Shown here one piece after another: positions 1 to 64,000 of a DNA stretch of 64,000 bases (within the stretch, counting starts at the first letter, position 1; each line of letters begins with the position of its first letter). The notes under the pieces are model-generated. The model was given only the letters and a program-made list of their open reading frames with translations, ran no database searches and was not told the DNA's origin. A program made the translations under genes and the position numbers. The DNA is from Hyphococcus sp. (GTDB taxonomy: Bacteria > Pseudomonadota > Alphaproteobacteria > Caulobacterales > Parvularculaceae). The stretch covers positions 30,992 through 94,991 of the forward strand of contig JAJFGE010000069.1 of the NCBI GenBank assembly GCA_021776295.1. The letters are read 5' to 3'.

Positions 1-324
1 TTTGCCGAACGTATCTCAAGGTCAGTGCGCGGGATTGATTTGGCTTGTCGCTATGGCGGCGAGGAATTTTTGATCGCCATGCCCGATACCGACATTGCGT
101 TTGCTTCTGTGGTCGCTGAACGTCTGCGTCAGGAAATAGCTGCGGCGAAATTTCTTGTTGGCGCGGGCGGCGAGGAAATCAAGGCGACGGTGAGCATCGG
201 CATCGGCTCGACCGAAGGCGGGCCGGATGAGGACAACGCGCAAAAGCTGATTAAACGCGCCGACGAAGCGCTCTATGAAGCCAAGACATGCGGGCGCAAC
301 CGGGTGATCAAAAGCGCGGCGTAA
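1..324 (+). CDS. GGDEF-domain diguanylate cyclase (PleD-like), C-terminal part; 5' end outside window
   Basis: In-frame from base 1; contains YGGEEFLIAMPDTD (GGEEF active-site motif) and the typical C-terminal ADEALYEAKTCGRNRV. Confidence 0.93.
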   Translation, partial: FAERISRSVRGIDLACRYGGEEFLIAMPDTDIAFASVVAERLRQEIAAAKFLVGAGGEEIKATVSIGIGSTEGGPDEDNAQKLIKRADEALYEAKTCGRNRVIKSAA

Positions 325-341
325 CGACAAGCGCATACAAC

Positions 342-370
342 AAAAAAGCCGCCCCACGGGGCGGCTTGGT
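342..370 (-). terminator. Rho-independent terminator for rpmG
   Basis: AAGCCGCCCC-GT-GGGGCGGCTT 10-bp stem followed on the minus strand by a T-run (read as aaaaaa at 342-347). Confidence 0.8.
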
Positions 371-396
371 CATTTCTGGCAAACAGCAAATACGCG

Positions 397-564
397 CTAT
401 TTGATTTTGCCCTCTTTGAATTCGACATGTTTGCGCGCTACCGGGTCGTATTTCCGCAAGACAAGCTTATCGGTCATGGTCCGGGTGTTTTTCTTGGTGA
501 CATAGAAAAATCCCGTTCCAGCAGTGGAATTAAGCCGGATTTTGACGGTTGTCGGCTTGGCCAT
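397..564 (-). CDS. rpmG: 50S ribosomal protein L33
   Basis: Translated by hand from the minus strand: [55 protein letters not shown]; 55 aa, so below the ORF-track cutoff. Confidence 0.95.
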
Positions 565-930
565 TGGTATCTCCATAAAGCCGCAAACCTCATGCGGCGA
601 GCCGGGAAACTACTAATCAAACCCGTTATGTCAAGGCGGCAGCGGGGATTTTCATGAGCTCCGTGAAAAAGCCGCCGCTGGCGTTTGGGGCGGGTTTTAG
701 CCAACGGTCCCGCAGCTGATTCGCCGAGATTTGATCCGAGCTGCGAGGCATGGAGCAATCGCGCCATAAAATCCTGGCAAAAGCGCTGATTCGGCCAGAA
801 ATCAGGCTCATCACGCTGATGTGAGTGGCGCACGGGCTGTTGGGAGTATTGTTTGGCACAGATATGCTGCGGCAAATTTGCGGACGCTGAGGGCTGCGTT
901 GCGCGGCGCTGGAAAAGAAGAGGCGGAACA

Positions 931-1392
931 ATGACGATCTTAAAATGGATTTTGGCTTTAGCGATAGGTGGGTTTTTGATCATGATGGGGGTCATGAAGT
1001 TCACCGGCGAGGCGCATATCTTTCCCTATATTGAATATAAAGCCGCCGCAGCCGGGCTGCCAATGGCCGGCCTGGCCTATCCGCTTGGCAATTATCTGAC
1101 CGGCGCTTTGGAGCTTGTCGCCGGGGTTACGGTGATCTTGCCGATGACCCGCAAGATAGGCTCGCTCCTGGCGGTGCTGCCGGTGTTCGGCGCGGTGATC
1201 TTTCACCTGTCGCCGGCGCTCGGCATTGTCACGGCGGAAGGCTACGCCGATCCGAAGCCGGTCGAAGCACTGGCGGCGGGCGGGCCATTCACCGCCGCTG
1301 GTTTCACCGGCGAGACCAATATGCTGTTCATGATGGCGGCGGGCGGATTGTTGCTGGCGGTTATCAATTTGATGGTCCAGCGCAAATCTTAA
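931..1392 (+). CDS. DoxX-like / small four-helix membrane protein
   Basis: ATG at 931 after an aggcgg-type SD; hydrophobic helices, MTILKWILALAIGGFLIMMGVMKFTG DoxX-like start. Confidence 0.6.
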   Translation: MTILKWILALAIGGFLIMMGVMKFTGEAHIFPYIEYKAAAAGLPMAGLAYPLGNYLTGALELVAGVTVILPMTRKIGSLLAVLPVFGAVIFHLSPALGIVTAEGYADPKPVEALAAGGPFTAAGFTGETNMLFMMAAGGLLLAVINLMVQRKS

Positions 1393-1403
1393 AAGCCGGA
1401 CTG

Positions 1404-1474
1404 GAGCGTGATCAGCAAAAGTGGGCCCTTCGACAAGCTCAGGATGAGGCCGGTTTTCCGGTTCGATCACGCGA
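1404..1474. repeat. Rhizobiales-type interspersed palindromic repeat interrupted by a second repeat (CCCTTCGACAAGCTCAGGATGAGG)
   Basis: Outer arms GCGTGATC (1406-1413) / GATCACGC (1465-1472), core ...AAAAGTGGG | insert 1426-1449 | CCGGTTTTCCGG... Confidence 0.7.
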
Positions 1475-1486
1475 CCACTAAGAATC

Positions 1487-1526
1487 TAGAGCAGGATCTG
1501 ATTTGCCTAATTGTGATCCTGCTCTA
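1487..1526. repeat. Interspersed inverted repeat, 12-bp perfect arms
   Basis: TAGAGCAGGATC (1487-1498) / GATCCTGCTCTA (1515-1526); overlaps the purB stop codon. Confidence 0.8.
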
Positions 1527-2825
1527 ACCAAATACGCGCTTAAAAATCACATCCACATGGCGGGTGTGATGGTCAAGATCGAAAAGCTTATCGAGCTGTG
1601 ACGGTTCAATATGCGCCGCCACATCTTTGTCGGCTTTGAGGTTATCGATAAACCGTCCTTCACCGCGCCATGCCGGCATCGCGGCTCGTTGCACCCATGA
1701 ATAAGAATCCTCGCGTGAGACGCCCGCCTGAGTGAGCGCCAGCAGTATGCGCTGCGAGAAAATCAGACCACCGAGCTTGTCGAGGTTTTCTTGCATGCGC
1801 TCAGGATAGACGACAAGGTTTTCAATAACCCCGGCCAGCCGGTGCAGGGCGAAGTCGAGATGGATAGTGGCGTCCGGCGCGATGCCGCGCTCAACGGAGG
1901 AATGCGAGATATCGCGCTCATGCCAGAGGGCGACATTTTCCATCGCCGGGATGACGCACATCCGCACCAGCCGGGCGAGGCCGGTGAGGTTTTCAGTGAG
2001 GATCGGGTTGCGCTTATGCGGCATCGCCGATGAGCCCTTTTGGCCCTTGGAGAAATATTCTTCGGCCTCCAGAACTTCGCTGCGCTGGAGATGCCGGATC
2101 TCAACGGCGAGGCGTTCAATCGAGGAGGCGATAATGCCGAGCGCGGCGAAGAATGCGGCATGGCGGTCGCGCGGGATGATTTGTGTTGAGACCGGCTCAA
2201 CCGCCAGCCCCATTTTTTCCGCGACGTAAGCTTCAACGGAAGGGTCAACATTGGCGAATGTGCCGACCGCGCCGGAGATGGCGCAGACTGCGATTTCCGC
2301 ACGTGCAGCTTCGAGGCGGCGTTTGCCGCGTTCAAATTCGGCGTAAAATGTCGCCAGCTTCAGACCGAAGGTCGTCGGCTCGGCATGGATGGCGTGGCTG
2401 CGGCCGACGCAGATGGTGTTTTTATGCTCCATGGCGCGGGCCTTTAAACTGACGAGCACCCGGTCCATGCCCACCAGCAAAAGCTCGCTCGCCCGCGCCA
2501 GTTGCACCGACAGACACGTGTCGAGGATGTCCGACGAGGTCATGCCCTGATGGACATAGCGCGCCTCGGGGCCGACAATTTCCGACAGGTGGGTCAAAAA
2601 GGCGATGACGTCATGTTTGACCTCACGCTCAATCTCATCAATCCGGTCGCTGTCAAAGGCGGCGACGGCGCCCTTTTCCCAGACGGTTTTAGCGGCTTGA
2701 TGGGGAATGACCCCAAGCTCGGCCATGCGCATGGCGGCATGGGCCTCAATTTCAAACCAGATCCGGTATTTGGTTTGCGCCGACCAAATGTCGGCCATCT
2801 CCGGGCGCGCATAGCGTGGGATCAT
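1524..2825 (-). CDS. purB: Adenylosuccinate lyase
   Basis: MIPRYARPEMADIWSAQTKYRIWFEIE...; GSSAMPHKRNP fumarase/aspartase-superfamily signature. Confidence 0.96.
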   Translation of the reverse strand: MIPRYARPEMADIWSAQTKYRIWFEIEAHAAMRMAELGVIPHQAAKTVWEKGAVAAFDSDRIDEIEREVKHDVIAFLTHLSEIVGPEARYVHQGMTSSDILDTCLSVQLARASELLLVGMDRVLVSLKARAMEHKNTICVGRSHAIHAEPTTFGLKLATFYAEFERGKRRLEAARAEIAVCAISGAVGTFANVDPSVEAYVAEKMGLAVEPVSTQIIPRDRHAAFFAALGIIASSIERLAVEIRHLQRSEVLEAEEYFSKGQKGSSAMPHKRNPILTENLTGLARLVRMCVIPAMENVALWHERDISHSSVERGIAPDATIHLDFALHRLAGVIENLVVYPERMQENLDKLGGLIFSQRILLALTQAGVSREDSYSWVQRAAMPAWRGEGRFIDNLKADKDVAAHIEPSQLDKLFDLDHHTRHVDVIFKRVFG

Positions 2826-2880
2826 GTCTTTCTCCTGATGCGCAGGCCCTAAGGTTCAGGCTCAACAATGTCAAAGGACG

Positions 2881-3063
2881 TTAGCCGGTTTTCTGAGGCG
2901 GGTCGGGCGGCGCGCCGTCGCTTTCCAGCGTGCCCATGGTGGTTTCATCATCGCGAACGACAACCGGCGCGCTGTGGGCGCCCCATATCCACCAGCCGAC
3001 GCCGAGGCCGGTCATGAAGGCCAGGACCAGAAGAAACCACATATGAAAGGCGAGCCAGAGCAT
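2881..3063 (-). CDS. Small single-TM hypothetical protein
   Basis: 60-aa ORF with a hydrophobic N-terminus, in tandem with and close to the OmpA gene. Confidence 0.55.
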   Translation of the reverse strand: MLWLAFHMWFLLVLAFMTGLGVGWWIWGAHSAPVVVRDDETTMGTLESDGAPPDPPQKTG

Positions 3064-3076
3064 TGGTGTAACCGCG

Positions 3077-4207
3077 CTAATCCTGATTGCCGGGTGTGAA
3101 CTGAAATTCTATACGGCGATTCCTCGCCCGGCCCTCAGCCGTTGTGTTGCTGACCAGCGGCTCGCTTTCGCCGGCGCCACCTGTGGTAATGTGCGCGGCG
3201 TCAACGCCCGCGTCGCGCAGATAGTCGCCAACCGCGCCGGCTCTGGCAAGGCTGAGCCGGTGGTTTGCCGCCGCGCTGCCAGCGGCGTCAGTGTGGCCGG
3301 TAATGGCGATCTTAAGGCCCGGGCAGGCGCCTAGCGCCGTCGCCAGCGCGTCCAATAGCACCTGGCTGGGGCCGTTGAGGCTGGCGCGGTCTCTGGCGAA
3401 GGATATCTGCGCGTTGCCGAGGATAGACCGAGACTGTTCGGCGCAACGGTCGGGCTCTGCAACTTCGGTGGGCGCGGCGTCGGCGGCTTGTTCAGCTGTG
3501 ATTTCTGGTGGTGCAAGGGTCAGCTTCGCGGCGCCGGAAAACCCGTCATCGATCAGGCCCATCAGCTGGCTGACCGCTGCTGCGCGGGCGCTGTTTGCGA
3601 CAACACCGCTGACTTCAAACGCCGGACCGTCCGCTTCGACCGCGCCATTATCAAGCCGCGCCAGCGCTTGCAGGCTAATTGACGCCGCCGCCAGCCAGCC
3701 CTCTTCCGGCGGTGCGCCGCTTGCGATCTCAAGCACGCCGGAAATATCAGCGTCGGGAAAGCGCATGGCGGCAAGAAGAAAGACCGCATCGCGCGCGCTT
3801 TGGCTTGGCGCATAGCCGGAAAGCACAAGCTGACGGCCTTGCAATTCGGCAATCCAGACAAACGGGTCGGCCAGCGGCGGGCCGGAAAACACCGTCATGT
3901 TCGAGGCGTCGAGGATGGTTATGCCGCCAAGCGCAAGCCCGCCCGGCCATTGCGCGCGCGCGACAGCGGTTTTGAGTTTGTCCAATCCCTCGCGCGACGG
4001 CGCCTTGCCAAACAAAACCGCCTTCTGTCCGTCAATCTCGACCCCGGCCCAATCGCCGTCCGCCGCATCGATGGCGCTGAGCGCTTTGTCAAGCAAATGC
4101 CGTTCAGCCGATTGCGCCGAACCCGGCAATAAATCCATATGTATGCTGACTAGGCCAATCACCCCAATGACAACGCAGCCGGCAAGAAATTTTAACAGCG
4201 CTTTCAT
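3077..4207 (-). CDS. OmpA-family protein with N-terminal TM and BON-like repeats
   Basis: C-terminal IAITGHTDAAGSAAANHRLSLARAGAVGDYL...GAGESEP...RARNRRIEF OmpA/MotB peptidoglycan-binding motif. Confidence 0.85.
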   Translation of the reverse strand: MKALLKFLAGCVVIGVIGLVSIHMDLLPGSAQSAERHLLDKALSAIDAADGDWAGVEIDGQKAVLFGKAPSREGLDKLKTAVARAQWPGGLALGGITILDASNMTVFSGPPLADPFVWIAELQGRQLVLSGYAPSQSARDAVFLLAAMRFPDADISGVLEIASGAPPEEGWLAAASISLQALARLDNGAVEADGPAFEVSGVVANSARAAAVSQLMGLIDDGFSGAAKLTLAPPEITAEQAADAAPTEVAEPDRCAEQSRSILGNAQISFARDRASLNGPSQVLLDALATALGACPGLKIAITGHTDAAGSAAANHRLSLARAGAVGDYLRDAGVDAAHITTGGAGESEPLVSNTTAEGRARNRRIEFQFTPGNQD

Positions 4208-4226
4208 AATTCAACAGTGATGCGCG

Positions 4227-5261
4227 CTACCATTCGAGAATGACTTTTCCCGATTGACCGGAGCGCATGACATCGAACCCCTTTTGATAGTCGTCGATTT
4301 TAAAGCGGTGGGTAAGGATTGGCGACAGGTCGAGCCCGGCTTGCAACATCGCCCCCATCTTGTACCAGGTTTCAAACATACGCCGGCCATAGATGCCTTT
4401 GATTTCCAGCCCCTTAAAGATGACTTTGTCCCAGTCGATCCCGGCGCCGTTGGGCATGAGGCCGAGCATGGCGATCTTGCCGCCATGGTTCATCGTCTCC
4501 AGCATCGCCTGAAACGCTGATGGCGCGCCGGACATTTCAAGGCCAATGTCAAAGCCTTCGGTCATTTTTAATTCGCTCATCGTGTCCTGGAGCGATCCGT
4601 TTTGCACATTAACGGTGCGGGTCGCGCCCATTTTGGCGGCGAGATCGAGCCGGTAGTCGTTAACGTCGGTCACCACCACATGGCGCGCGCCGGCAAACTG
4701 CGCGATGGCGCAGGCCATGATGCCGATCGGCCCGGCGCCGGTAATCAGAACATCCTCGCCGACCAGGTCAAAGGCGAGGGCGGTATGGGTGGCGTTGCCG
4801 TAAGGATCGAAGATCGCGCCCATATCGTCGCAGACATCGTCGGGGAGCTTATAAACATTGAACGCCGGGACTGCGACATATTCCGCAAACGAGCCCGGCC
4901 GGTTAACGCCGACGCCGACAGTGTTGCGGCACAGATGGCGTTTGCCGGCGCGGCAATTGCGGCAATAACCGCAAGTAACGTGGCCTTCGGCTGAAACCCG
5001 GTCGCCGATCTTGAAGGTGGCGTGTTCGGGATGGACCTCCGAGCCGATTTCGAGCACCTCGCCGGCGAATTCATGGCCAACCGTCATCGGCACCGGAATG
5101 GTCGCGCGCGCCCACGCGTCCCAATTATAAATATGGATATCGGTACCGCAGATCGCCGTGCGCTTGACCTTAATCAAAACATCATTGAGCCCGATCTTGG
5201 GGCGCGCAGTATCGGCAAGCCAAATGCCTTCCTCGCGCTTTGCCTTGATCAGAGCTTTCAC
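4227..5261 (-). CDS. tdh: L-threonine 3-dehydrogenase
   Basis: Zn-MDR dehydrogenase, [16 protein letters not shown]...VGHEFAGEV, typical TDH sequence. Confidence 0.95.
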
Positions 5262-5368
5262 GGGCTCGTCTCCATCGATTGAGCTGCTTTAGGCTTATTA
5301 GGTGAGCGATGCATGGTCTATAGAAATTCTCAGGAAAATGAGTGCGCTAACTATGGTATAGGGCGAAT

Positions 5369-6277
5369 ATGCCGCTGTTCCTGCCACCACTGAATGCCGT
5401 GCGCGCCTATGAGGCCGCCGCCCGCCACCTCAATTTTTCCCGCGCCGCCGAGGAGTTGGGTGTCACGCAGGGTGCGATCAGCAAGCAGGTCATTTTGCTT
5501 GAGGATTATATTGGGGCGAAGCTTTTTGAACGCTTGCCTGGCGGACTGGCGCTGACGGCAGAGGGAAACGCCCTACGCAATACCATCGCGCCTGCGTTTG
5601 AGCTTCTGGGTGAGGCGTTCGACCGCTTTCATCGCCGGCCGCCGCGGTCAAATGTTTGCCGTATCTCGACGCTGGCGTCATTTGCATCGCAATTTCTCGT
5701 TCCGCATTTGAGCTATTTTGAGGACCAGCATCCAGATATTAAGCTGGAGATATTAACGTCCGACCGGCTTGTTGATCTCGCCAGGGAAGAAGTTGATTTG
5801 AGCGTGCGTTACGGGCCCGGCGGCAAGGGCGACCTGATCGAGGCGCCGCTGGTAACAGGCATGTTGGCGGCAGTGTCGTCGCCGCAACTTTTGCAGCGCG
5901 CAGCGGACGCAAACGATCTGGCGGCGTTCCTGTCTTCTGTTCGGCGCATTCAGGTTTTTTCAAATAATGAATGGCGCAAGTGGATGGAAGTAACGGGTGT
6001 TGATCTCTCCGAAGCGCGGCGCCCGTTTATTATCGAAGACTTTATTGTCGCCATAGAAGCGGTGCTTGCCGGTCAAGGCGTTGCACTGCTGCCGGAAATT
6101 CTTGTTCGCAAACATCTTGCCAACGGCGACATGAAGCTGTTTTGTACGACACTGATCGAGTGGAACCAGACTTACTATACCGCGCATGTTCCAGGCGCTG
6201 AACGCCGGCCGGTTGTTCGCGATGTACTCGCCTGGCTGCGCAATGAAGTTTCTGCAAGCGCCAAAACGAACGAATAG
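5369..6277 (+). CDS. LysR-family transcriptional regulator (GcvA-like)
   Basis: LPPLNAVRAYEAAARHLNFSRAAEELGVTQGAISKQVILLEDYIGAKLFERLP LysR HTH; divergent from tdh. Confidence 0.92.
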   Translation: MPLFLPPLNAVRAYEAAARHLNFSRAAEELGVTQGAISKQVILLEDYIGAKLFERLPGGLALTAEGNALRNTIAPAFELLGEAFDRFHRRPPRSNVCRISTLASFASQFLVPHLSYFEDQHPDIKLEILTSDRLVDLAREEVDLSVRYGPGGKGDLIEAPLVTGMLAAVSSPQLLQRAADANDLAAFLSSVRRIQVFSNNEWRKWMEVTGVDLSEARRPFIIEDFIVAIEAVLAGQGVALLPEILVRKHLANGDMKLFCTTLIEWNQTYYTAHVPGAERRPVVRDVLAWLRNEVSASAKTNE

Positions 6278-6410
6278 TTTCCGGTTGATGAGCCGCGAAT
6301 ATTTCTCATGAGGCCGTCGCCAAATTCTCGATTCCGTAAAACAGCGTAGCGCGCCATCTTCTCCTTGCGCATCGGCAAAAAGATGCGCTCCGGAAAAGGA
6401 GAACGGACCC

Positions 6411-6728
6411 ATGACAACAACAGTGAAATTAATGATGATGCTTGCCGGCGCGGCAACCTTGAGTTCTTTGCCCATAGAGCCCGCTAATGCGGAAAATAAT
6501 GAAGTTCGATATGAAGCGAGCGAACTGTCTACGATCAGTGGAGCTGAACACATTTATAGCGAAATTCATGCAACGGCGGTTGAAGTTTGCGGTGAAGAAT
6601 ATGGCGGCCATCGCCTGGTCAAATACCGCGCCGAACGCGAGCGTTGCATCGTCGAAGTTGTTGACGATCTTGTGAGCGAGGTGAACCATCCGCAACTCAG
6701 CACAGTTCACGCGCAAGCAACGAGCTAA
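6411..6728 (+). CDS. UrcA-family-like secreted protein
   Basis: Signal peptide, V-RYEASELSTISGAEHIYSEIHATAVEVCG...ERCIVEVVDDLVSEVNHPQL resembles the UrcA pattern. Confidence 0.6.
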   Translation: MTTTVKLMMMLAGAATLSSLPIEPANAENNEVRYEASELSTISGAEHIYSEIHATAVEVCGEEYGGHRLVKYRAERERCIVEVVDDLVSEVNHPQLSTVHAQATS

Positions 6729-6803
6729 ACGATTGCGACCTTTCGGGCGCGTCTTCGTCAGCGATGAAGGCGCGCCGGGATGGTAAAACATCACTAAGAA
6801 GAT

Positions 6804-8021
6804 TCAGATGATTGCAAGTAGCCGCCCGACTTTGATGAAAGCCGCCACCGCGCGATCGACCTGTTCGTCGCTATGAGCCGCGCACATTTGCGTGCGGATA
6901 CGCGCCAGGCCCTTCGGCACCACCGGGAACGAGAAGGCGGTGACATAAACCCCTTCATCCATCAGCGCCGCCGCCATTTCGCCAGCCAGTTTCGCATCGC
7001 CGATCATCACCGGGATGATCGGGTGCTCGCCGGGCAGGAGGTCAAACCCGGCCTCTGTCATTTGCGCGCGAAAGCGCTGCGCATTGCGAAACAATTGCTT
7101 GCGTAAATCGCCGCCATCGCGGACGAGTTCAAACGTCTTCATCGCCGCGCCAAGCAGCGCCGGCGTCAGCGCATTGGAGAACAGGTATGGCCGTGCGCGG
7201 TTGCGCAACAGATGCACCACATTCTTCGATGCGCAGATATAACCGCCCATGCCGCCGCCCAGCGCCTTGCCGAGCGTACCGGTGAGAATGTCGATGCGGT
7301 CAGCAACGCCGCAATGTTCCGGCGCGCCCTTGCCATTGGCCCCCATAAATCCCGTGGCATGACAATCATCGACCATCACCAGCGCGTCATACTTGTCCGC
7401 AAGCTGACAAATCTGATCGAGCTTGGCGATATAGCCGTCCATCGAGAAGACACCGTCGGTGACGATCAGCTTGGTGCGCGCGCCGTCGGCATCGGCCTGT
7501 TTCAACTGCTCTTCGAGCGCGCTCATATCCGAATTGGCGAAGCGATAGCGCTTGGCCTTGCACAGGCGGACCCCGTCAATGATTGAGGCGTGGTTCAGCG
7601 CATCGGAGATGATTGCGTCTTCCGCGCCTAGCAGCGGTTCAAAGACGCCGCCATTGGCGTCAAAACAGGCGGCGAAAAGGATTGAATCCTCATAACCGAG
7701 AAAATCGGCAATCTCCTTTTCGACCCGGCGGTGGAGATCGCTGGTGCCGCAGATAAACCGCACCGACGCCATGCCGAAACCATAGGCGTCCATCGTCTCC
7801 TTCGCCGCCGCGATCAGCGCCGGATTATCGGCAAGGCCAAGATAATTATTGGCGCAAAAATTTAACACCCGGACGGTCTTGCCATTATGGATGACGTCAA
7901 TCTCCGGGCCCTGGGGCGAGGTGATCTGCCGCTCGTTTTTTTCAAGGCCTTGCTCGCGAATATCGGCCAGTGTTGCGTCTATCCGGGCGTAGAATGCATC
8001 GCGCATGAGCGTCTCCGTCAT
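6804..8021 (-). CDS. kbl: Glycine C-acetyltransferase (2-amino-3-ketobutyrate CoA ligase)
   Basis: MRDAFYARIDATLADIREQGLEKNERQITSPQG..., PLP site DDCHATGFMG; start trimmed from 8120 to ATG at 8021. Confidence 0.93.
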   Translation of the reverse strand: MTETLMRDAFYARIDATLADIREQGLEKNERQITSPQGPEIDVIHNGKTVRVLNFCANNYLGLADNPALIAAAKETMDAYGFGMASVRFICGTSDLHRRVEKEIADFLGYEDSILFAACFDANGGVFEPLLGAEDAIISDALNHASIIDGVRLCKAKRYRFANSDMSALEEQLKQADADGARTKLIVTDGVFSMDGYIAKLDQICQLADKYDALVMVDDCHATGFMGANGKGAPEHCGVADRIDILTGTLGKALGGGMGGYICASKNVVHLLRNRARPYLFSNALTPALLGAAMKTFELVRDGGDLRKQLFRNAQRFRAQMTEAGFDLLPGEHPIIPVMIGDAKLAGEMAAALMDEGVYVTAFSFPVVPKGLARIRTQMCAAHSDEQVDRAVAAFIKVGRLLAII

Positions 8022-8204
8022 TAAGCCATTTGTGGACGGTTGTCGGGACGGTTTGACAGCGCCGGGCGCCAACGTCAATTGGCGCCTGGCGGCAAGGTTT
8101 TCAAATAGATATGCCGTCAAGCTTGCCTTGTTTACAGTCGCCCGGCAGTGTTCACAGCGAATAGTAACAAGTGATTGTTTCGGGCAAACAAAAGGCGAGC
8201 CATC

Positions 8205-9944
8205 ATGAAAACCAATCGGCGGGATATTTTGCGCGGCGCGGCGCTGACGGGGGTGGTTGCGGGGGCGGGCGCGCTTTCCGCCTGCGGCGAGGGCGTCAAG
8301 GCGCCATCGCCTGCGAATGCGGTTGGCGATGAAATTACCACCCGCACCCTTGCCGAGGCGGAAAAGCTTCAGGGCATTTCCCTCACCCCGGCTGAGCGCG
8401 AGCAGATGTTGGGCGATCTTGAAGCCAAACTTGAGGCGCTAGCGCGGTTGCGCGCGGTGGATATGCCCAACACTGATGCGCCGGCGCTATTGTTTGACCC
8501 CAAGCTGCCCGGAAAATCAGTTCGCTCACAGAAGAATATTCTGGCTCTGTCAGAGGCTAAAAAACCGCTGCCGGACAAAGACGCAGATATCGCGTTCGCC
8601 AGCGTCGTGGAACAGGGCCAATGGCTGCGCGCCGGCGCTATCAGCGCTACAAGGCTGACGGAAATTTACTTAAAGCGCATCGAGCAATATGACGCGGACT
8701 TGCGCGCCTTTATCACCGTGACGCCGGCGATCGCGCGTTTGCAGGCGGCCAAGGCTGATAAGGATTTCGCCGCCGGGCGCGTGCGCAGCGCGTTGCAGGG
8801 TATTGCCTATGGGTTGAAAGATCTGGTTGACACCAAAGAGATAAAAACCACCTGGGGCGCGACGCCCTATAAAACCCGGACGCCGGACCATGACGCGCAA
8901 ATCGTCCGCAAGCTGCAACGCGCCGGCGCGGTGATGCTCGGCAAGACCTCTTGCGGCGCGCTCGCCTATGGCGATCAGTGGTTTGATGCGCGCACCAAAA
9001 ACCCCTGGAACATAAAAGAAGGCTCATCAGGCTCGTCCGCCGGATCAGCTTCGGCGACAGCAGCGGGGCTGTGCAGCTTTGGCGTCGGAACGGAAACGCT
9101 TGGCTCGATCATCTCGCCGTCGGAGCGTTGCGGCGCTGCGGGATTGCGGCCAACTTTCGGGCGTGTCTCACGCCATGGGGTGATGGCGCTGTGCTGGTCG
9201 CTCGACAAAATCGGCGCTATCTGCCGCAGCGTAGAAGACACCGCCGCTGTATTGTCGGCTATGAATGGTTATGATGCGGACGATCCTTCCACTGCGCGGA
9301 TTGGTTTTACCTATGACAGCGCCGTCGATGTCGCGGGGATGACGGTCGGCTATGTACCGGCGTGGTTTGAAGAGGGCGATGCCGCTGACCGCGCCGGGCT
9401 GGAGGCATTGCGCGGGCTCGGCGTGACGGTGAAGGAATTTGCCTGGCCGGAGCTGAGCTTTGATGCGTTGATTGAAATTGTGCTGGTGGAATCGGCGGCG
9501 GCTTTTGCCGAGCTTACCCTGTCCGGGGGTGATGACGAACTGGTGTGGCAGGAGCCGCAAGCCTGGCCAAATACATGGCGCGCGGCGCGGTTTATTTCCG
9601 CGGTGGACTATGTGCAGATGGACCGGCTGCGGCGCAAGCTGATGCAGGATATGCGTATGGCGTTCGAAGGCTTCGATGCATTGATCGGCCCGCATTTTGC
9701 CGGCGGCGCGCTTCTCGCCACCAACATGACCGGCCATCCGCAACTGGCGTTGCGCACCGGGTTCGCGCAAAAACCAAACCGCACCCTGGCAACCAGTGAA
9801 ACGCCGGAAGGTGCGGAGACATTTCGCGTGCCGCGCGGGGTTAGTCTGTGGGGAGACTTGTTTCAGGAAGGCAAAATCATTGCGCTCGGCGCAGCGATGG
9901 AAAAAGCGCTTGGTGTTTCAAGTGAGCGGCCTCCGGGTTTTTAA
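8205..9944 (+). CDS. Tat-exported amidase-signature family protein
   Basis: MKTNRRDILRGAALTGVVAGAGALSACG (Tat/lipobox); amidase motifs YGLKDLVDT, GSSGSSAGSASA, GTETLGSIISPS. Confidence 0.9.
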   Translation: MKTNRRDILRGAALTGVVAGAGALSACGEGVKAPSPANAVGDEITTRTLAEAEKLQGISLTPAEREQMLGDLEAKLEALARLRAVDMPNTDAPALLFDPKLPGKSVRSQKNILALSEAKKPLPDKDADIAFASVVEQGQWLRAGAISATRLTEIYLKRIEQYDADLRAFITVTPAIARLQAAKADKDFAAGRVRSALQGIAYGLKDLVDTKEIKTTWGATPYKTRTPDHDAQIVRKLQRAGAVMLGKTSCGALAYGDQWFDARTKNPWNIKEGSSGSSAGSASATAAGLCSFGVGTETLGSIISPSERCGAAGLRPTFGRVSRHGVMALCWSLDKIGAICRSVEDTAAVLSAMNGYDADDPSTARIGFTYDSAVDVAGMTVGYVPAWFEEGDAADRAGLEALRGLGVTVKEFAWPELSFDALIEIVLVESAAAFAELTLSGGDDELVWQEPQAWPNTWRAARFISAVDYVQMDRLRRKLMQDMRMAFEGFDALIGPHFAGGALLATNMTGHPQLALRTGFAQKPNRTLATSETPEGAETFRVPRGVSLWGDLFQEGKIIALGAAMEKALGVSSERPPGF

Positions 9945-10750
9945 GTTTTATAGCGCGCTCCCTTGACGGGCGGGCTTTCTGGCGCGCCGGCGAAACACTG
10001 AGCGATCTCCATCCAGCGTGAAGCGTTGTCGCCAATGGTCTCAAGAGATGTGTCCGCAATATTGCGCGTCTGCGTGACGACTTGGGCAAAGTGAACCGCC
10101 TCGCCAATCACTGCATTGCCCTCTTGCGCCTCGTTCCATTCCCAAACCCCGCCCGATGGCGCCGTCAGCCGCACATAGGGCTTGGGCAAGGGGACATCTT
10201 GCCCGCGATTTTTAAACGTCCAGCTATAGGTAGTAACACCCAAGTGACAAATATTCCGGATACGGTCTTTTTCCGCGCGCGCAAGCCCCAGTACGTCAAA
10301 CACCCCCTGTCCATGAGCCCAGCTCTCCATTTGCCGGGCGGTCATTTTTGATCGTGCTGTCATGTCCGGCCCTACCCAGGCGATACGGGCGTGCGGGTCG
10401 GCGCAGGCGTAACTGTTGGCAAGCTCGGGATAATAGTTGCGCCAGGCATCCAATAACGCGCGCCCGTGCAGCCCGTTTAGCGTCTCATCAAGCCATATCC
10501 GCTGCACTTGGCGGTGGGTTTTCCCGGCAATCAAGTGCTCAGCTATAGCGGTAATAAAGACCTGAAACTGTTCGCGCCCCGCAAGCGTCAGTCCGGCGGC
10601 GATGTTCCACATATGCAGATGGGCGATGACATCTTCGATAGTCCAGTCTTTGAAAAGCGTGAGCCTGCCAAGCGTTTTCTCATCGGCGCCATCAAGTATG
10701 TTCTCCAGCGCGCGGCTTTCATCGGCAAAGTCTTGGGCTTCATTCATCAT
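9941..10750 (-). CDS. TIGR03084-family (maleylpyruvate isomerase-like/DinB-fold) protein
   Basis: FKDWTIEDVIAHLHMWNIAAGLTL...; downstream end of the carboxylase gene run. Confidence 0.65.
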   Translation of the reverse strand: MMNEAQDFADESRALENILDGADEKTLGRLTLFKDWTIEDVIAHLHMWNIAAGLTLAGREQFQVFITAIAEHLIAGKTHRQVQRIWLDETLNGLHGRALLDAWRNYYPELANSYACADPHARIAWVGPDMTARSKMTARQMESWAHGQGVFDVLGLARAEKDRIRNICHLGVTTYSWTFKNRGQDVPLPKPYVRLTAPSGGVWEWNEAQEGNAVIGEAVHFAQVVTQTRNIADTSLETIGDNASRWMEIAQCFAGAPESPPVKGARYKT

Positions 10751-10765
10751 AGCGCGGACGGGCCA

Positions 10766-12772
10766 TTATTCTGCGGCGGAGATTTCCATAATTAATGCAT
10801 TGACCGGGATTTGCACGCCGGCGCTAAAGTGAATATCAGCGACGACGCCGTCAATCTCGGCGTATAGCTCATGCTGCATTTTCATCGCCTCAAGAACCGC
10901 CAGACGCGTCCCCCGCGCAACTTTCTGTCCGGGCGCCACGCAGACATCAACCAGCATGCCATGCATCGGTGCGGTAACAGCCCCGGCGCCGGCGCTGTCG
11001 GTCGTTGTGGCGATGATTGCGTTCAAGTTTTGCAAGTCGAAGTCGCGGCCGTCGATGGAGATTTGTATTCTGGCATGGGCCGCGTCGTCGGGCAGGTTGA
11101 ATGAAATCATATGCCGGGCGCCTTCGATAGAAAACACGGCTTCATAGCGCTCAATCTTGACGGCCTCCACAGCTATCGTCCGGCCTTCATGCTCGACATG
11201 ATACTGCTTCGGTCCGACAGGCGTTACGGTAAGGTTTAATGTTTGGTCGCCATCGACAAAACTATACGGCGTGATGATTTTTGTCGCACTCGTCCAGTTT
11301 GCGAGCGCCGGTGATACGCACACCGTCTGCGCCAGCATTCGTGCGTGCGCGGCTTCATATAACAGTACGACGGCGCAGGCGGCGTCCTCGGCGTCGAGCT
11401 TCGGGGCGGCGAGATCTTCGCTCGAAAACGCCTCCTCTATGAACGCGGTTGTTGCCTCGCCCTTGGCAAAAGCGGGGCGTTCCAGCGCGTCGATGAGAAA
11501 ATTTTTATTGGTCGCGACGCCGAACAGGGTTGTGCGTTTCAACACTTCAATCAACTTGCGTCGCGCCTCGTTGCGGCTGGATCCATGGGCGATGATTTTC
11601 GCAATCATCGGATCGTAATAGGAGGATATGTCGCCGCCAGTAGTGATGCCGGCGTCAATCCGAATCCCGGGCGCGATCGCCGGGCGCCACAGATCAACCG
11701 GCCCGGCGGCGGGTAGAAATCCCTGAGAAACATCTTCTGCATAAAGACGAGCCTCGATAGCATGGCCGGTCAGCTCGACATCGTCTTGTGAAAAGCCAAG
11801 CGCTTCGCCTTGCGCGACGCGGATTTGCAGCGCGACGAGATCGCGGCCCGTCACCATTTCCGTTACCGGATGCTCCACCTGCAGGCGCGTGTTCATTTCC
11901 AGAAAATAAAACGCGTCCTCGCTATCCAGCAAAAACTCAACCGTGCCGGCGCCAAGATAGTTGATATCGTGCGCGGCTTTAACGGCGGCGGCGCCGATTT
12001 TCTTGCGCAGCGCCGGCGTCATCACCGGGCAGGGCGCTTCTTCCAGCACCTTTTGATGCCGGCGCTGCACCGAACAGTCGCGCTCGCCAAGATGAACGAC
12101 ATTGCCATGCCGGTCGGCGAAAATCTGGATTTCAACATGGCGCGGGCTTATGATTGCGCGCTCAAGGATTAACTCACCGGACCCAAACGCATTTTCCGCC
12201 TCGCTGCGGGCGGCTTTAAGCGCGTCGGCGAGGTCGCACTCGCTTTCGACTAAACGCATACCGCGCCCGCCGCCGCCGCTTGCGGCCTTGACCATCAGCG
12301 GAAATCCAACTTCGCTCGCCGCATTGATCAGCGCGTCGTCTGACTGGTCCGCACCATGATAACCTGGCACGCATGCGACCCCGGCGTCGATCATCCGGCG
12401 TTTGGCCTTCGCCTTGTCGCCCATCAGCGCGATGGCGTCGGGCGCGGGGCCAATAAAAATAATCCCGGCTTCACCGCAAGCCTCGGCGAAGGCTGCATTC
12501 TCCGACAGAAATCCGTAGCCGGGGTGAATGGCCTCTGCACCGCTGTTGCGGGCAGCGTCGATAATTCGTGTCGCGTCGAGATAGGACTGTGCCGCCGGCG
12601 CCGGGCCGAGCCGGCAGGCGGCATCGGCCATTTTGACATGCGGCGCATCGGCGTCGGCATCTGAATAGACCGCGATGGTGCGCAATCCCATTTCGTGCGC
12701 ACTGCGCATGATGCGACAGGCGATCTCACCGCGATTGGCGATCAGGATGCTTGAGAAAGGTGCTGGCGTCAT
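10766..12772 (-). CDS. Acyl-CoA (geranyl-/methylcrotonyl-type) carboxylase alpha subunit: biotin carboxylase + BCCP
   Basis: ILIANRGEIACRIMRSAHEMG...; EAMKMQHELYAE biotinylation motif; start trimmed to 12772. Confidence 0.92.
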   Translation of the reverse strand: MTPAPFSSILIANRGEIACRIMRSAHEMGLRTIAVYSDADADAPHVKMADAACRLGPAPAAQSYLDATRIIDAARNSGAEAIHPGYGFLSENAAFAEACGEAGIIFIGPAPDAIALMGDKAKAKRRMIDAGVACVPGYHGADQSDDALINAASEVGFPLMVKAASGGGGRGMRLVESECDLADALKAARSEAENAFGSGELILERAIISPRHVEIQIFADRHGNVVHLGERDCSVQRRHQKVLEEAPCPVMTPALRKKIGAAAVKAAHDINYLGAGTVEFLLDSEDAFYFLEMNTRLQVEHPVTEMVTGRDLVALQIRVAQGEALGFSQDDVELTGHAIEARLYAEDVSQGFLPAAGPVDLWRPAIAPGIRIDAGITTGGDISSYYDPMIAKIIAHGSSRNEARRKLIEVLKRTTLFGVATNKNFLIDALERPAFAKGEATTAFIEEAFSSEDLAAPKLDAEDAACAVVLLYEAAHARMLAQTVCVSPALANWTSATKIITPYSFVDGDQTLNLTVTPVGPKQYHVEHEGRTIAVEAVKIERYEAVFSIEGARHMISFNLPDDAAHARIQISIDGRDFDLQNLNAIIATTTDSAGAGAVTAPMHGMLVDVCVAPGQKVARGTRLAVLEAMKMQHELYAEIDGVVADIHFSAGVQIPVNALIMEISAAE

Positions 12773-12782
12773 GCTTATACCT

Positions 12783-14405
12783 TCACATCCGCGCAATGCC
12801 GAAGCTGTTGGGCTTGACTTCGCGATGGCGCGCTTCCCAAACAGTCGCCAGTAAAAAGCCAAGCGTCTGGCGGGTCTCACGCGGGTCGATCATGCCGTCG
12901 TCGAGACAGTGACCAGAGGTGTAGAACGCGCCCGACTGCCGGTCGAACATATGCGCCAGCATTTTTTCCTGCATCGCCAGCTGGTCGCGGTTGACCTCCG
13001 CGCCGGCTTTTGCAGCCGTGCCCTCGGCGACAATGCTCATCACTTGCGCGGCCTGCGCGCCGCCCATAACACCGGTTGCGGCATTGGGCCAGGTGACGCA
13101 AAAATCGGGATCGTAACCCCGCCCGCACATGCCATAATTACCGGCGCCGAAACTGGCGCCAATCATAAAGGTAATACGCGGCACACTGACATTAGTTACG
13201 GCCTGGATCATTTTCGATCCGTGTTTAATCATGCCGCCTTGTTCATAGTCTTTGCCGACGAGATAGCCGGTTGTGTTTTGCAGAAACACCAGCGGAATAT
13301 CGGTCTGATCACATAGCTGCATGAATTGCGCAGCTTTCGTAGCGCCATCGGTGTCAATCGGGCCATTATTGCCGATCAAGCCGCAAGCGAGCCCATGGAC
13401 TTCCGCCTGGAGGCACACCGTGGAAACGCCATAGCCTGGTTTGAAGTCGCTAAAGTCCGAACCGTCAACAATGCGCGCGGCGAGCTCGCGCATGTCATAG
13501 GGTTTTTTATAGTCGCTCGGAACAATGCCGAGAATTTCGTCCGGATCATATTCCGGTTCACGAACGGTTTGTTGCGGCAGCGTTGGGCAGCGCGTGTTCC
13601 ACTGCAATCGCGAGACAACTTCGCGCGCCATCAGCGCCGCCTCGCCGTCATTTTCTGCAAGATACTCAACCAGTCCGGTGACAGACGCATGCATCTGCGC
13701 ACCGCCAAGTTCTTCTTCGGAGGCGATCTCTCCGGTTGCGGCTTTCAAGAGAGGCGGGCCGGCGAGAAACGCCTTGCCGCCGCCTTTGACGGCGATCACA
13801 TAGTCCGATAGGCCCGGCATGTAAGCGCCGCCGGCGGTTGATGAGCCGTGGAGGATGGAAATCACCGGCAGGCCTTGCTTGGAGAGGCGGGCAAGATTGG
13901 CGAATAATGTGCCGCCTTCCAAAAATCCGCCCACGGTGTAATTCATCAAATCACCGCCAGCGCTTTCAACCAGGTGAATGAAGGGCAGTTTCTGCGCCAG
14001 CGCGATTTCCTGCGCGCGTTTTAGCCGGTAGCCGCCAGCGACGGTCATCGCCCCAGCCTTGATGGCGCTGTCATCATTAACGATCGCGCAGCGCACGCCA
14101 TTGATAAAACCGATCCCTGACATGATGGTTGAGCCGGGAATGGATTTTTCTTCATTATCAGTATCAAGCAGATAGCCGGCAATATTGCCGATTTCAAAAT
14201 ACGGCATGCCAGGATCGAGGAGACGCGCGAGACGTTCGCGCGGCAACAACTGGCCGCGCTTTTCAAACCGCTCCTTGCGGCTGGCGGAGCGCGCCGGTGC
14301 ACGTGCGTTTAGCGCGCGCAATTTATCGACCAGCGCGGTCATGTCGGCGTGGTTTTGTCTGAAGCTATCAGACTGCGTATTTATCTTCGAGCGAAAAGCC
14401 GTCAT
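12783..14405 (-). CDS. Acyl-CoA carboxylase beta subunit (carboxyltransferase)
   Basis: RERLARLLDPGMPYFEIG...GSSTAGGAYMPGLSDY...GASFGAGNYGMCGRGYDPDF. Confidence 0.93.
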   Translation of the reverse strand: MTAFRSKINTQSDSFRQNHADMTALVDKLRALNARAPARSASRKERFEKRGQLLPRERLARLLDPGMPYFEIGNIAGYLLDTDNEEKSIPGSTIMSGIGFINGVRCAIVNDDSAIKAGAMTVAGGYRLKRAQEIALAQKLPFIHLVESAGGDLMNYTVGGFLEGGTLFANLARLSKQGLPVISILHGSSTAGGAYMPGLSDYVIAVKGGGKAFLAGPPLLKAATGEIASEEELGGAQMHASVTGLVEYLAENDGEAALMAREVVSRLQWNTRCPTLPQQTVREPEYDPDEILGIVPSDYKKPYDMRELAARIVDGSDFSDFKPGYGVSTVCLQAEVHGLACGLIGNNGPIDTDGATKAAQFMQLCDQTDIPLVFLQNTTGYLVGKDYEQGGMIKHGSKMIQAVTNVSVPRITFMIGASFGAGNYGMCGRGYDPDFCVTWPNAATGVMGGAQAAQVMSIVAEGTAAKAGAEVNRDQLAMQEKMLAHMFDRQSGAFYTSGHCLDDGMIDPRETRQTLGFLLATVWEARHREVKPNSFGIARM

Positions 14406-14418
14406 GAGAACGCCTTGG

Positions 14419-16227
14419 TCATGGGTTAGGGGCGAGAGATCGCGCTATCGGGATCGGATGGTCAAGCAGGATTTGCGCGAAGGCCTTGCCTTGCGGATCG
14501 TTACGAAGCGATGCAACGCCGCCGCCGCCCAGCACGGCGTCAATGAGGAAGTTGATTGCGTTTGAGCCGGGCAGAAAAAAGCGCTGCACTTTTGATGCGT
14601 CGTCGCCGCCCTCGATGAAATGCGCAAAGCGTTTGGCGACCGCCTGTTCGGTTAGCGCCGCCCAGATATAAGGCAGATAAGCGCCGTCGCGCGCGATGAC
14701 GCCGATATTGGCCTTGTCGCCTTTGTCACCGGACCGGCCCCAGGCAAGGTTGATAAGCGCAGTTTCGATGAGGTCGTCCTGATTTGGCGCCGCCGGTGGC
14801 TTGGGCCGGACAATCTGGCCGGAATTAAAAGCGATACCTGGTTTGTCATCGAAACTTGTCGCCTCACCCTCGAGATCGACCGTGACTGTGATAGTGTCCT
14901 TCGCAGTCAGATAGGAAAACAATCGCACCACCGGCATCGGTTTGGGCCGCCCAAACGAAAACCCGCTCAATCCAGGCGGCGTCGCCAGTCCCATCCCGGC
15001 AATTTCCTTCAGCAACAAGCCGGCGCCCATGGCGTCATCATGTTTGGCTGCAATTTTTAAAACTACTTCGCGGGCGCTGTCGATATTAGAAAAATCTCCA
15101 TACTGAGATTCTACGCCGATAACTTCAATGCTGGTTTCGCTAAAGTCAGCGGCGTTATATTGGCGAAGGATGTTGCGGCTGCGCCCAAAGACCGCATCGG
15201 CGAATGCGCACGCTTTGCGGCTCGCATCGACACCGGTGAAGCCGAGCAGCATGCCGGCGCGATAGCCGTCGTGATAGGTGAGGGAGGTTTTGTAAGTATC
15301 TGGCGCCGGCGCGCCTTTCGCGGGCGAGACGTGAACGCGATTGTCGCCATCTTGGGTGATGGTCACATCTGAAAAGTCGCAAACCACATCCGGCAGCATA
15401 TAGGCTTGCGGATCACCGATTTCGTAGACCAGTTGCTCTGAGACTGTGCCGACATTGACGATCCCGCCGGTGTTCACCGGCTTGGTGATAGTGAAACCGC
15501 CGTCGCTTGAGATTTCAGCGATGGGATAACCGATATTGGCGATGTCGCCCGCTGCTTCCCAATCGGTAAAGTTCCCCCCGGTCGCTTGCGGGCCGCATTC
15601 AAGGATGTGTCCCGCGAGGCAGCCGCTGGCGAGCATATCCCAATCATCGGCGCGCCAGCCGAATTCGTGTATGCAGGCGCCAAGGGTCACGGCGCTGTCG
15701 ACGGAGCGTCCGGTGATGACAATATCGGCGCCGCGATCCAGCGCATTGGCGATAGGGAAGGCGCCAAGATAGGTATTGATGCTGGCGATACTCTCTTTGT
15801 CAGGAAACTCGCCATCGCTATAGAGTTCGCGCGGCGGCGTTGTTGCGATTGCATCTTTGCGGTCGATTAAATCATCACCGGTGATGATAGCGACTTTCAA
15901 ATTGAGGCCTTGCTCTTTAATCAAGGCGCGGACCGCCGCGCCGCAGCTTGTCGGGTTGACGCCGCCGGCGTTGGAAATGATCTTGACGCCTTGGCGGGTA
16001 ATGTCACGTAGATTTGGTTTGAGTACAGAATATACAAAGTCCGTCGCATAGCCCGCTTGCGGGTCTTTATCGCGCGCCCGCGCCATGATCGACATGGTGA
16101 TTTCCGCAAGATAGTCGAAAACAATGTAATCGAGACCGCCGGCGGCCAATAGCTGCGGCGTCGCCGTTGCGCTCTCGCCCCAATAGCCGCTGGCGCCGCC
16201 GATGCGGATGGTGTTTTTGCCCGTCAT
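14419..16227 (-). CDS. AtuA-family (DUF1446, acyclic terpene utilization) protein
   Basis: IRIGGASGYWGESATATPQLLAAGGLDYIVFDYLAEITMSIMARARDKDPQAGYATDFV. Confidence 0.88.
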   Translation of the reverse strand: MTGKNTIRIGGASGYWGESATATPQLLAAGGLDYIVFDYLAEITMSIMARARDKDPQAGYATDFVYSVLKPNLRDITRQGVKIISNAGGVNPTSCGAAVRALIKEQGLNLKVAIITGDDLIDRKDAIATTPPRELYSDGEFPDKESIASINTYLGAFPIANALDRGADIVITGRSVDSAVTLGACIHEFGWRADDWDMLASGCLAGHILECGPQATGGNFTDWEAAGDIANIGYPIAEISSDGGFTITKPVNTGGIVNVGTVSEQLVYEIGDPQAYMLPDVVCDFSDVTITQDGDNRVHVSPAKGAPAPDTYKTSLTYHDGYRAGMLLGFTGVDASRKACAFADAVFGRSRNILRQYNAADFSETSIEVIGVESQYGDFSNIDSAREVVLKIAAKHDDAMGAGLLLKEIAGMGLATPPGLSGFSFGRPKPMPVVRLFSYLTAKDTITVTVDLEGEATSFDDKPGIAFNSGQIVRPKPPAAPNQDDLIETALINLAWGRSGDKGDKANIGVIARDGAYLPYIWAALTEQAVAKRFAHFIEGGDDASKVQRFFLPGSNAINFLIDAVLGGGGVASLRNDPQGKAFAQILLDHPIPIARSLAPNP

Positions 16228-16276
16228 AAGGCGTCTTCCGCGAAAATCCTAAAGGCTTGTAAAATCTGATAATTAA

Positions 16277-16287
16277 GAGTAATACTC
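16277..16287. promoter_or_regulatory. Candidate TetR operator half-site palindrome
   Basis: GAGTA-A-TACTC in the divergent atuA-like / tetR intergenic region. Confidence 0.35.
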
Positions 16288-16347
16288 ATCTATCATGAAT
16301 ATCACTCAGTCGTAAAAAGTCAATGCGCATAAGCGCGCTAAGTTCCG

Positions 16348-17133
16348 TTGAATGCGATGAAAAGGGCAGTGAAACTACCGATGCCGGTGCGGAAAAAATC
16401 ACGGATCGCCAAATCGAACGGGCGCAAACCTTCTCTCGCTCCGACCCGGCGCGAGCGCGTTCAATCCAAGGAAGATGCGATTATCGCCGCAGCGCATAAG
16501 AGCCTGACGGCGCGCGGGTTTACGAAAACCACAATGTCGGAGATTGCCCGCAAAGCCGGCGTGGCGGAGGGAACGCTGTATCTTTATTTCAACAACAAGA
16601 ACGCGCTGGCGCGCGCGGTTTTGGCGGCGTTTTATAAGCGCCTCACCGAGACGGCGAAGACGGGCGTCGCCAAATGCGCGACGACCAGAGAAAAGCTTGA
16701 GTTTTTGGCGCGCCACCACCTTGAAAACATCATCGGCGAGCGCCGCCTGCTTGAGCTGATCGCCAGCGATGTGCGCAACACCGAAGCCTATGAGGGCAGC
16801 GATATCTATAAGATGAACCGGGATTATGTCGCGGTGTTTGACGATGTGATGCGTGATGGCGCCTGGCGGGGCGAGATTGAAAACGGTAACGCACAGTGGA
16901 TCAAGCGCGATATTTTTTTCGGCAGTCTGGAATATGCGATGCGGACGCTGCTAATGAAAAAGCGGTCCAGCAAGAAAGATATCGCCGCCGTTGTCGTTGA
17001 ATTGGTGACGCTACTGATGGGCGGTGTGGATGCGCAGGCAAAACCCATGTCAGATCGCGACCTGGTAAAAGCAGTGGAACGGGTTGACGCTGCGGCATTG
17101 CGGCTTGAACGTCTTTCAACGGTGAAAATGTGA
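16348..17133 (+). CDS. TetR/AcrR-family transcriptional regulator
   Basis: AAHKSLTARGFTKTTMSEIARKAGVAEGTLYLYFNNKNALARAVL HTH. Confidence 0.93.
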   Translation: MNAMKRAVKLPMPVRKKSRIAKSNGRKPSLAPTRRERVQSKEDAIIAAAHKSLTARGFTKTTMSEIARKAGVAEGTLYLYFNNKNALARAVLAAFYKRLTETAKTGVAKCATTREKLEFLARHHLENIIGERRLLELIASDVRNTEAYEGSDIYKMNRDYVAVFDDVMRDGAWRGEIENGNAQWIKRDIFFGSLEYAMRTLLMKKRSSKKDIAAVVVELVTLLMGGVDAQAKPMSDRDLVKAVERVDAAALRLERLSTVKM

Positions 17134-17142
17134 GCGAATGAT

Positions 17143-18351
17143 ATGACGATTGTAGACGGAAAACAGCTGCGGGAATTTAGCCAAGGTGCGGACGCCTGGT
17201 TCCGGGGCAACGTTCCCGCCGATCCCGGTTTTATGTTGCCGCTGACCTTTATGGAGGTCGGCACCGACCAGCAGTTTAATTTTCTGCGCGACTGGCAGTA
17301 CAAAGTCTGGGAGGCGGGATATCTTGGCGCCGCCTGGCCAAAAGAATATGGCGGCGGCGGCCTAGATCAGTCGTTTCAAAAGGCGGCGACGGAGGCGATG
17401 CGGCGCCACAACGCGCCGATCATGCTGAACGCCATCGGGCTCAACTGGACCGGGCCATTATTGCTCGATATGGGCAGCGAAGAACAGAAACAAAATTATA
17501 TTAAGAGAATTCTGTCTGCGGAGGATGTCTGGTGTCAGGGGTTTTCAGAACCTGAAAACGGCTCCGACCTTGGCAATGCGCAATTGCGCGCGGTGCGTGA
17601 TGGCGACGACTATGTGTTGAACGGCTCGAAAATCTGGACCACCCATGGCAGTTACGCAAAGCATATGATATTGCTGGCGCGCACGAACTTTGACGCGCCA
17701 AACAAATATGCCGGGCTTAGCTTCTTTCTGGCGCCGATGGATGCGGCGGGGATTGAAACGGCGCCGATCCGCAAGCTCACAGGCGAGTTCGGGTTTACGC
17801 AAACCTTCTTCACTGATGCGCGCATTCCGGCGGACTGTTTGATGGGCGAGGAGGGCCAGGGTTGGCTGATCGCCATGCGCACGCTTGAATATGAGCGCGG
17901 CGCCAGGGGCGGTCAGGCGGGCGGATATGTGATCACGCCGCTTGATGCGTTCTCAATCTTGGAACTTGCCCAAAAAGCTCAGCGCGATGGTGCGCCGGTC
18001 ATGGATGACCCGGTGATGCGTGACAGGCTGGTCGAGTTTCTGATTGAAGCGCAGGGGCTCAAGCTCTGTCAGGAGCGCGGCCGCATTGCCCCGCTCACTA
18101 CCGATCGGCCGATGGCGTTATCGCTCACGGGCAAGCTGATGTGGACAGAGTTTGCCCGCCGACTCAATGAATTTGCGATCAAGCTTCTGGGCGTCAAGGG
18201 CGGGTATTATGTTGGCGATGAAAGCGCGGTTGATGATGGATTGTGGACGCGCGGCTATTTGAATGCGTTTTCGGCAACCATCGGCGGCGGCACCTCGGAA
18301 ATCCAACGCAATATTATTGGCCAGCATGTGCTTGGGCTTCCCAAAAAATAA
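17143..18351 (+). CDS. Acyl-CoA dehydrogenase
   Basis: CQGFSEPENGSDLGNAQLRAV...DYVLNGSKIWTTHGSYA...IGGGTSEIQRNIIGQHVLGLP. Confidence 0.94.
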   Translation: MTIVDGKQLREFSQGADAWFRGNVPADPGFMLPLTFMEVGTDQQFNFLRDWQYKVWEAGYLGAAWPKEYGGGGLDQSFQKAATEAMRRHNAPIMLNAIGLNWTGPLLLDMGSEEQKQNYIKRILSAEDVWCQGFSEPENGSDLGNAQLRAVRDGDDYVLNGSKIWTTHGSYAKHMILLARTNFDAPNKYAGLSFFLAPMDAAGIETAPIRKLTGEFGFTQTFFTDARIPADCLMGEEGQGWLIAMRTLEYERGARGGQAGGYVITPLDAFSILELAQKAQRDGAPVMDDPVMRDRLVEFLIEAQGLKLCQERGRIAPLTTDRPMALSLTGKLMWTEFARRLNEFAIKLLGVKGGYYVGDESAVDDGLWTRGYLNAFSATIGGGTSEIQRNIIGQHVLGLPKK

Positions 18352-18372
18352 ACAATTGTTCGGAACGACACA

Positions 18373-19494
18373 ATGGAAAATCTTGGCCGCTTAGGCTTTA
18401 GCGAAGAACAGGCAGACCTCTTGGAAGTCGCGACCAATTTTTGTCGCGACAAGTCGCCGATCGATAAAGTTCGTAAACTGATTGAGAGCGATAGCGGATT
18501 TGACCCGGAGGTCTGGAAAGATATTGTCGAGCTGGGTTGGCTGGGGATTGCCATCCCGGAGGAATATGGCGGCGTCGGCCTCAGCCTCGGCGAGGCGGCG
18601 CCGGTGATGGAACAACTCGGCCGCTTCATGCTGGCGAGCCCGTTTTTGTCAACGACACTAGCCGCACAGGCGGTGTTGGCAGGCGGCACGGAAGAGCAAA
18701 AGCAGCGCCTGTTGCCGAAGATTATTGAGGGCGCGATAGCAACGCTTGCGCTCACCGAGGACAGTGGCGATTGGGACCTTTCGCAGATCAGCGCTCGTGC
18801 AGAAAAGGACGGCGATGAAATTGTCCTTTCAGGCAAGAAGCTGTTTGTCTGCGATGCCGCATCGGCGCAGTGGATCATTGTCTCGATCCGCCTCGATAAC
18901 AAACCGACGCTGGTTCTCGTTGATTGCACGCAGCTGCCGGAAGGCGCATTGTACCGCGAGACGATTATTGATGAAACCAAACGCTCCTACGCACTGACAT
19001 TGGATGGTATTCGGGTAGATGCGAGCGCTTTATTCGATCCGCACAAGGCGCGCTCGGCGCTCAGCCATATCCACCTTGCCGCCAATCTTCTCGCCGCCGC
19101 AGAAATGGTTGGCGCTACGCAAGCAGTGATCGATTACACCATCGACTATCTCACAACGCGCAAGCAATTTGGCAGATTGATCGGCTCCTACCAGGCGCTG
19201 AAACATCCGACGGTCGACGCCTTTATGGGATATGAGCAAGCCCGATCGCATCTTTATAGCGCCGCACATTGCTTCAATGAGCAGGGAACCGGCGAGATTG
19301 CAACGCGAATGGCGAAAGCGGAAGCTGACAAGGCGCTGTCTTATGCCGCCGATCGGTCGATACAATTCCATGGCGGTTTCGGTTTTACTTATGATTGTGA
19401 CGCACAGCTCTATCGCCGCCGCGCGATCTGGCACGCTTCGCAATTTGGCGACGCGGCGTATCATCGCAAAAAACTGGCCGAGCTTTTGTTATAA
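18373..19494 (+). CDS. Acyl-CoA dehydrogenase (second, shorter paralog)
   Basis: GIAIPEEYGGVGLSLGEAAPVMEQLGR...; FHGGFGFTYDCDAQLYRRRA. Confidence 0.92.
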   Translation: MENLGRLGFSEEQADLLEVATNFCRDKSPIDKVRKLIESDSGFDPEVWKDIVELGWLGIAIPEEYGGVGLSLGEAAPVMEQLGRFMLASPFLSTTLAAQAVLAGGTEEQKQRLLPKIIEGAIATLALTEDSGDWDLSQISARAEKDGDEIVLSGKKLFVCDAASAQWIIVSIRLDNKPTLVLVDCTQLPEGALYRETIIDETKRSYALTLDGIRVDASALFDPHKARSALSHIHLAANLLAAAEMVGATQAVIDYTIDYLTTRKQFGRLIGSYQALKHPTVDAFMGYEQARSHLYSAAHCFNEQGTGEIATRMAKAEADKALSYAADRSIQFHGGFGFTYDCDAQLYRRRAIWHASQFGDAAYHRKKLAELLL

Positions 19495-19500
19495 ACGCCA

Positions 19501-20586
19501 TTACCTGAATTTCGCCTTTTCGCGAATTCTGTCGGCAAAATGGATCGCCGCGGCGACGGCGGCATAGTGCTCACGTTGGATTTCCTCTCCGACATCGACG
19601 CTTGCGAAAATCGCTCTGGCGGAAGGCGGATCGGACTGGATTGGAACCCCGGCGACGGCGGCGATTTCGCGAATTCGCGCGGCCAATTCATCGGCGCCTT
19701 TGGCGATGCAAATCGGCGCCGCTCCAGCCTCCCGATCCCATGCCAGCGCCACGGCATAATGCGTCGGATTGACGATCACTACATTGGCGTTCGGCACGTC
19801 ATGCAGCATTTTATTCTGGCTGATGGCTTGCGCGCGTTCGCGGCGGTTTTGCTTCATAGTCGGGTCGCCGTCGTTTTCCTTGCTTTCTTTTTTCGCATCT
19901 TCATGGGTCATGCGCAGGCGCTTTGCGTGCTGATGCCGGCTCCAGGGAATGTCGATCGCCGCAAGGCCAACGGAAAATAAAACAACGATGCCGGCAAACA
20001 GCGTCACCTCCTCCAGCAAACGTCCCGGCAGCGCCGTCGCTGGCGACAATACATCCGCCGGCAAGGTTGAGAACCGTTGCATGAAGAAGGCGCCAAATAG
20101 CGTAAAGATCACCAGCAGTTTCGTGCTGCTCTTTGCAAACTCGGAGAGCCCCTGGGGTCCATATTTTTTCTTGGCGTTCGACGTCAATGAAAGCCTAGAA
20201 AATTTTGGATTTATTTTTGACGGTGCAAAGGTGATAGCGCGCTGCGCGACTAACGACAACAAAGAGGCGAGTGCGGGCAGCAAGAAAAACAACGATACGC
20301 TGTTTATGGTTTCGAACCACAAGGACTGGATGAATACGCCGTCGGTTGCGGTGAGAGCTTGCTCAGTGATCGTTTCCGGATGTTCCAGCAATGTCGACAA
20401 CACGCTCGCCAGTCCGGTGATCGCGCCGCCGGCGAGGATGATGGCGAGATAAAGGCCGATATAGCTGGCGGCGGAGTTTAACTCTTTTGACTGAGAGACA
20501 TCACCGTCGCGGCGCGCCTTTTCCAAGCGCGCAGGGCTGGCGTCTTGTGACTTTTCCTGGCCGTCGTCTTTGTCGCCGTCGCTCAT
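19501..20586 (-). CDS. flhB: Flagellar type III export protein FlhB
   Basis: SPARLEKARRDGDVSQSKELNSA; autocleavage motif NPTH (VIVNPTHYAVALAW). Confidence 0.96.
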   Translation of the reverse strand: MSDGDKDDGQEKSQDASPARLEKARRDGDVSQSKELNSAASYIGLYLAIILAGGAITGLASVLSTLLEHPETITEQALTATDGVFIQSLWFETINSVSLFFLLPALASLLSLVAQRAITFAPSKINPKFSRLSLTSNAKKKYGPQGLSEFAKSSTKLLVIFTLFGAFFMQRFSTLPADVLSPATALPGRLLEEVTLFAGIVVLFSVGLAAIDIPWSRHQHAKRLRMTHEDAKKESKENDGDPTMKQNRRERAQAISQNKMLHDVPNANVVIVNPTHYAVALAWDREAGAAPICIAKGADELAARIREIAAVAGVPIQSDPPSARAIFASVDVGEEIQREHYAAVAAAIHFADRIREKAKFR

Positions 20587-21374
20587 AAGGCCCCCGCGAG
20601 GAAGTCCAGCAACACCCGCTCAAAGCCGGCAAGCCAGTCATATAAAATGACCGGAGCGGCAACTGCAAAAAGCGCAAAGCCAGCAAGCGTAATCGCCGGC
20701 GCGCCGATAAACGCGGCCATCAATTGCGGCATCGCGCGGTTCGCGGCGGCGAGCGCCATGGTGTAGACAAAGCCGAGCACGATAAACGGCGAGGCGAGGG
20801 TGATCGATTTTGTCAGCGCCGCGGCAACGCGATGCGTCGTCCACTCGGCGGTGTCGCTGGCGCCCGGAAAAACCCCGAACGGAAAGACCTCATAAGCCTC
20901 GCCAAGCGCGCGGGCGAGGTGGAAATGGATGCCGGCGTTAACCGCGAGAGTGACGCCGGCCATCACCAGGATGGCGGTGAAGGGCGATTCTGAATCGAAA
21001 CCGATATTCGGGCCAAAAAGTTGGGAAAGCGATAAATGCTGAGCGATCATCGCGCCGGAGATTTGCAGCACAAAAATCATGATCCGCAACGCAAAGCCGA
21101 TCAGTAGGCCGACCAGCGCCTCGGTCGCGTATATCTCCACTATATCGGCGAGCGTTGATATCTCTGCGGCGCGCGCATCGTCATAGACCATCGGCGCCAG
21201 GACGATGGTAAAAGCAATCGCGACAGTGAGGCGCACGCGCACCGGTATGGCGCGCTCGCCAATGCCGGGTGCAAAAAATGCAATTGCCGATATGCGCATG
21301 AAGATGGCGCCAAGGGCGAATATCGCCGGCGCCGCGTCCTCGACCACGGGCGCAAAATATTCAAGCTCCATCAT
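20583..21374 (-). CDS. fliR: Flagellar export protein FliR
   Basis: Multi-TM, ARDxA-type conserved PxIGERAIPVRVRLTVAIAF; overlaps flhB start by 4 nt. Confidence 0.92.
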   Translation of the reverse strand: MMELEYFAPVVEDAAPAIFALGAIFMRISAIAFFAPGIGERAIPVRVRLTVAIAFTIVLAPMVYDDARAAEISTLADIVEIYATEALVGLLIGFALRIMIFVLQISGAMIAQHLSLSQLFGPNIGFDSESPFTAILVMAGVTLAVNAGIHFHLARALGEAYEVFPFGVFPGASDTAEWTTHRVAAALTKSITLASPFIVLGFVYTMALAAANRAMPQLMAAFIGAPAITLAGFALFAVAAPVILYDWLAGFERVLLDFLAGAL

Positions 21375-21379
21375 AGCGG

Positions 21380-23464
21380 TTATGCAACGCCGATAAGCGT
21401 TGGCTTAACGGTCGGGTCAATTTCCTCATAGGAGATGACGGGATTGCGAATTTTCTTGGCATGCAGGACCGTACGGATGAACCTGCGCCGTTTGGCGGAG
21501 GTGACCACGGCAGGGAACAAACCCTGCTGGGCGGCTTTATTTACCTGTGCAAGGACAGATTGAGCAAAACGGTTAAACTCCTCTGGCGGCAGCGAAATAT
21601 CGATATGGTTTGTCTCGCTGACCGTTTCATGCTCGGTGAATATCTCTTCCCAGCCGGCGCCAATCTGGACCAGGGGCAGATTTCCCTCACCGTCCTGGAT
21701 TTTCGACACAAATTGCCGGGCAATGCGTTGGCGGACATATTCGTTGACGTCTTCCGGGCTTGCAAACATCGCGCGCCCGTCGGCAATTGCCTCCAAAACG
21801 ACCGGCAGGTTTTTCACCGGAACCATTTCGTCGAGCAGGAGACGGATTACCGATTGCACGAACTCAACCGGGATTTTGTCAGGCACGAATTCGTCGATCA
21901 GCTGGCGGTTGGCGGCGGCGCGGTCAGCATCGGTGGTTTTTGAAAATTCATCAAACATCCGGCGGATCGACCGGCGGGTCGCCAGCCGCGAGAAATTTTG
22001 TTTGATGGTTTCCAGAAGGTGCGTTGAGATAACCTCGGCCGGATCGACTACCGCGAGCCCCATCGCCTGCGCATTGTCGCGTTCGGATTTTTCAATCCAG
22101 CGCGCCGGTGCATGATAGACCGGCTCTTGCGTATCTTTGCCAGGGAAGGGCAGCGCATCGATGTCATCGGCGATCACCAGGACACGGTCGGAATATAACA
22201 TCCCCTTTGCCGCGGTGACGCCTTGAACTTTTATTAGATATTCGTTAGGCGCCAGATTGAGATTGTCGGTCAGCCGGATTGGCGAGATAATGAAGCCAAA
22301 TTCGCTGGCGATATAGTGGCGGATTTTGACGATCCGCGGTTCCAGCCCATGGACATTGTCAAGCGCCAGCGGGATGAGATCACCGGCAAACTCCAAATGG
22401 ATCTCGTCGACATCAAGCAGGTCGCCAAGCGGTTTTTGTTTATCAACCGGTTTTGTCTCCGGCGCCTGTTGCGCTTCTGCCCTGGCTTTTTCCTGCCCCA
22501 GATAGACCCGGTATGCGCCGGCGAGAAATACTGATGCACCAAGGAAAAAAGGGATAAACGGCAGCCCCGGCAGAAACGCAAACGCCGCGAGAATAACGCC
22601 GACGGTGCCCAATGCGAGCGGGTTGGTGCCGAGTTGGATTAGCATCGCCTTATCGGCGGAACCAATCACCCCGCCCTTGGATAGCAGCAACGCAGAGGCG
22701 ATCGAAATGATCACCGCCGGAATCTGTGTGACCAGCCCGTCGCCAACGGTGAGGATTGAATAGGTCGCGATTGCTTCCTGCATCGATAGCCCGTGCACGC
22801 TAAGGCCCATGCCGAGACCGACAACCAGGTTGAGAAGCGTGATCATCAGCCCGGCAATAGCATCGCCCTTAACAAACTTTGACGCGCCGTCGAGAGAGCC
22901 GAAAAACGTTGTTTCATCCTGTTCGATCCGGCGGCGTTCTTTCGCCTCGTCATGGCTGATGGCGCCGGCCGCAACATCGCTGTCAATCGCCAACTGTTTG
23001 CCGGGCATGCCGTCAAGGGCAAACCGCGCGCCGACCTCGGCCATGCGTCCGGCGCCTTTGGTGATGACCAGAAAGTTGACAATCAGGAGAACGCCGAACA
23101 CCACCATGCCAAGCAGAATGTTCCCGCCCATAACGAACATCGCAAAGCCGTGAATGACGCTGCCCGCCGCATCCGGTCCGGTATGGCCCTGGCTGATAAT
23201 CAGTTTCGTCGAGGAGACGTTGAGCGACAGGCGTAAAATCAACGATGCGAGAAGCACCGTCGGGAAGGCTGAGAAGTCGAGCGGGCGTTCGGAAAACAAT
23301 GTGATGGTGAAAATCAGGATCGCCAGCGCGAACGACATCGTTAGCCCGATATCGACCATCACCGCCGGCACCGGGACGACCATCATCACAATGATCGACA
23401 TCAGACCGAGCGCAAGCAAGACAGTCGCTTGTCCCGGGATGTTAAAATTTATGATGCGATCCAT
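21380..23464 (-). CDS. flhA: Flagellar export protein FlhA
   Basis: LSLNVSSTKLIISQGHTGPDAAG...FVKGDAIAGL; FHIPEP-family architecture. Confidence 0.97.
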   Translation of the reverse strand: MDRIINFNIPGQATVLLALGLMSIIVMMVVPVPAVMVDIGLTMSFALAILIFTITLFSERPLDFSAFPTVLLASLILRLSLNVSSTKLIISQGHTGPDAAGSVIHGFAMFVMGGNILLGMVVFGVLLIVNFLVITKGAGRMAEVGARFALDGMPGKQLAIDSDVAAGAISHDEAKERRRIEQDETTFFGSLDGASKFVKGDAIAGLMITLLNLVVGLGMGLSVHGLSMQEAIATYSILTVGDGLVTQIPAVIISIASALLLSKGGVIGSADKAMLIQLGTNPLALGTVGVILAAFAFLPGLPFIPFFLGASVFLAGAYRVYLGQEKARAEAQQAPETKPVDKQKPLGDLLDVDEIHLEFAGDLIPLALDNVHGLEPRIVKIRHYIASEFGFIISPIRLTDNLNLAPNEYLIKVQGVTAAKGMLYSDRVLVIADDIDALPFPGKDTQEPVYHAPARWIEKSERDNAQAMGLAVVDPAEVISTHLLETIKQNFSRLATRRSIRRMFDEFSKTTDADRAAANRQLIDEFVPDKIPVEFVQSVIRLLLDEMVPVKNLPVVLEAIADGRAMFASPEDVNEYVRQRIARQFVSKIQDGEGNLPLVQIGAGWEEIFTEHETVSETNHIDISLPPEEFNRFAQSVLAQVNKAAQQGLFPAVVTSAKRRRFIRTVLHAKKIRNPVISYEEIDPTVKPTLIGVA

Positions 23465-23486
23465 ATACTGTGCTTTCCGGGCGCAG

Positions 23487-23753
23487 CTAGACGCCGGCGA
23501 TCACGGACAAAACCGTATCGTTAAAAAGCCGAACCAGAATACGCGCCATATATCCGGCGCACATCCAGAAAACCAACACCATGACGAACAGTTTGGGCGC
23601 AAACGTCAGGGTTAATTCCTGTATCGAGGTGAGCGCCTGAAACAGGCCGACAACGATGCCGACAACGAGCGCAGCGCCGATCATCGGCGCGCCCATCCAC
23701 AGCCCGGCCCATAAAAATTCCTGTAAGAGGGCGACAATATCGCTTTCGTTCAT
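23487..23753 (-). CDS. fliQ: Flagellar export protein FliQ
   Basis: 88 aa, GLFQALTSIQELTLTFAPKL. Confidence 0.94.
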   Translation of the reverse strand: MNESDIVALLQEFLWAGLWMGAPMIGAALVVGIVVGLFQALTSIQELTLTFAPKLFVMVLVFWMCAGYMARILVRLFNDTVLSVIAGV

Positions 23754-23768
23754 GTCAGTCCTGCGGGG

Positions 23769-24089
23769 TTAAACCGGCATACGGATTAATTCTTGATAGG
23801 CTTCAACAACTTTATTGCGCACAGTGACGGCGGTCTCGACCGCCAGCTCTGCTGCCGCCATGGCCTGCACGACGGAGTGCGGGTCGGCATTGCCAGTCAG
23901 CAAAGCTTGCCCGGCTTGCTCGCCCTGGGCGACAGTTTTGGCGAGGTTATGAACGGCTTCAAAGGCGGGGTTTTGTTTTACCTCGCCAGCTTTTGGCATA
24001 GCTGTCGCCAAGGGGCCGGGGCCCGCGCCGGTTAAGGCCGACTTTGCGAGATTATAGTTTTGCGTCGCCTGAAATGCGGCAAGTTTCAT
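23769..24089 (-). CDS. fliE: Flagellar hook-basal body complex protein FliE
   Basis: C-terminal VQAMAAAELAVETAVTVRNKVVEAYQELIRMPV. Confidence 0.93.
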   Translation of the reverse strand: MKLAAFQATQNYNLAKSALTGAGPGPLATAMPKAGEVKQNPAFEAVHNLAKTVAQGEQAGQALLTGNADPHSVVQAMAAAELAVETAVTVRNKVVEAYQELIRMPV

Positions 24090-24099
24090 GGGCCGCCTC

Positions 24100-24492
24100 C
24101 TATCGTTTCAAAATATCGAGCAGCGAGGTGTACATTTCCCGCGCCTGTTTGAGCACTTGTAGGCCGGCGTCATAGGATCTTGTCGCCTCGCGCGCATCGG
24201 CAAATTCAGTCATTATACTGACATTAGACATCGTCACATAACCCATCTCATCAGCGAACGGATGGGAGGGGTCAAAGATGGTCTCGCGCGCCGCCGGGTC
24301 GAGATATTGCCGGCTGATCTCAAGCCGGTTTTCACCGCTCGCCCGGTCATACACGGTGTTGAATGTGACCAGCTTGCGCTGATAGCCGTGGGTGTCGACA
24401 TTGGCGATATTTTCGCTGACGACTTGCATGCGTTGGGCTTGCGCCTGCATTCCGGAAACGGCGAGGGTTGAAATCTTTTCAAATGGGTTCAT
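24100..24492 (-). CDS. flgC: Flagellar rod protein FlgC
   Basis: MQVVSENIANVDT...GYVTMSNVSIMTEFADAREATRSYDAGLQVLKQAREM. Confidence 0.95.
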   Translation of the reverse strand: MNPFEKISTLAVSGMQAQAQRMQVVSENIANVDTHGYQRKLVTFNTVYDRASGENRLEISRQYLDPAARETIFDPSHPFADEMGYVTMSNVSIMTEFADAREATRSYDAGLQVLKQAREMYTSLLDILKR

Positions 24493-24502
24493 GGGCCGCC
24501 GC

Positions 24503-24847
24503 CTATCGCCGACCGATGCTGGTGCGCAGCATGGTCATTGCTTTTGAGTAAATCGCCATGGCGGTTTCATGATCGCGCAGCGCACCAGCGCTGCGCGCCA
24601 TCTGATCTTCCAGCGATACCGTGTTGCCGTTCGGCGAGAGATCGCCCGTGGTGATAGGCTCTACCCGGAACTCGACCGCGCCGGTCCGCTGCGCGCGCGA
24701 AAACGCGTCGCTGAAGGGTTCGAGATCTTTGGCTTTGAATCCTGGCGTATCGGAATTGGCGATATTTTCCGCAATCACTGAGTGACGCTGGACGGAGTGG
24801 TGCGCCATCGCCGATGCGATTTCAAGAATGTTGAGGTTTTGAAGCAT
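24503..24847 (-). CDS. flgB: Flagellar rod protein FlgB
   Basis: HSVIAENIANSDTPGFKAKDL...YSKAMTMLRTSIGRR. Confidence 0.95.
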   Translation of the reverse strand: MLQNLNILEIASAMAHHSVQRHSVIAENIANSDTPGFKAKDLEPFSDAFSRAQRTGAVEFRVEPITTGDLSPNGNTVSLEDQMARSAGALRDHETAMAIYSKAMTMLRTSIGRR

Positions 24848-24901
24848 GAGCCGCGCCTCGCATTAATCATCTGCTAAGCATAACTACACGCATAAGTTGA
24901 A

Positions 24902-24916
24902 TTAAGTATTAATTAC
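24902..24916. promoter_or_regulatory. CtrA-like box (TTAA-N7-TTAC)
   Basis: TTAAgtattaaTTAC in the AT-rich gap upstream of flgB; one mismatch from TTAA-N7-TTAA. Confidence 0.3.
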
Positions 24917-24943
24917 CCGCATTAGTAAAAGTGTTTGGAAAAT

Positions 24944-25795
24944 CTAACCGCGCGAAAGCGCGTTGGAGAGGATCAAATTGATGGTCTGCGCGCCGCCGGT
25001 CGGCGGGGCTGACAATACGCTAAGCGCGGCCATGCCCGGGGTTGATGCGCTCGGCCCGTTGTCAATTTCCTTGCGCAGGAAGAACCGCTGCAGGGCGTTC
25101 TCAACTGCCTCAGGGTCGGAAAAAACCGATGGCGCGTTCGACCCGAAAATCGCTTCGGCTTTACGCATAAAAACATCGCGTTGCTGATCGAGATCGACAG
25201 AGCCGATCGATGCGGGCAATCCAAGCGCCGCCTCCATGACAGTGCGCACCGGTCGCTGTCCCATAATCTGCAACCATTTCACTCCGTCGGGCGATGAATT
25301 GTCTGCGATGCGCGCAATTTCTCGCCGGAAGTTCATGGCCAGGCGAATGTTGGTGTCGACTTCGCCGACGCGTTCTTCGAAGCTGCGATCTATATACTGA
25401 GTTGCGATCTCATCACGGAAGGTTGAGAGCAAAACCCGCGGTCCGGCGAAATTGCCATAGCCGAAACGGTCGGAAAAATCGCGCCAGCGCTGGTCGTTGA
25501 TGCGGTTGGCGAATGCGTCGCTATCTTCTGTGCCTTCCTCAAGGATACGCCGGATCAGGGCCTTTTTATCGATCTCATCGGACAGGCCAAAGGCGCCGAG
25601 CGCCACCGTTAGCAACCGGCGGTCGCTAACGAGGTCCGCCGCGGTCGCGGCGCCGGAAATATTTTCCTTGAAATAGTCGACATTGCGCAATGTTAAGGCG
25701 TCATTGGTAAAAACTTCTCTCTGACGCGCCTCCGTCTGGTTGAAAACGCGCCATCCGAGAAAACCGCTGAGCGGAATTGCGGGTGAAAAGCTCAT
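24944..25795 (-). CDS. DUF1217-family flagellar-cluster protein
   Basis: PLSGFLGWRVFNQTEARQREVFTNDALTLRNVDYFKENI...; RFGYGNFAGPRV. Confidence 0.82.
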   Translation of the reverse strand: MSFSPAIPLSGFLGWRVFNQTEARQREVFTNDALTLRNVDYFKENISGAATAADLVSDRRLLTVALGAFGLSDEIDKKALIRRILEEGTEDSDAFANRINDQRWRDFSDRFGYGNFAGPRVLLSTFRDEIATQYIDRSFEERVGEVDTNIRLAMNFRREIARIADNSSPDGVKWLQIMGQRPVRTVMEAALGLPASIGSVDLDQQRDVFMRKAEAIFGSNAPSVFSDPEAVENALQRFFLRKEIDNGPSASTPGMAALSVLSAPPTGGAQTINLILSNALSRG

Positions 25796-26199
25796 AGCGC
25801 GCCACCGCGCCGGGCAAGCATCGCCTTTTCTATGGGAAAGAGTTTTTTAACGGCGCGCATGACAAGAAAAAATTTTTCCTCACCAGCAGCATTTCGCGCA
25901 CGCGCCAGCTCTTGTGCGGAATGACCGGTGAAAATTTCAGACAGCTGGTCAATTGCGTCTGTCACCTGCCGCACCGCCTCATCCGGCTCGGCCTGTCCGG
26001 CCATCGCCAATTGCGCAATATAATATATCCGCGTCAGCGGCGTGTTTGCGTCTTGCGGTGAGATGGCGTCGCGGCTGCGCAAAATAGACACATTGCTGCT
26101 GCGCACGCGTATGCGCGCCGCACGATCACCGTTCTGCAACAAGACGCCGTTGACCAGCACTTTTTCGTTGGGTTTGAGTTTTAGCACAAGCCCGGTCAT
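25792..26199 (-). CDS. flbT: Flagellin post-transcriptional repressor FlbT
   Basis: LVLKLKPNEKVLVNGVLLQNGDRAARIRV...; next to flaF and flagellin. Confidence 0.92.
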   Translation of the reverse strand: MTGLVLKLKPNEKVLVNGVLLQNGDRAARIRVRSSNVSILRSRDAISPQDANTPLTRIYYIAQLAMAGQAEPDEAVRQVTDAIDQLSEIFTGHSAQELARARNAAGEEKFFLVMRAVKKLFPIEKAMLARRGGAL

Positions 26200-26204
26200 G
26201 GCCT

Positions 26205-26588
26205 TTATTCACTCACACAGACGTTAAGGCCAGTCATTATGTTACGGTTGATTTCAATCAACGGTTCGGCGGATAGGCTGGTGTCGCCGCTTATCAATCT
26301 TTTGGTGTGATGCTGGGTGAACTCAAACAGGTAGAAAATCTGCCCCCGTAAGGGTATGGGCAGGGCGTTTTCATGGCTGGACACATCAGCGCCGATAGTT
26401 GTCCAAAGCTCAAGGTTTCGGCTGAGCGCATCAATATAGGACGAGTGGTTGTTTGTTCTGTTTTCTTCAGCGGTTGCGAGCGCGCTGGTGAGCCGTAAAA
26501 ACAAATTATATTCAACGCTGCGCGGCGTGCCGGTCGATTTTGCTGACATTTCATAAGCGCGGCGCGCTAAATTCGTATTTCTTACCAT
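26205..26588 (-). CDS. flaF: Flagellin synthesis regulator FlaF
   Basis: TPRSVEYNLFLRLTSALATAEE...ALSRNLELWTTIGADVSSHENALP. Confidence 0.92.
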   Translation of the reverse strand: MVRNTNLARRAYEMSAKSTGTPRSVEYNLFLRLTSALATAEENRTNNHSSYIDALSRNLELWTTIGADVSSHENALPIPLRGQIFYLFEFTQHHTKRLISGDTSLSAEPLIEINRNIMTGLNVCVSE

Positions 26589-26620
26589 TATAGCCCCATA
26601 ATTCCTATACAGATAAAGAA

Positions 26621-26646
26621 CCCGCGAAGACCGAAGCCTTCGCGGG
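26621..26646 (-). terminator. Terminator-like hairpin after flagellin
   Basis: CCCGCGAAG-N8-CTTCGCGGG 9-bp stem 9 nt past the flagellin stop, followed on the minus strand by TTCTTTATCT. Confidence 0.65.
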
Positions 26647-26654
26647 CGTTAATC

Positions 26655-27851
26655 TTACCGGAACAGTCCAAGAATGGCGTTCGGCGCTTGGTTGGCGATG
26701 GACAGCGCCTGAATGCCAAGCTGCTGCTGCACCTGCAGGGATTGTAACCGGGCGGAAGCTTCCTCAAGATCGGCGTCGGTCAAGGCGCCGATACCGGTTT
26801 TGAGAGCGTCCGTCAGGTTGGAGATGAACGTGGTTTGAATGTCGATGCGTTTTTGGCCAGAACCAAATTCCGCAGCGGCGTCAACCGCAGTTTGGATCAG
26901 ACCTTCAATCGACACCAGTGCAGCGGATGCGCCGGCATTGGTGCTGACATCTAGAGCATTCAAGGCGCCAAGACCGCCGCCAGAACCGTCAGTGACAGTA
27001 GTCTCAATTGCGACGGTAGAGCCACTTGCATTAGTAATATCAACCTGCGCGTCAGTTGTTGAAGTTACGCCGGGCGTGAAGGCGACCGTTATGCCAGTTA
27101 GGCCGGCATTATTGACCAGGTTGGTGATGCCTTGGCCGACATCGTTCAAATCATCGCCGGTCTGGACTTCATAGTTGAAGCGGCGGCCGTCAATTTTTAC
27201 TTCATAGATGTCGCCAGCGGTGAATGTCGCGCCATTGTCGATGTCGAGGGCGAAGACATTTGTATCGGCAACCAGCTGAGCGGCTGAATCGCCGCCGCCA
27301 TTAACGCCGGTAGTAGACGCAGCAAGACCCGCAACCGCAACGCCAGCCACTGTTTCCAGGCTAACGCGTGCAATTGAAATCGGCGCCGCCGTCACAGTGC
27401 CGCTGGAATCCCGGTTCAATGAAGCCAGGATATCAACGTTAGCGCCAGTTTTCAGAAGATTAAGGCCGTTAAATTGCGCCGCGTCGACAATCGATGTGAT
27501 TTGCGCTCTGAGTTGGCCGACATCCGTTTGAATCTTCGTCCGGTCAACATTTTCTTCCTGAGCGGCAACAATTAGCCCTTTCATCTCCGTCAGGAGTTCG
27601 GTGATTTGTTCCGCTGCGCCGCGCGCAACAGCAACGGTCGATGAACCGAGATTGAGCGAGCTGGCTATAGCCTTAAACCCTTGAACGTCGGATTGCATAA
27701 CGGTTGAAATGGCGAAGATCGCAGCATTGTCTCTGGCGCTGCCAACCTTTTTACCGGTTGAAATTTGCTCCTGCACAGTTGCAAGTCCTGTATTGACTGT
27801 ACGAAGATTTTGTAGCGCGATCATGGCGCTGGTGTTTGTCAGTAGGCTCAT
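26655..27851 (-). CDS. Flagellin
   Basis: SLLTNTSAMIALQNLRTVNTGLATVQEQISTGKKVGSARDNAAIFAIS ... LQVQQQLGIQALSIANQAPNAILGLFR. Confidence 0.97.
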   Translation of the reverse strand: MSLLTNTSAMIALQNLRTVNTGLATVQEQISTGKKVGSARDNAAIFAISTVMQSDVQGFKAIASSLNLGSSTVAVARGAAEQITELLTEMKGLIVAAQEENVDRTKIQTDVGQLRAQITSIVDAAQFNGLNLLKTGANVDILASLNRDSSGTVTAAPISIARVSLETVAGVAVAGLAASTTGVNGGGDSAAQLVADTNVFALDIDNGATFTAGDIYEVKIDGRRFNYEVQTGDDLNDVGQGITNLVNNAGLTGITVAFTPGVTSTTDAQVDITNASGSTVAIETTVTDGSGGGLGALNALDVSTNAGASAALVSIEGLIQTAVDAAAEFGSGQKRIDIQTTFISNLTDALKTGIGALTDADLEEASARLQSLQVQQQLGIQALSIANQAPNAILGLFR

Positions 27852-27875
27852 TTTGATACTCCGTGTGGGATCGGT

Positions 27876-27889
27876 CAGTTAATAAACTG
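27876..27889 (-). promoter_or_regulatory. Hairpin in predicted flagellin 5'UTR (possible FlbT target)
   Basis: CAGTT-TATT-AACTG stem-loop on the transcript strand between the candidate promoter and the start codon. Confidence 0.35.
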
Positions 27890-27907
27890 GTGATTGTGCG
27901 CCCGACC

Positions 27908-27925
27908 TCGCAAGGGAGTTGCCGG
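27908..27925 (-). promoter_or_regulatory. Candidate sigma-54 promoter of flagellin
   Basis: Minus strand CCGGCAACTCCCTTGCGA: GG-N10-GC spacing, close to TGGCAC-N5-TTGC. Confidence 0.5.
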
Positions 27926-28053
27926 TTACAAGTCTTTGCTTGTAAGAAAAAGCCGTTCTGACGGCACGGTGCGCCGTTTAAGCGCGTCCGCGAAAACCAT
28001 TCAGGTTGTGTATTAGGGTTACTACAACCAATTGCATAATAAGCTGTTAAAGC

Positions 28054-28440
28054 CTACGCCTTTGAAGAGAATGTCGCCGCATCTGGGTTTATCAAAGTCG
28101 CCCCGCCAGGCAGATAGACGCCCGTCGCCAACTCCTTTTCGTTGATTGATTTCAGCCTTTGCAAGGCGTTTTTAGCGCCTTCAGCCATAGCTTGCAGCGT
28201 TGCGGCGTTTTCCTGCGCTGCAGCGCGCACGGCGCCCAGTTCATCAATTAACGCCGCCGGTAGATTGTCTTCTTCCATGGCCGCGACAATGGCGTCAAAT
28301 TCACCCAGTAAGCTCGTTTTATGTTCTGTTAGCCCGGCGATGCCGTCAACAGAACGCCCGGCAATTGCGGTTCGCTCCAGCCCAATGACGCGCGCAAGAT
28401 CGCTGATGATGGAAATCAGCTTAGCAGCGGTATTTTTCAT
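28054..28440 (-). CDS. FlgN-like flagellar chaperone
   Basis: Helical 128-aa protein in the flagellar cluster; overlaps the rod-binding gene by 4 nt; pattern consistent with FlgN. Confidence 0.6.
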   Translation of the reverse strand: MKNTAAKLISIISDLARVIGLERTAIAGRSVDGIAGLTEHKTSLLGEFDAIVAAMEEDNLPAALIDELGAVRAAAQENAATLQAMAEGAKNALQRLKSINEKELATGVYLPGGATLINPDAATFSSKA

Positions 28441-28745
28441 TCTACATTATCCTTAAGCTGATTATAGATTTTATCGGCGAGGCCAAACCCGCCGGCGTCA
28501 GCAATGCTTTGAGCGTAGCTATCGACTAGCATGCGGGAAAAAGTCTCGCCGCCGAACCCAGAATCGCCCGAAAGTGCTTTTTCAAACCCGGCATAGGCCA
28601 GCATTTCCCCGATAAAGGCGGCCTCGAATTCACGAGCAGTTTTGCGCAGCGCTTCGGTCCGGGTTTGTTCCGCCTGTGGGCCAGAAGGCGCCTGCAGTTT
28701 TGTCAGCTGGGCGGGCGACGGCATGGTGTTTTCGATCACGGGCAT
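28437..28745 (-). CDS. Rod-binding protein (FlgJ N-terminal domain type)
   Basis: AREFEAAFIGEMLAYAGFEKALSGDSGFGGETFSRMLVDSYAQSIADAGGFGLADKIY. Confidence 0.85.
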   Translation of the reverse strand: MPVIENTMPSPAQLTKLQAPSGPQAEQTRTEALRKTAREFEAAFIGEMLAYAGFEKALSGDSGFGGETFSRMLVDSYAQSIADAGGFGLADKIYNQLKDNVE

Positions 28746-28772
28746 GGCGGTTTCCTGAAAATTCAACCACAA

Positions 28773-28813
28773 CTATAGGTAGCGTAACTAAATAATAAGT
28801 TATCATAGGTAGT
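28773..28813. promoter_or_regulatory. Two direct ATAGGTAG boxes upstream of fliK
   Basis: CTATAGGTAG (28773-28782) and CATAGGTAGT (28804-28813), 31 bp apart; similar box at 48241. Confidence 0.35.
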
Positions 28814-28822
28814 GTCCGGGAT

Positions 28823-29998
28823 ATGGAGAATTTTGCTCAGGGCCTGGCCGTGAATTTGTTCGCCGCCCCAATGGCGCCGGCAGGTTCCGCACCTACAGGT
28901 TCCGCGTTGGCGGGGCCCGCGCCGGTGGGCGCCGGGTTGGCCGGCCTGATTGGCAGGGCGTTCTCGTCTGGCGGAACCAAGAGTACGAATATCGACGAAT
29001 TTCTGGGGGTCCTTGACGCAAGCGCGCCGCCGGTCGATCCGCAGTTGACCGATCCTACGCCGCCGCCGGATGGTCTTGCGGAGATTGCGGACCGCGCCAA
29101 GGCGCAGCCTGCTGACGGGCCGAGCGCGACATTGCTCCTTGCCAATACGGAACGCTTAATCCTTGGCGCCGCCGGCGACGATGGCGAGAGGATAATTTCG
29201 TTCGCGACCGAAGAGCGTATAGGCCCGGTTCAGCGTTTTGTCCGTTCCGATAAAAGCCTGCTAGCTGACATCGTTAGCGGCGTTAACGCGCGAGCAGCTG
29301 CACTGCCTACGGAGAACTCAAAACTTCTCGATTTTGCCGGACGCGTGGCGCCGAGCGATGATGGATTTGAGCTGCTGCCGCGATTTGAAACGCTACGAAG
29401 CCAATCTCTGACGCCGGCATTATCCGCAAACAAATTTAAAATCGCCGCGCCGCTAATGACGTTGGCATTGGCGGACAAGCCGGCGATTGAGCCGGGGCTG
29501 GCTGCCCGCGATGATAGTTTACCGCTGATACAGACGCTAAGCGTCGCCAATGAGCGCGCATCTGCTGCGCTAACGATGTCGCCCTTGTCCGAGGCGGCGA
29601 CAAAACCAACAGCGCAAATCGTTGCGGCGATCACCAATCGCGGCACGGATGCGAGTATCGAAATCCGGCTCGACCCGCCCGAGCTTGGCCGGGTGAGCAT
29701 CGACTTTGAGGGCAGGGGCGGCGATATCATCCGCGCAACGGTGGCTGCCGAAGCGCCCGATACGCTGGAGCTGATGCGCCGGAATATCGATATTTTACAG
29801 CGTGAACTTGAAAAGAGCGGATTGGCGAATATCGATCTGCAATTTCGTGAACGAGGGCCGCAGTCCGACACGAATTTTAGGGATGAGCGGTTCGGCGCCG
29901 GACGCCAACATGACGATGTTCTCGGCATAGAGATGAGTGACATACCGCACTCTATTGCTGCGTTGAGTCTGGACGGACGTCTGGACCGTTTATTGTAG
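28823..29998 (+). CDS. fliK: Flagellar hook-length control protein FliK
   Basis: C-terminal IEIRLDPPELGRVSIDFEGRGGDIIRATVAAEAPDTLELMRRNIDILQRELEKSGL (Flg_hook domain). Confidence 0.9.
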   Translation: MENFAQGLAVNLFAAPMAPAGSAPTGSALAGPAPVGAGLAGLIGRAFSSGGTKSTNIDEFLGVLDASAPPVDPQLTDPTPPPDGLAEIADRAKAQPADGPSATLLLANTERLILGAAGDDGERIISFATEERIGPVQRFVRSDKSLLADIVSGVNARAAALPTENSKLLDFAGRVAPSDDGFELLPRFETLRSQSLTPALSANKFKIAAPLMTLALADKPAIEPGLAARDDSLPLIQTLSVANERASAALTMSPLSEAATKPTAQIVAAITNRGTDASIEIRLDPPELGRVSIDFEGRGGDIIRATVAAEAPDTLELMRRNIDILQRELEKSGLANIDLQFRERGPQSDTNFRDERFGAGRQHDDVLGIEMSDIPHSIAALSLDGRLDRLL

Positions 29999-30019
29999 AA
30001 AAATCTGAGGAGTTAGGCA

Positions 30020-30700
30020 ATGGAAACACAAGCCATCGCATCGCAACAATCATCCGGTAACGCAACGCCGGCGCTTGGCGCATCGAAGGGAACCGCCGAC
30101 GCGCCAAGCGCCGGCGTCGATTTTCAAAACTTTTTGACCTTGTTGACCGCGCAGTTGCGCAACCAGGACCCGTTAAGCCCGGCGGACTCAACTGAATTTG
30201 TCGCCCAGCTCGCAAGCTTTTCGTCTGTGGAACAACTTGTGCGCGCCAACGGCCAGCTGGAAACGATTGCCTCGGCGATCACTGGCGACAGTATTGATCA
30301 ATTTGCGGACTGGATCGGCCGGAGCGCTGAAGCGCCGGGCGGCTCGGTTTATTTCAGCGGCGAGCCGGTGCGCTTTCGTCTTTCGGGGGAGCCGGGCGCA
30401 ACCCGCGCCGAAACGATAATATTCGATCCATCCGGGAGTGAAGTCGCCCGGTTTGATGCTTCCATAGGCCGGCAGGTGCAGACTTGGGACGGTCAGGCGG
30501 GCGGCAACGCCGTAGAGAACGGCGTCTATAAAATCACCGCAGCCTATTATAATGACGAAGGTCTGATCCGCACCGACACAGCTAACACGTTCGGCGTAGT
30601 CAATGAAATCAGGCTCGATGGCGGCGCGGCTGCATTGAGGCTGGAGGGTGACATTGAAGTTGATCCGTCCGATGTGGTTGCGCTGTTGGCGGCGCTATAG
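30020..30700 (+). CDS. flgD: Flagellar hook capping protein FlgD
   Basis: FQNFLTLLTAQLRNQDPLSPADSTEFVAQLASFSSVEQLV. Confidence 0.96.
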   Translation: METQAIASQQSSGNATPALGASKGTADAPSAGVDFQNFLTLLTAQLRNQDPLSPADSTEFVAQLASFSSVEQLVRANGQLETIASAITGDSIDQFADWIGRSAEAPGGSVYFSGEPVRFRLSGEPGATRAETIIFDPSGSEVARFDASIGRQVQTWDGQAGGNAVENGVYKITAAYYNDEGLIRTDTANTFGVVNEIRLDGGAAALRLEGDIEVDPSDVVALLAAL

Positions 30701-30718
30701 ATCGCCGACAAATTACCC

Positions 30719-30788
30719 GTCATCCCGGACGTTATACGAGCCCAAAAACCACAGGGTTTTGGCATGCGAGTGTTCGATCCGGGATGAC
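30719..30788. repeat. 70-bp imperfect palindrome with GTCATCCCGGA arms between convergent genes
   Basis: GTCATCCCGGAcg...cccaaaaacc / ggttttgg...tcGATCCGGGATGAC; arms 30719-30729 and 30778-30788. Confidence 0.75.
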
Positions 30789-30811
30789 ACGTTAGTGAGT
30801 CGGTAAGCTAA

Positions 30812-31342
30812 TCAGTACTCCTGAATACCGATACCGAGAATTAAAACATCCTTGGCGCCGTCGCCCAATATCGTGCGCGCGGTGTTCAGCAAGGATGATT
30901 TCGTGTTTGTCATCGCCTCCGGTTTTTCAATGATATTCGTCAAAATATCAGCGCTGCCCAGCCGCATCAATTCTGCGAGAAACGCATCGCGTAGCTTAGG
31001 CTCGAAGGTGTAAACGTCACCAGCAGTAGATGGGTCAACCTCGATGCTGATCTCTAATATCATCATCACTTGCGGCGCGCCGCTTTTGACCACCGGGACA
31101 ACAAACTGGCGCCCGAACTTCAAATAAGCAGCGTCAGCGGCGGCGGGGGCGCCATGATCGTTATTTTTGTCTTTCTTCTTCTTTTTCTTCTTCTTGTCTT
31201 TCTTACCGTGATCTTCATCGAGCGCTTCGCCGGCGGTCTCTTCACTCGCGCCGGCCGATGTCGTCTGTTTCAAGAAAAATCCACCGCCGCTGCCAAGGAC
31301 GCCGGCGATCACGACGATGATGATGGGAAGGAGTTTTTTCAT
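30812..31342 (-). CDS. FliL-like flagellar basal body-associated protein (copy 1)
   Basis: N-terminal TM, poly-Lys linker (KKDKKKKKKKKDK), VVPVVKSGAPQVMMILEISIEVDPS... Confidence 0.7.
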   Translation of the reverse strand: MKKLLPIIIVVIAGVLGSGGGFFLKQTTSAGASEETAGEALDEDHGKKDKKKKKKKKDKNNDHGAPAAADAAYLKFGRQFVVPVVKSGAPQVMMILEISIEVDPSTAGDVYTFEPKLRDAFLAELMRLGSADILTNIIEKPEAMTNTKSSLLNTARTILGDGAKDVLILGIGIQEY

Positions 31343-31345
31343 GGT

Positions 31346-32098
31346 TTAAAATGGCGAGACCATATCGACAATCTGTTGACCGTATCGCGCCCGTTGCAAA
31401 TCGCTGATCTGTCCGCGCCCGCCATAAGAAACCCGCGCATCGGCGATTTTGTCATAGGTAATGACATTGCTGCGCGAGATATCTTCCGGGCGGATGATGC
31501 CGGCGACCAACAATTCGCGCAGCTCATAGTTGACGCGGATTTCCTGACTGCCGGCAATGGCGAGATGGCCATTGGGGAGGACTTGCGTCACGGTGGCGGC
31601 GACCCGCAAGGTGATGCGCTCTTCGCGTTTGATGAGACCGTCGCCGGAAGATGTTGAGGTAGAGGAGGTGTCAATCGCCGGATTGAGCGCGGCGCCGCCG
31701 GGAAGGACTTTGGCGGCAAGCGAGTTGACGCCGAGAAGCGCTGGTACGGATAAGTTCTCCGCGCCGCTGCGTTTGCGATCGGTGCGGTTACGGATTTCCG
31801 CTTCTTCATCAATTTCAATCATTACCGTGAGGATATCGCCCTGGCGGCGTGCGCGCCGGTCGCCGAACAAAGATTGCGGTCCCGACCGCCATAGCGAGGC
31901 TGCCGTTTCGGGCGGCTCGCTATGAGATAAGGGGAGCGGCGGCACGCTCATTCGCGCTTGCGACGGCGTTGGCGCGGCTGCTTTTACGTCGCCGGGCGCG
32001 GTCATGCTGGGCGGGCGCAGCATATGATCAAGACGGTTTGAGCAACCGGCAATCATTGGCGCAAGAAAGCAAAGGGCGAGTTTGAGTGTTCGGTTCAT
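31346..32098 (-). CDS. flgH: Flagellar L-ring protein FlgH
   Basis: Lipoprotein signal; SLWRSGPQSLFGDRRARRQGDILTVMIEIDEEAEI...GNGHLAIAGSQEIRVNYE pattern. Confidence 0.95.
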   Translation of the reverse strand: MNRTLKLALCFLAPMIAGCSNRLDHMLRPPSMTAPGDVKAAAPTPSQARMSVPPLPLSHSEPPETAASLWRSGPQSLFGDRRARRQGDILTVMIEIDEEAEIRNRTDRKRSGAENLSVPALLGVNSLAAKVLPGGAALNPAIDTSSTSTSSGDGLIKREERITLRVAATVTQVLPNGHLAIAGSQEIRVNYELRELLVAGIIRPEDISRSNVITYDKIADARVSYGGRGQISDLQRARYGQQIVDMVSPF

Positions 32099-32583
32099 CT
32101 TGTTCTGACCTTGCTGCTGCTGACGACGATGGCGGTAAGAATGACTTTTGAAGACAGGTTCATCACCCGCACAGTCTCGCCGACCGAACCGGGTTCGAGC
32201 ACGCGTGCTTCGGTGGTGATGAGGAGCGGGCCTTTTTTAAACTCAATCGTCACAATCGCGTTGCGTTTAATCGCCGTCGGGGGGGAAATATCTTCCGGCA
32301 TAATGGTTTTATCTGCATAGATGGTGCGCTTGACTTCCATGCCGATGATGTCTCGCGCCGCTGCTTGCGCAGTCTCGCTATCGCCGATGATGATGTCGAT
32401 ACGGCGCAGGATGGTTCCGGCGCGCAAATGGCGTCGCGCTTTGATGATGACGGGTGCGTCGTTGGACGTCGTCAAGTTTTCGTTGAGCGCATTGGCTTCG
32501 GGCGCTATTGGCGCCTCGGCATATGCGCTGGACGGCGTCAGCATCATCGCGAGTAATAGAACTATCGTCGTTGACGGTTTCAT
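32095..32583 (-). CDS. flgA: Flagella basal body P-ring formation protein FlgA
   Basis: SAF-like ...AGTILRRIDI...GMEVKRTIYADKTIMPEDISPPTAIKRNAIVTI...VRVMNLSSKVILTAIV. Confidence 0.9.
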   Translation of the reverse strand: MKPSTTIVLLLAMMLTPSSAYAEAPIAPEANALNENLTTSNDAPVIIKARRHLRAGTILRRIDIIIGDSETAQAAARDIIGMEVKRTIYADKTIMPEDISPPTAIKRNAIVTIEFKKGPLLITTEARVLEPGSVGETVRVMNLSSKVILTAIVVSSSKVRTR

Positions 32584-32587
32584 GGCG

Positions 32588-33373
32588 CTACCGGATCTGT
32601 GTCGCCGCGCCGAGCATTTGGTCGGCGGCGGAAATCACTTTGGAGTTTAACTCGTAGCCGCGTTGCGCCTCGATGAGATCGGCGATTTGCGCGACGACAT
32701 CGACAGAGCTGTCTTCAAGAAAGCCCTGACGAATGGCCCCGCGACCATCAAGCCCGGCCTCGCCAGGTATAGGCGCGCCGGAAGCTTCCGTCTGGCGGAA
32801 CAGGTTGCCGCCAAGCGCTTCCAGGCCTTTTTCATTGACAAACAGCGTCAATGGAATGGCGCCGATGAGCTGGCCGTTTGGTTGGCCGTCAAAAAATGCA
32901 AACACCTCGCCATTGGCGTTGATGGTGACGCTGCGGGCGTCTGCAGGAATAGTGACGTCGCCGCCCAGTGGGTAGCCGTCGGAGTTAACGATGAGGCCTT
33001 CGCCGGTGCGCTTGAAACTGCCGTCGCGGGTAAACGCAAGCGCGCCGGAGGGCAGCGTCACCTCAAAAAAGCCGCGCCCTTCAACAGCAAGGTCAAGGTC
33101 GCTGCTGGTCTGACGCAATGCGCCCTGTTCAATATTGACGCTGATCGACGACATTCTAACGCCAAGGCCAAGCTCAATGCCGCCGGGGGCAATGAGGCCG
33201 GTTGAAGAAGAAATCGCACCGGGCGCGCGGATTTGCTGGTAATGAAGATCGACAAATTCCGCTCGCCGCGCTGAAAAGGCGGTCGTGCTCATATTAGCGA
33301 TATTATTCGATATGACGGCGACGCGGGTTTGCTGCGCGTCCATACCGGTGGCGGCAATTCTTAATGCGTCCAT
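32588..33373 (-). CDS. flgG: Flagellar distal rod protein FlgG
   Basis: MDALRIAATGMDAQQTRVAVISNNIANMSTTAFSARRAEF. Confidence 0.96.
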   Translation of the reverse strand: MDALRIAATGMDAQQTRVAVISNNIANMSTTAFSARRAEFVDLHYQQIRAPGAISSSTGLIAPGGIELGLGVRMSSISVNIEQGALRQTSSDLDLAVEGRGFFEVTLPSGALAFTRDGSFKRTGEGLIVNSDGYPLGGDVTIPADARSVTINANGEVFAFFDGQPNGQLIGAIPLTLFVNEKGLEALGGNLFRQTEASGAPIPGEAGLDGRGAIRQGFLEDSSVDVVAQIADLIEAQRGYELNSKVISAADQMLGAATQIR

Positions 33374-33394
33374 TTCATCCTCCAGATGTTAGGC

Positions 33395-34114
33395 CTAGCG
33401 CGGCCCCATGGTTTCAACGGTCTTCGTGATCCGGTCGTGTTCTTGTTGCAGGAGCTGCTGCCCGAGTTCATAGGCGCGTTGCACTTCAATCAGTCTACTG
33501 AGTTCCACGACCGAGTTGACGTTAGAATTCTCGACAAATCCCTGGCGTAGTTGCGCGCTTTGCGCCGCCTGCGTCGGTTCGTTCGCCTTAAACAAACTGC
33601 CGCCCTCGCGCTGCAAAGCTGTTGCGGGGGCGGTCACCAGCGTCAGGCGTCCAAGCGGGACGCCGCCGCCAGCGATTGCGCCATCCGCGGCGATGGTTAC
33701 CTCGCCGGCGCCGGGAGGGATGGTTATAGGGCTTCCGCCTTCGCCGAGAACACTATAGCCCTCTGGCGTGGTGAGTTGGCCTTCACTGTTCAACATGAAA
33801 GACCCAGCGCGGGTGAGGCGGTCGCCGCGTGGTGTTTCAACGGCGAAAAACCCTTCGCCATCAATGGCGACGTCAAAGGCGCCGCCGGTTTTTGTCAGGA
33901 CGCCGCCGCTGCGATCATAAAAATGTCCGCCGACCCGCGTTTGCGACAGGCTGCGCTCAGCGGAACCGAGCGATTTGACGTACTCGGAAAACAAAACCCC
34001 CTCACGCTGAAAGCCTGTGGTGTCAGCATTGGCGATGTTGTTGGCGACGCTGGTGAGTTCCTTAGACAGCCCCGCCTGGCGCGACATGATTACATAAGAT
34101 GTGTTATTCATCAT
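33395..34114 (-). CDS. flgF: Flagellar rod protein FlgF
   Basis: YVIMSRQAGLSKELTSVANNIANADTTGFQREGVLFSEYV. Confidence 0.95.
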   Translation of the reverse strand: MMNNTSYVIMSRQAGLSKELTSVANNIANADTTGFQREGVLFSEYVKSLGSAERSLSQTRVGGHFYDRSGGVLTKTGGAFDVAIDGEGFFAVETPRGDRLTRAGSFMLNSEGQLTTPEGYSVLGEGGSPITIPPGAGEVTIAADGAIAGGGVPLGRLTLVTAPATALQREGGSLFKANEPTQAAQSAQLRQGFVENSNVNSVVELSRLIEVQRAYELGQQLLQQEHDRITKTVETMGPR

Positions 34115-36374
34115 TCATCCCCTGACGGAAGAATTCGGTTTCCCATGATACGCCGGTGATGAACGCATCGACTTTTGCGGCGTTGCGAAAGTTAAACGCC
34201 GGTGCGTTGGTGAACATGTGCTCCAGCGCGCGGGCATAAGTTTTATTGGCGCTGAGCGCCTGTTTGGCAGAAGCGGGTAATGCTTTACCGCCGGTCTTCA
34301 AGACCGTGAGCACGTAAGCGCTCGCCGTTTCTATATCCAGTTGCTCCGGCGGGAGCGAGGCGAAACTATCGGCGGCGCTGCGCCATTCTTCAGTTCGCCA
34401 TAGGAGCGTGGTTTTGTGAACATCCATTTTGTGACGTTGCAAAAATTGACGCGTCGTCTTACGCAGTAGCGCCTTATCATCAAGCTTGGCGCCGGCGCGC
34501 AAGATGACTTCGCCAAAGCCGTCATGGTCGGAATTCTTCGTTGCCAGCGCCAGCGCCGCTTCTGCATCGTCGGCGAAAAGATGGGCGTTGGCGATAATCA
34601 TATCGGCGTCGGCGCGCTGTTCGGAGGGGATTTGCGAGGTCGCGCGCGCCGCTAATTTCGGGGCGCCCATGAACGCCAACATATCGGCGATGGCGAGGCG
34701 CATTTCGTTATCGTCGGCCTCAGCGCCAAATAAATCCGTATATTGGAAATAATAATCAATCGCCGCCAAGCGTTGCGCCGGTTCATCGCTAGCCAGCGCG
34801 GTTGCGATCATCGAGCGGGCGATAAAACCGGTCGCGGGCGCTGATTGCGGAGCGATTTCCTTAACGCTGCGTAATTGCGCAAAGGCGGCGCCAATGCGTC
34901 CGGCGGCGGCTAGCGCTTTGGCGCCTGAAATTGCTGCATCGATTTCACCGCGACTGGCCTCGCTCATGAGCGCTTGTTCTGCGAGATCGTCGAAAAAACC
35001 ATCATAGGCGATGGTCGCCTTGCGCTCGAATTCTTCCGCGAGGACGCCAAGCGCACGTGAGCGATAGGGGCCAGGCGTTTGCGCGACGACGGCGAGCTTT
35101 TCCTGCGCGCGATCATCGTGAGGCGGATGGCCATCAGCATTATCATCGGGCAACACTGCGCGGAGAATGACCAGGCCTGGCGTTTCCTCGCCCTCATAGG
35201 CGGCCGCAGCGATATCATAAAGCCGCTTTGCCGCTGTCGCGTTTTCCTGCTCAAGCGCCTTTAGCGCCAGCAATTCCGCCACCGGTCCGCGCATGCTTTT
35301 CGCGAGCGTATTTAGGGTGCGGTATTGCGCGTTGGAATAGGATTTATCGCGTGACGACAGGGGCGAGGCCGCTCTTAAAAGCAGGTCGTAAATTCCGCCA
35401 CAAGCGCTGAACGGTTCAAGCTTGTCTTTCGCACCCGCGGCGTCGCTGCGGCCAAGCGCGGCCAGTCCGCCCAGCAACATAAATTCCGGATGGGCGGCTT
35501 TTTCCGGGGCGAAGGCCAGGGCTGCGGCCTCGGAGAAAAATCCGAGCCGTAAAAATCCATGACCAAGTGCAATCTCAAGCGCTGTGTGATCTTCGTCTTC
35601 GGCGTTTTCGAGGCGTTGGCGCAGTTTAACTATGTCAGCATAGGTAATGTCGCCGGCGCCCGGCGCCGTATCTGTAAAACCCGCCGGGTCGATGCAAAGA
35701 GCGCTTCCATCAACGTCGTCCAAGTCCGGCGCGGCGCTGGTCTCATGGGATGCGATGGCGACCGGCGTCACGCTGGCGCCCTCATTAGCGTAATCGGGAA
35801 CCAGATTAATGGGTTGCCCGGCTGTACGCCTGAGCGCGACGACGCCTTGGTCGTTGGCGGCGGCAAGAAGAGCGATCATGCGATCGCGCGCGGCGCGCAT
35901 TTCATCTGAGGATGGATTGCGCCGTGACGGCGTCGGCGGCGCGGCGACTGTTTTTTTACTGGGACGCACTGCCGGCTTTTGTTTTACGAGAGGCCCGGCC
36001 TGTTTGTCGACTATGTCGATAATCAAAGACTTATGTTCGCTGCGTTCAGCGCGCGCCTCGCAATCGCAGTTCAGCGTCAAGATCAGCTCATCGCCATCGG
36101 CCGTAGTCTTGCTGCTGGTATTGAGAACGCGGTGGGCTTTGCGGTTCTTGTCGACGCCTGATACATCAAGGCGCTGCGCTGCGTTTGGAAAAACCACGCG
36201 CACAATTCGGTCTTCGGTTTTTATCTCCCATGTCTCCGGCGCATTCGGAACAACAATCCGGGAGTAGCCGCCATGCTCGCCGGCACGCACCGCTAAGGGT
36301 TCGCCAGCGTCAGCCGGGGTAGGTTCTGCGGCGTTCGCCATCGCGGCGAGGGTGATAAGGGGGAGCATGATCAT
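34104..36374 (-). CDS. Large secreted helical-repeat (TPR-like) protein in flagellar cluster, function unknown
   Basis: Start trimmed to 36374 (signal MIMLPLITLAAMANAAEP); N-terminal AMIN-like beta domain, long Ala-rich helical repeats; overlaps motA and flgF. Confidence 0.8.
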   Translation of the reverse strand: MIMLPLITLAAMANAAEPTPADAGEPLAVRAGEHGGYSRIVVPNAPETWEIKTEDRIVRVVFPNAAQRLDVSGVDKNRKAHRVLNTSSKTTADGDELILTLNCDCEARAERSEHKSLIIDIVDKQAGPLVKQKPAVRPSKKTVAAPPTPSRRNPSSDEMRAARDRMIALLAAANDQGVVALRRTAGQPINLVPDYANEGASVTPVAIASHETSAAPDLDDVDGSALCIDPAGFTDTAPGAGDITYADIVKLRQRLENAEDEDHTALEIALGHGFLRLGFFSEAAALAFAPEKAAHPEFMLLGGLAALGRSDAAGAKDKLEPFSACGGIYDLLLRAASPLSSRDKSYSNAQYRTLNTLAKSMRGPVAELLALKALEQENATAAKRLYDIAAAAYEGEETPGLVILRAVLPDDNADGHPPHDDRAQEKLAVVAQTPGPYRSRALGVLAEEFERKATIAYDGFFDDLAEQALMSEASRGEIDAAISGAKALAAAGRIGAAFAQLRSVKEIAPQSAPATGFIARSMIATALASDEPAQRLAAIDYYFQYTDLFGAEADDNEMRLAIADMLAFMGAPKLAARATSQIPSEQRADADMIIANAHLFADDAEAALALATKNSDHDGFGEVILRAGAKLDDKALLRKTTRQFLQRHKMDVHKTTLLWRTEEWRSAADSFASLPPEQLDIETASAYVLTVLKTGGKALPASAKQALSANKTYARALEHMFTNAPAFNFRNAAKVDAFITGVSWETEFFRQGMNDE

Positions 36375-37249
36375 GCGGCTTGCTTCTTTAATTCTTTCAA
36401 GGCTTGTTCGATGTCTGAAAAACTCGGGCGTTCCGCACGGGGAACATTGCGCCGCGCAACCTCGATGCACATTTGCGGTGTATGGAGTTGTAGATGGGCG
36501 ACAATCGCTTCACGAATGAGCGTGTAAAAGCGTTGTTCATGTTCGCGTACGCCTTTGACTTTTTCGGCGATAGGCCCGACCAGCCCATAGGCCAGAAAAA
36601 CGCCGAGAAATGTGCCAACAAGCGCGCCGCCGATCATCTGCCCAAGAACTTCAGGCGGCTTGTCGATGGAGGCCATGGTTTTGATAACGCCGAGTACGGC
36701 TGCAACAATACCGAGCGCTGGCAAACCGTCGGCCATGACCTGCAAAGCATGCGCGCCATGCATGCTGTCTTCGTGGACGGCTTCCAGTTGTTTTTCGAGC
36801 AGTTCTTCGACCTGATGGGGGTTGTCGAAATTCATCAGTATCGAGCGGATGGTGTCGCAAATGATTTCAGTGGCGACGCTGTCCTCGGCGATTTTTTTAT
36901 AACGCGCAAAGATTGTCGACTCTTCCGGGTTTTCAATATGCGCCTCGGCTTGAACGGGGCTGTCCTTGGCAAGGCGCAAAAGCTCAAACATTAAACACAG
37001 CAGATCTTGAAAATCCGCGCGTTTCCATTTCGATCCGGCGACCGCCTTCATGATGTCGCCGCCAACATGTTTAATGACGGAAAAACTGTTGCCAAGAACA
37101 AACGCGCCGATCGCCGAGCCGCCAATAATCATCATCTCATAGGGCAACGAATGCATGATGATCGCCATCTTGCCGCCGGCGATGGTATATCCGCCAAAGA
37201 CCATCACGACGGTGATTATGATGCCGAGAAGACTTCCCATGGAAAACAA
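36371..37249 (-). CDS. motA: Flagellar motor stator protein MotA
   Basis: LLGIIITVVMVFGGYTIAGGKMAIIMHS...PALGIVAAVLGVIKTM. Confidence 0.96.
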   Translation of the reverse strand: MFSMGSLLGIIITVVMVFGGYTIAGGKMAIIMHSLPYEMMIIGGSAIGAFVLGNSFSVIKHVGGDIMKAVAGSKWKRADFQDLLCLMFELLRLAKDSPVQAEAHIENPEESTIFARYKKIAEDSVATEIICDTIRSILMNFDNPHQVEELLEKQLEAVHEDSMHGAHALQVMADGLPALGIVAAVLGVIKTMASIDKPPEVLGQMIGGALVGTFLGVFLAYGLVGPIAEKVKGVREHEQRFYTLIREAIVAHLQLHTPQMCIEVARRNVPRAERPSFSDIEQALKELKKQAA

Positions 37250-37327
37250 CCAATAATAGCGCCAACAAAAAATTACCCGTATAACGGGTATTTCATGAAT
37301 AAGTTAAAGAGGGCTGAAATACTGACG

Positions 37328-37870
37328 CTAAAGCGCTTGCGAGCGATTGGCGAGAATGATGCTGATTAAATAGGCTTTCTTGGAATCGAGTGTGGCGACC
37401 ACTTGCGCGGCTTGTTCGGCGTTCATCGCCGCCAACAGTCCGGCGGCAAATTTCGGGTCCATCTCATTGATAATGTCGCCGGCCTGCTTTGGTTTCATGC
37501 CTTCATAGATGGCGGCGAGCTTTGCGATATCGGCGTTTTGCGTCGCGCGGTGCTCGTCCATCGTCGCGCGCAAATTATCATTGACGCCTTCCAGCTCGCT
37601 GAGGCGTTTTTCAATTTGCGCGTCATAGACGGCAAGCTTGGCTTTGCGTTTTGCGAGCGCGGTTTCTTCTGCATCAAGCGCAAAGTTACGCGCACGCACT
37701 GCCTCGGCGAGGTCGCCGTCAACGCAACGCTGTGGCTCGACTGCATCCGCCGTCTCTATAGGGGCGGCTTCGGTTGCAGCATCAGCGATTTCAGACGCCA
37801 AGACGGCTAAACGGCCAAGAAAAGAGCCCGCAAAAATAATCGCGAGAACAATGAGGGCGCGGTTTTTCAT
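37328..37870 (-). CDS. MotE-like / MgtE-N-type flagellar protein
   Basis: LAAIYEGMKPKQAGDIINEMDPKFAAGLLAAMNAEQAAQVVATLDSKKAYLISIILANR. Confidence 0.8.
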   Translation of the reverse strand: MKNRALIVLAIIFAGSFLGRLAVLASEIADAATEAAPIETADAVEPQRCVDGDLAEAVRARNFALDAEETALAKRKAKLAVYDAQIEKRLSELEGVNDNLRATMDEHRATQNADIAKLAAIYEGMKPKQAGDIINEMDPKFAAGLLAAMNAEQAAQVVATLDSKKAYLISIILANRSQAL

Positions 37871-37873
37871 GAC

Positions 37874-38461
37874 TTATCCCGCGCTCTGCCTGGCGGCGTT
37901 CCATGCGCCTGCCGCGCCTGCGGCGCTTCGTGCTGGGCTCGGCCTGGGCGTTGCTGTTGAAGCGGGCGCTTTTGCTGGATCGATGAATTCAACCCGGTCA
38001 GCCTCGGTGGAAGGGTCTGCATTCGGCGCCGATGCTGCTTTGTCGTCTTCTGCCGCAGCAACGGCGTTGTTATTATCTGTTTCTGGCGTAGCTTGGATAC
38101 GCCCGACACTGTCGAGGCAAGCCGCGATCTCTTTGGTCGCCGCCAGCGCCGCCTCGTTGATATTGCTAATGGTGGTGTCGGCAGTATCGCCGATGGACTC
38201 CGCCAGCGCTGCGAGCTTGGGCAAAAATTCCCGCGTTTCCGCCACCAGCGGGGCCAGCTCGTTGACGCTCTCGGCGCTGCTTTGTTTGGCTTGCGCAACA
38301 GCGGCTTGCGCCTGCTCCACCGCCGCCGCCATTGAGGCGATAGTTGCGCCCAATCCCTTTTCGGTATCTTTAAGCCGTTGCAGTTTGCGGTTGAGAACAA
38401 AGCAATAAACGGTCGCTGAACCGGATGCGGATAGCAACATAAAATCAAAGATCATTTCCAT
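37874..38461 (-). CDS. DUF6468-like membrane-anchored coiled-coil protein
   Basis: N-terminal TM, LNRKLQRLKDTEKGLGATIASMAAAVEQAQ; syntenic between MotE-like and FliL. Confidence 0.6.
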   Translation of the reverse strand: MEMIFDFMLLSASGSATVYCFVLNRKLQRLKDTEKGLGATIASMAAAVEQAQAAVAQAKQSSAESVNELAPLVAETREFLPKLAALAESIGDTADTTISNINEAALAATKEIAACLDSVGRIQATPETDNNNAVAAAEDDKAASAPNADPSTEADRVEFIDPAKAPASTATPRPSPARSAAGAAGAWNAARQSAG

Positions 38462-38470
38462 GACGGCGCC

Positions 38471-39094
38471 TCAGGTTAAAACGAATTCGGTGATTAAAAT
38501 CTGGTCAATGATGACGCCGGGGGCGACGGCGCCGATACGCCGGCGGATTTGCGCACGCAGGCGCGACATCGCCGCCGGGTCTTCAAACTCATCGCTGTTG
38601 ACGGAACGAAGATAGGTGTTGAGCACATCCTTGATATGATAGGTGCGCGATAACAGCGCGTCGGCCTGCTCGCTTGGCGTTTCGATGATGAGGGCGAGCT
38701 TGAGATGGCGCCGCGCGCCCATGGGCCGTATGGAAATAACCATCGGGTCGAGCACTAAAAACGCCGCCTCGCCATGAAATTCTATTTTACCGCCCTGCAT
38801 TGCAGAACTATCCGCGGTCTGTTTTTTGCCATGCTTGGTTTCTTTTTTAGGCTTGTGGCCTGACGGTCTGGCTTCGGCGTGTTTCTTCTCGTTGCTATCA
38901 TGGCTTGCATCTTCCTCAGTAATTTCAGCGCCGGGTTTAGCGCCCGGCGCCAGAAAAAATACCGCCGCCGCCGCGCCGCCCGCAACGATCAGCGCCACAA
39001 AGGCAATCAGAATAATACCAACGCCCTTTTTCTTTTTGCCCTCGCCGTCTTGTTCGGTTTCTTCACAAGCGGGGTCGTTTTCAGCTTCAGCCAT
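38471..39094 (-). CDS. fliL: Flagellar basal body-associated protein FliL (copy 2)
   Basis: KKKGVGIILIAFVALIVAGGAAAAVFFL...FLVLDPMVISIRPMGARRHLKLALIIETPSEQADALLSRTYHIKDVLNTYLRS. Confidence 0.92.
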   Translation of the reverse strand: MAEAENDPACEETEQDGEGKKKKGVGIILIAFVALIVAGGAAAAVFFLAPGAKPGAEITEEDASHDSNEKKHAEARPSGHKPKKETKHGKKQTADSSAMQGGKIEFHGEAAFLVLDPMVISIRPMGARRHLKLALIIETPSEQADALLSRTYHIKDVLNTYLRSVNSDEFEDPAAMSRLRAQIRRRIGAVAPGVIIDQILITEFVLT

Positions 39095-39227
39095 GATTAC
39101 ACCTAAAAGTTGTGCTAATGAATATAGACAACTATTCGTAAACTCAAAATTAATATTGAAAGCGGAAATTAACCAAGAAATCTGAAGCCGCGCACTGAGG
39201 CGCGTCTTCGTTTGGTGGGAATGTGTA

Positions 39228-40736
39228 ATGTCAAACCTGGCGGCGAACTGGAACCAGTTGTCGATGCAGAAAAAGCTGGTTCTTACCGGTGTTATGCTGG
39301 CGACGTTGGCGGCGTTCTGGATGCTGATGAATGTCGCGTCCAGGCCGCATATGGCTTTTCTCTATGGCGGGCTGGACCCGTCGGCTGCGGGCGAAATTTT
39401 AAGTGTACTGGAATCGATGGATGTTGCATCTGACGTGCGCGGCGATGCGATTTATGTACCGCAGCCCAAACGCGATGAAGTGCGTATGGCGCTTGCACGC
39501 CAGGGCTTGCCGCAACAGGGCCAGGCGGGTTTTGAACTGCTCGACGAGATGAACGGTTTTGCGGTGACGTCGGATATGTTTGACGCTACCTATTGGCGCG
39601 CCAAGGAGGGCGAGCTGGCGCGGACAATTTTGGCGACGCCGGGCGTAAAAGCGGCGCGGGTGCATATCGCTGCACCCAAGATATCGTCGTTTTCGCGCCA
39701 CCGCCGTGAGCCCAGCGCATCGGTGACGATCACTATGAGCCGCGGGCGGATGGACCGTCAGCACGCCGTCGCCATTCGTTATCTGGTAGCGCTGGGCGTT
39801 CCTGATCTCGACCCGGAAAAGGTCGCGATTATCGATTCCCTTAATGGCGTCATTTTAAAGCCCGGAAGCCAGAACGCGCTGGAGGAAATGGAGACCAGCG
39901 ATAATGATCGCGCGCGCAAGATGGAGCGGGCGCTTGTCAACATGCTCGAAGCTCATGTCGGCCCCGACAATGTGCGGGTGAACATATCGCTGAAGGTTGA
40001 CCGCGAGCGCGAGACCGTCTCGGAGCGAATACTGGACCCGGCAAGCCGGGTGATGATGGCGCGCGAGACCACCGAGGTCCAACAATCCGATAGCGGCTCT
40101 GGCAATGCGGTGACAGTCGCCAGTAATTTGCCCGATGGCGACGCAGCCGCTGAACCATCGGGTTCAAAGTCTGAACGCAGCGAGGCGAACCAGACCACCC
40201 GGTTTGATATTTCCGAAGTTAACCGCAAGCGCGAAAAAATGCCCGGCGCCATTGCGCAAGTTCATGTCGCGGTTTTAATCAACGAAACTGACCCAACGCC
40301 GCGCAGCGACGAAGAGCTGAGTGCGCTGGGCGCTCTCGTTGCTACAGCCATCGGGTTTGATGACGCGCGCGGCGATAAGGTCACCGTGAAAGCGATGTCA
40401 TTTCACCAGGAGGAGGTGATTGTGGAGGATCCGGTCACCGGCGGCGTTATGGCGTTTCTTCAGGATAATCTGATCTCGATGTTGCAGATTTTTATTCCGG
40501 CGGTTGTCGTCCTGGCGCTGGCGATGTTTGTGTTGAAGCCAATCCTCACCCAAGGCCCGGCGGCGCAGAGCGCTGGCCAAGTCGCGGCGCCAGATATCGC
40601 CGGCGCTATTGAGCCGCCGGCGGCCAACGCGGAAGCAAAAACTCCAGTGGATGCTTTGCAAGACCTCGCCAGCGCAGACACCGGCGCCACCGCCACGGTT
40701 CTGACATCGTGGCTCGATGAAACCGAGGCGGCGTGA
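39228..40736 (+). CDS. fliF: Flagellar MS-ring protein FliF
   Basis: YGGLDPSAAGEILSVLESM...RAKEGELARTILATPGVKAARVHIA. Confidence 0.96.
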   Translation: MSNLAANWNQLSMQKKLVLTGVMLATLAAFWMLMNVASRPHMAFLYGGLDPSAAGEILSVLESMDVASDVRGDAIYVPQPKRDEVRMALARQGLPQQGQAGFELLDEMNGFAVTSDMFDATYWRAKEGELARTILATPGVKAARVHIAAPKISSFSRHRREPSASVTITMSRGRMDRQHAVAIRYLVALGVPDLDPEKVAIIDSLNGVILKPGSQNALEEMETSDNDRARKMERALVNMLEAHVGPDNVRVNISLKVDRERETVSERILDPASRVMMARETTEVQQSDSGSGNAVTVASNLPDGDAAAEPSGSKSERSEANQTTRFDISEVNRKREKMPGAIAQVHVAVLINETDPTPRSDEELSALGALVATAIGFDDARGDKVTVKAMSFHQEEVIVEDPVTGGVMAFLQDNLISMLQIFIPAVVVLALAMFVLKPILTQGPAAQSAGQVAAPDIAGAIEPPAANAEAKTPVDALQDLASADTGATATVLTSWLDETEAA

Positions 40737-40789
40737 TGGCGGGATTTGGTTCGGTGATTTCCAACATTCATTCGGGAGCTAAAAAATGA
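40736..40789 (+). CDS. 17-aa micro-ORF bridging fliF and fliN (MAGFGSVISNIHSGAKK)
   Basis: TGATG overlap with the fliF stop and AATGA overlap with the fliN start. Confidence 0.3.
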   Translation: MAGFGSVISNIHSGAKK

Positions 40790-41124
40790 GCGAAGAAACC
40801 CAAGACGCGGCGCCAGAACTCAGCGCGGACAAAGAAGATGTCGCCCCGACGGAGAAAGTGATGGGTCCAAGCGATATGCGCAATCCGAAAGTCATGTCCC
40901 TGCCGGTGCGCATTATGGTGTCGGTCGGCAAGGCGGAGATGACAGTTGAGCAATTGCTGAACCTGACATCTGAGGCGGTGATTGATCTCGACGCGCAAAT
41001 TGACGACCCGGCGGAAATTTTCGTTGGCGACAGATTGGTGGCGCGCGGCGAGCTTGTTGAATCCGGCAGCAAGGACGGCGCCATCGCCATTCGCCTGGTG
41101 GAAGTTTGCGACGCTGCGGCTTGA
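40786..41124 (+). CDS. fliN: Flagellar motor switch protein FliN
   Basis: LPVRIMVSVGKAEMTVEQLLNLTSEAVIDLDAQIDDPAEIFVGDRLVARGELV. Confidence 0.95.
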   Translation: MSEETQDAAPELSADKEDVAPTEKVMGPSDMRNPKVMSLPVRIMVSVGKAEMTVEQLLNLTSEAVIDLDAQIDDPAEIFVGDRLVARGELVESGSKDGAIAIRLVEVCDAAA

Positions 41125-41129
41125 ATGGG

Positions 41130-41894
41130 ATGACGCCCTTGCGCAAGATATGCAGAATTTTATGGATTGCCGCCGCTTTGGTGATGATCACCGGCGCTAG
41201 CGCTGCCGCACAGGAAACCGCCGCGCCGCTTTTCGATACGTTTCAGAGCGGGCCGGAGGGCGGCGGCCTGACGGCGCGCATCATTCAGATATTCATCCTC
41301 GTCACCGTGCTCAGCCTGGCGCCGGGCATTGCGATGATGGTCACCTGCCTGCCATTTATGATCATTGTTCTGTCGATCCTGCGCCAGGGGGTCGGGCTAC
41401 AGCAGGCGCCGCCGAACATGCTGATTGTCAGTGTGGCAATGTTTTTAACGTATTTTGTCATGGAGCCGGTATTTAAAGATGCCTGGAGCGCCGGCGTCCA
41501 GCCGCTTTTAAACGGTGAGATTTCACAAAGCCTGGCGTTTGAAAACACCATGACGCCATTTCGGAATTTTATGGAATCGCGGGTCGATGATGAGGCTTTG
41601 TTTATCCTCAGTGACGCCAAGGGCGATGTGGCGTTAAAGCCTGGCGAGGCGCCGCCTCTGTCGCTTCTGGCGCCGGCGTTTGTGCTTTCGGAAATTCAAC
41701 GCGCTTTTGAAATCGGATTTGCAGTGTTATTGCCGTTTTTGATCATCGATCTTCTCGTGGCGTCCATATTAATGGCGATGGGGATGATGATGGTGCCGCC
41801 GGCGATTGTCTCGTTACCTTTTAAAGTGGCGTTTTTTGTTCTCACCAATGGATGGGTCGCCGTTTCTGGCGCGCTGGTGAGAGGATATTCCTGA
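41130..41894 (+). CDS. fliP: Flagellar export protein FliP
   Basis: LAPGIAMMVTCLPFMIIVLSILRQGVGLQQAPPNMLIVSVAMFLTYFVMEP. Confidence 0.94.
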   Translation: MTPLRKICRILWIAAALVMITGASAAAQETAAPLFDTFQSGPEGGGLTARIIQIFILVTVLSLAPGIAMMVTCLPFMIIVLSILRQGVGLQQAPPNMLIVSVAMFLTYFVMEPVFKDAWSAGVQPLLNGEISQSLAFENTMTPFRNFMESRVDDEALFILSDAKGDVALKPGEAPPLSLLAPAFVLSEIQRAFEIGFAVLLPFLIIDLLVASILMAMGMMMVPPAIVSLPFKVAFFVLTNGWVAVSGALVRGYS

Positions 41895-42958
41895 TGGCGG
41901 ACCGTAAAGTCGAAAACCTGCCGGTGCTGGCCAATGAAGTGTGGGTCACCAAGGCGCACAAGGCGGCGGTAATTCTTGCATCGCTCAGTGCGGAGACGGC
42001 CAAAGCGATTGTCAACGACATCAGCGACGCGCATTTACGCGCCTTCGCCAAAGCGTTCAGTGAGTTGAAGTCAGTGCCGCCGCACTTGCTTGAGGCGATC
42101 GCCAATGAGTTTGTCGAAGAGGTGCAAGATAGCGGCGCGTCTTTTGCTGGCGGCATAGAAGAGGCGCGCCGGGTTCTCGGCGCCTTAACCGAAGAAGACC
42201 GCATCAACCGGGTTTTATCGGAGCTTGCCGGTGGCGGTACGGGTTCGGTGTGGACGCGCATCAACGATATCGACGACAAGATGCTGGCCGACTATGTGCA
42301 AACCCAGCGCCTTTCGGTTGCAGCAGCCATCGTCACTAAACTTTCGTTTCAGAAAACCGCCGATGTTCTGGCCTATGCCGAGCCGGCGTTCTCGCAGAAA
42401 GTGTTGCTTGAACTGGCGCGGCGCTCGCCGCCGGGTAATGCAGTGTTAAACGCGATTGCCGATGCGATTAATGAGGAGTTGCTGGCGCCGCTTGCCGCCA
42501 AGCCGTCAACGTCAAACGCCGGGGCGACGGTTGGCGAGATTATCAACTGCCTACCGGCGGCCAAGCGCGATGCGTTTATGGGCCATCTCTGCGATGTTGA
42601 TCCGGAAATTGGCGAGGCTGTGAAAAAAGCCATATTGCTGTTCGAGGATTTGCATCAGCGCCTGCCAGAATCAGGCGTGCCAATAATCATGCGCGAGCTG
42701 GACCGCGATGTGTTGCTGGCGGCGTTGAAATATGGCGCGAGCAATGCGGTCGAAACGGTAGAATTTCTGTTCGCCAATATCTCCAAACGCATGGCCAGTC
42801 AGTATCGTGAAGATATTGAAGAGCTGGAAGAGCTAACCGATACAGACGGTGAGAAGGCGCAGCGCGCCTTTACCTCCGCGGTGCGACGACTGGTCTCGGC
42901 TGGAGAGATTAAGCTGAACGCGGTTGTCGAGGAGGCTGACGAGGCGGAGGTTGAGTAG
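41894..42958 (+). CDS. fliG: Flagellar motor switch protein FliG
   Basis: KAAVILASLSAETAKAIVNDISDAHLRAFAKAF...DVLAYAEPAFSQKVLLELARR; start trimmed to 41894. Confidence 0.9.
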   Translation: MADRKVENLPVLANEVWVTKAHKAAVILASLSAETAKAIVNDISDAHLRAFAKAFSELKSVPPHLLEAIANEFVEEVQDSGASFAGGIEEARRVLGALTEEDRINRVLSELAGGGTGSVWTRINDIDDKMLADYVQTQRLSVAAAIVTKLSFQKTADVLAYAEPAFSQKVLLELARRSPPGNAVLNAIADAINEELLAPLAAKPSTSNAGATVGEIINCLPAAKRDAFMGHLCDVDPEIGEAVKKAILLFEDLHQRLPESGVPIIMRELDRDVLLAALKYGASNAVETVEFLFANISKRMASQYREDIEELEELTDTDGEKAQRAFTSAVRRLVSAGEIKLNAVVEEADEAEVE

Positions 42959-43106
42959 CCGCCCAAGCTTGTACGAACATGGATTGATTCTGACTCATAG
43001 GGCGTCAATGGCTATCTACCTCTCCCCACCGGGCTGTCGCCGCACACATTTATGGATGCCGGATACTCTGTGCTCTGAGGTTTCGACCTGCTTTCGGCGC
43101 CGCTAA

Positions 43107-43156
43107 CCCCCTCTGTCCGCTTCGCAGACACCTCCCCCGCAAGCGGAGGAGGAATT
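43107..43156 (+). repeat. GC-rich double-hairpin interspersed repeat, copy 1
   Basis: CCCCCTCTGTCCGCTTCGCAGACACCTCCCCCGCAAGCGGAGGAGGAATT. Confidence 0.75.
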
Positions 43157-43177
43157 AGGCTGCGCATGCGGCGAGGT

Positions 43178-43227
43178 TATCCTTCCCCCGTTTACGGGGG
43201 AAGTGGCCCGAAGGGCCGATGGGGGCC
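43178..43227 (-). repeat. GC-rich double-hairpin interspersed repeat, copy 2 (inverted)
   Basis: Reverse complement GGCCCCCATCGGCCCTTCGGGCCACTTCCCCCGTAAACGGGGGAAGGATAA matches copies 1 and 3. Confidence 0.75.
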
Positions 43228-43250
43228 TTGCAGTAACTTTGTATCTGCTT

Positions 43251-44363
43251 TTATATAACCACCAGCTCAGCATGCAGCGCGCCGGCGGCTTTTACGGATT
43301 TTAAGATGTCGATCAACTCGCGCGGGCCGACGCCCAGCGCGTTCAGCCCCTCTATGAGGTCGGAGAGGGAAACGCTTTCATCGACAATGGCAATCCGGCG
43401 TTCGTCATTTTGATCGATGGTGATGGTTGTGTCGGGCAGGGTGATGGTCTCGCCATTGCGTGAGAACGGATTGGGCTGTGAGACTACCGGTGTTTCGCGC
43501 ACGGTGATGGTGAGATTGCCCTGTGTGACGGCAAAGCGTGAGATTTGCACATCCGCGCCGAGGACGACGGTGCCGGATTTCTGGTCGATGACAATACGCG
43601 CCTTTTGTTCCGGCGCGATGCGGATATTTTCCACCTTGCCGAGTAGATACACCGCCCGCATCGGCGCATCAGCGATGTTTAGCTCCACTGTGCCGGGATC
43701 GAGCATGTGGGCTATCGGTTTTTCAAAGGATTTGTTGATCGCGGTTTCAATCCGCGCCGCTGTGGTGAAGTCCGGCGCACGTAGGGCAAGGCGCACGGTT
43801 TTCATGCTCGCAAAGTCAAATGCGATTTCGCGTTCGACCCGCGCGCCTTGAGGAACTGTGCCGGAGGTTGGCGAGCCGAAAGTGACCTCGGCTCCGGCGC
43901 CATCGGCGCTGAAGCCGCTGGCCAGAACCGGGCCTTGCGCGACTGCATAAATCTGGCCGTCGCCGGCATTGAGCGGCGTCATGATAAGTGTGCCGCCAAG
44001 CAGGTTGGTTGCATCACCAATCGCGGACACGGTAACGTCAATTTGCGAGCCGGCGCGGGCATAGGGCGGCAAGGTTGCGGTGACGATCACGGCGGCGACA
44101 TTGCGTGGACGAAATCTTTCACCCTGAACATTAATGCCGAGGCGCTCAAGGAGGCTTGACAGAGCCTCTTCCGTATAGGGTGAATTGCGCACGCTGTCAC
44201 CGGCGCCATCAAGGCCGACAATCAAGCCATAGCCAACTAAGTCGTTGCCGCGCACGCCTTCGATATTGACCACGTCTTTGATACGCACATCGGCTGCGGC
44301 AAATGGTGTTGCGCAAAATGACAGGACGAGTGAGGCGGCGAGCAGTCGGTGAAATTTTTTCAT
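43251..44363 (-). CDS. flgI: Flagellar P-ring protein FlgI
   Basis: VRIKDVVNIEGVRGNDLVGYGLIVGLDGAGDSVRN; start trimmed to 44363. Confidence 0.96.
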   Translation of the reverse strand: MKKFHRLLAASLVLSFCATPFAAADVRIKDVVNIEGVRGNDLVGYGLIVGLDGAGDSVRNSPYTEEALSSLLERLGINVQGERFRPRNVAAVIVTATLPPYARAGSQIDVTVSAIGDATNLLGGTLIMTPLNAGDGQIYAVAQGPVLASGFSADGAGAEVTFGSPTSGTVPQGARVEREIAFDFASMKTVRLALRAPDFTTAARIETAINKSFEKPIAHMLDPGTVELNIADAPMRAVYLLGKVENIRIAPEQKARIVIDQKSGTVVLGADVQISRFAVTQGNLTITVRETPVVSQPNPFSRNGETITLPDTTITIDQNDERRIAIVDESVSLSDLIEGLNALGVGPRELIDILKSVKAAGALHAELVVI

Positions 44364-44367
44364 AAAC

Positions 44368-45369
44368 CTAACGCAGGAAATTAACCAGAGAGAGCCGGCC
44401 GATGCGGGCGGTGAGGGTGAAAGACGATTGCAGCTGTGACTCAAGCTGTTGCAATTCGAGCGCGGCTTCAAACGGATCGCGCGTGGTGCGTTCGTTGAAT
44501 ACGGACGCAAGCGCTGCGGATTCTGCATCAAGGCTGGCGAGGGCGGTTTGCATGCGTTCCTCAACGACGCCGATACGCGCACCAATTTGCGTCAAGCGCC
44601 CCTCCGCCTCAATCAGGCCAATCGCGCCTGTATTTAGTGTGGCAGCACGGTCGAGCGATGGGCCGGCGGCGGCTGCGACGACAATGGTTGCAAGGCCGCG
44701 CAGTATATCCTTGACTGGCTGCTCGTCGGCTTTGGCGCTGTAGTCGATCAGCTCACCGTCGGAAATTTCAACGCGTGCGGCATTGCCGGCGCCGCCTAAA
44801 TAGATGTTGGTGGCAAAGCCGCCGGTCGGGTCGTTGAAATAGGTATCGAGATCGTTTTGAAACTGCGCAGGAGTTGCCGCGCCTGAATATAACGCGCTGA
44901 TATCGGCAATCAGCGTTTGCGCATCGGCCAGCGATGCGCTGTCAACGGCGTCGCCGGAGAACAGTGCGCGGCCTTCAAAGCGTTGGTTAAAGCTCGACAT
45001 AACCGCACTAAGTTCAGCCTTGGCCGCTGTGGCGGTTGTCTCGATGCTCGCTTGATCGGCGCGCCCGACCGCGTCGAGGAGTGTGGCGCCTATGCCATTG
45101 GCGCCTTCGGCGGCGCGCTGCAACACTGTCTGTGCGGCGCCGGCGCGGCCAAGCGCGCGCGCGGTGGCGCCCCGGAAGAAGCTGACATCGTCAAACGCTT
45201 TACGCAAAAGGTGTAAGTCGCCCGATGTTGCGTCGCCGGCGGATTTTAGCGCCGGGTCGCGCCCGGTAACCAGCTCTACGCGGAGCACTTCACTGCGTTC
45301 TTTGATGTCGGTGATGGCGGTGCTGAGCCGTGTGAATTGAAGAATGGAGGGAAACCCGGAGACGTTCAT
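44368..45369 (-). CDS. flgL: Flagellar hook-associated protein FlgL / flagellin-like
   Basis: Adjacent to flgK; TDIKERSEVLRVELVTGRDPAL..., C-terminal LQQLESQLQSSFTLTARIGRLSLVNFLR. Confidence 0.85.
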   Translation of the reverse strand: MNVSGFPSILQFTRLSTAITDIKERSEVLRVELVTGRDPALKSAGDATSGDLHLLRKAFDDVSFFRGATARALGRAGAAQTVLQRAAEGANGIGATLLDAVGRADQASIETTATAAKAELSAVMSSFNQRFEGRALFSGDAVDSASLADAQTLIADISALYSGAATPAQFQNDLDTYFNDPTGGFATNIYLGGAGNAARVEISDGELIDYSAKADEQPVKDILRGLATIVVAAAAGPSLDRAATLNTGAIGLIEAEGRLTQIGARIGVVEERMQTALASLDAESAALASVFNERTTRDPFEAALELQQLESQLQSSFTLTARIGRLSLVNFLR

Positions 45370-45371
45370 GG

Positions 45372-46841
45372 CTAGATCTCCATCAACCGTTGCAGCATCC
45401 GGTCAATCGTTTGAATGACCCGGGCATTGGCTGCATAGGCCTGCTCAATAGTGATGAGGTTTTGCAATTCGCGGTCGGTATCGACGCCGGTTTCGAGTTT
45501 TTCAGATTCCACCAGACTAACCGCCAGGGTTTGCGCGCCTGTGGCGCGTGCGACGGCGGCGGCGCGGCCGGCGCCGGCGAGGGATGTGAGTTGGGCTGCC
45601 GCCTCTGAGGCGTTGACATCGCGGGAGGTCTGGAGCGCGGGATCGACGGGGCGGTCGGTATTCATAACGTCAATCAGAGCACGGACAAAAACATCGGAGC
45701 CCGCAGCAGCAGACGCCGCAGCGCCAAGACCATCGCGCAGGCGTGACGCCAGGCCGCCATTGGCGGGGTCAACAGCGGCGTTGATATCAATGCGCCCGGC
45801 AAGACCGGTGAGCGTCGCCGGGTTCACTAGCGCGCCGGCGTCGGTAAACAATCCGGGCGCGCCGGGCACCAGCGTCGGGTCAAGACCGGGCCCGGAAAAC
45901 CGTTCCGCCAAATCGAGCGCCACGGCGTCAAGCGCTAACGAGGCCTCAGGAACCAGCCTGTCGCGGACGTCAAACAGACCCGCCATTGCGCCTTCGCGCA
46001 CCGCCAGTGTCGCCGTGCCGCCGGGGGTGATGTCGTCGCCATCCACCGACAATCCGGACAAGGCGCCGGCGCCATTATTATACGCGCTTTGCGGCGTCAT
46101 TACCGGCGCCGGCGTGAACTCGACCGTGCGCGCCGTTCCGACAAGCAGAAAAACGCCTTCCTGGGTCATCAAATCAATCTTGCCATTGTCACGCTGTAAT
46201 TCGCGCACCGGAATGCTTTCATTGATACGGTCGATCACCAGCTGGCGCTGGTCCAGCAGTGCAGAAACATCACCGCCCGTGGCGCCGCTGCGGCTGATGG
46301 CGGTGTTGAGGCGTTCGACCTCCTGCAAGTCGGTGTTGACTGCATCGACCCGGCGTGAAATTTCAGCGTCGGCATTGGCGCGGATATTCTGGAATTCATT
46401 GGCTATCCGATTAAGGCCGGATGCGAGGTCTTTGGCCGCATTCACCGTCGTTAGCTGCGCCGCGCCGCTGTCGGGCGTATCGGCGAGCGTCCTGAGCGTG
46501 GTTTCAAGTTTTGCAAAGCGCTGAAACAACGCGTTGGGATCATCGGGACCGCCGAGCAAATCGCCGATCCTGGTAAAGGCGTTGGCGCGCGCATCACTGG
46601 CGGCAAATTCTGCATCCGCGCCGCGCCGCTCGAAGGTGACCGCCGGGTTGGTCGACCGGGCAATGCCAGCCACCGCAACGCCGGCGCCGGCGCCGCCAGC
46701 GGCGCGTTCAACGATCGTAACATCACGGCGGTTGAACCCGTCGGTGAGCGCATTGGCGATATTGTTGGACGTAACCCCGGCGCGCCGCGAAGATACGGCG
46801 AGCGCAGAGGTTGCGTTTGCAAGCGCTTGCGAAAGGGACAT
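45372..46841 (-). CDS. flgK: Flagellar hook-associated protein FlgK
   Basis: SLSQALANATSALAVSSRRAGVTSNNIANALTDGFNRRDV; C-terminal NLITIEQAYAANARVIQTIDRMLQRLMEI. Confidence 0.94.
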   Translation of the reverse strand: MSLSQALANATSALAVSSRRAGVTSNNIANALTDGFNRRDVTIVERAAGGAGAGVAVAGIARSTNPAVTFERRGADAEFAASDARANAFTRIGDLLGGPDDPNALFQRFAKLETTLRTLADTPDSGAAQLTTVNAAKDLASGLNRIANEFQNIRANADAEISRRVDAVNTDLQEVERLNTAISRSGATGGDVSALLDQRQLVIDRINESIPVRELQRDNGKIDLMTQEGVFLLVGTARTVEFTPAPVMTPQSAYNNGAGALSGLSVDGDDITPGGTATLAVREGAMAGLFDVRDRLVPEASLALDAVALDLAERFSGPGLDPTLVPGAPGLFTDAGALVNPATLTGLAGRIDINAAVDPANGGLASRLRDGLGAAASAAAGSDVFVRALIDVMNTDRPVDPALQTSRDVNASEAAAQLTSLAGAGRAAAVARATGAQTLAVSLVESEKLETGVDTDRELQNLITIEQAYAANARVIQTIDRMLQRLMEI

Positions 46842-46898
46842 AGGCGCGCCTCCGTATTGTTATGCGCTTAGCGCGATCGCGTCAGGCTCGAAAACTCT

Positions 46899-48203
46899 CT
46901 AGCGGATGATGTCGGTGGTCTCCTGCAAGATTTCGTCGACCGTCTGAATGATTTTCGCGTTTGAGGAATATGCCCGCTGGGTCTGAATGAGGTCAGTAAG
47001 CTCATTGGCGATGTCGGTGGTCGATTCTGTCAGTGAAAAGCCGATGGTCGTGCCGACCGGCCCGTCGCCGGCATCCCAAAGAAAGAAGTCGCCGCTTTCC
47101 TGCGATACGGAAAAGGCCTGATTGCCCTCGGCGTTAAGGCCTTTAAAGTTCGGCACGTTGGCGATCGGGATCTGATAAATCGTGCGGCGGAAACCGGTAT
47201 CGAAAATCGCTTGTAAAAAACCGCTTTCGTCGATTTCCAAACTATTGAGATTGCCAATCGGCGCGCCATCTTTGGAAATGGCGAGTGGTGCAAAGCTTGC
47301 TGACAGTTGCGTCAATGGCGAGGTTTGCCCGGCTGTACCGACCACAATATCGATCGCACCGCTGGCCGCTGCAATGGAAACCGCGCCGGTGCCGGCATTA
47401 TAGGTCGCCCCGCCGGCGGCTGTGACGGTGGCGACCGAGCCGCCGCCGGTTGCGCTGGCGTCAAAGGTGACGTTGAACGTGCCGACCGGAACCGCCGGAT
47501 TGCCGGCATTGTCGAATATCTCGACGTTCCATTCGTTGCTTGAACCGGTTGCGGGAACCACTGGCGTGAACACCATATTGAGCGTTTGCGAGCGGCCAAG
47601 AGAGTCGAAATATTCAATCGGCAGGTTGAGCGGGGCGCCGCTGGCGCCATTCTGGGTTTCAGACGCCGGCAAATTCAAGCCAAGCTGGATGTTGCTGGTC
47701 GGCGAGGCGGCAAACTGGTTGAGATTAACCCGTACAGGCTCAAGCCCGGCGACGCTGTCGCGCGGTTGTGCGCCGACATTGCCGGCGGTGTCGGCCGGCC
47801 AGCCGAGCAAATGCAGACCGCTCAGCGTGCGCAAGAAGCCGTTATCATCGGTTGAAAATGACCCCGTCGTGGTCAGCATCATTGGCCGGTCGCTGGCCGC
47901 CGTTGATAATCCGCTTACGTCGGTTACCGGCAACATGCCGCGTCCGCTGATTGAAATATCTGTTGCATTTGAAGTTGTAATCAGCGCGCCCTGCGCGCCA
48001 GCCTCGCGAAAGGTGATCGCCCGCACGCCACCGGCGGCGAAATTGCCACGGGTTTGCGCCAGCACCATATCGGCAAACTCCGTATCGGCGCGCTTATAGC
48101 CAAAGGTCTGAGAATTGGCGATATTATTTGAAATAGTACCGAGTTTGGTGGCGTTGACAGACAACCCCATAACCCCGGCGTTCAATGATGACGATAGACC
48201 CAT
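46899..48203 (-). CDS. flgE: Flagellar hook protein FlgE
   Basis: GVMGLSVNATKLGTISNNIANSQTFGYKRADTEFADMV; C-terminal TDLIQTQRAYSSNAKIIQTVDEILQETTDIIR. Confidence 0.96.
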   Translation of the reverse strand: MGLSSSLNAGVMGLSVNATKLGTISNNIANSQTFGYKRADTEFADMVLAQTRGNFAAGGVRAITFREAGAQGALITTSNATDISISGRGMLPVTDVSGLSTAASDRPMMLTTTGSFSTDDNGFLRTLSGLHLLGWPADTAGNVGAQPRDSVAGLEPVRVNLNQFAASPTSNIQLGLNLPASETQNGASGAPLNLPIEYFDSLGRSQTLNMVFTPVVPATGSSNEWNVEIFDNAGNPAVPVGTFNVTFDASATGGGSVATVTAAGGATYNAGTGAVSIAAASGAIDIVVGTAGQTSPLTQLSASFAPLAISKDGAPIGNLNSLEIDESGFLQAIFDTGFRRTIYQIPIANVPNFKGLNAEGNQAFSVSQESGDFFLWDAGDGPVGTTIGFSLTESTTDIANELTDLIQTQRAYSSNAKIIQTVDEILQETTDIIR

Positions 48204-48235
48204 GCGACAATCTCCACGCGAATAAAACTATGAAC

Positions 48236-48250
48236 ACTACCATAGGTAGT
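48236..48250. promoter_or_regulatory. ACTACC-ATA-GGTAGT palindrome upstream of flgE
   Basis: Perfect 6-bp arms; shares ATAGGTAGT with boxes upstream of fliK. Confidence 0.35.
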
Positions 48251-48261
48251 ACTCGGTTTTA

Positions 48262-48275
48262 GCTTAATGAAGGCC
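48262..48275 (-). promoter_or_regulatory. Weak candidate sigma-54 promoter of flgE
   Basis: Minus strand GGCCTTCATTAAGC: GG-N10-GC, 59 bp from the ATG, the same distance as at flagellin. Confidence 0.25.
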
Positions 48276-48298
48276 TAACAACGCGCGGAATCTTTGCC

Positions 48299-49117
48299 CT
48301 ATTGCGTCAGTAAGGTGATCGCGATGCGCCGGTTTTGAGGCGCATAAGCGTCCGTCGATATAGGTTCTTTGTCGGCTTTGCCGGTGACTTCAGCGATTTG
48401 GGTTTTGGGAATACCGCTCTTGATCAACAGTCGGCGCGCGGCAAGGGCGCGGTCGGCCGAAAGCTCCCAGTTGGAATAATTTTCAGTATTGGCAAAATTA
48501 TGCGCGTCGGTATGGCCGACAATCGCCATATTGTTGCTGACGGTTGCCAGCACCGGCGCGATGACCGAAAGCAGATCGTGGAGAAGGGATGATGGCGTCG
48601 ATGAGCCGGCATTATATAACGGCGCGCCATCACCATCGACCAGTTCAATGACCAGCCCGTCCGGCGTCATCCGGGTTTGAATGTGTTTGGCGAGGGCTTC
48701 ATTCATCGCCTCGATTTTTTGATTGTTTATCGCGTCTTCTATGGCGCGTAGTTTATTGGCTTGCGCGTCTTTCGATTTGTCGGCGTCAAATTTCTGGGTT
48801 TTGGGATATTGCGTCGTGGCGCCGGCGCCGTCATTGATGAGCGTATCTTCGGACAATACTGATGAGCCATTCAATGCGCCCTGACCGCCGCCAGAGACAT
48901 TGGCGATCGGGATGGAGGGGTTGAAATAGTCGGCCAGGCCCTTGCGCTGGTCTTCTGTGGTGGCGTTCAACAGCCACATCAACAGGAAGAACGCCATCAT
49001 TGCAGTGACAAAATCCGCATAAGCGACTTTCCAGGCGCCGCCATGATGGCCGCCCCCTGCCGCTTTGCGCTTCTTCTTGACAATAATGATCGGCGCGCCG
49101 GATTTTGGATCGGCCAT
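48299..49117 (-). CDS. motB: Flagellar motor stator protein MotB
   Basis: HHGGAWKVAYADFVTAMMAFFLLMWLLNATTEDQRKGLADYFNPS; OmpA-like AIVGHTDAHNF; start trimmed to 49117. Confidence 0.95.
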   Translation of the reverse strand: MADPKSGAPIIIVKKKRKAAGGGHHGGAWKVAYADFVTAMMAFFLLMWLLNATTEDQRKGLADYFNPSIPIANVSGGGQGALNGSSVLSEDTLINDGAGATTQYPKTQKFDADKSKDAQANKLRAIEDAINNQKIEAMNEALAKHIQTRMTPDGLVIELVDGDGAPLYNAGSSTPSSLLHDLLSVIAPVLATVSNNMAIVGHTDAHNFANTENYSNWELSADRALAARRLLIKSGIPKTQIAEVTGKADKEPISTDAYAPQNRRIAITLLTQ

Positions 49118-49131
49118 AGATGACTTCGCTG

Positions 49132-49148
49132 CTGGCTTAGCCCTTGCT
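49132..49148 (+). promoter_or_regulatory. Candidate sigma-54 promoter for the FliM-like gene
   Basis: CTGGCTTAGCCCTTGCT: GG-N10-GC with TTGC; directed toward ATG 49232. Confidence 0.35.
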
Positions 49149-49231
49149 GGTAGCAAAATAATCTTTCCGCAACTTTTACGCGCTTATAACACTTGCGACA
49201 ATTATAAGTAGAGTTTGTGATCATCTGATCT

Positions 49232-50206
49232 ATGGCCAAAGTTGACGGAACAATTTTGCGGCGCAAAACCAAACGCCGCAGCGCGGGCGATGGCGACGCC
49301 GCCCATCTTGAACAGGTTGCCGAAGCCCTGGCTAAAGAAGTCGCGGCGGTTTTCTCTGTTGCGTTGGACGCAAAAATTGAGGCTCGCTGCCGGGCGCCAC
49401 AGACCGACATGTTCGGTGAAATATTGCAGGTGCTAGATAAGGTGCTGACACCTTATCAATATAGTTTTCCCTCTGGCGATGAAGTGATCATCTATCTCGA
49501 TCCGGAAGCGGTGGCTTTGGCGGTGCGGTGGTCGCTTGACGGCGTTGTCGTTGAGACGGGGGAGGGCGCCGGTGAAAATGAATCTGACGACGCCTCGCCA
49601 GAAGTTGTGTTGGAGACGTCAGATGAAACCGATGCGCCTGCGGACAAAAAAATCTCCATCACCGACCGGCGCCTGGCGAAGCTGCTTGCGGAAAAATTAG
49701 CGACAGGCGCCTTTGGCGCTAATGAGCGTCATGGGTTGTTCGCCAATATCGCGGCGCTGGCGTTTGAGACACTGGCTGAGAATGGCGAGCAGCTGGATAT
49801 TGGAGAGCCGGATAACATTGCGCATAATTTTATGTTCGATTTGAACTTGCGCAAGGGCGGCCCGCTGGGTTCTATCGGTTTTGTCGCTGCGGCGAGCCTT
49901 CTTCGCCCGCCGCAGCAAGAAGACGCCAGCGCTAAGGCGGCAGCGCAAGAGGCCTGGGCGTTAAACTTGCGTGAGCAAGTGTTGCGCTTGCCGATTGCGA
50001 TGAATGTCTGTCTTGCTGGCGAGACGCTGGATGTAGAGACTATTGGCGGCTTTGCGGTTGGTCAGACCGTTCCGCTGAAAGGCGCATCGTTGTCGGTCTC
50101 AGCGCTGGTTCCCGCTGCGCGGCGGATGGGTGCGCCGTTCACAACCGGCGCGGTTGGCGCATGCAATGGCGCCCGGACATTTGAGGCGGCGCCCACAGGC
50201 AGTTGA
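49232..50206 (+). CDS. Divergent FliM-like switch protein (C-terminal SpoA-like domain)
   Basis: C-terminal VLRLPIAMNVCLAGETLDVETIGGFAVGQTVPLKG... SpoA-like; next to motB; no other FliM in window. Confidence 0.55.
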   Translation: MAKVDGTILRRKTKRRSAGDGDAAHLEQVAEALAKEVAAVFSVALDAKIEARCRAPQTDMFGEILQVLDKVLTPYQYSFPSGDEVIIYLDPEAVALAVRWSLDGVVVETGEGAGENESDDASPEVVLETSDETDAPADKKISITDRRLAKLLAEKLATGAFGANERHGLFANIAALAFETLAENGEQLDIGEPDNIAHNFMFDLNLRKGGPLGSIGFVAAASLLRPPQQEDASAKAAAQEAWALNLREQVLRLPIAMNVCLAGETLDVETIGGFAVGQTVPLKGASLSVSALVPAARRMGAPFTTGAVGACNGARTFEAAPTGS

Positions 50207-50213
50207 GGCGAGC

Positions 50214-51941
50214 TTACGGGGATTCTGATATCAATTCCTGCACTAGCGCTCGAAAGAACCGCGGATTTTTTGTTGCGGCGCGAGCGAAATCACTTTCCTG
50301 CGCATGGCCCTTCTTACGCATCATAGCAACGACAGATTGTCGTTCCGCACGGTTCCAGTTGGCGAGGTCCGGGACAATTGAAACGGCGGGCGCCAGCATT
50401 GCGAAGGCGCGGCGTTCGGCGGCCGGCCAGTTTTTCATCGAGCGCACCCCAAGTGCGGCGGCAAGCTTTTCGGCCAGGCGCTGCTCCGCTGCTGCTCGCG
50501 ACGCAAGGGGCTCCGCCGCCAGCATGGCAGCGGCACGAGCGCCCAGTTGCGGCAGTAAGGTTTCGTCAAAATGGCCCTCTTCGCTGAACCCCGGCAAGTC
50601 GAGCACAAGATCGCCCAATGCCAACGCTTTCAGCGTCGCGACAGAGCTTCGTTGCGCGCCAGGTTTTGCGAGGCGGCTCGCTTCTCGCGCCGCTTGCTTG
50701 TTTAGCGTCGGCGAGACCGGCCGAAACCCCAGGCGATAATAAAACCAGTAAGCGCCGCTTCTGATCGCTTCGGCGTTGCCCTCGCCGAATTGATATCCGT
50801 TGATGATGAAACGCCGCACGCCGAACAGTGTTTGAAATGCGCGCAGCATCTCGACCCAAAGGAACGCCGCCTCGCTGCCGCGGAACGGATCGAAGATGTT
50901 GATGCCGGTATTGGCCTGGCGAAACAGCGCCGTCACGCCGCCATAACCGATCGGCACGCCATTTGAGAGCAGCAGGTATCCGTAATTGGCTTCAATGCTC
51001 ATCCGATATCGCGGCGCGGCGCCAATGACAGCGAGCGCGGCGCCTTGTCCGAGATCGCACCAGTGGACTTCATTTGGGTTGGCGTAGCTTATGGAAACAA
51101 CTTCGCGGCAGCGCGCCGTAAGGGCCGCGCGGGTAACGTCAATGACTTTGCGCGCCTGGCGCGGCGCAAGCGTTCGGATGTGCTTCAGAGGCGTTGCGAT
51201 GTGGCGGGCCGGATCACGCGCCGGCCGGCGCATGGTGCGTCGCATCACATAAGGCTTGGCGGGCAAAGCGTTATGCGTGACCGACCAGCGCGAGCCTTTC
51301 AGGTCCCAGACGATGGGCGGTTCAGCGGCGGTCCAGAGCTGATCGGCGTCAAATCCCGTGGCGGTATTCAGCGCTTCGATCATCCATTGCAGATCTGTCT
51401 GCACATCCCGTCGGCGCGCGATGTCGACCCATTCGCGTGTCGTATATTCGCCACTGTCAAAACCGTCGCGCTCCGTGATGCGTGCAAACGCCCGCAAAGG
51501 CAGATCGAGCCGTGAGCAATTATCATAATTACGCCAGTCGATTTCGACCTCGCCTGCGGCGCGGCGCACCAGCCATTGCGCAATCGGAAAGGGGAACACA
51601 TAGCGCGATGTTGACCCGACGGCGCCTGAATCTTCAAGCTCTGTGCGATCTGTCCTTGGTGTTTTGCTGAACCAGGTTTCCATCTGCTCCAGCGCATGCA
51701 ACGCCAATTGCAGCGTTTGCGCTTCGCCGGGAAAGGCGCGCAGAAACAGAAGGTCTTCATGCAACCGTATAAGCGTTTGCATTGAGCGTGGCGGTTGCGC
51801 CGTCACGGCTGCAATGAGTTCACGTTTGCGCCGCTCTATATCCGCCCCGTAGATATTGCGGATTGATCGAAGTTCGTTGGGTTCCTTGGTTATCGATTTT
51901 AAACGGTCAGGCATGCGGTTCAGCCATTTATGCGCCTCCAT
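50214..51941 (-). CDS. Uncharacterised 575-aa protein with GNAT-like segment
   Basis: Long ORF; YGYLLLSNGVPIGYGGVTALFRQANTGINIFDPFRGSEAAFLWVEMLRAFQTLFG...GNAEAIRSGAYWFYYRLGFRP resembles a GNAT core. Confidence 0.7.
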   Translation of the reverse strand: MEAHKWLNRMPDRLKSITKEPNELRSIRNIYGADIERRKRELIAAVTAQPPRSMQTLIRLHEDLLFLRAFPGEAQTLQLALHALEQMETWFSKTPRTDRTELEDSGAVGSTSRYVFPFPIAQWLVRRAAGEVEIDWRNYDNCSRLDLPLRAFARITERDGFDSGEYTTREWVDIARRRDVQTDLQWMIEALNTATGFDADQLWTAAEPPIVWDLKGSRWSVTHNALPAKPYVMRRTMRRPARDPARHIATPLKHIRTLAPRQARKVIDVTRAALTARCREVVSISYANPNEVHWCDLGQGAALAVIGAAPRYRMSIEANYGYLLLSNGVPIGYGGVTALFRQANTGINIFDPFRGSEAAFLWVEMLRAFQTLFGVRRFIINGYQFGEGNAEAIRSGAYWFYYRLGFRPVSPTLNKQAAREASRLAKPGAQRSSVATLKALALGDLVLDLPGFSEEGHFDETLLPQLGARAAAMLAAEPLASRAAAEQRLAEKLAAALGVRSMKNWPAAERRAFAMLAPAVSIVPDLANWNRAERQSVVAMMRKKGHAQESDFARAATKNPRFFRALVQELISESP

Positions 51942-52077
51942 GATGTGAGGCGGTAATCATGAGGATTACTTTGCAGCTTTACGCATCAATGTGAGCATGG
52001 AGAAATGTGTAGTTCAAGGCCTTGGGAGGCTCGCGATTGACGCATGCCATTTTGTCGCTGACATGGCTCGGGCGGTG

Positions 52078-53316
52078 TCAGGTGCAGCGCAAACCCAATG
52101 CGGTTTTCTTTTGCATCAGAAATTGTCTCGCCGCTTCATCCTGGGCAAGGCCAATCGCGCGTTCATAAGCGCCAAGGGCGTCTCCTGTGCGGCCGCGTTG
52201 CTCCAGAATATGCGCGCGCACCGCCCAATAGGCCTGATAGTTTTCAACTCGCGCCGTCTCAAGCGTATCAAGAATATGAAGCGCTTCTTCTGCGCGCGCA
52301 GCGACAGCGAGGGCGCCGGCGTAACCGACATAAGCGCCAATAGTTGGCGCGATTTCAACCAGCTGCTGGTAGAGGATGACAATTTCATCTGTGACGTCGC
52401 GGTCATGCATCCGGGCGGCGGCGTGTGCGGACTGAATGGCGGCTTCGATCTGATAGGGGCCAGGCTGGCCCAACCGCCAGGCGCGGGCCAGCGCAGCCTC
52501 GCCATGGGCGATCATTTGTTTATCCCATCGTGCGGTATTATGATTACTGAGCGGAATATAGACGCCGTTGTCGCGGCGTGCGTCTTTGCGCGCTTCCGCA
52601 TGCAGCATCAATGAGAACAGGCCCCAGCATTCGGCTTCGTTCGGCAACAGTTGCGTCAATAGACTGGCGAGATAAAGCGCTTCACTGGTGAGGTCGTGCT
52701 GGCTCGCCTCGGCGCCGGCCTCATGGTCCCATCCGGCGCCAAAGGCGGCATAGATGGCTTCAAGCACCGCCGGCAAGCGCGCGGCGAGGTCTTGTCCGCC
52801 GGGTGCGTCAAACGGAATGGCGGCGACTTTTATTTTACGCTTGGCGCGCACCAGTCTTGCGCTCATCGCGCGCGGCGACACCAAAAAAGCCGAAGCGATG
52901 CGCGCGGCGTCCAGACCGAGCACGGTTTGCAGCATCAACGGCGTACGGATGGCCGCGTCGATGGCCGGGTGTGCGCAAATGAACAGGAGCTTGAGACGCT
53001 CATCAGGAAACGGCTTGTCGGCGCGTGTCGCCGCTTCGGCTTCTTCAGCGGCGAGGCTAAGCGCCGGTGCGCTGAGGATGCGTGTATTTTGACGGCGCGC
53101 GCCATCAATCAGTTTTCGCCGCGCCGCGGTTAACAGCCAGGCTTCCGGCGAGGTCGGGGCGCCGGCTTCAGGCCAGGTCTCCAGCGCCGCCCGAAACGCT
53201 TCGCCAAGCGCATCTTCAGCCGCAGCGACATCGCGCGCGCGCGATGACAGCCAGGCCAGAAGCCGCCCATAAGACGCGCGGGCGGTCTGTTCCGCTATCG
53301 CCCGCGCATCGCTCAT
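52078..53316 (-). CDS. ECF sigma factor with long C-terminal extension (ECF42/DUF6596 type)
   Basis: Sigma2-like RARDVAAAEDALGEAFRAALETWP...PEAWLLTAARRKLIDGARR; sigma4-like region; ~250-aa TPR-like C-terminus; adjacent DGPF genes. Confidence 0.9.
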   Translation of the reverse strand: MSDARAIAEQTARASYGRLLAWLSSRARDVAAAEDALGEAFRAALETWPEAGAPTSPEAWLLTAARRKLIDGARRQNTRILSAPALSLAAEEAEAATRADKPFPDERLKLLFICAHPAIDAAIRTPLMLQTVLGLDAARIASAFLVSPRAMSARLVRAKRKIKVAAIPFDAPGGQDLAARLPAVLEAIYAAFGAGWDHEAGAEASQHDLTSEALYLASLLTQLLPNEAECWGLFSLMLHAEARKDARRDNGVYIPLSNHNTARWDKQMIAHGEAALARAWRLGQPGPYQIEAAIQSAHAAARMHDRDVTDEIVILYQQLVEIAPTIGAYVGYAGALAVAARAEEALHILDTLETARVENYQAYWAVRAHILEQRGRTGDALGAYERAIGLAQDEAARQFLMQKKTALGLRCT

Positions 53317-53324
53317 CGCCCAGA

Positions 53325-53367
53325 GCGCATTCGAAAAAGTGGGAACCGGTTTTTCGATAAAATGCGC
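53325..53367. repeat. Rhizobiales-type interspersed palindromic repeat (intact core)
   Basis: GCGCATTCGAAAAAGTGGGAACCGGTTTTTCGATAAAATGCGC; ends 9 bp upstream of the ECF ATG. Confidence 0.8.
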
Positions 53368-53420
53368 GTAAAAATAAAAACTAGACCATGTTCATGGATT
53401 TTATGTTTCTCGAACATGGG

Positions 53421-53762
53421 CTACTCCCCGATATCCCAAATCGGGCGCACCTCAACATGGCCCATGGAAGCGTTGGGGCACCGCGCCGCCCATTCCAGCG
53501 CCTCGTCAAGGTTTTTCACCTCAACCATGTAAAACCCGCCAAGCTGTTCCTTGCCGTCGGCGAATGGCCCATCCTGGACGCCGCCCGCGCGGATGCGCTT
53601 GCCGTCGCGAGAATGCGCCAACGGCGCGCCGGAAATATGGATACCGGTTTTTTTCAAAGCGTCCGTATAGGCCATATAGGCGCCGTAGATGTCATTTTTT
53701 TTGGCGTCCTCCATATTTTCCCACTCATTTTCATCATTATAAAGAAGAAATAAATATTTCAT
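53421..53762 (-). CDS. YCII-family DGPF-domain protein
   Basis: VQDGPFADGKEQLGGFYMVEVKNLDEALEWAARCP. Confidence 0.93.
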   Translation of the reverse strand: MKYLFLLYNDENEWENMEDAKKNDIYGAYMAYTDALKKTGIHISGAPLAHSRDGKRIRAGGVQDGPFADGKEQLGGFYMVEVKNLDEALEWAARCPNASMGHVEVRPIWDIGE

Positions 53763-54127
53763 GGCGCTTCTCCATCATCAAGATAGGGGACCGCCCGCAC
53801 ATCGACAAAACCATTTTTCACCGCCGGGCACTTAGCGGCCCATTCTTGAGCCGCCGCCATGTCCGGCACATCAATGATGCAAAACCCGCCAAGCTGTTCC
53901 TTGGCGTCGGGGTAGGGGCCGTCTTCAACTGTGCGCACGCCGTCGCGAACGCTCACCACGGTGGCGGTCGCGGGCGGCTCTAGCGCGTTGCCGGCGTCAT
54001 AAATTGCGTTCTCGCGCATGGCGGCGCCAAAGGCGTACCATTCGCCCATAAAGGCGTCGAATTTCGCGGGGTTGTCGCGCAGCGCAAAATCTTCGGGCGC
54101 CTCATAGGGCAGCAGCATGAATTTCAT
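53759..54127 (-). CDS. YCII-family DGPF-domain protein (second copy)
   Basis: VEDGPYPDAKEQLGGFCIIDVPDMAAAQEWAAKCPAVKNGFVDVRAVP; overlaps the next gene by 4 nt. Confidence 0.93.
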   Translation of the reverse strand: MKFMLLPYEAPEDFALRDNPAKFDAFMGEWYAFGAAMRENAIYDAGNALEPPATATVVSVRDGVRTVEDGPYPDAKEQLGGFCIIDVPDMAAAQEWAAKCPAVKNGFVDVRAVPYLDDGEAP

Positions 54128-54388
54128 TTTTATCTCCCTTGTATAAAAGCAAGCCCATTGGCCTCGCCATCACTATGACGCCTATCGGCCTGGCGGATCG
54201 ACATCGGCGCGCCTTATTCCACCCTGGCGGCAAAAATTGGAATTGGCGTTCAATGGCTTAACAGTGCGGCTCATCTGCAATCATACCGGAATATCACAAT
54301 TTGGCGTATTATGGGTGCGTCGGCCAATCGGTCGTTGGCAAATCTTGCAACGCCGAATACTATAGGCTGGACGGGTACTGAGGGGAGC

Positions 54389-55213
54389 ATGGCGCAAATG
54401 CTAAGGCTGCGGATGAGTTGGCGAGCGGGCTTGTGGCTCAGCGTTATCGCGCTTGTGCTATCCGGCTGCGGCGAGAAGGCAGGCTCGCAGGCGGTGCGCG
54501 AGAATGACCCGTTGCCGTCGGCGGTGTCCGACAGTGAAAATGTCGCCGAGGCGCCTGAACCGATGGCCGAAGAAATAGCTGAAATCCGCAGCGGCGATCC
54601 GGTTGACGATGATGTTGAATTTATCTACCGGCTCGGTCTTATTCGCGGTCATCTGTTGTCGTTTATCGAACTTTACCGCGCCGAAGCCTTTGAGATGGCG
54701 TCGGCACATGTGCAACATCCCGGCAACGAACTTTACGATGCGCTTATTCCGGCGTTTGAAGCGCGCGCATCGGCAAGCTTCGCCGATGGGCTGACGGCGC
54801 TTGCGGACGCATCAGCCGAGCGCGGCGATGTCAACGCGGTTTACGCCGACCTCGTAGTCTCTATCCGCGCGACCGCGCCGAAAACCAGCGTTGCGGTCAA
54901 ACTGCTGGCGATATCGAAGATGGTGGCGACGGCGGCGGAAGAGTTTGACGCCGGTGTCGCCGATGACGGCGCGATTGTCGATGCGCATGAATATCAGGAC
55001 GCGTTCGGGTTCTTGTCCGTCGCGCGCGAGATGCTGGCCTCGGAAAACTCAAGCGACATCAACGAGACAGAAGCCATCGCCGTCGCCCACGAACAGCTCG
55101 ACCTTTCGATGAACGCATTTGCCGGGCTTTTGGCGGAGGAGACCGAGGGCGAGGCCGAGACGATTTACACCGCAGCGGCGCAAATTGAGCGGGCGGTGCT
55201 GCGGCTGCAATAG
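54389..55213 (+). CDS. Hypothetical lipoprotein
   Basis: ATG 54389 after gggag; MSWRAGLWLSVIALVLSGCGEKAG lipobox. Confidence 0.75.
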   Translation: MAQMLRLRMSWRAGLWLSVIALVLSGCGEKAGSQAVRENDPLPSAVSDSENVAEAPEPMAEEIAEIRSGDPVDDDVEFIYRLGLIRGHLLSFIELYRAEAFEMASAHVQHPGNELYDALIPAFEARASASFADGLTALADASAERGDVNAVYADLVVSIRATAPKTSVAVKLLAISKMVATAAEEFDAGVADDGAIVDAHEYQDAFGFLSVAREMLASENSSDINETEAIAVAHEQLDLSMNAFAGLLAEETEGEAETIYTAAAQIERAVLRLQ

Positions 55214-55487
55214 GGCGCGGGTGCGGCAAGGGTTGGCCCTATGTGGATGGTTGCAGAATGCTGAGGAAAGGCATGCCCCCCTTGTTATGCGACACTCAAA
55301 ACAATTTTGGCGATTTACCCGATGTTCTTCGTGACCCGGCAACCATTGATCTTGATCATGTTGGCGTCATTTTTCCGGGTTACACTGTTAAGTTGAGTAG
55401 AAACGTCGAGAGAACTGATAGGGAGGCAACTGACACAAGTGCAACGTGTTCGTTTGGTGATTTTGATACATCAAGGCAGGGTTTAAA

Positions 55488-56009
55488 ATGAATGGTGCAA
55501 TTTTTTTCTCGGGTCAGTACGGCAGCACGGCTCAATATGCCGATTGGATAGGCGAAGCGACCAGTTTGCCGGTGTTTGATGTGAACGCCGCCAATGCTGA
55601 TCCATCGAAGTACGACTTTTTGATCCTTGGCAGCTCGGTGATCATTTACAAGCTGACAATCCGCAAATGGGTGAAAAGAAATTTGGCCAGCATCGAGAAC
55701 AAGCCGGTAATTCTGTTCACCGTTTCTGGCGCCCCGGCCGGGTCGAAACTTGATGGGTGGATTGCTGATTGCCTACCCGCAACCTTGGTTTCACAAATGA
55801 AGCATGTTGCGCTGCGCGGCAGGATGAACCCAGAGGATCTCAGCTGGTGGGTCAGGATGATTTTGAAAATCGGCGCCTGGAAAAATGATGACCCCGAAGC
55901 TAAGCAACAAGAGCTGGAGGGGTTTGACTTCATGGACAAGTCCGACATTGAACCGATTCCAAAACTGGTTCAGCAATTCCAGTCAAGCGAGGCATCGCCT
56001 TCTCAATAA
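55488..56009 (+). CDS. Flavodoxin-domain protein (HemG-like)
   Basis: AIFFSGQYGSTAQYADWIGEA...DFLILGSSVIIYKLTIRKWVKRN...LFTVSG flavodoxin fold. Confidence 0.82.
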   Translation: MNGAIFFSGQYGSTAQYADWIGEATSLPVFDVNAANADPSKYDFLILGSSVIIYKLTIRKWVKRNLASIENKPVILFTVSGAPAGSKLDGWIADCLPATLVSQMKHVALRGRMNPEDLSWWVRMILKIGAWKNDDPEAKQQELEGFDFMDKSDIEPIPKLVQQFQSSEASPSQ

Positions 56010-56287
56010 GTCGACCCTGCCCAGCGCCAGCGTCATGTCCGCTTCTAATGTTCGCCTGCCGCATATGCCAACATTGGTATCATCGAAACAATGGAAGTTG
56101 TTTTCAATGTCTTCTTTGATACGTGAGCCCGCCAAATTCGAAAGCTGACACAAAGTCGGTAATTGGCGATTTTTGAACTTTCGGCTTTTCTGTCACGGAT
56201 GGCAGATTTTGTGGAAACGGTCACTGGGATTTCAAACTGAGAGACTATTGGCGGCGGCGCGGCTAGACAGGGCACGGCAAATGTTCT

Positions 56288-57658
56288 ATGTTTGTTCTCG
56301 TGCGCTCTAAACCAGAAACACCCCCGGACATCTACCATCCCGCAGATGGGCTCGCCTATCTGTTTCTTGATTTCAACGCCTATTTCGCCAGCGTTGAGCA
56401 GCATGACCATCCTGAATTGCGCGGCCGGCCGGTGATCGTCACGCCGTTAATGTCGGAATATACCGGCGCGATCGCCGCCAGCTATGAAGCCAAAGCCTTT
56501 GGGATCAAACGCGGAACCAAAGTCCGCGATGCGCGCATTTTGTGCCCGGACATCGCGGTGATGCCGGCGCGCCACGACCGCTATGTTGAGTTGCATAAAG
56601 TCCTGATGCAGGAAATCGAGCGGCATTTGCCGCTGGTGAAGGTCTATTCAATTGACGAGGCCGCCTATCGCCTGTCGCGGTCGGAACGCAAGCGCGCGCT
56701 GGCGATGGAAATCGCGCGGCGGATCAAACGCGGCCTCGCCGACAATGTCGGGCCGGCCTTACGCGCCTCTATCGGGCTTGCGCCAACGACGCTCCTCGCC
56801 AAGCTTGCCGCCGAGCGGGTAAAGCCGGACGGGCTGACGGTTTTGGAATTGAGCGACTTGCCCGGCAGGCTCGCCGATATGCCGCTTACGGACATTCCGG
56901 GCGTCGGCGCTGGGGTCACGGCGCGGTTGGCGCGGGTGGGCGTGACCGACTTTACCGCGCTGTGGAACCTGCAGCCGAAACATGCGCGCGCGATCTGGGG
57001 CTCGGTGATGGGCGAGCGCTTCTGGTATGGGCTGCACGGATATGACACAGAAGACGCGCCGACCAAGAAATCGATGATCGGCCATAGCCGGGTTCTGACC
57101 AAAGACCATGAACCGCCGGATCGCGCGAGAATTGTCGCGCGCGCGCTGCTCCTCAAAGCCGCAAGCCGGCTTCGCCATTATGAAATGCATGCGGGCGGAC
57201 TTAGCGTGTCGTTACGGCTGCGGCCCGAAGGACGGTGGGAGGCGCGCCGGCGGTTTGCCCATTCGCAGGATTCCTTCCGGTTTTTAAACGCGCTCGATGA
57301 GATATGGGCGGACTATCTTGACCATCGGCAGGCGGATAACGCCGCGGTGCGGATTGGCGGCGTGACGGTTTATCTCCATGGGCTGGCCAAGCCGGAGGAT
57401 ATGGTGATGCAGCAGGGGGATCTTTTTGCCAGCGCCGCCAGCGAGCAAGGCAATGATAAGCGCGCCCGGCTGTGGCGGGCTGTTGACCGGATGAACGCCG
57501 ACCGGGACGCAAAATTTCGCAAGCTCAGCGGCGCGGAAAAATCAGCGCCGCATCGCCGACAGGTCGGCCTGGCGAGCCAGTCCGGCCTGGACCTCAACTA
57601 TCTTGGCGCCAAGATTGCGTTTGCGCGCGTGCCGGATGAGGCGGAGTTTTTGTATTGA
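56288..57658 (+). CDS. Y-family DNA polymerase (DinB/Pol IV-like)
   Basis: YLFLDFNAYFASVEQHDHPELRGRPVIV...VYSIDEAAYRL...RASIGLAPTTLLAKLAAERVKPDGL...IPGVGAGVTARL. Confidence 0.93.
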   Translation: MFVLVRSKPETPPDIYHPADGLAYLFLDFNAYFASVEQHDHPELRGRPVIVTPLMSEYTGAIAASYEAKAFGIKRGTKVRDARILCPDIAVMPARHDRYVELHKVLMQEIERHLPLVKVYSIDEAAYRLSRSERKRALAMEIARRIKRGLADNVGPALRASIGLAPTTLLAKLAAERVKPDGLTVLELSDLPGRLADMPLTDIPGVGAGVTARLARVGVTDFTALWNLQPKHARAIWGSVMGERFWYGLHGYDTEDAPTKKSMIGHSRVLTKDHEPPDRARIVARALLLKAASRLRHYEMHAGGLSVSLRLRPEGRWEARRRFAHSQDSFRFLNALDEIWADYLDHRQADNAAVRIGGVTVYLHGLAKPEDMVMQQGDLFASAASEQGNDKRARLWRAVDRMNADRDAKFRKLSGAEKSAPHRRQVGLASQSGLDLNYLGAKIAFARVPDEAEFLY

Positions 57659-57685
57659 TAAGGCCGCCCTGAGCGCTGGCCTTGT

Positions 57686-58654
57686 TCAAAGCAGTTTGCG
57701 CCATAGCGGCCGGTCATCATTCTCAGAACGGCGCGGCTGCTTTAGCTCTTTTGGATTCCACGGCCCGTAGCTGAAACTGCGCGCGCCCTGTCGCGGCGCA
57801 TAGCCGGTCATGGTGACGCGCTGCCCATTATCGCTAATCGCGGCGGCTTCCTCTTCGATATATTTAACGCCGGAGTTGCGCCGGACAGTGTCGGGAAATA
57901 ACGCCATCAGCTGCATGATTTCCTTCGGCATATCTATGGAAGCATTAAGCCCAAGCTCGAGCGCTTCGGCGTGGCGTATCGGATAATCATGCGTCCAGCG
58001 CCCGGAAGACAATTGTTCGGCAATCGAGATCGCCGCGTTTTCCGACACCGTTCCCGACAATAATTCGCGCGCCGCGCTTTGTAGCTGGTTAATCGCCATA
58101 GCGCCCACATCAGCGAGAATAAGCGTATAATCATCCGTTGTCTGAATAGGTTTATCCTGCGCGACGCGCACCAGCGAGGCTGCGGGCAGTCCATCAATTT
58201 GCGGATCGATAGGCCCGAGGACAGCGTGCTCGCTAAGCACGATATTGTCGGCGGCCAGGGCGATCAGCGTGCCGCCGGACATCGCATAATGCGGAACAAA
58301 GACGGTTGTCCGACCGGGATGGGCTTTGATTGCGCGGGCGATTTGCAAGGCTGGCAACACCAGACCGCCCGGCGTGTGCATGACAAATTCAAGCGGTTTA
58401 TTGGGCGGCGTTTTGCGGATCGCTTCGAGAATGTCCTCAGCATCGTTCAGATCAATATAGCTCAGCATCGGAATACCGAGCAGGCCCATCGGTTCGGTGC
58501 GATGCACCACGGCGATGATGCGGCTTTTGCGTTTCTTCTGAATTTTCGAAAACGTGTTGACGAGTTCGCTATGGCGCTGGCGGTTGGCCAGCCCGCGCGA
58601 CAGGAAGAACAGCACAATCAGTATTATGGGCAGCGCGCCCCAGAAACCTTCCAT
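57686..58654 (-). CDS. SDH-family Clp-fold serine proteinase (membrane-anchored)
   Basis: N-terminal TM; LEFVMHTPGGLVLPALQIARAIKAHPGRTTVFVPHYAMSGGTLIALAADNIVLSEHAVLGPIDPQI. Confidence 0.88.
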   Translation of the reverse strand: MEGFWGALPIILIVLFFLSRGLANRQRHSELVNTFSKIQKKRKSRIIAVVHRTEPMGLLGIPMLSYIDLNDAEDILEAIRKTPPNKPLEFVMHTPGGLVLPALQIARAIKAHPGRTTVFVPHYAMSGGTLIALAADNIVLSEHAVLGPIDPQIDGLPAASLVRVAQDKPIQTTDDYTLILADVGAMAINQLQSAARELLSGTVSENAAISIAEQLSSGRWTHDYPIRHAEALELGLNASIDMPKEIMQLMALFPDTVRRNSGVKYIEEEAAAISDNGQRVTMTGYAPRQGARSFSYGPWNPKELKQPRRSENDDRPLWRKLL

Positions 58655-58742
58655 CCCCGAATACCCCTTTACACACAACAGCGCGAGCATTTCCGGATAA
58701 GTGTGACGCGGTTATCCGATAGAAATGCGACAACAAACAATC

Positions 58743-58783
58743 TAGAGCAAATCCGTGATTCAAATTAACTCGGATTTGCTCTA
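58743..58783. repeat. Interspersed inverted repeat, 13-bp perfect arms
   Basis: TAGAGCAAATCCG (58743-58755) / CGGATTTGCTCTA (58771-58783); related to 1487-1526. Confidence 0.8.
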
Positions 58784-58825
58784 GGAGAGCTTAGGGGTTT
58801 TTAGGGCGGGTGAAAAGGGCGGGTT

Positions 58826-59704
58826 TTATGCGTTGCAGCGCCAATGTTCAATCAACGCTTCGGCGCATTCACTCGGCTTGTCGCTGGATATCCAGTGGCT
58901 GGCGCCGGTAATGCGTTGATAGCGCCACGGCGCCTCGACAAAGTTTCTGGATAATTTCATCTGCCTTTCGGTGAGATATTTCTCGCCGTCGCTCCACAGG
59001 CCAAGGGTTGGAATGCGCACGGTTTCCTCACCGAAAGCGCCCCATTTTGGCGGGCGGACCATCCGCACGAGCGAAAGATTGGCGCGATACCAGTTGAGCC
59101 CCGCCGTCAGCCGGCCCGGTCGTGTGAGATTTGCGATGACGGTTTCAATATCGTTATGCGCGGTCCAGTGACGCCGCAAGAACATCCAATCGTTGAAACG
59201 GTAAGCCGCTTCGCAGAGGCCGCGCAGTTGATGAAACAAAATGTACCAGCTCAATTTCAATTGCTGCGGGCCGGCCCGTAAGTAAGCCCGCGGATGGCCA
59301 ACCGAGAGCGCGGCCAGCGTTGTGAACCGCTCGGGATAGTGCGCAGCCAGGCTCCATGCGACCGGGGCGCCGAAATCATGGCCGACAATATGCGCGCGTT
59401 GTATATTCAGTATATCCATGATCTTCAAAATATCAGGGATTGCGCCGGCGTTGATTTCATAATCAGCCTTGCGCGCGGCCATATCGCTCTCGCCAAAGCC
59501 GCGCAGATCCGGCGCGATTACGCGAAACCCCGCCGCAACCAGCATGGGCGTCATCGCCGCCCAGATCTCGGACGTGTCGGGAAAGCCGTGCAAGAAGATT
59601 GCAGCCGGCGCCGCCTCATCGCCGCTATCGCGGACGAAGTGGGCGAGGCTGTTGGCTTGGATGCGGTGAGTTGTGTTGCGCAAAGGAAGCCTAACCGCCC
59701 TCAC
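58826..59704 (-). CDS. Alpha/beta-fold hydrolase (epoxide hydrolase-like)
   Basis: AIFLHGFPDTSEIWAAMTPMLVAAGFRVIAPDLRGFGESD...HIVGHDFGAPVAW. Confidence 0.92.
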   Translation of the reverse strand: MRAVRLPLRNTTHRIQANSLAHFVRDSGDEAAPAAIFLHGFPDTSEIWAAMTPMLVAAGFRVIAPDLRGFGESDMAARKADYEINAGAIPDILKIMDILNIQRAHIVGHDFGAPVAWSLAAHYPERFTTLAALSVGHPRAYLRAGPQQLKLSWYILFHQLRGLCEAAYRFNDWMFLRRHWTAHNDIETVIANLTRPGRLTAGLNWYRANLSLVRMVRPPKWGAFGEETVRIPTLGLWSDGEKYLTERQMKLSRNFVEAPWRYQRITGASHWISSDKPSECAEALIEHWRCNA

Positions 59705-59716
59705 GGTAAATTATGA

Positions 59717-59761
59717 TTAGCCGCCTTCGCGGCGGGATAAGTTAGCCGCCTTCGCGGCGGG
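59717..59761. repeat. Tandem duplication of a 20-bp hairpin unit at the end of the moxR-like gene
   Basis: TTAGCCGCCTTCGCGGCGGG occurs twice in tandem (25-bp period); second copy encodes the C-terminus and stop. Confidence 0.8.
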
Positions 59762-60587
59762 TTAAAAACGCTAGCCGCTCAAACAGATGTACGTCCTGCT
59801 CGTTCTTTAACAAAGCCCCGTGCAGCGGCGGGATCGCCTTGCGCGGGTCGCGCTCGGAAAGGATTTCGTTCGGCACGTCTTCGGACAATAACAGCTTCAG
59901 CCAGTCGAGCAGCTCCGATGTCGAGGGCTTTTTCTTCAACCCCGGAACTTCGCGCACTTCATAGAAAATTTTCAAGGCGTCGGCGACCAGGCGCTTCTTT
60001 ATGCCAGGATAATGCACCTCGACGATCTCTTCCATGGTCCGGGCGTCAGGAAATTTGATGTAATGAAAAAAGCACCGCCGCAGAAAAGCATCCGGGAGTT
60101 CTTTTTCGTTATTCGAGGTGATGATAATGATCGGGCGTTGCTTGGCGCGGACCGTCTCTTTGGTCTCATAAACAAAGAACTCCATTCGGTCGAGTTCCTG
60201 CAACAAATCATTGGGAAACTCGATATCGGCCTTGTCGATTTCATCGATCAATAACACCGGGCGCTCGTCAGAGGTGAACGCATCCCATAATTTGCCGCGC
60301 TTGATATAGTTGCGCACATCGCGTGCGCGCTCCTCGCCAAGTTGTCCGTCGCGCAACCGCGCAACCGCGTCATACTCATAAAGCCCCTGATGGGCTTTGG
60401 TGGTCGACTTGATATGCCACTCCAACAGTGGCGCGCCGAGCGCTTTTGCAACCTCGATGGCGAGCACGGTCTTGCCGGTGCCGGGCTCGCCCTTGACCAG
60501 CAGCGGACGCTCCAGCGTCACCGCTGCATTGACCGCGACTTTGAGATCTTCGGTTGCGATATAGTCACTGGTGCCGACAAATTTCAC
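59742..60587 (-). CDS. MoxR-family AAA+ ATPase
   Basis: LVKGEPGTGKTVLAIEVAKALG Walker A; VLLIDEIDKAD Walker B. Confidence 0.93.
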   Translation of the reverse strand: MKFVGTSDYIATEDLKVAVNAAVTLERPLLVKGEPGTGKTVLAIEVAKALGAPLLEWHIKSTTKAHQGLYEYDAVARLRDGQLGEERARDVRNYIKRGKLWDAFTSDERPVLLIDEIDKADIEFPNDLLQELDRMEFFVYETKETVRAKQRPIIIITSNNEKELPDAFLRRCFFHYIKFPDARTMEEIVEVHYPGIKKRLVADALKIFYEVREVPGLKKKPSTSELLDWLKLLLSEDVPNEILSERDPRKAIPPLHGALLKNEQDVHLFERLAFLTRREGG

Positions 60588-60735
60588 GGGGCGTTTTCTC
60601 CTTGGCGATGTTGGAAAAACTTATCGGCGCGCGTCGCCTCCCGCAAGCGTTTAACTCAGCGGGTGCGCCAAAGCCTTTGATCTTATAAGGAAAATCCGGC
60701 AGATTGGCGCGCCGGTTTTGGGATGGAGATTTTTG

Positions 60736-63294
60736 ATGCGGTATTTCGCAGCTATTTTAGCCCTCGCTTTGGTGATGGCGGGCTGTTCTGAACGTACGAC
60801 GACCAACGATGCGCCGGCGCCAGCGGCTGAGGAACCAACATCACCGGAGTCGAGTGAGACCTGGTCTGAGGCCGTCAAAGGCATGGACCGCCGCGACGGC
60901 TTCATTAAACTCTATGTCGATGCGCCGGCTGGAAAGTTATATGCGGCGTTCCCAGCCGCCGATGAAAACGCAATTTCACTGCGCACGATCTATTCGGCGG
61001 GGTTGTCCGCGGGTCTTGGCTCCAATCCGATCGGGCTGGACCGCGGGTTGTTTGACGAAGGCGCGATCGTCGCGTTTCGTCGCTATGGCAACAAGATCAT
61101 CGCTGAGCAGGAAAACTGGAACTATCGCGCCAGCGCCGAAAACCCGTTGGAGAAAAAAGCCGTAGAGCAATCCTTTGCCCGCTCGTTCATCTGGTCGGGT
61201 GAGATCATCGCCGAAGGACCAGACGGGGAGATGCTGGTCGACTTTCAAAGTTTTGTATTGCGCGATGCGCTGGATGTGATCGGGAGCTTACAACGCCATG
61301 AGCAAGGCGGCGCCTTTTCGATCGCTGCCGATCGCACCATGGCCGACTTCAATGAAGTTTTAACGTTCCCGGACAATATCGAGATCGATGCGTTTTTGAC
61401 CCTGACCAGCGCCGAGCCCAAGCGCGAAGTCGTCGCCACCGCCGCCTATCCGCGCGCCATAACCCTGACCCAGCATCACTCTCTGGCGCGCCTTCCGGCG
61501 GATGGTTACCATCCTCGCAAGTTTGACCCGCGCGCAGCCGCGATAGACGTGCCCTATTATGATTTCTCGGCGCCGCTGATGGGCGAGGTGCGCCAGGCCT
61601 TTGCTCGCCGCTTCCGGTTGGAAAAACAAAACCCGGGAGCAGAGCGCAGCCCGGCGAAAAAACCGATTGTGTTTTATGTCGACAGCGGCGCGCCGGACCA
61701 GATCCGCGAGGCGTTGATCGAAGGCGCTTCGTGGTGGGCGGACGCCTTTGAGGCGGCAGGCTTTGTCGGTGCGTTCCGCGTCGAGCCGCTGCCGCAAGGC
61801 GCGCATCCGCGTGACATTCGCTACAACACCATTTCATGGACCCATCGCCAGACCCGCGGCTGGTCCTATGGCGGCGGCGTTCACGATCCGCGTACTGGCG
61901 AGATGATCAAGGCGAGCGTCATTCTTGGCAGCCAGCGGGTGCGTCAGGACCGGATGATTATTGAAGGCCTCGCCGGGACCGCCAAATCTGGAACCGGCGC
62001 CGATGACGACCCGGTGGAAGTAGCGCTGGACCGCATCCGACAATTGTCTGCACACGAAGTTGGCCATACGCTCGGCTTTGCGCATAACTTTGCCGCCTCG
62101 ACAAATGACCGCGCCTCGGTGATGGACTATCCGGCGCCGCAGGTGACGGTGACGGAAGGCGGCGCGCTTGATTTTTCCACCGCCTATGGCGTCGGCGTCG
62201 GCGCCTGGGACAAGCTCGCTGCGACCTGGCTTTATGCTGAGTTTCCGCAAGGCGCAGACGAGGCGGCGGGGTTAGAGAAAATTCTCCGCGATGGCTATGC
62301 GACCGGCTTGCGGTTTGTCGGTGACCGTGATGGCCGACCGCTTGGCGCGGCACACCCATACGCCAGCGTCTGGGACAATGGCGAGGACCCGGTCGCCGCG
62401 CTGGAACAAGCGCTTGCCGTGCGGGCGCTTGCGCTCGGCGAGTTTGGCGAGCGTTCGCTGCAAAATGGCGAGCCGCGCGGGGCGCTGCGAAAAGTCATTG
62501 TACCGATCTATCTTTATCACCGCTATCAGGTTGCGGCCGCCGCAAAGCTGCTTGGCGGATTTGAGTTCAACTATGGCGTCAAAGGCGACGCTCTGGCGCC
62601 GGGGCGGGTCGTCTCAGCCGATGACCAGCGACGTGCATTGGCGGCGCTGGCGGCAACGCTGGACCCGGCAATGCTCGATCTGCCCGACGCCTTGCTGGAC
62701 CAGCTGACGCCGACGGTCGGCGGCTTCGGCCCGCTGGCCGGCGACGGCGAACAGCTGGACGGCGATACGGGACCGGTGTTTGACGTCATCGCTGCGGCTG
62801 ACACCGCCGGCGCGATTACCATGCAAGCGCTGCTGCATCCCGCGCGCGCCGCGCGTCTGGTTGAACAGTCTCGGCGCAGCCGGGGTGCGCTTTCATTAAA
62901 CGATGTGTTCACAGCGCTCGAGGCGAAAGTGTTCGCGGCGCCCGCCGCGCAACGCCAGCGGCGCATAGCTGAGGTGTTGCAAAGCCGGTTTGCATCGACG
63001 CTGATTGATCTGGCGACGGATGAGACCGCAAGCCCCGCGGTGCGGGCGGAAACCGATGCGTTCTTGCGCACCTTGCGCGCGCGGCTGGCGCCCGGTTTCC
63101 GGCTCGGCCAGGCGGCGAACCGGGCGCATCGCGACTGGTTGCTGGCGCGCATTGATGCGCATCTCGCCCGCCCGGCGCTGAGCGCCGAGGCGCGGGTCGC
63201 CGCGCCCGAGACACCACCGGGAAGCCCGATTGGAAGCGTTATGGGCGCCGGCTTTTTAGAAACCTGCTGGCACTGCGACAGCGCAATCAAATAG
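60736..63294 (+). CDS. Zinc-dependent metalloprotease lipoprotein (DUF4953/DUF5117-type)
   Basis: MRYFAAILALALVMAGCSE lipobox; HEVGHTLGFAHNFAAS zincin motif. Confidence 0.92.
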   Translation: MRYFAAILALALVMAGCSERTTTNDAPAPAAEEPTSPESSETWSEAVKGMDRRDGFIKLYVDAPAGKLYAAFPAADENAISLRTIYSAGLSAGLGSNPIGLDRGLFDEGAIVAFRRYGNKIIAEQENWNYRASAENPLEKKAVEQSFARSFIWSGEIIAEGPDGEMLVDFQSFVLRDALDVIGSLQRHEQGGAFSIAADRTMADFNEVLTFPDNIEIDAFLTLTSAEPKREVVATAAYPRAITLTQHHSLARLPADGYHPRKFDPRAAAIDVPYYDFSAPLMGEVRQAFARRFRLEKQNPGAERSPAKKPIVFYVDSGAPDQIREALIEGASWWADAFEAAGFVGAFRVEPLPQGAHPRDIRYNTISWTHRQTRGWSYGGGVHDPRTGEMIKASVILGSQRVRQDRMIIEGLAGTAKSGTGADDDPVEVALDRIRQLSAHEVGHTLGFAHNFAASTNDRASVMDYPAPQVTVTEGGALDFSTAYGVGVGAWDKLAATWLYAEFPQGADEAAGLEKILRDGYATGLRFVGDRDGRPLGAAHPYASVWDNGEDPVAALEQALAVRALALGEFGERSLQNGEPRGALRKVIVPIYLYHRYQVAAAAKLLGGFEFNYGVKGDALAPGRVVSADDQRRALAALAATLDPAMLDLPDALLDQLTPTVGGFGPLAGDGEQLDGDTGPVFDVIAAADTAGAITMQALLHPARAARLVEQSRRSRGALSLNDVFTALEAKVFAAPAAQRQRRIAEVLQSRFASTLIDLATDETASPAVRAETDAFLRTLRARLAPGFRLGQAANRAHRDWLLARIDAHLARPALSAEARVAAPETPPGSPIGSVMGAGFLETCWHCDSAIK

Positions 63295-63302
63295 GGACCG
63301 AA

Positions 63303-63782
63303 ATGGCGGAAATTTATGACTTCGATGTCAACCAGCTGAACGGCGAGCGCCAGGACCTCGCCAACTATAAAGGCAAGGTGCTGCTGGTGGTGAACGTCGC
63401 CAGCAAATGCGGGTTCACGCCGCAATATGAAGGGCTTGAAGCTTTATATGTTAAGTACAAGGATCAAGGCTTTGAAATCCTCGGCTTTCCCTGCAACCAG
63501 TTCGGCGCGCAAGAACCGGGCGACGCGGCGGAGATTGCGAACTTCTGTTCCACCAGCTTCGATGTCAGTTTCAAAATGCATCAAAAAATCGCCGTCAACG
63601 GCGCCGACGCCCACCCGCTCTACAAATGGATAAAAGCAAAAAAACCAGGACTGGCGGGCACCCGCGCCATCAAATGGAACTTCACCAAATTCCTGGTCGA
63701 CCGCCAAGGCAAAGTTATTGCCCGCTTCGGCCCACAAGACACGCCAGCGATGATTGATAAGCATGTGGCTCGGCTGGTTTAG
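63303..63782 (+). CDS. Glutathione peroxidase (Cys type)
   Basis: VVNVASKCGFTPQYEGLEAL...ILGFPCNQFGAQEPG...IKWNFTKFLVDRQGKV. Confidence 0.96.
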   Translation: MAEIYDFDVNQLNGERQDLANYKGKVLLVVNVASKCGFTPQYEGLEALYVKYKDQGFEILGFPCNQFGAQEPGDAAEIANFCSTSFDVSFKMHQKIAVNGADAHPLYKWIKAKKPGLAGTRAIKWNFTKFLVDRQGKVIARFGPQDTPAMIDKHVARLV

Positions 63783-63803
63783 GGGTGAGTATTAAGGGCA
63801 GAG

Positions 63804-63850
63804 CCCCCTCCGTCCCTTCGGGACACCTCCCCCGTAAACGGGGGAGGAAT
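63804..63850 (+). repeat. GC-rich double-hairpin interspersed repeat, copy 3
   Basis: CCCCCTCCGTCCCTTCGGGACACCTCCCCCGTAAACGGGGGAGGAAT. Confidence 0.75.
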
Positions 63851-63936
63851 TTAGATTAGGCTAGGTCACATACCCATAAACGGGATTCCCATTTCAGTCG
63901 AACTGTGATTCATTTTCTCCAGCGATGGAGGAGTTT

Positions 63937-64000
63937 ATGGCGCGGTTTGATTTGAGTGATTTCGAGTGGTCGGTGATCCAGCCGTTACTGCCGAACAAGC
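63937..64000 (+). mobile_element. IS5-like transposase, 5' end only (truncated by window)
   Basis: MARFDLSDFEWSVIQPLLPNK..., typical N-terminus of IS5-family orfA transposases. Confidence 0.8.

Follow-up and report, generated by a model that had tools for sequence, protein, structure and literature searches.

The window, a stretch of 64,000 nucleotides from a Hyphococcus sp. contig, carries a flagellar gene cluster in the order fliF-N-P-G / flgI-L-K-E-motB | fliM. The last of these genes, hereafter called fliM-A (49232..50206, forward strand), encodes a divergent FliM of 324 amino acids. On the same strand lie fliF (39228..40736, named from sequence and synteny), fliN (40786..41124; PF01052, 3.6e-17), fliP (41106..41894; PF00813, 1e-65) and fliG (41852..42958; PF01706, 4e-23; PF14842, 6e-16; PF14841, 4e-9). 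A reverse-strand operon of flgI, flgL, flgK and flgE (43251..48203; FlgI identified by its match, the other names from sequence and synteny) leads to motB (48299..49156, reverse strand; PF13677, 1e-20; PF00691, 1e-11), and its FlgI shares 64% identity with the FlgI of the Paroceanicella fla cluster. fliM-A diverges from motB and is no longer next to fliL (38471..39094, reverse strand; PF03748, 5.7e-12), as a sequence-only reading of this DNA had described. A second FliL-like gene with a weak PF03748 match is found in the same cluster at 30815-31342. That reading had also called the cluster nearly complete, which overstated its content: no fliH was found between fliF and fliN (40737-40785 in the window; also L028 and L029), and no fliI was seen in the window. 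The fliH gap coincides with the clade whose FliM carries an acidic insertion, and other relatives with this cluster type keep a gene of about 200 codons at that position. CtrA-type sites (TTAA-N7-TTAA) were not above chance, and none adjoined fliM-A.

The gene order is that of fla1-type clusters: motB-flgEKLI / fliF-(H)-N-P, fliL-CP2-CP3-motA-CP4 and flagellin-flaF-flbT-CP1, with fliH absent. It shares motB-flgE-K-L-I / fliF-(H)-N-P and fliL-CP2-CP3-motA-CP4 with the Rhodobacterales fla1-type cluster (Tomasch et al. 2025, PMC12363192), from which it differs in having fliG and fliM inside the cluster, in lacking fliH and in its Parvularculaceae host. Proteins in the CP1-4 positions of this Parvularculaceae cluster are encoded at 24947-25795, 37331-38448 and 34107-36374 of the window. 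CP1-4 have been reported as exclusive to the fla1-type clusters of Rhodobacterales (PMC12363192); this exclusivity looks wrong on the evidence of position and family, by which CP1 (DUF1217), CP3 (MotE/MgtE_N-like), CP2 and CP4 were assigned here, rather than by sequence comparison with P. inhibens. The Rhodobacterales CP1 was considered as the missing FliM and rejected, the CP1 position (fliC-flaF-flbT-CP1) being that of a DUF1217 protein. DUF1217 and DUF6468 genes also occur in Azospirillum (L152:7864-8655 and 20881-22265).

Contig C107 of the same genome (L067, G000:C107:1-17401) carries a further flagellar cluster, a paralogue of the first and here called type B, with fliG, fliP, fliN, fliH, fliF, fliL, motA, flgF/G/A/H, flgD and flagellin genes. 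No type B FliM was found in this genome, an absence that is uninformative since the cluster runs into the contig end right after fliG. In relatives, a second divergent FliM (type B) is encoded beside the motB of cluster B. The cluster that holds fliM-A (cluster A) shares its motB|fliM neighbourhood with cluster B and with Rhodobacterales, and its gene order, plus a fliH-like gene, recurs on a Rhodobacterales plasmid and in cluster B of the genus. fliM lies between fliL and the DUF6468 gene in Azospirillum and, in a relative, G021, in the cluster other than its FliM-A one; fla1-type clusters no longer have it at that place. The fliL-fliM-DUF6468-MotE-like order is ancestral, and was kept in these two cases. 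G021 (L071, L072; G021:C10) encodes a canonical FliM, with a DISDILGF variant of the CheY motif and the fliL-fliM order, in addition to a divergent FliM-A cluster.

The fliM-A reading frame is intact and its product begins MAKVDGTILRRKTKRRSAGDG. The LSQ-EIDALL tail of other FliMs, noted as missing in the sequence-only reading, is indeed absent. A stop codon is found two codons before the ATG (TGA TCT ATG), and with the ATG one codon past this stop a missed N-terminal EIDALL extension or an annotation error is excluded. Six-frame translations of the window, the second flagellar contig and the che locus contained no EIDALL-like peptide; together, the upstream stop and the six-frame scan rule out a wrong start or a frameshift masking the motif. 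The gene is under purifying selection, with dN/dS values of 0.12-0.24 over five homologues from five species, all with intact frames. The window comes from a metagenome-assembled genome of Marinicaulis (Parvularculaceae), with relatives under the names Marinicaulis or Parvularculaceae. Within the genus, close homologues (n=4) are 78-90% identical and distant ones (n=8) are 20-25% identical in alignment; a cultured relative, Marinicaulis flavus SY-3-19, also has this FliM (locus L033).

Profile searches place fliM-A far from the canonical families. A Pfam search gave no match up to E=1, the SpoA domain included, and TIGR01397 matched residues 232-284 at 13.9 bits (E=0.023) against a cut-off of 219.6, so that the C-terminal SpoA-like domain previously described as clear is in fact below threshold in this protein. 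These cut-offs, like that of PF02154, are limits of the detection models and not functional features; the Paroceanicella FliM also lies under the TIGR01397 cut-off, at 105.9 bits. No match was obtained with phmmer against PDB sequences or with tblastn against plasmids. The divergent SpoA (FliMN_C) domain is nevertheless assigned to 49916..50203 (forward strand) from the TIGR01397 match and from the same region in distant members, where PF01052 is passed by four of the five homologues tested. Structural prediction with AlphaFold gave a model of low confidence (pLDDT 55, built from 12 sequences, falling below 50 over much of the SpoA part), and contacts are therefore not readable from it. As a fold, however, the model was informative: all 25 Foldseek matches in the PDB at E<=0.001 were FliM, FliY or CheC-type folds, the best being the FliM 8wo5 at 2.1e-12, and isolated FliM middle domains superposed with TM scores of 0.72-0.79 of target. 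The structure prediction proposed as a check on FliM identity thus returned FliM as its best match. A chain of homology leads to the same family. The A1 profile aligned by hhalign over the full length of FliM-B (95.5%), which passes PF01052 at 2.4e-9, and also with the Paroceanicella FliM (87%), which passes PF02154 at 2.5e-19. The CheC-like middle domain and the SpoA domain that define a FliM are accordingly present in fliM-A by Foldseek and the homology chain, where the direct Pfam search was negative.

A canonical fliM elsewhere in the genome was the finding that the earlier reading had named as contradicting it. No PF02154 protein was detected in this assembly (85.5% complete) by a search that was positive in four control genomes, and no canonical FliM was detected in five relatives with the fliM-A type that are 98-100% complete (G003, G004, G016, G022 and G025). 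In G004, a single-contig genome, the only two SpoA-domain matches are FliN and FliM-A. The protein is thus the sole FliM-like component of a flagellar cluster with FliG and FliN. The statement that it is the only FliM candidate stands for its own cluster; it is not necessarily the only divergent FliM of the genome, given the second cluster on contig C107. We consider the FliM identity of fliM-A to be firm and computationally established on the basis of fold, synteny and the family chain, and put the probability that it serves a fla1-type alphaproteobacterial flagellum as its functional FliM at about 0.85.

Two other identities were weighed against this one. The gene could be a degenerating or dispensable paralogue in a decaying cluster A, the working flagellum being made by the type B cluster. 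The presence of that second cluster, the loss of fliH from cluster A and a protein that falls under every family threshold are all compatible with decay, yet the selection and intact frames seen in five species, the conserved order of an otherwise intact cluster A and the fact that G004 has no other FliM candidate make it improbable. Still less credible is an identity as a CheY phosphatase of the CheC/FliY kind, or as a SctQ of type III secretion, in place of a C-ring FliM. The Foldseek matches do include CheC and FliY, which have the same fold, and the SpoA domain is common to SctQ. FliM structures nonetheless outscored CheC (2e-12 to 1e-6 versus 2e-6 to 5e-4), the surrounding cluster is that of a flagellum and not of an injectisome, it has FliG and FliN with no other FliM, and the Paroceanicella gene at the same place passes PF02154.

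Taken as a FliM, the protein resembles the canonical proteins of E. coli and Salmonella (TIGR01397, PF02154 plus PF01052) in the succession of a CheC-like middle domain and a SpoA domain and in being clustered with FliG and FliN. It differs in its scores under the family cut-offs, in its location away from fliL, in the lost LSQ-EIDALL tail and in an acidic insertion found in place of the GG(D/P)G loop. The tail is replaced by a short basic motif region, MAKVDGTILRRKTKRR (49232..49291, forward strand). An EIDxLL-like motif was present in 28 of 30 canonical alphaproteobacterial FliMs versus none of 55 divergent ones, and the pattern [ILVMAT][LIM].[RKQ][KM] was found in 41 of 54 divergent N-termini against 2.0 after shuffling, in a count that is anchored on the alignment and in which a few genomes were entered twice. 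The remaining divergent N-termini are mostly near variants, for example IVARKI and PLQRKM. This LxRK segment aligns with the helix leading into the middle domain of canonical FliM, and fliM-A in effect begins just past the CheY-binding tail that other FliMs have. Coupling to CheY by the N-terminal route is likely altered.

The acidic insertion, also described in the sequence-only reading, occupies approximately residues 104-141 (49541..49654, forward strand), carries a net charge of -10 and takes the position of the canonical GG loop, as judged from alignments and from the model, in which a low-confidence loop (101-141) joins helices 91-103 and 143-161. It is restricted to the five closest sequences, that of the window included, and is missing in the eight distant homologues; at 68% pairwise identity with indels, versus 92% for residues 1-20, it is less well conserved than any other part of the protein. 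By these alignments it is a clade-specific addition.

FliM is known to contact FliG by its GXXG loop, which meets the EHPQR loop of FliG (PMC7355467), and in Vibrio most EHPQR point mutants are immotile (PMC6290876). In fliM-A the GG(x)G loop is absent, with LDGVVV and the acidic insertion in its place, in a divergent and indel-rich region of the alignment. The FliG of the window reads QRLS at the EHPQ position (QTQRLSVAAA). Among related FliMs (R-type, described below), the absence of EHPQ from FliG, as expected for FliMs without GG, was predicted from cluster A before the R-type FliGs were retrieved. Read by eye from a FliM-FliG table with profile-selected FliG frames, GG-bearing FliMs were paired with a PQ-bearing FliG motif (EHPQ, EYPQ, QKPQ or QNPQ) in eight of eight cases, and both GG loop and EHPQ were lost in 4 A-type and 25 R-type pairs. 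PQ was present in none of the 25 R-type FliGs, which have EST-E and similar sequences at the motif site. G539, with EHPQ and no GG, is a clear exception to this pairing, and G531 (EHAQ) is a loose fit. A FliG tree groups A with B as sisters (100/97) and places R in a separate, long-stemmed clade that is sister to an EHPQ-bearing FliG, a placement by which the paired loss would have occurred at least twice independently, although this amounts to only about two events. Since the GG loop and EHPQ were lost together, a rewired FliM-FliG contact in this C-ring is a good inference. The altered coupling and different C-ring proposed earlier are partly upheld, by the replaced GG loop, a FliG without EHPQ and the loss of the standard CheY tail, but as traits of a class and not as an isolated oddity.

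FliMs related to fliM-A were found in Parvularculaceae and in one further family, probably Rhodobacteraceae, where 102 of the 121 genomes sampled have one. All of them lack EIDALL, and most begin with a conserved "[I/V/T]LxRK". On these comparisons fliM-A is one branch of a widespread, poorly described alphaproteobacterial FliM class. The nearest likeness in locus is the FliM/FliN family switch protein of Paroceanicella profunda plasmid pD4M1D (WP_138578674.1), which is encoded beside motB in the same type of cluster. Its branch (including G447, G454 and G513) shares the (V/L)xRKI-like N-terminus and the lack of EIDALL; unlike fliM-A, it retains the GG loop and the FliG EHPQ and passes PF02154, and the Paroceanicella gene heads a che operon, followed by genes for a STAS protein, cheY, cheA, cheW, a receptor, cheR, cheD and cheB. 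The R-type proteins come from the Rhodobacteraceae-like family f27 (family name inferred), whose clusters match the Rhodobacterales fla1 type. Like fliM-A they have the N-terminal LxRK and no EIDALL and have lost both the GG loop and the FliG EHPQ, and the two tested gave no match to PF02154. They differ in that most carry a C-terminal acidic tail, of up to >100 residues, and in that, in the genomes examined, their genes lie apart from the flagellar cluster; in three f27 genomes no fliM was seen beside flgI-motB, the R-type genes being located elsewhere. They possibly belong to the class of FliM2 of R. sphaeroides, a protein that the title of del Campo et al. 2007 mentions. Neither the fla1-type gene list nor a transposon screen of Rhodobacterales names a fliM (PMC12363192). 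The R-type class may explain this omission, as the two tested proteins miss the PF02154 cut-off and the genes lie outside the cluster where examined.

The che operon in the genome of the window is an ordinary one, with cheA, cheW, cheR, cheY, cheB and cheD (named from sequence, with CheW domains by Pfam). No CheW-domain protein was found in G004, G005, G016, G022, G025 or G027, which have a FliM-A free of the insertion and no canonical FliM, and G003, also insertion-free, has only an atypical CheW set. Some members of the genus apparently have a motor that runs without CheA and CheW, which fits the loss of the CheY tail. These and other Marinicaulis-genus genomes, with flagellar clusters and no CheW-domain protein detected, are possibly motile without chemotaxis.

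One refinement of the FliM explanation, which would not change the identity of the protein, is that the CheY-docking peptide has moved: to the acidic insertion, with its core E-V-V-L between acidic residues, in the Marinicaulis clade and to a C-tail EI[DST]xL in the Rhodobacteraceae-type FliMs. EI[DST]xL was found in 5 of 29 R-type C-tails against 0.09 after shuffling, always within 26 residues of the C-terminus, but these tails are acidic and of low complexity and four of the five cases look mutually related. CheW was present in three of the five genomes with an insertion-bearing FliM and in none of six insertion-free, FliM-A-only genomes (G003 and G021 set aside), an association that is not significant (10/165, p ~0.06, by hand) and in which the five genomes represent one clade. 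With no EIDxL in the acidic insertion itself, we regard such a relocation as rather unlikely. DLPxL was also observed in nine R-type C-tails (L121-L150, n=29 tails) versus 0.46 expected after shuffling.

For fliM-A as the FliM of its own flagellum, the protein would form the middle tier of the C-ring, hold FliN through its SpoA domain and hold FliG by a rewired middle-domain contact in which the GG-loop/EHPQ pair is replaced on both sides. With the CheY-binding tail absent, CheY, where present, would have to act by another route, such as another FliM surface, FliN or the acidic loop; alternatively the motor may not be switched by CheY at all. The wider proposal, which we advance tentatively, is of a class of alphaproteobacterial motors whose FliM-FliG hinge does without GG-loop/EHPQR, a contact that both partners would have given up in two or more independent lineages, and whose CheY input has either moved to acidic peptides (a mid-domain insertion or a C-tail) or been dropped. 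For annotation, an N-terminal LxRK without EIDALL offers a simple signature of the divergent FliM class. Accounts of motor assembly and switching place the GXXG-EHPQR joint and the EIDALL tail of FliM at their centre. Lineages that lack both joint and tail, with FliM and FliG changed to match, would be natural double mutants, and would permit a direct test of whether torque and switching depend on the joint or whether it is one solution among several.
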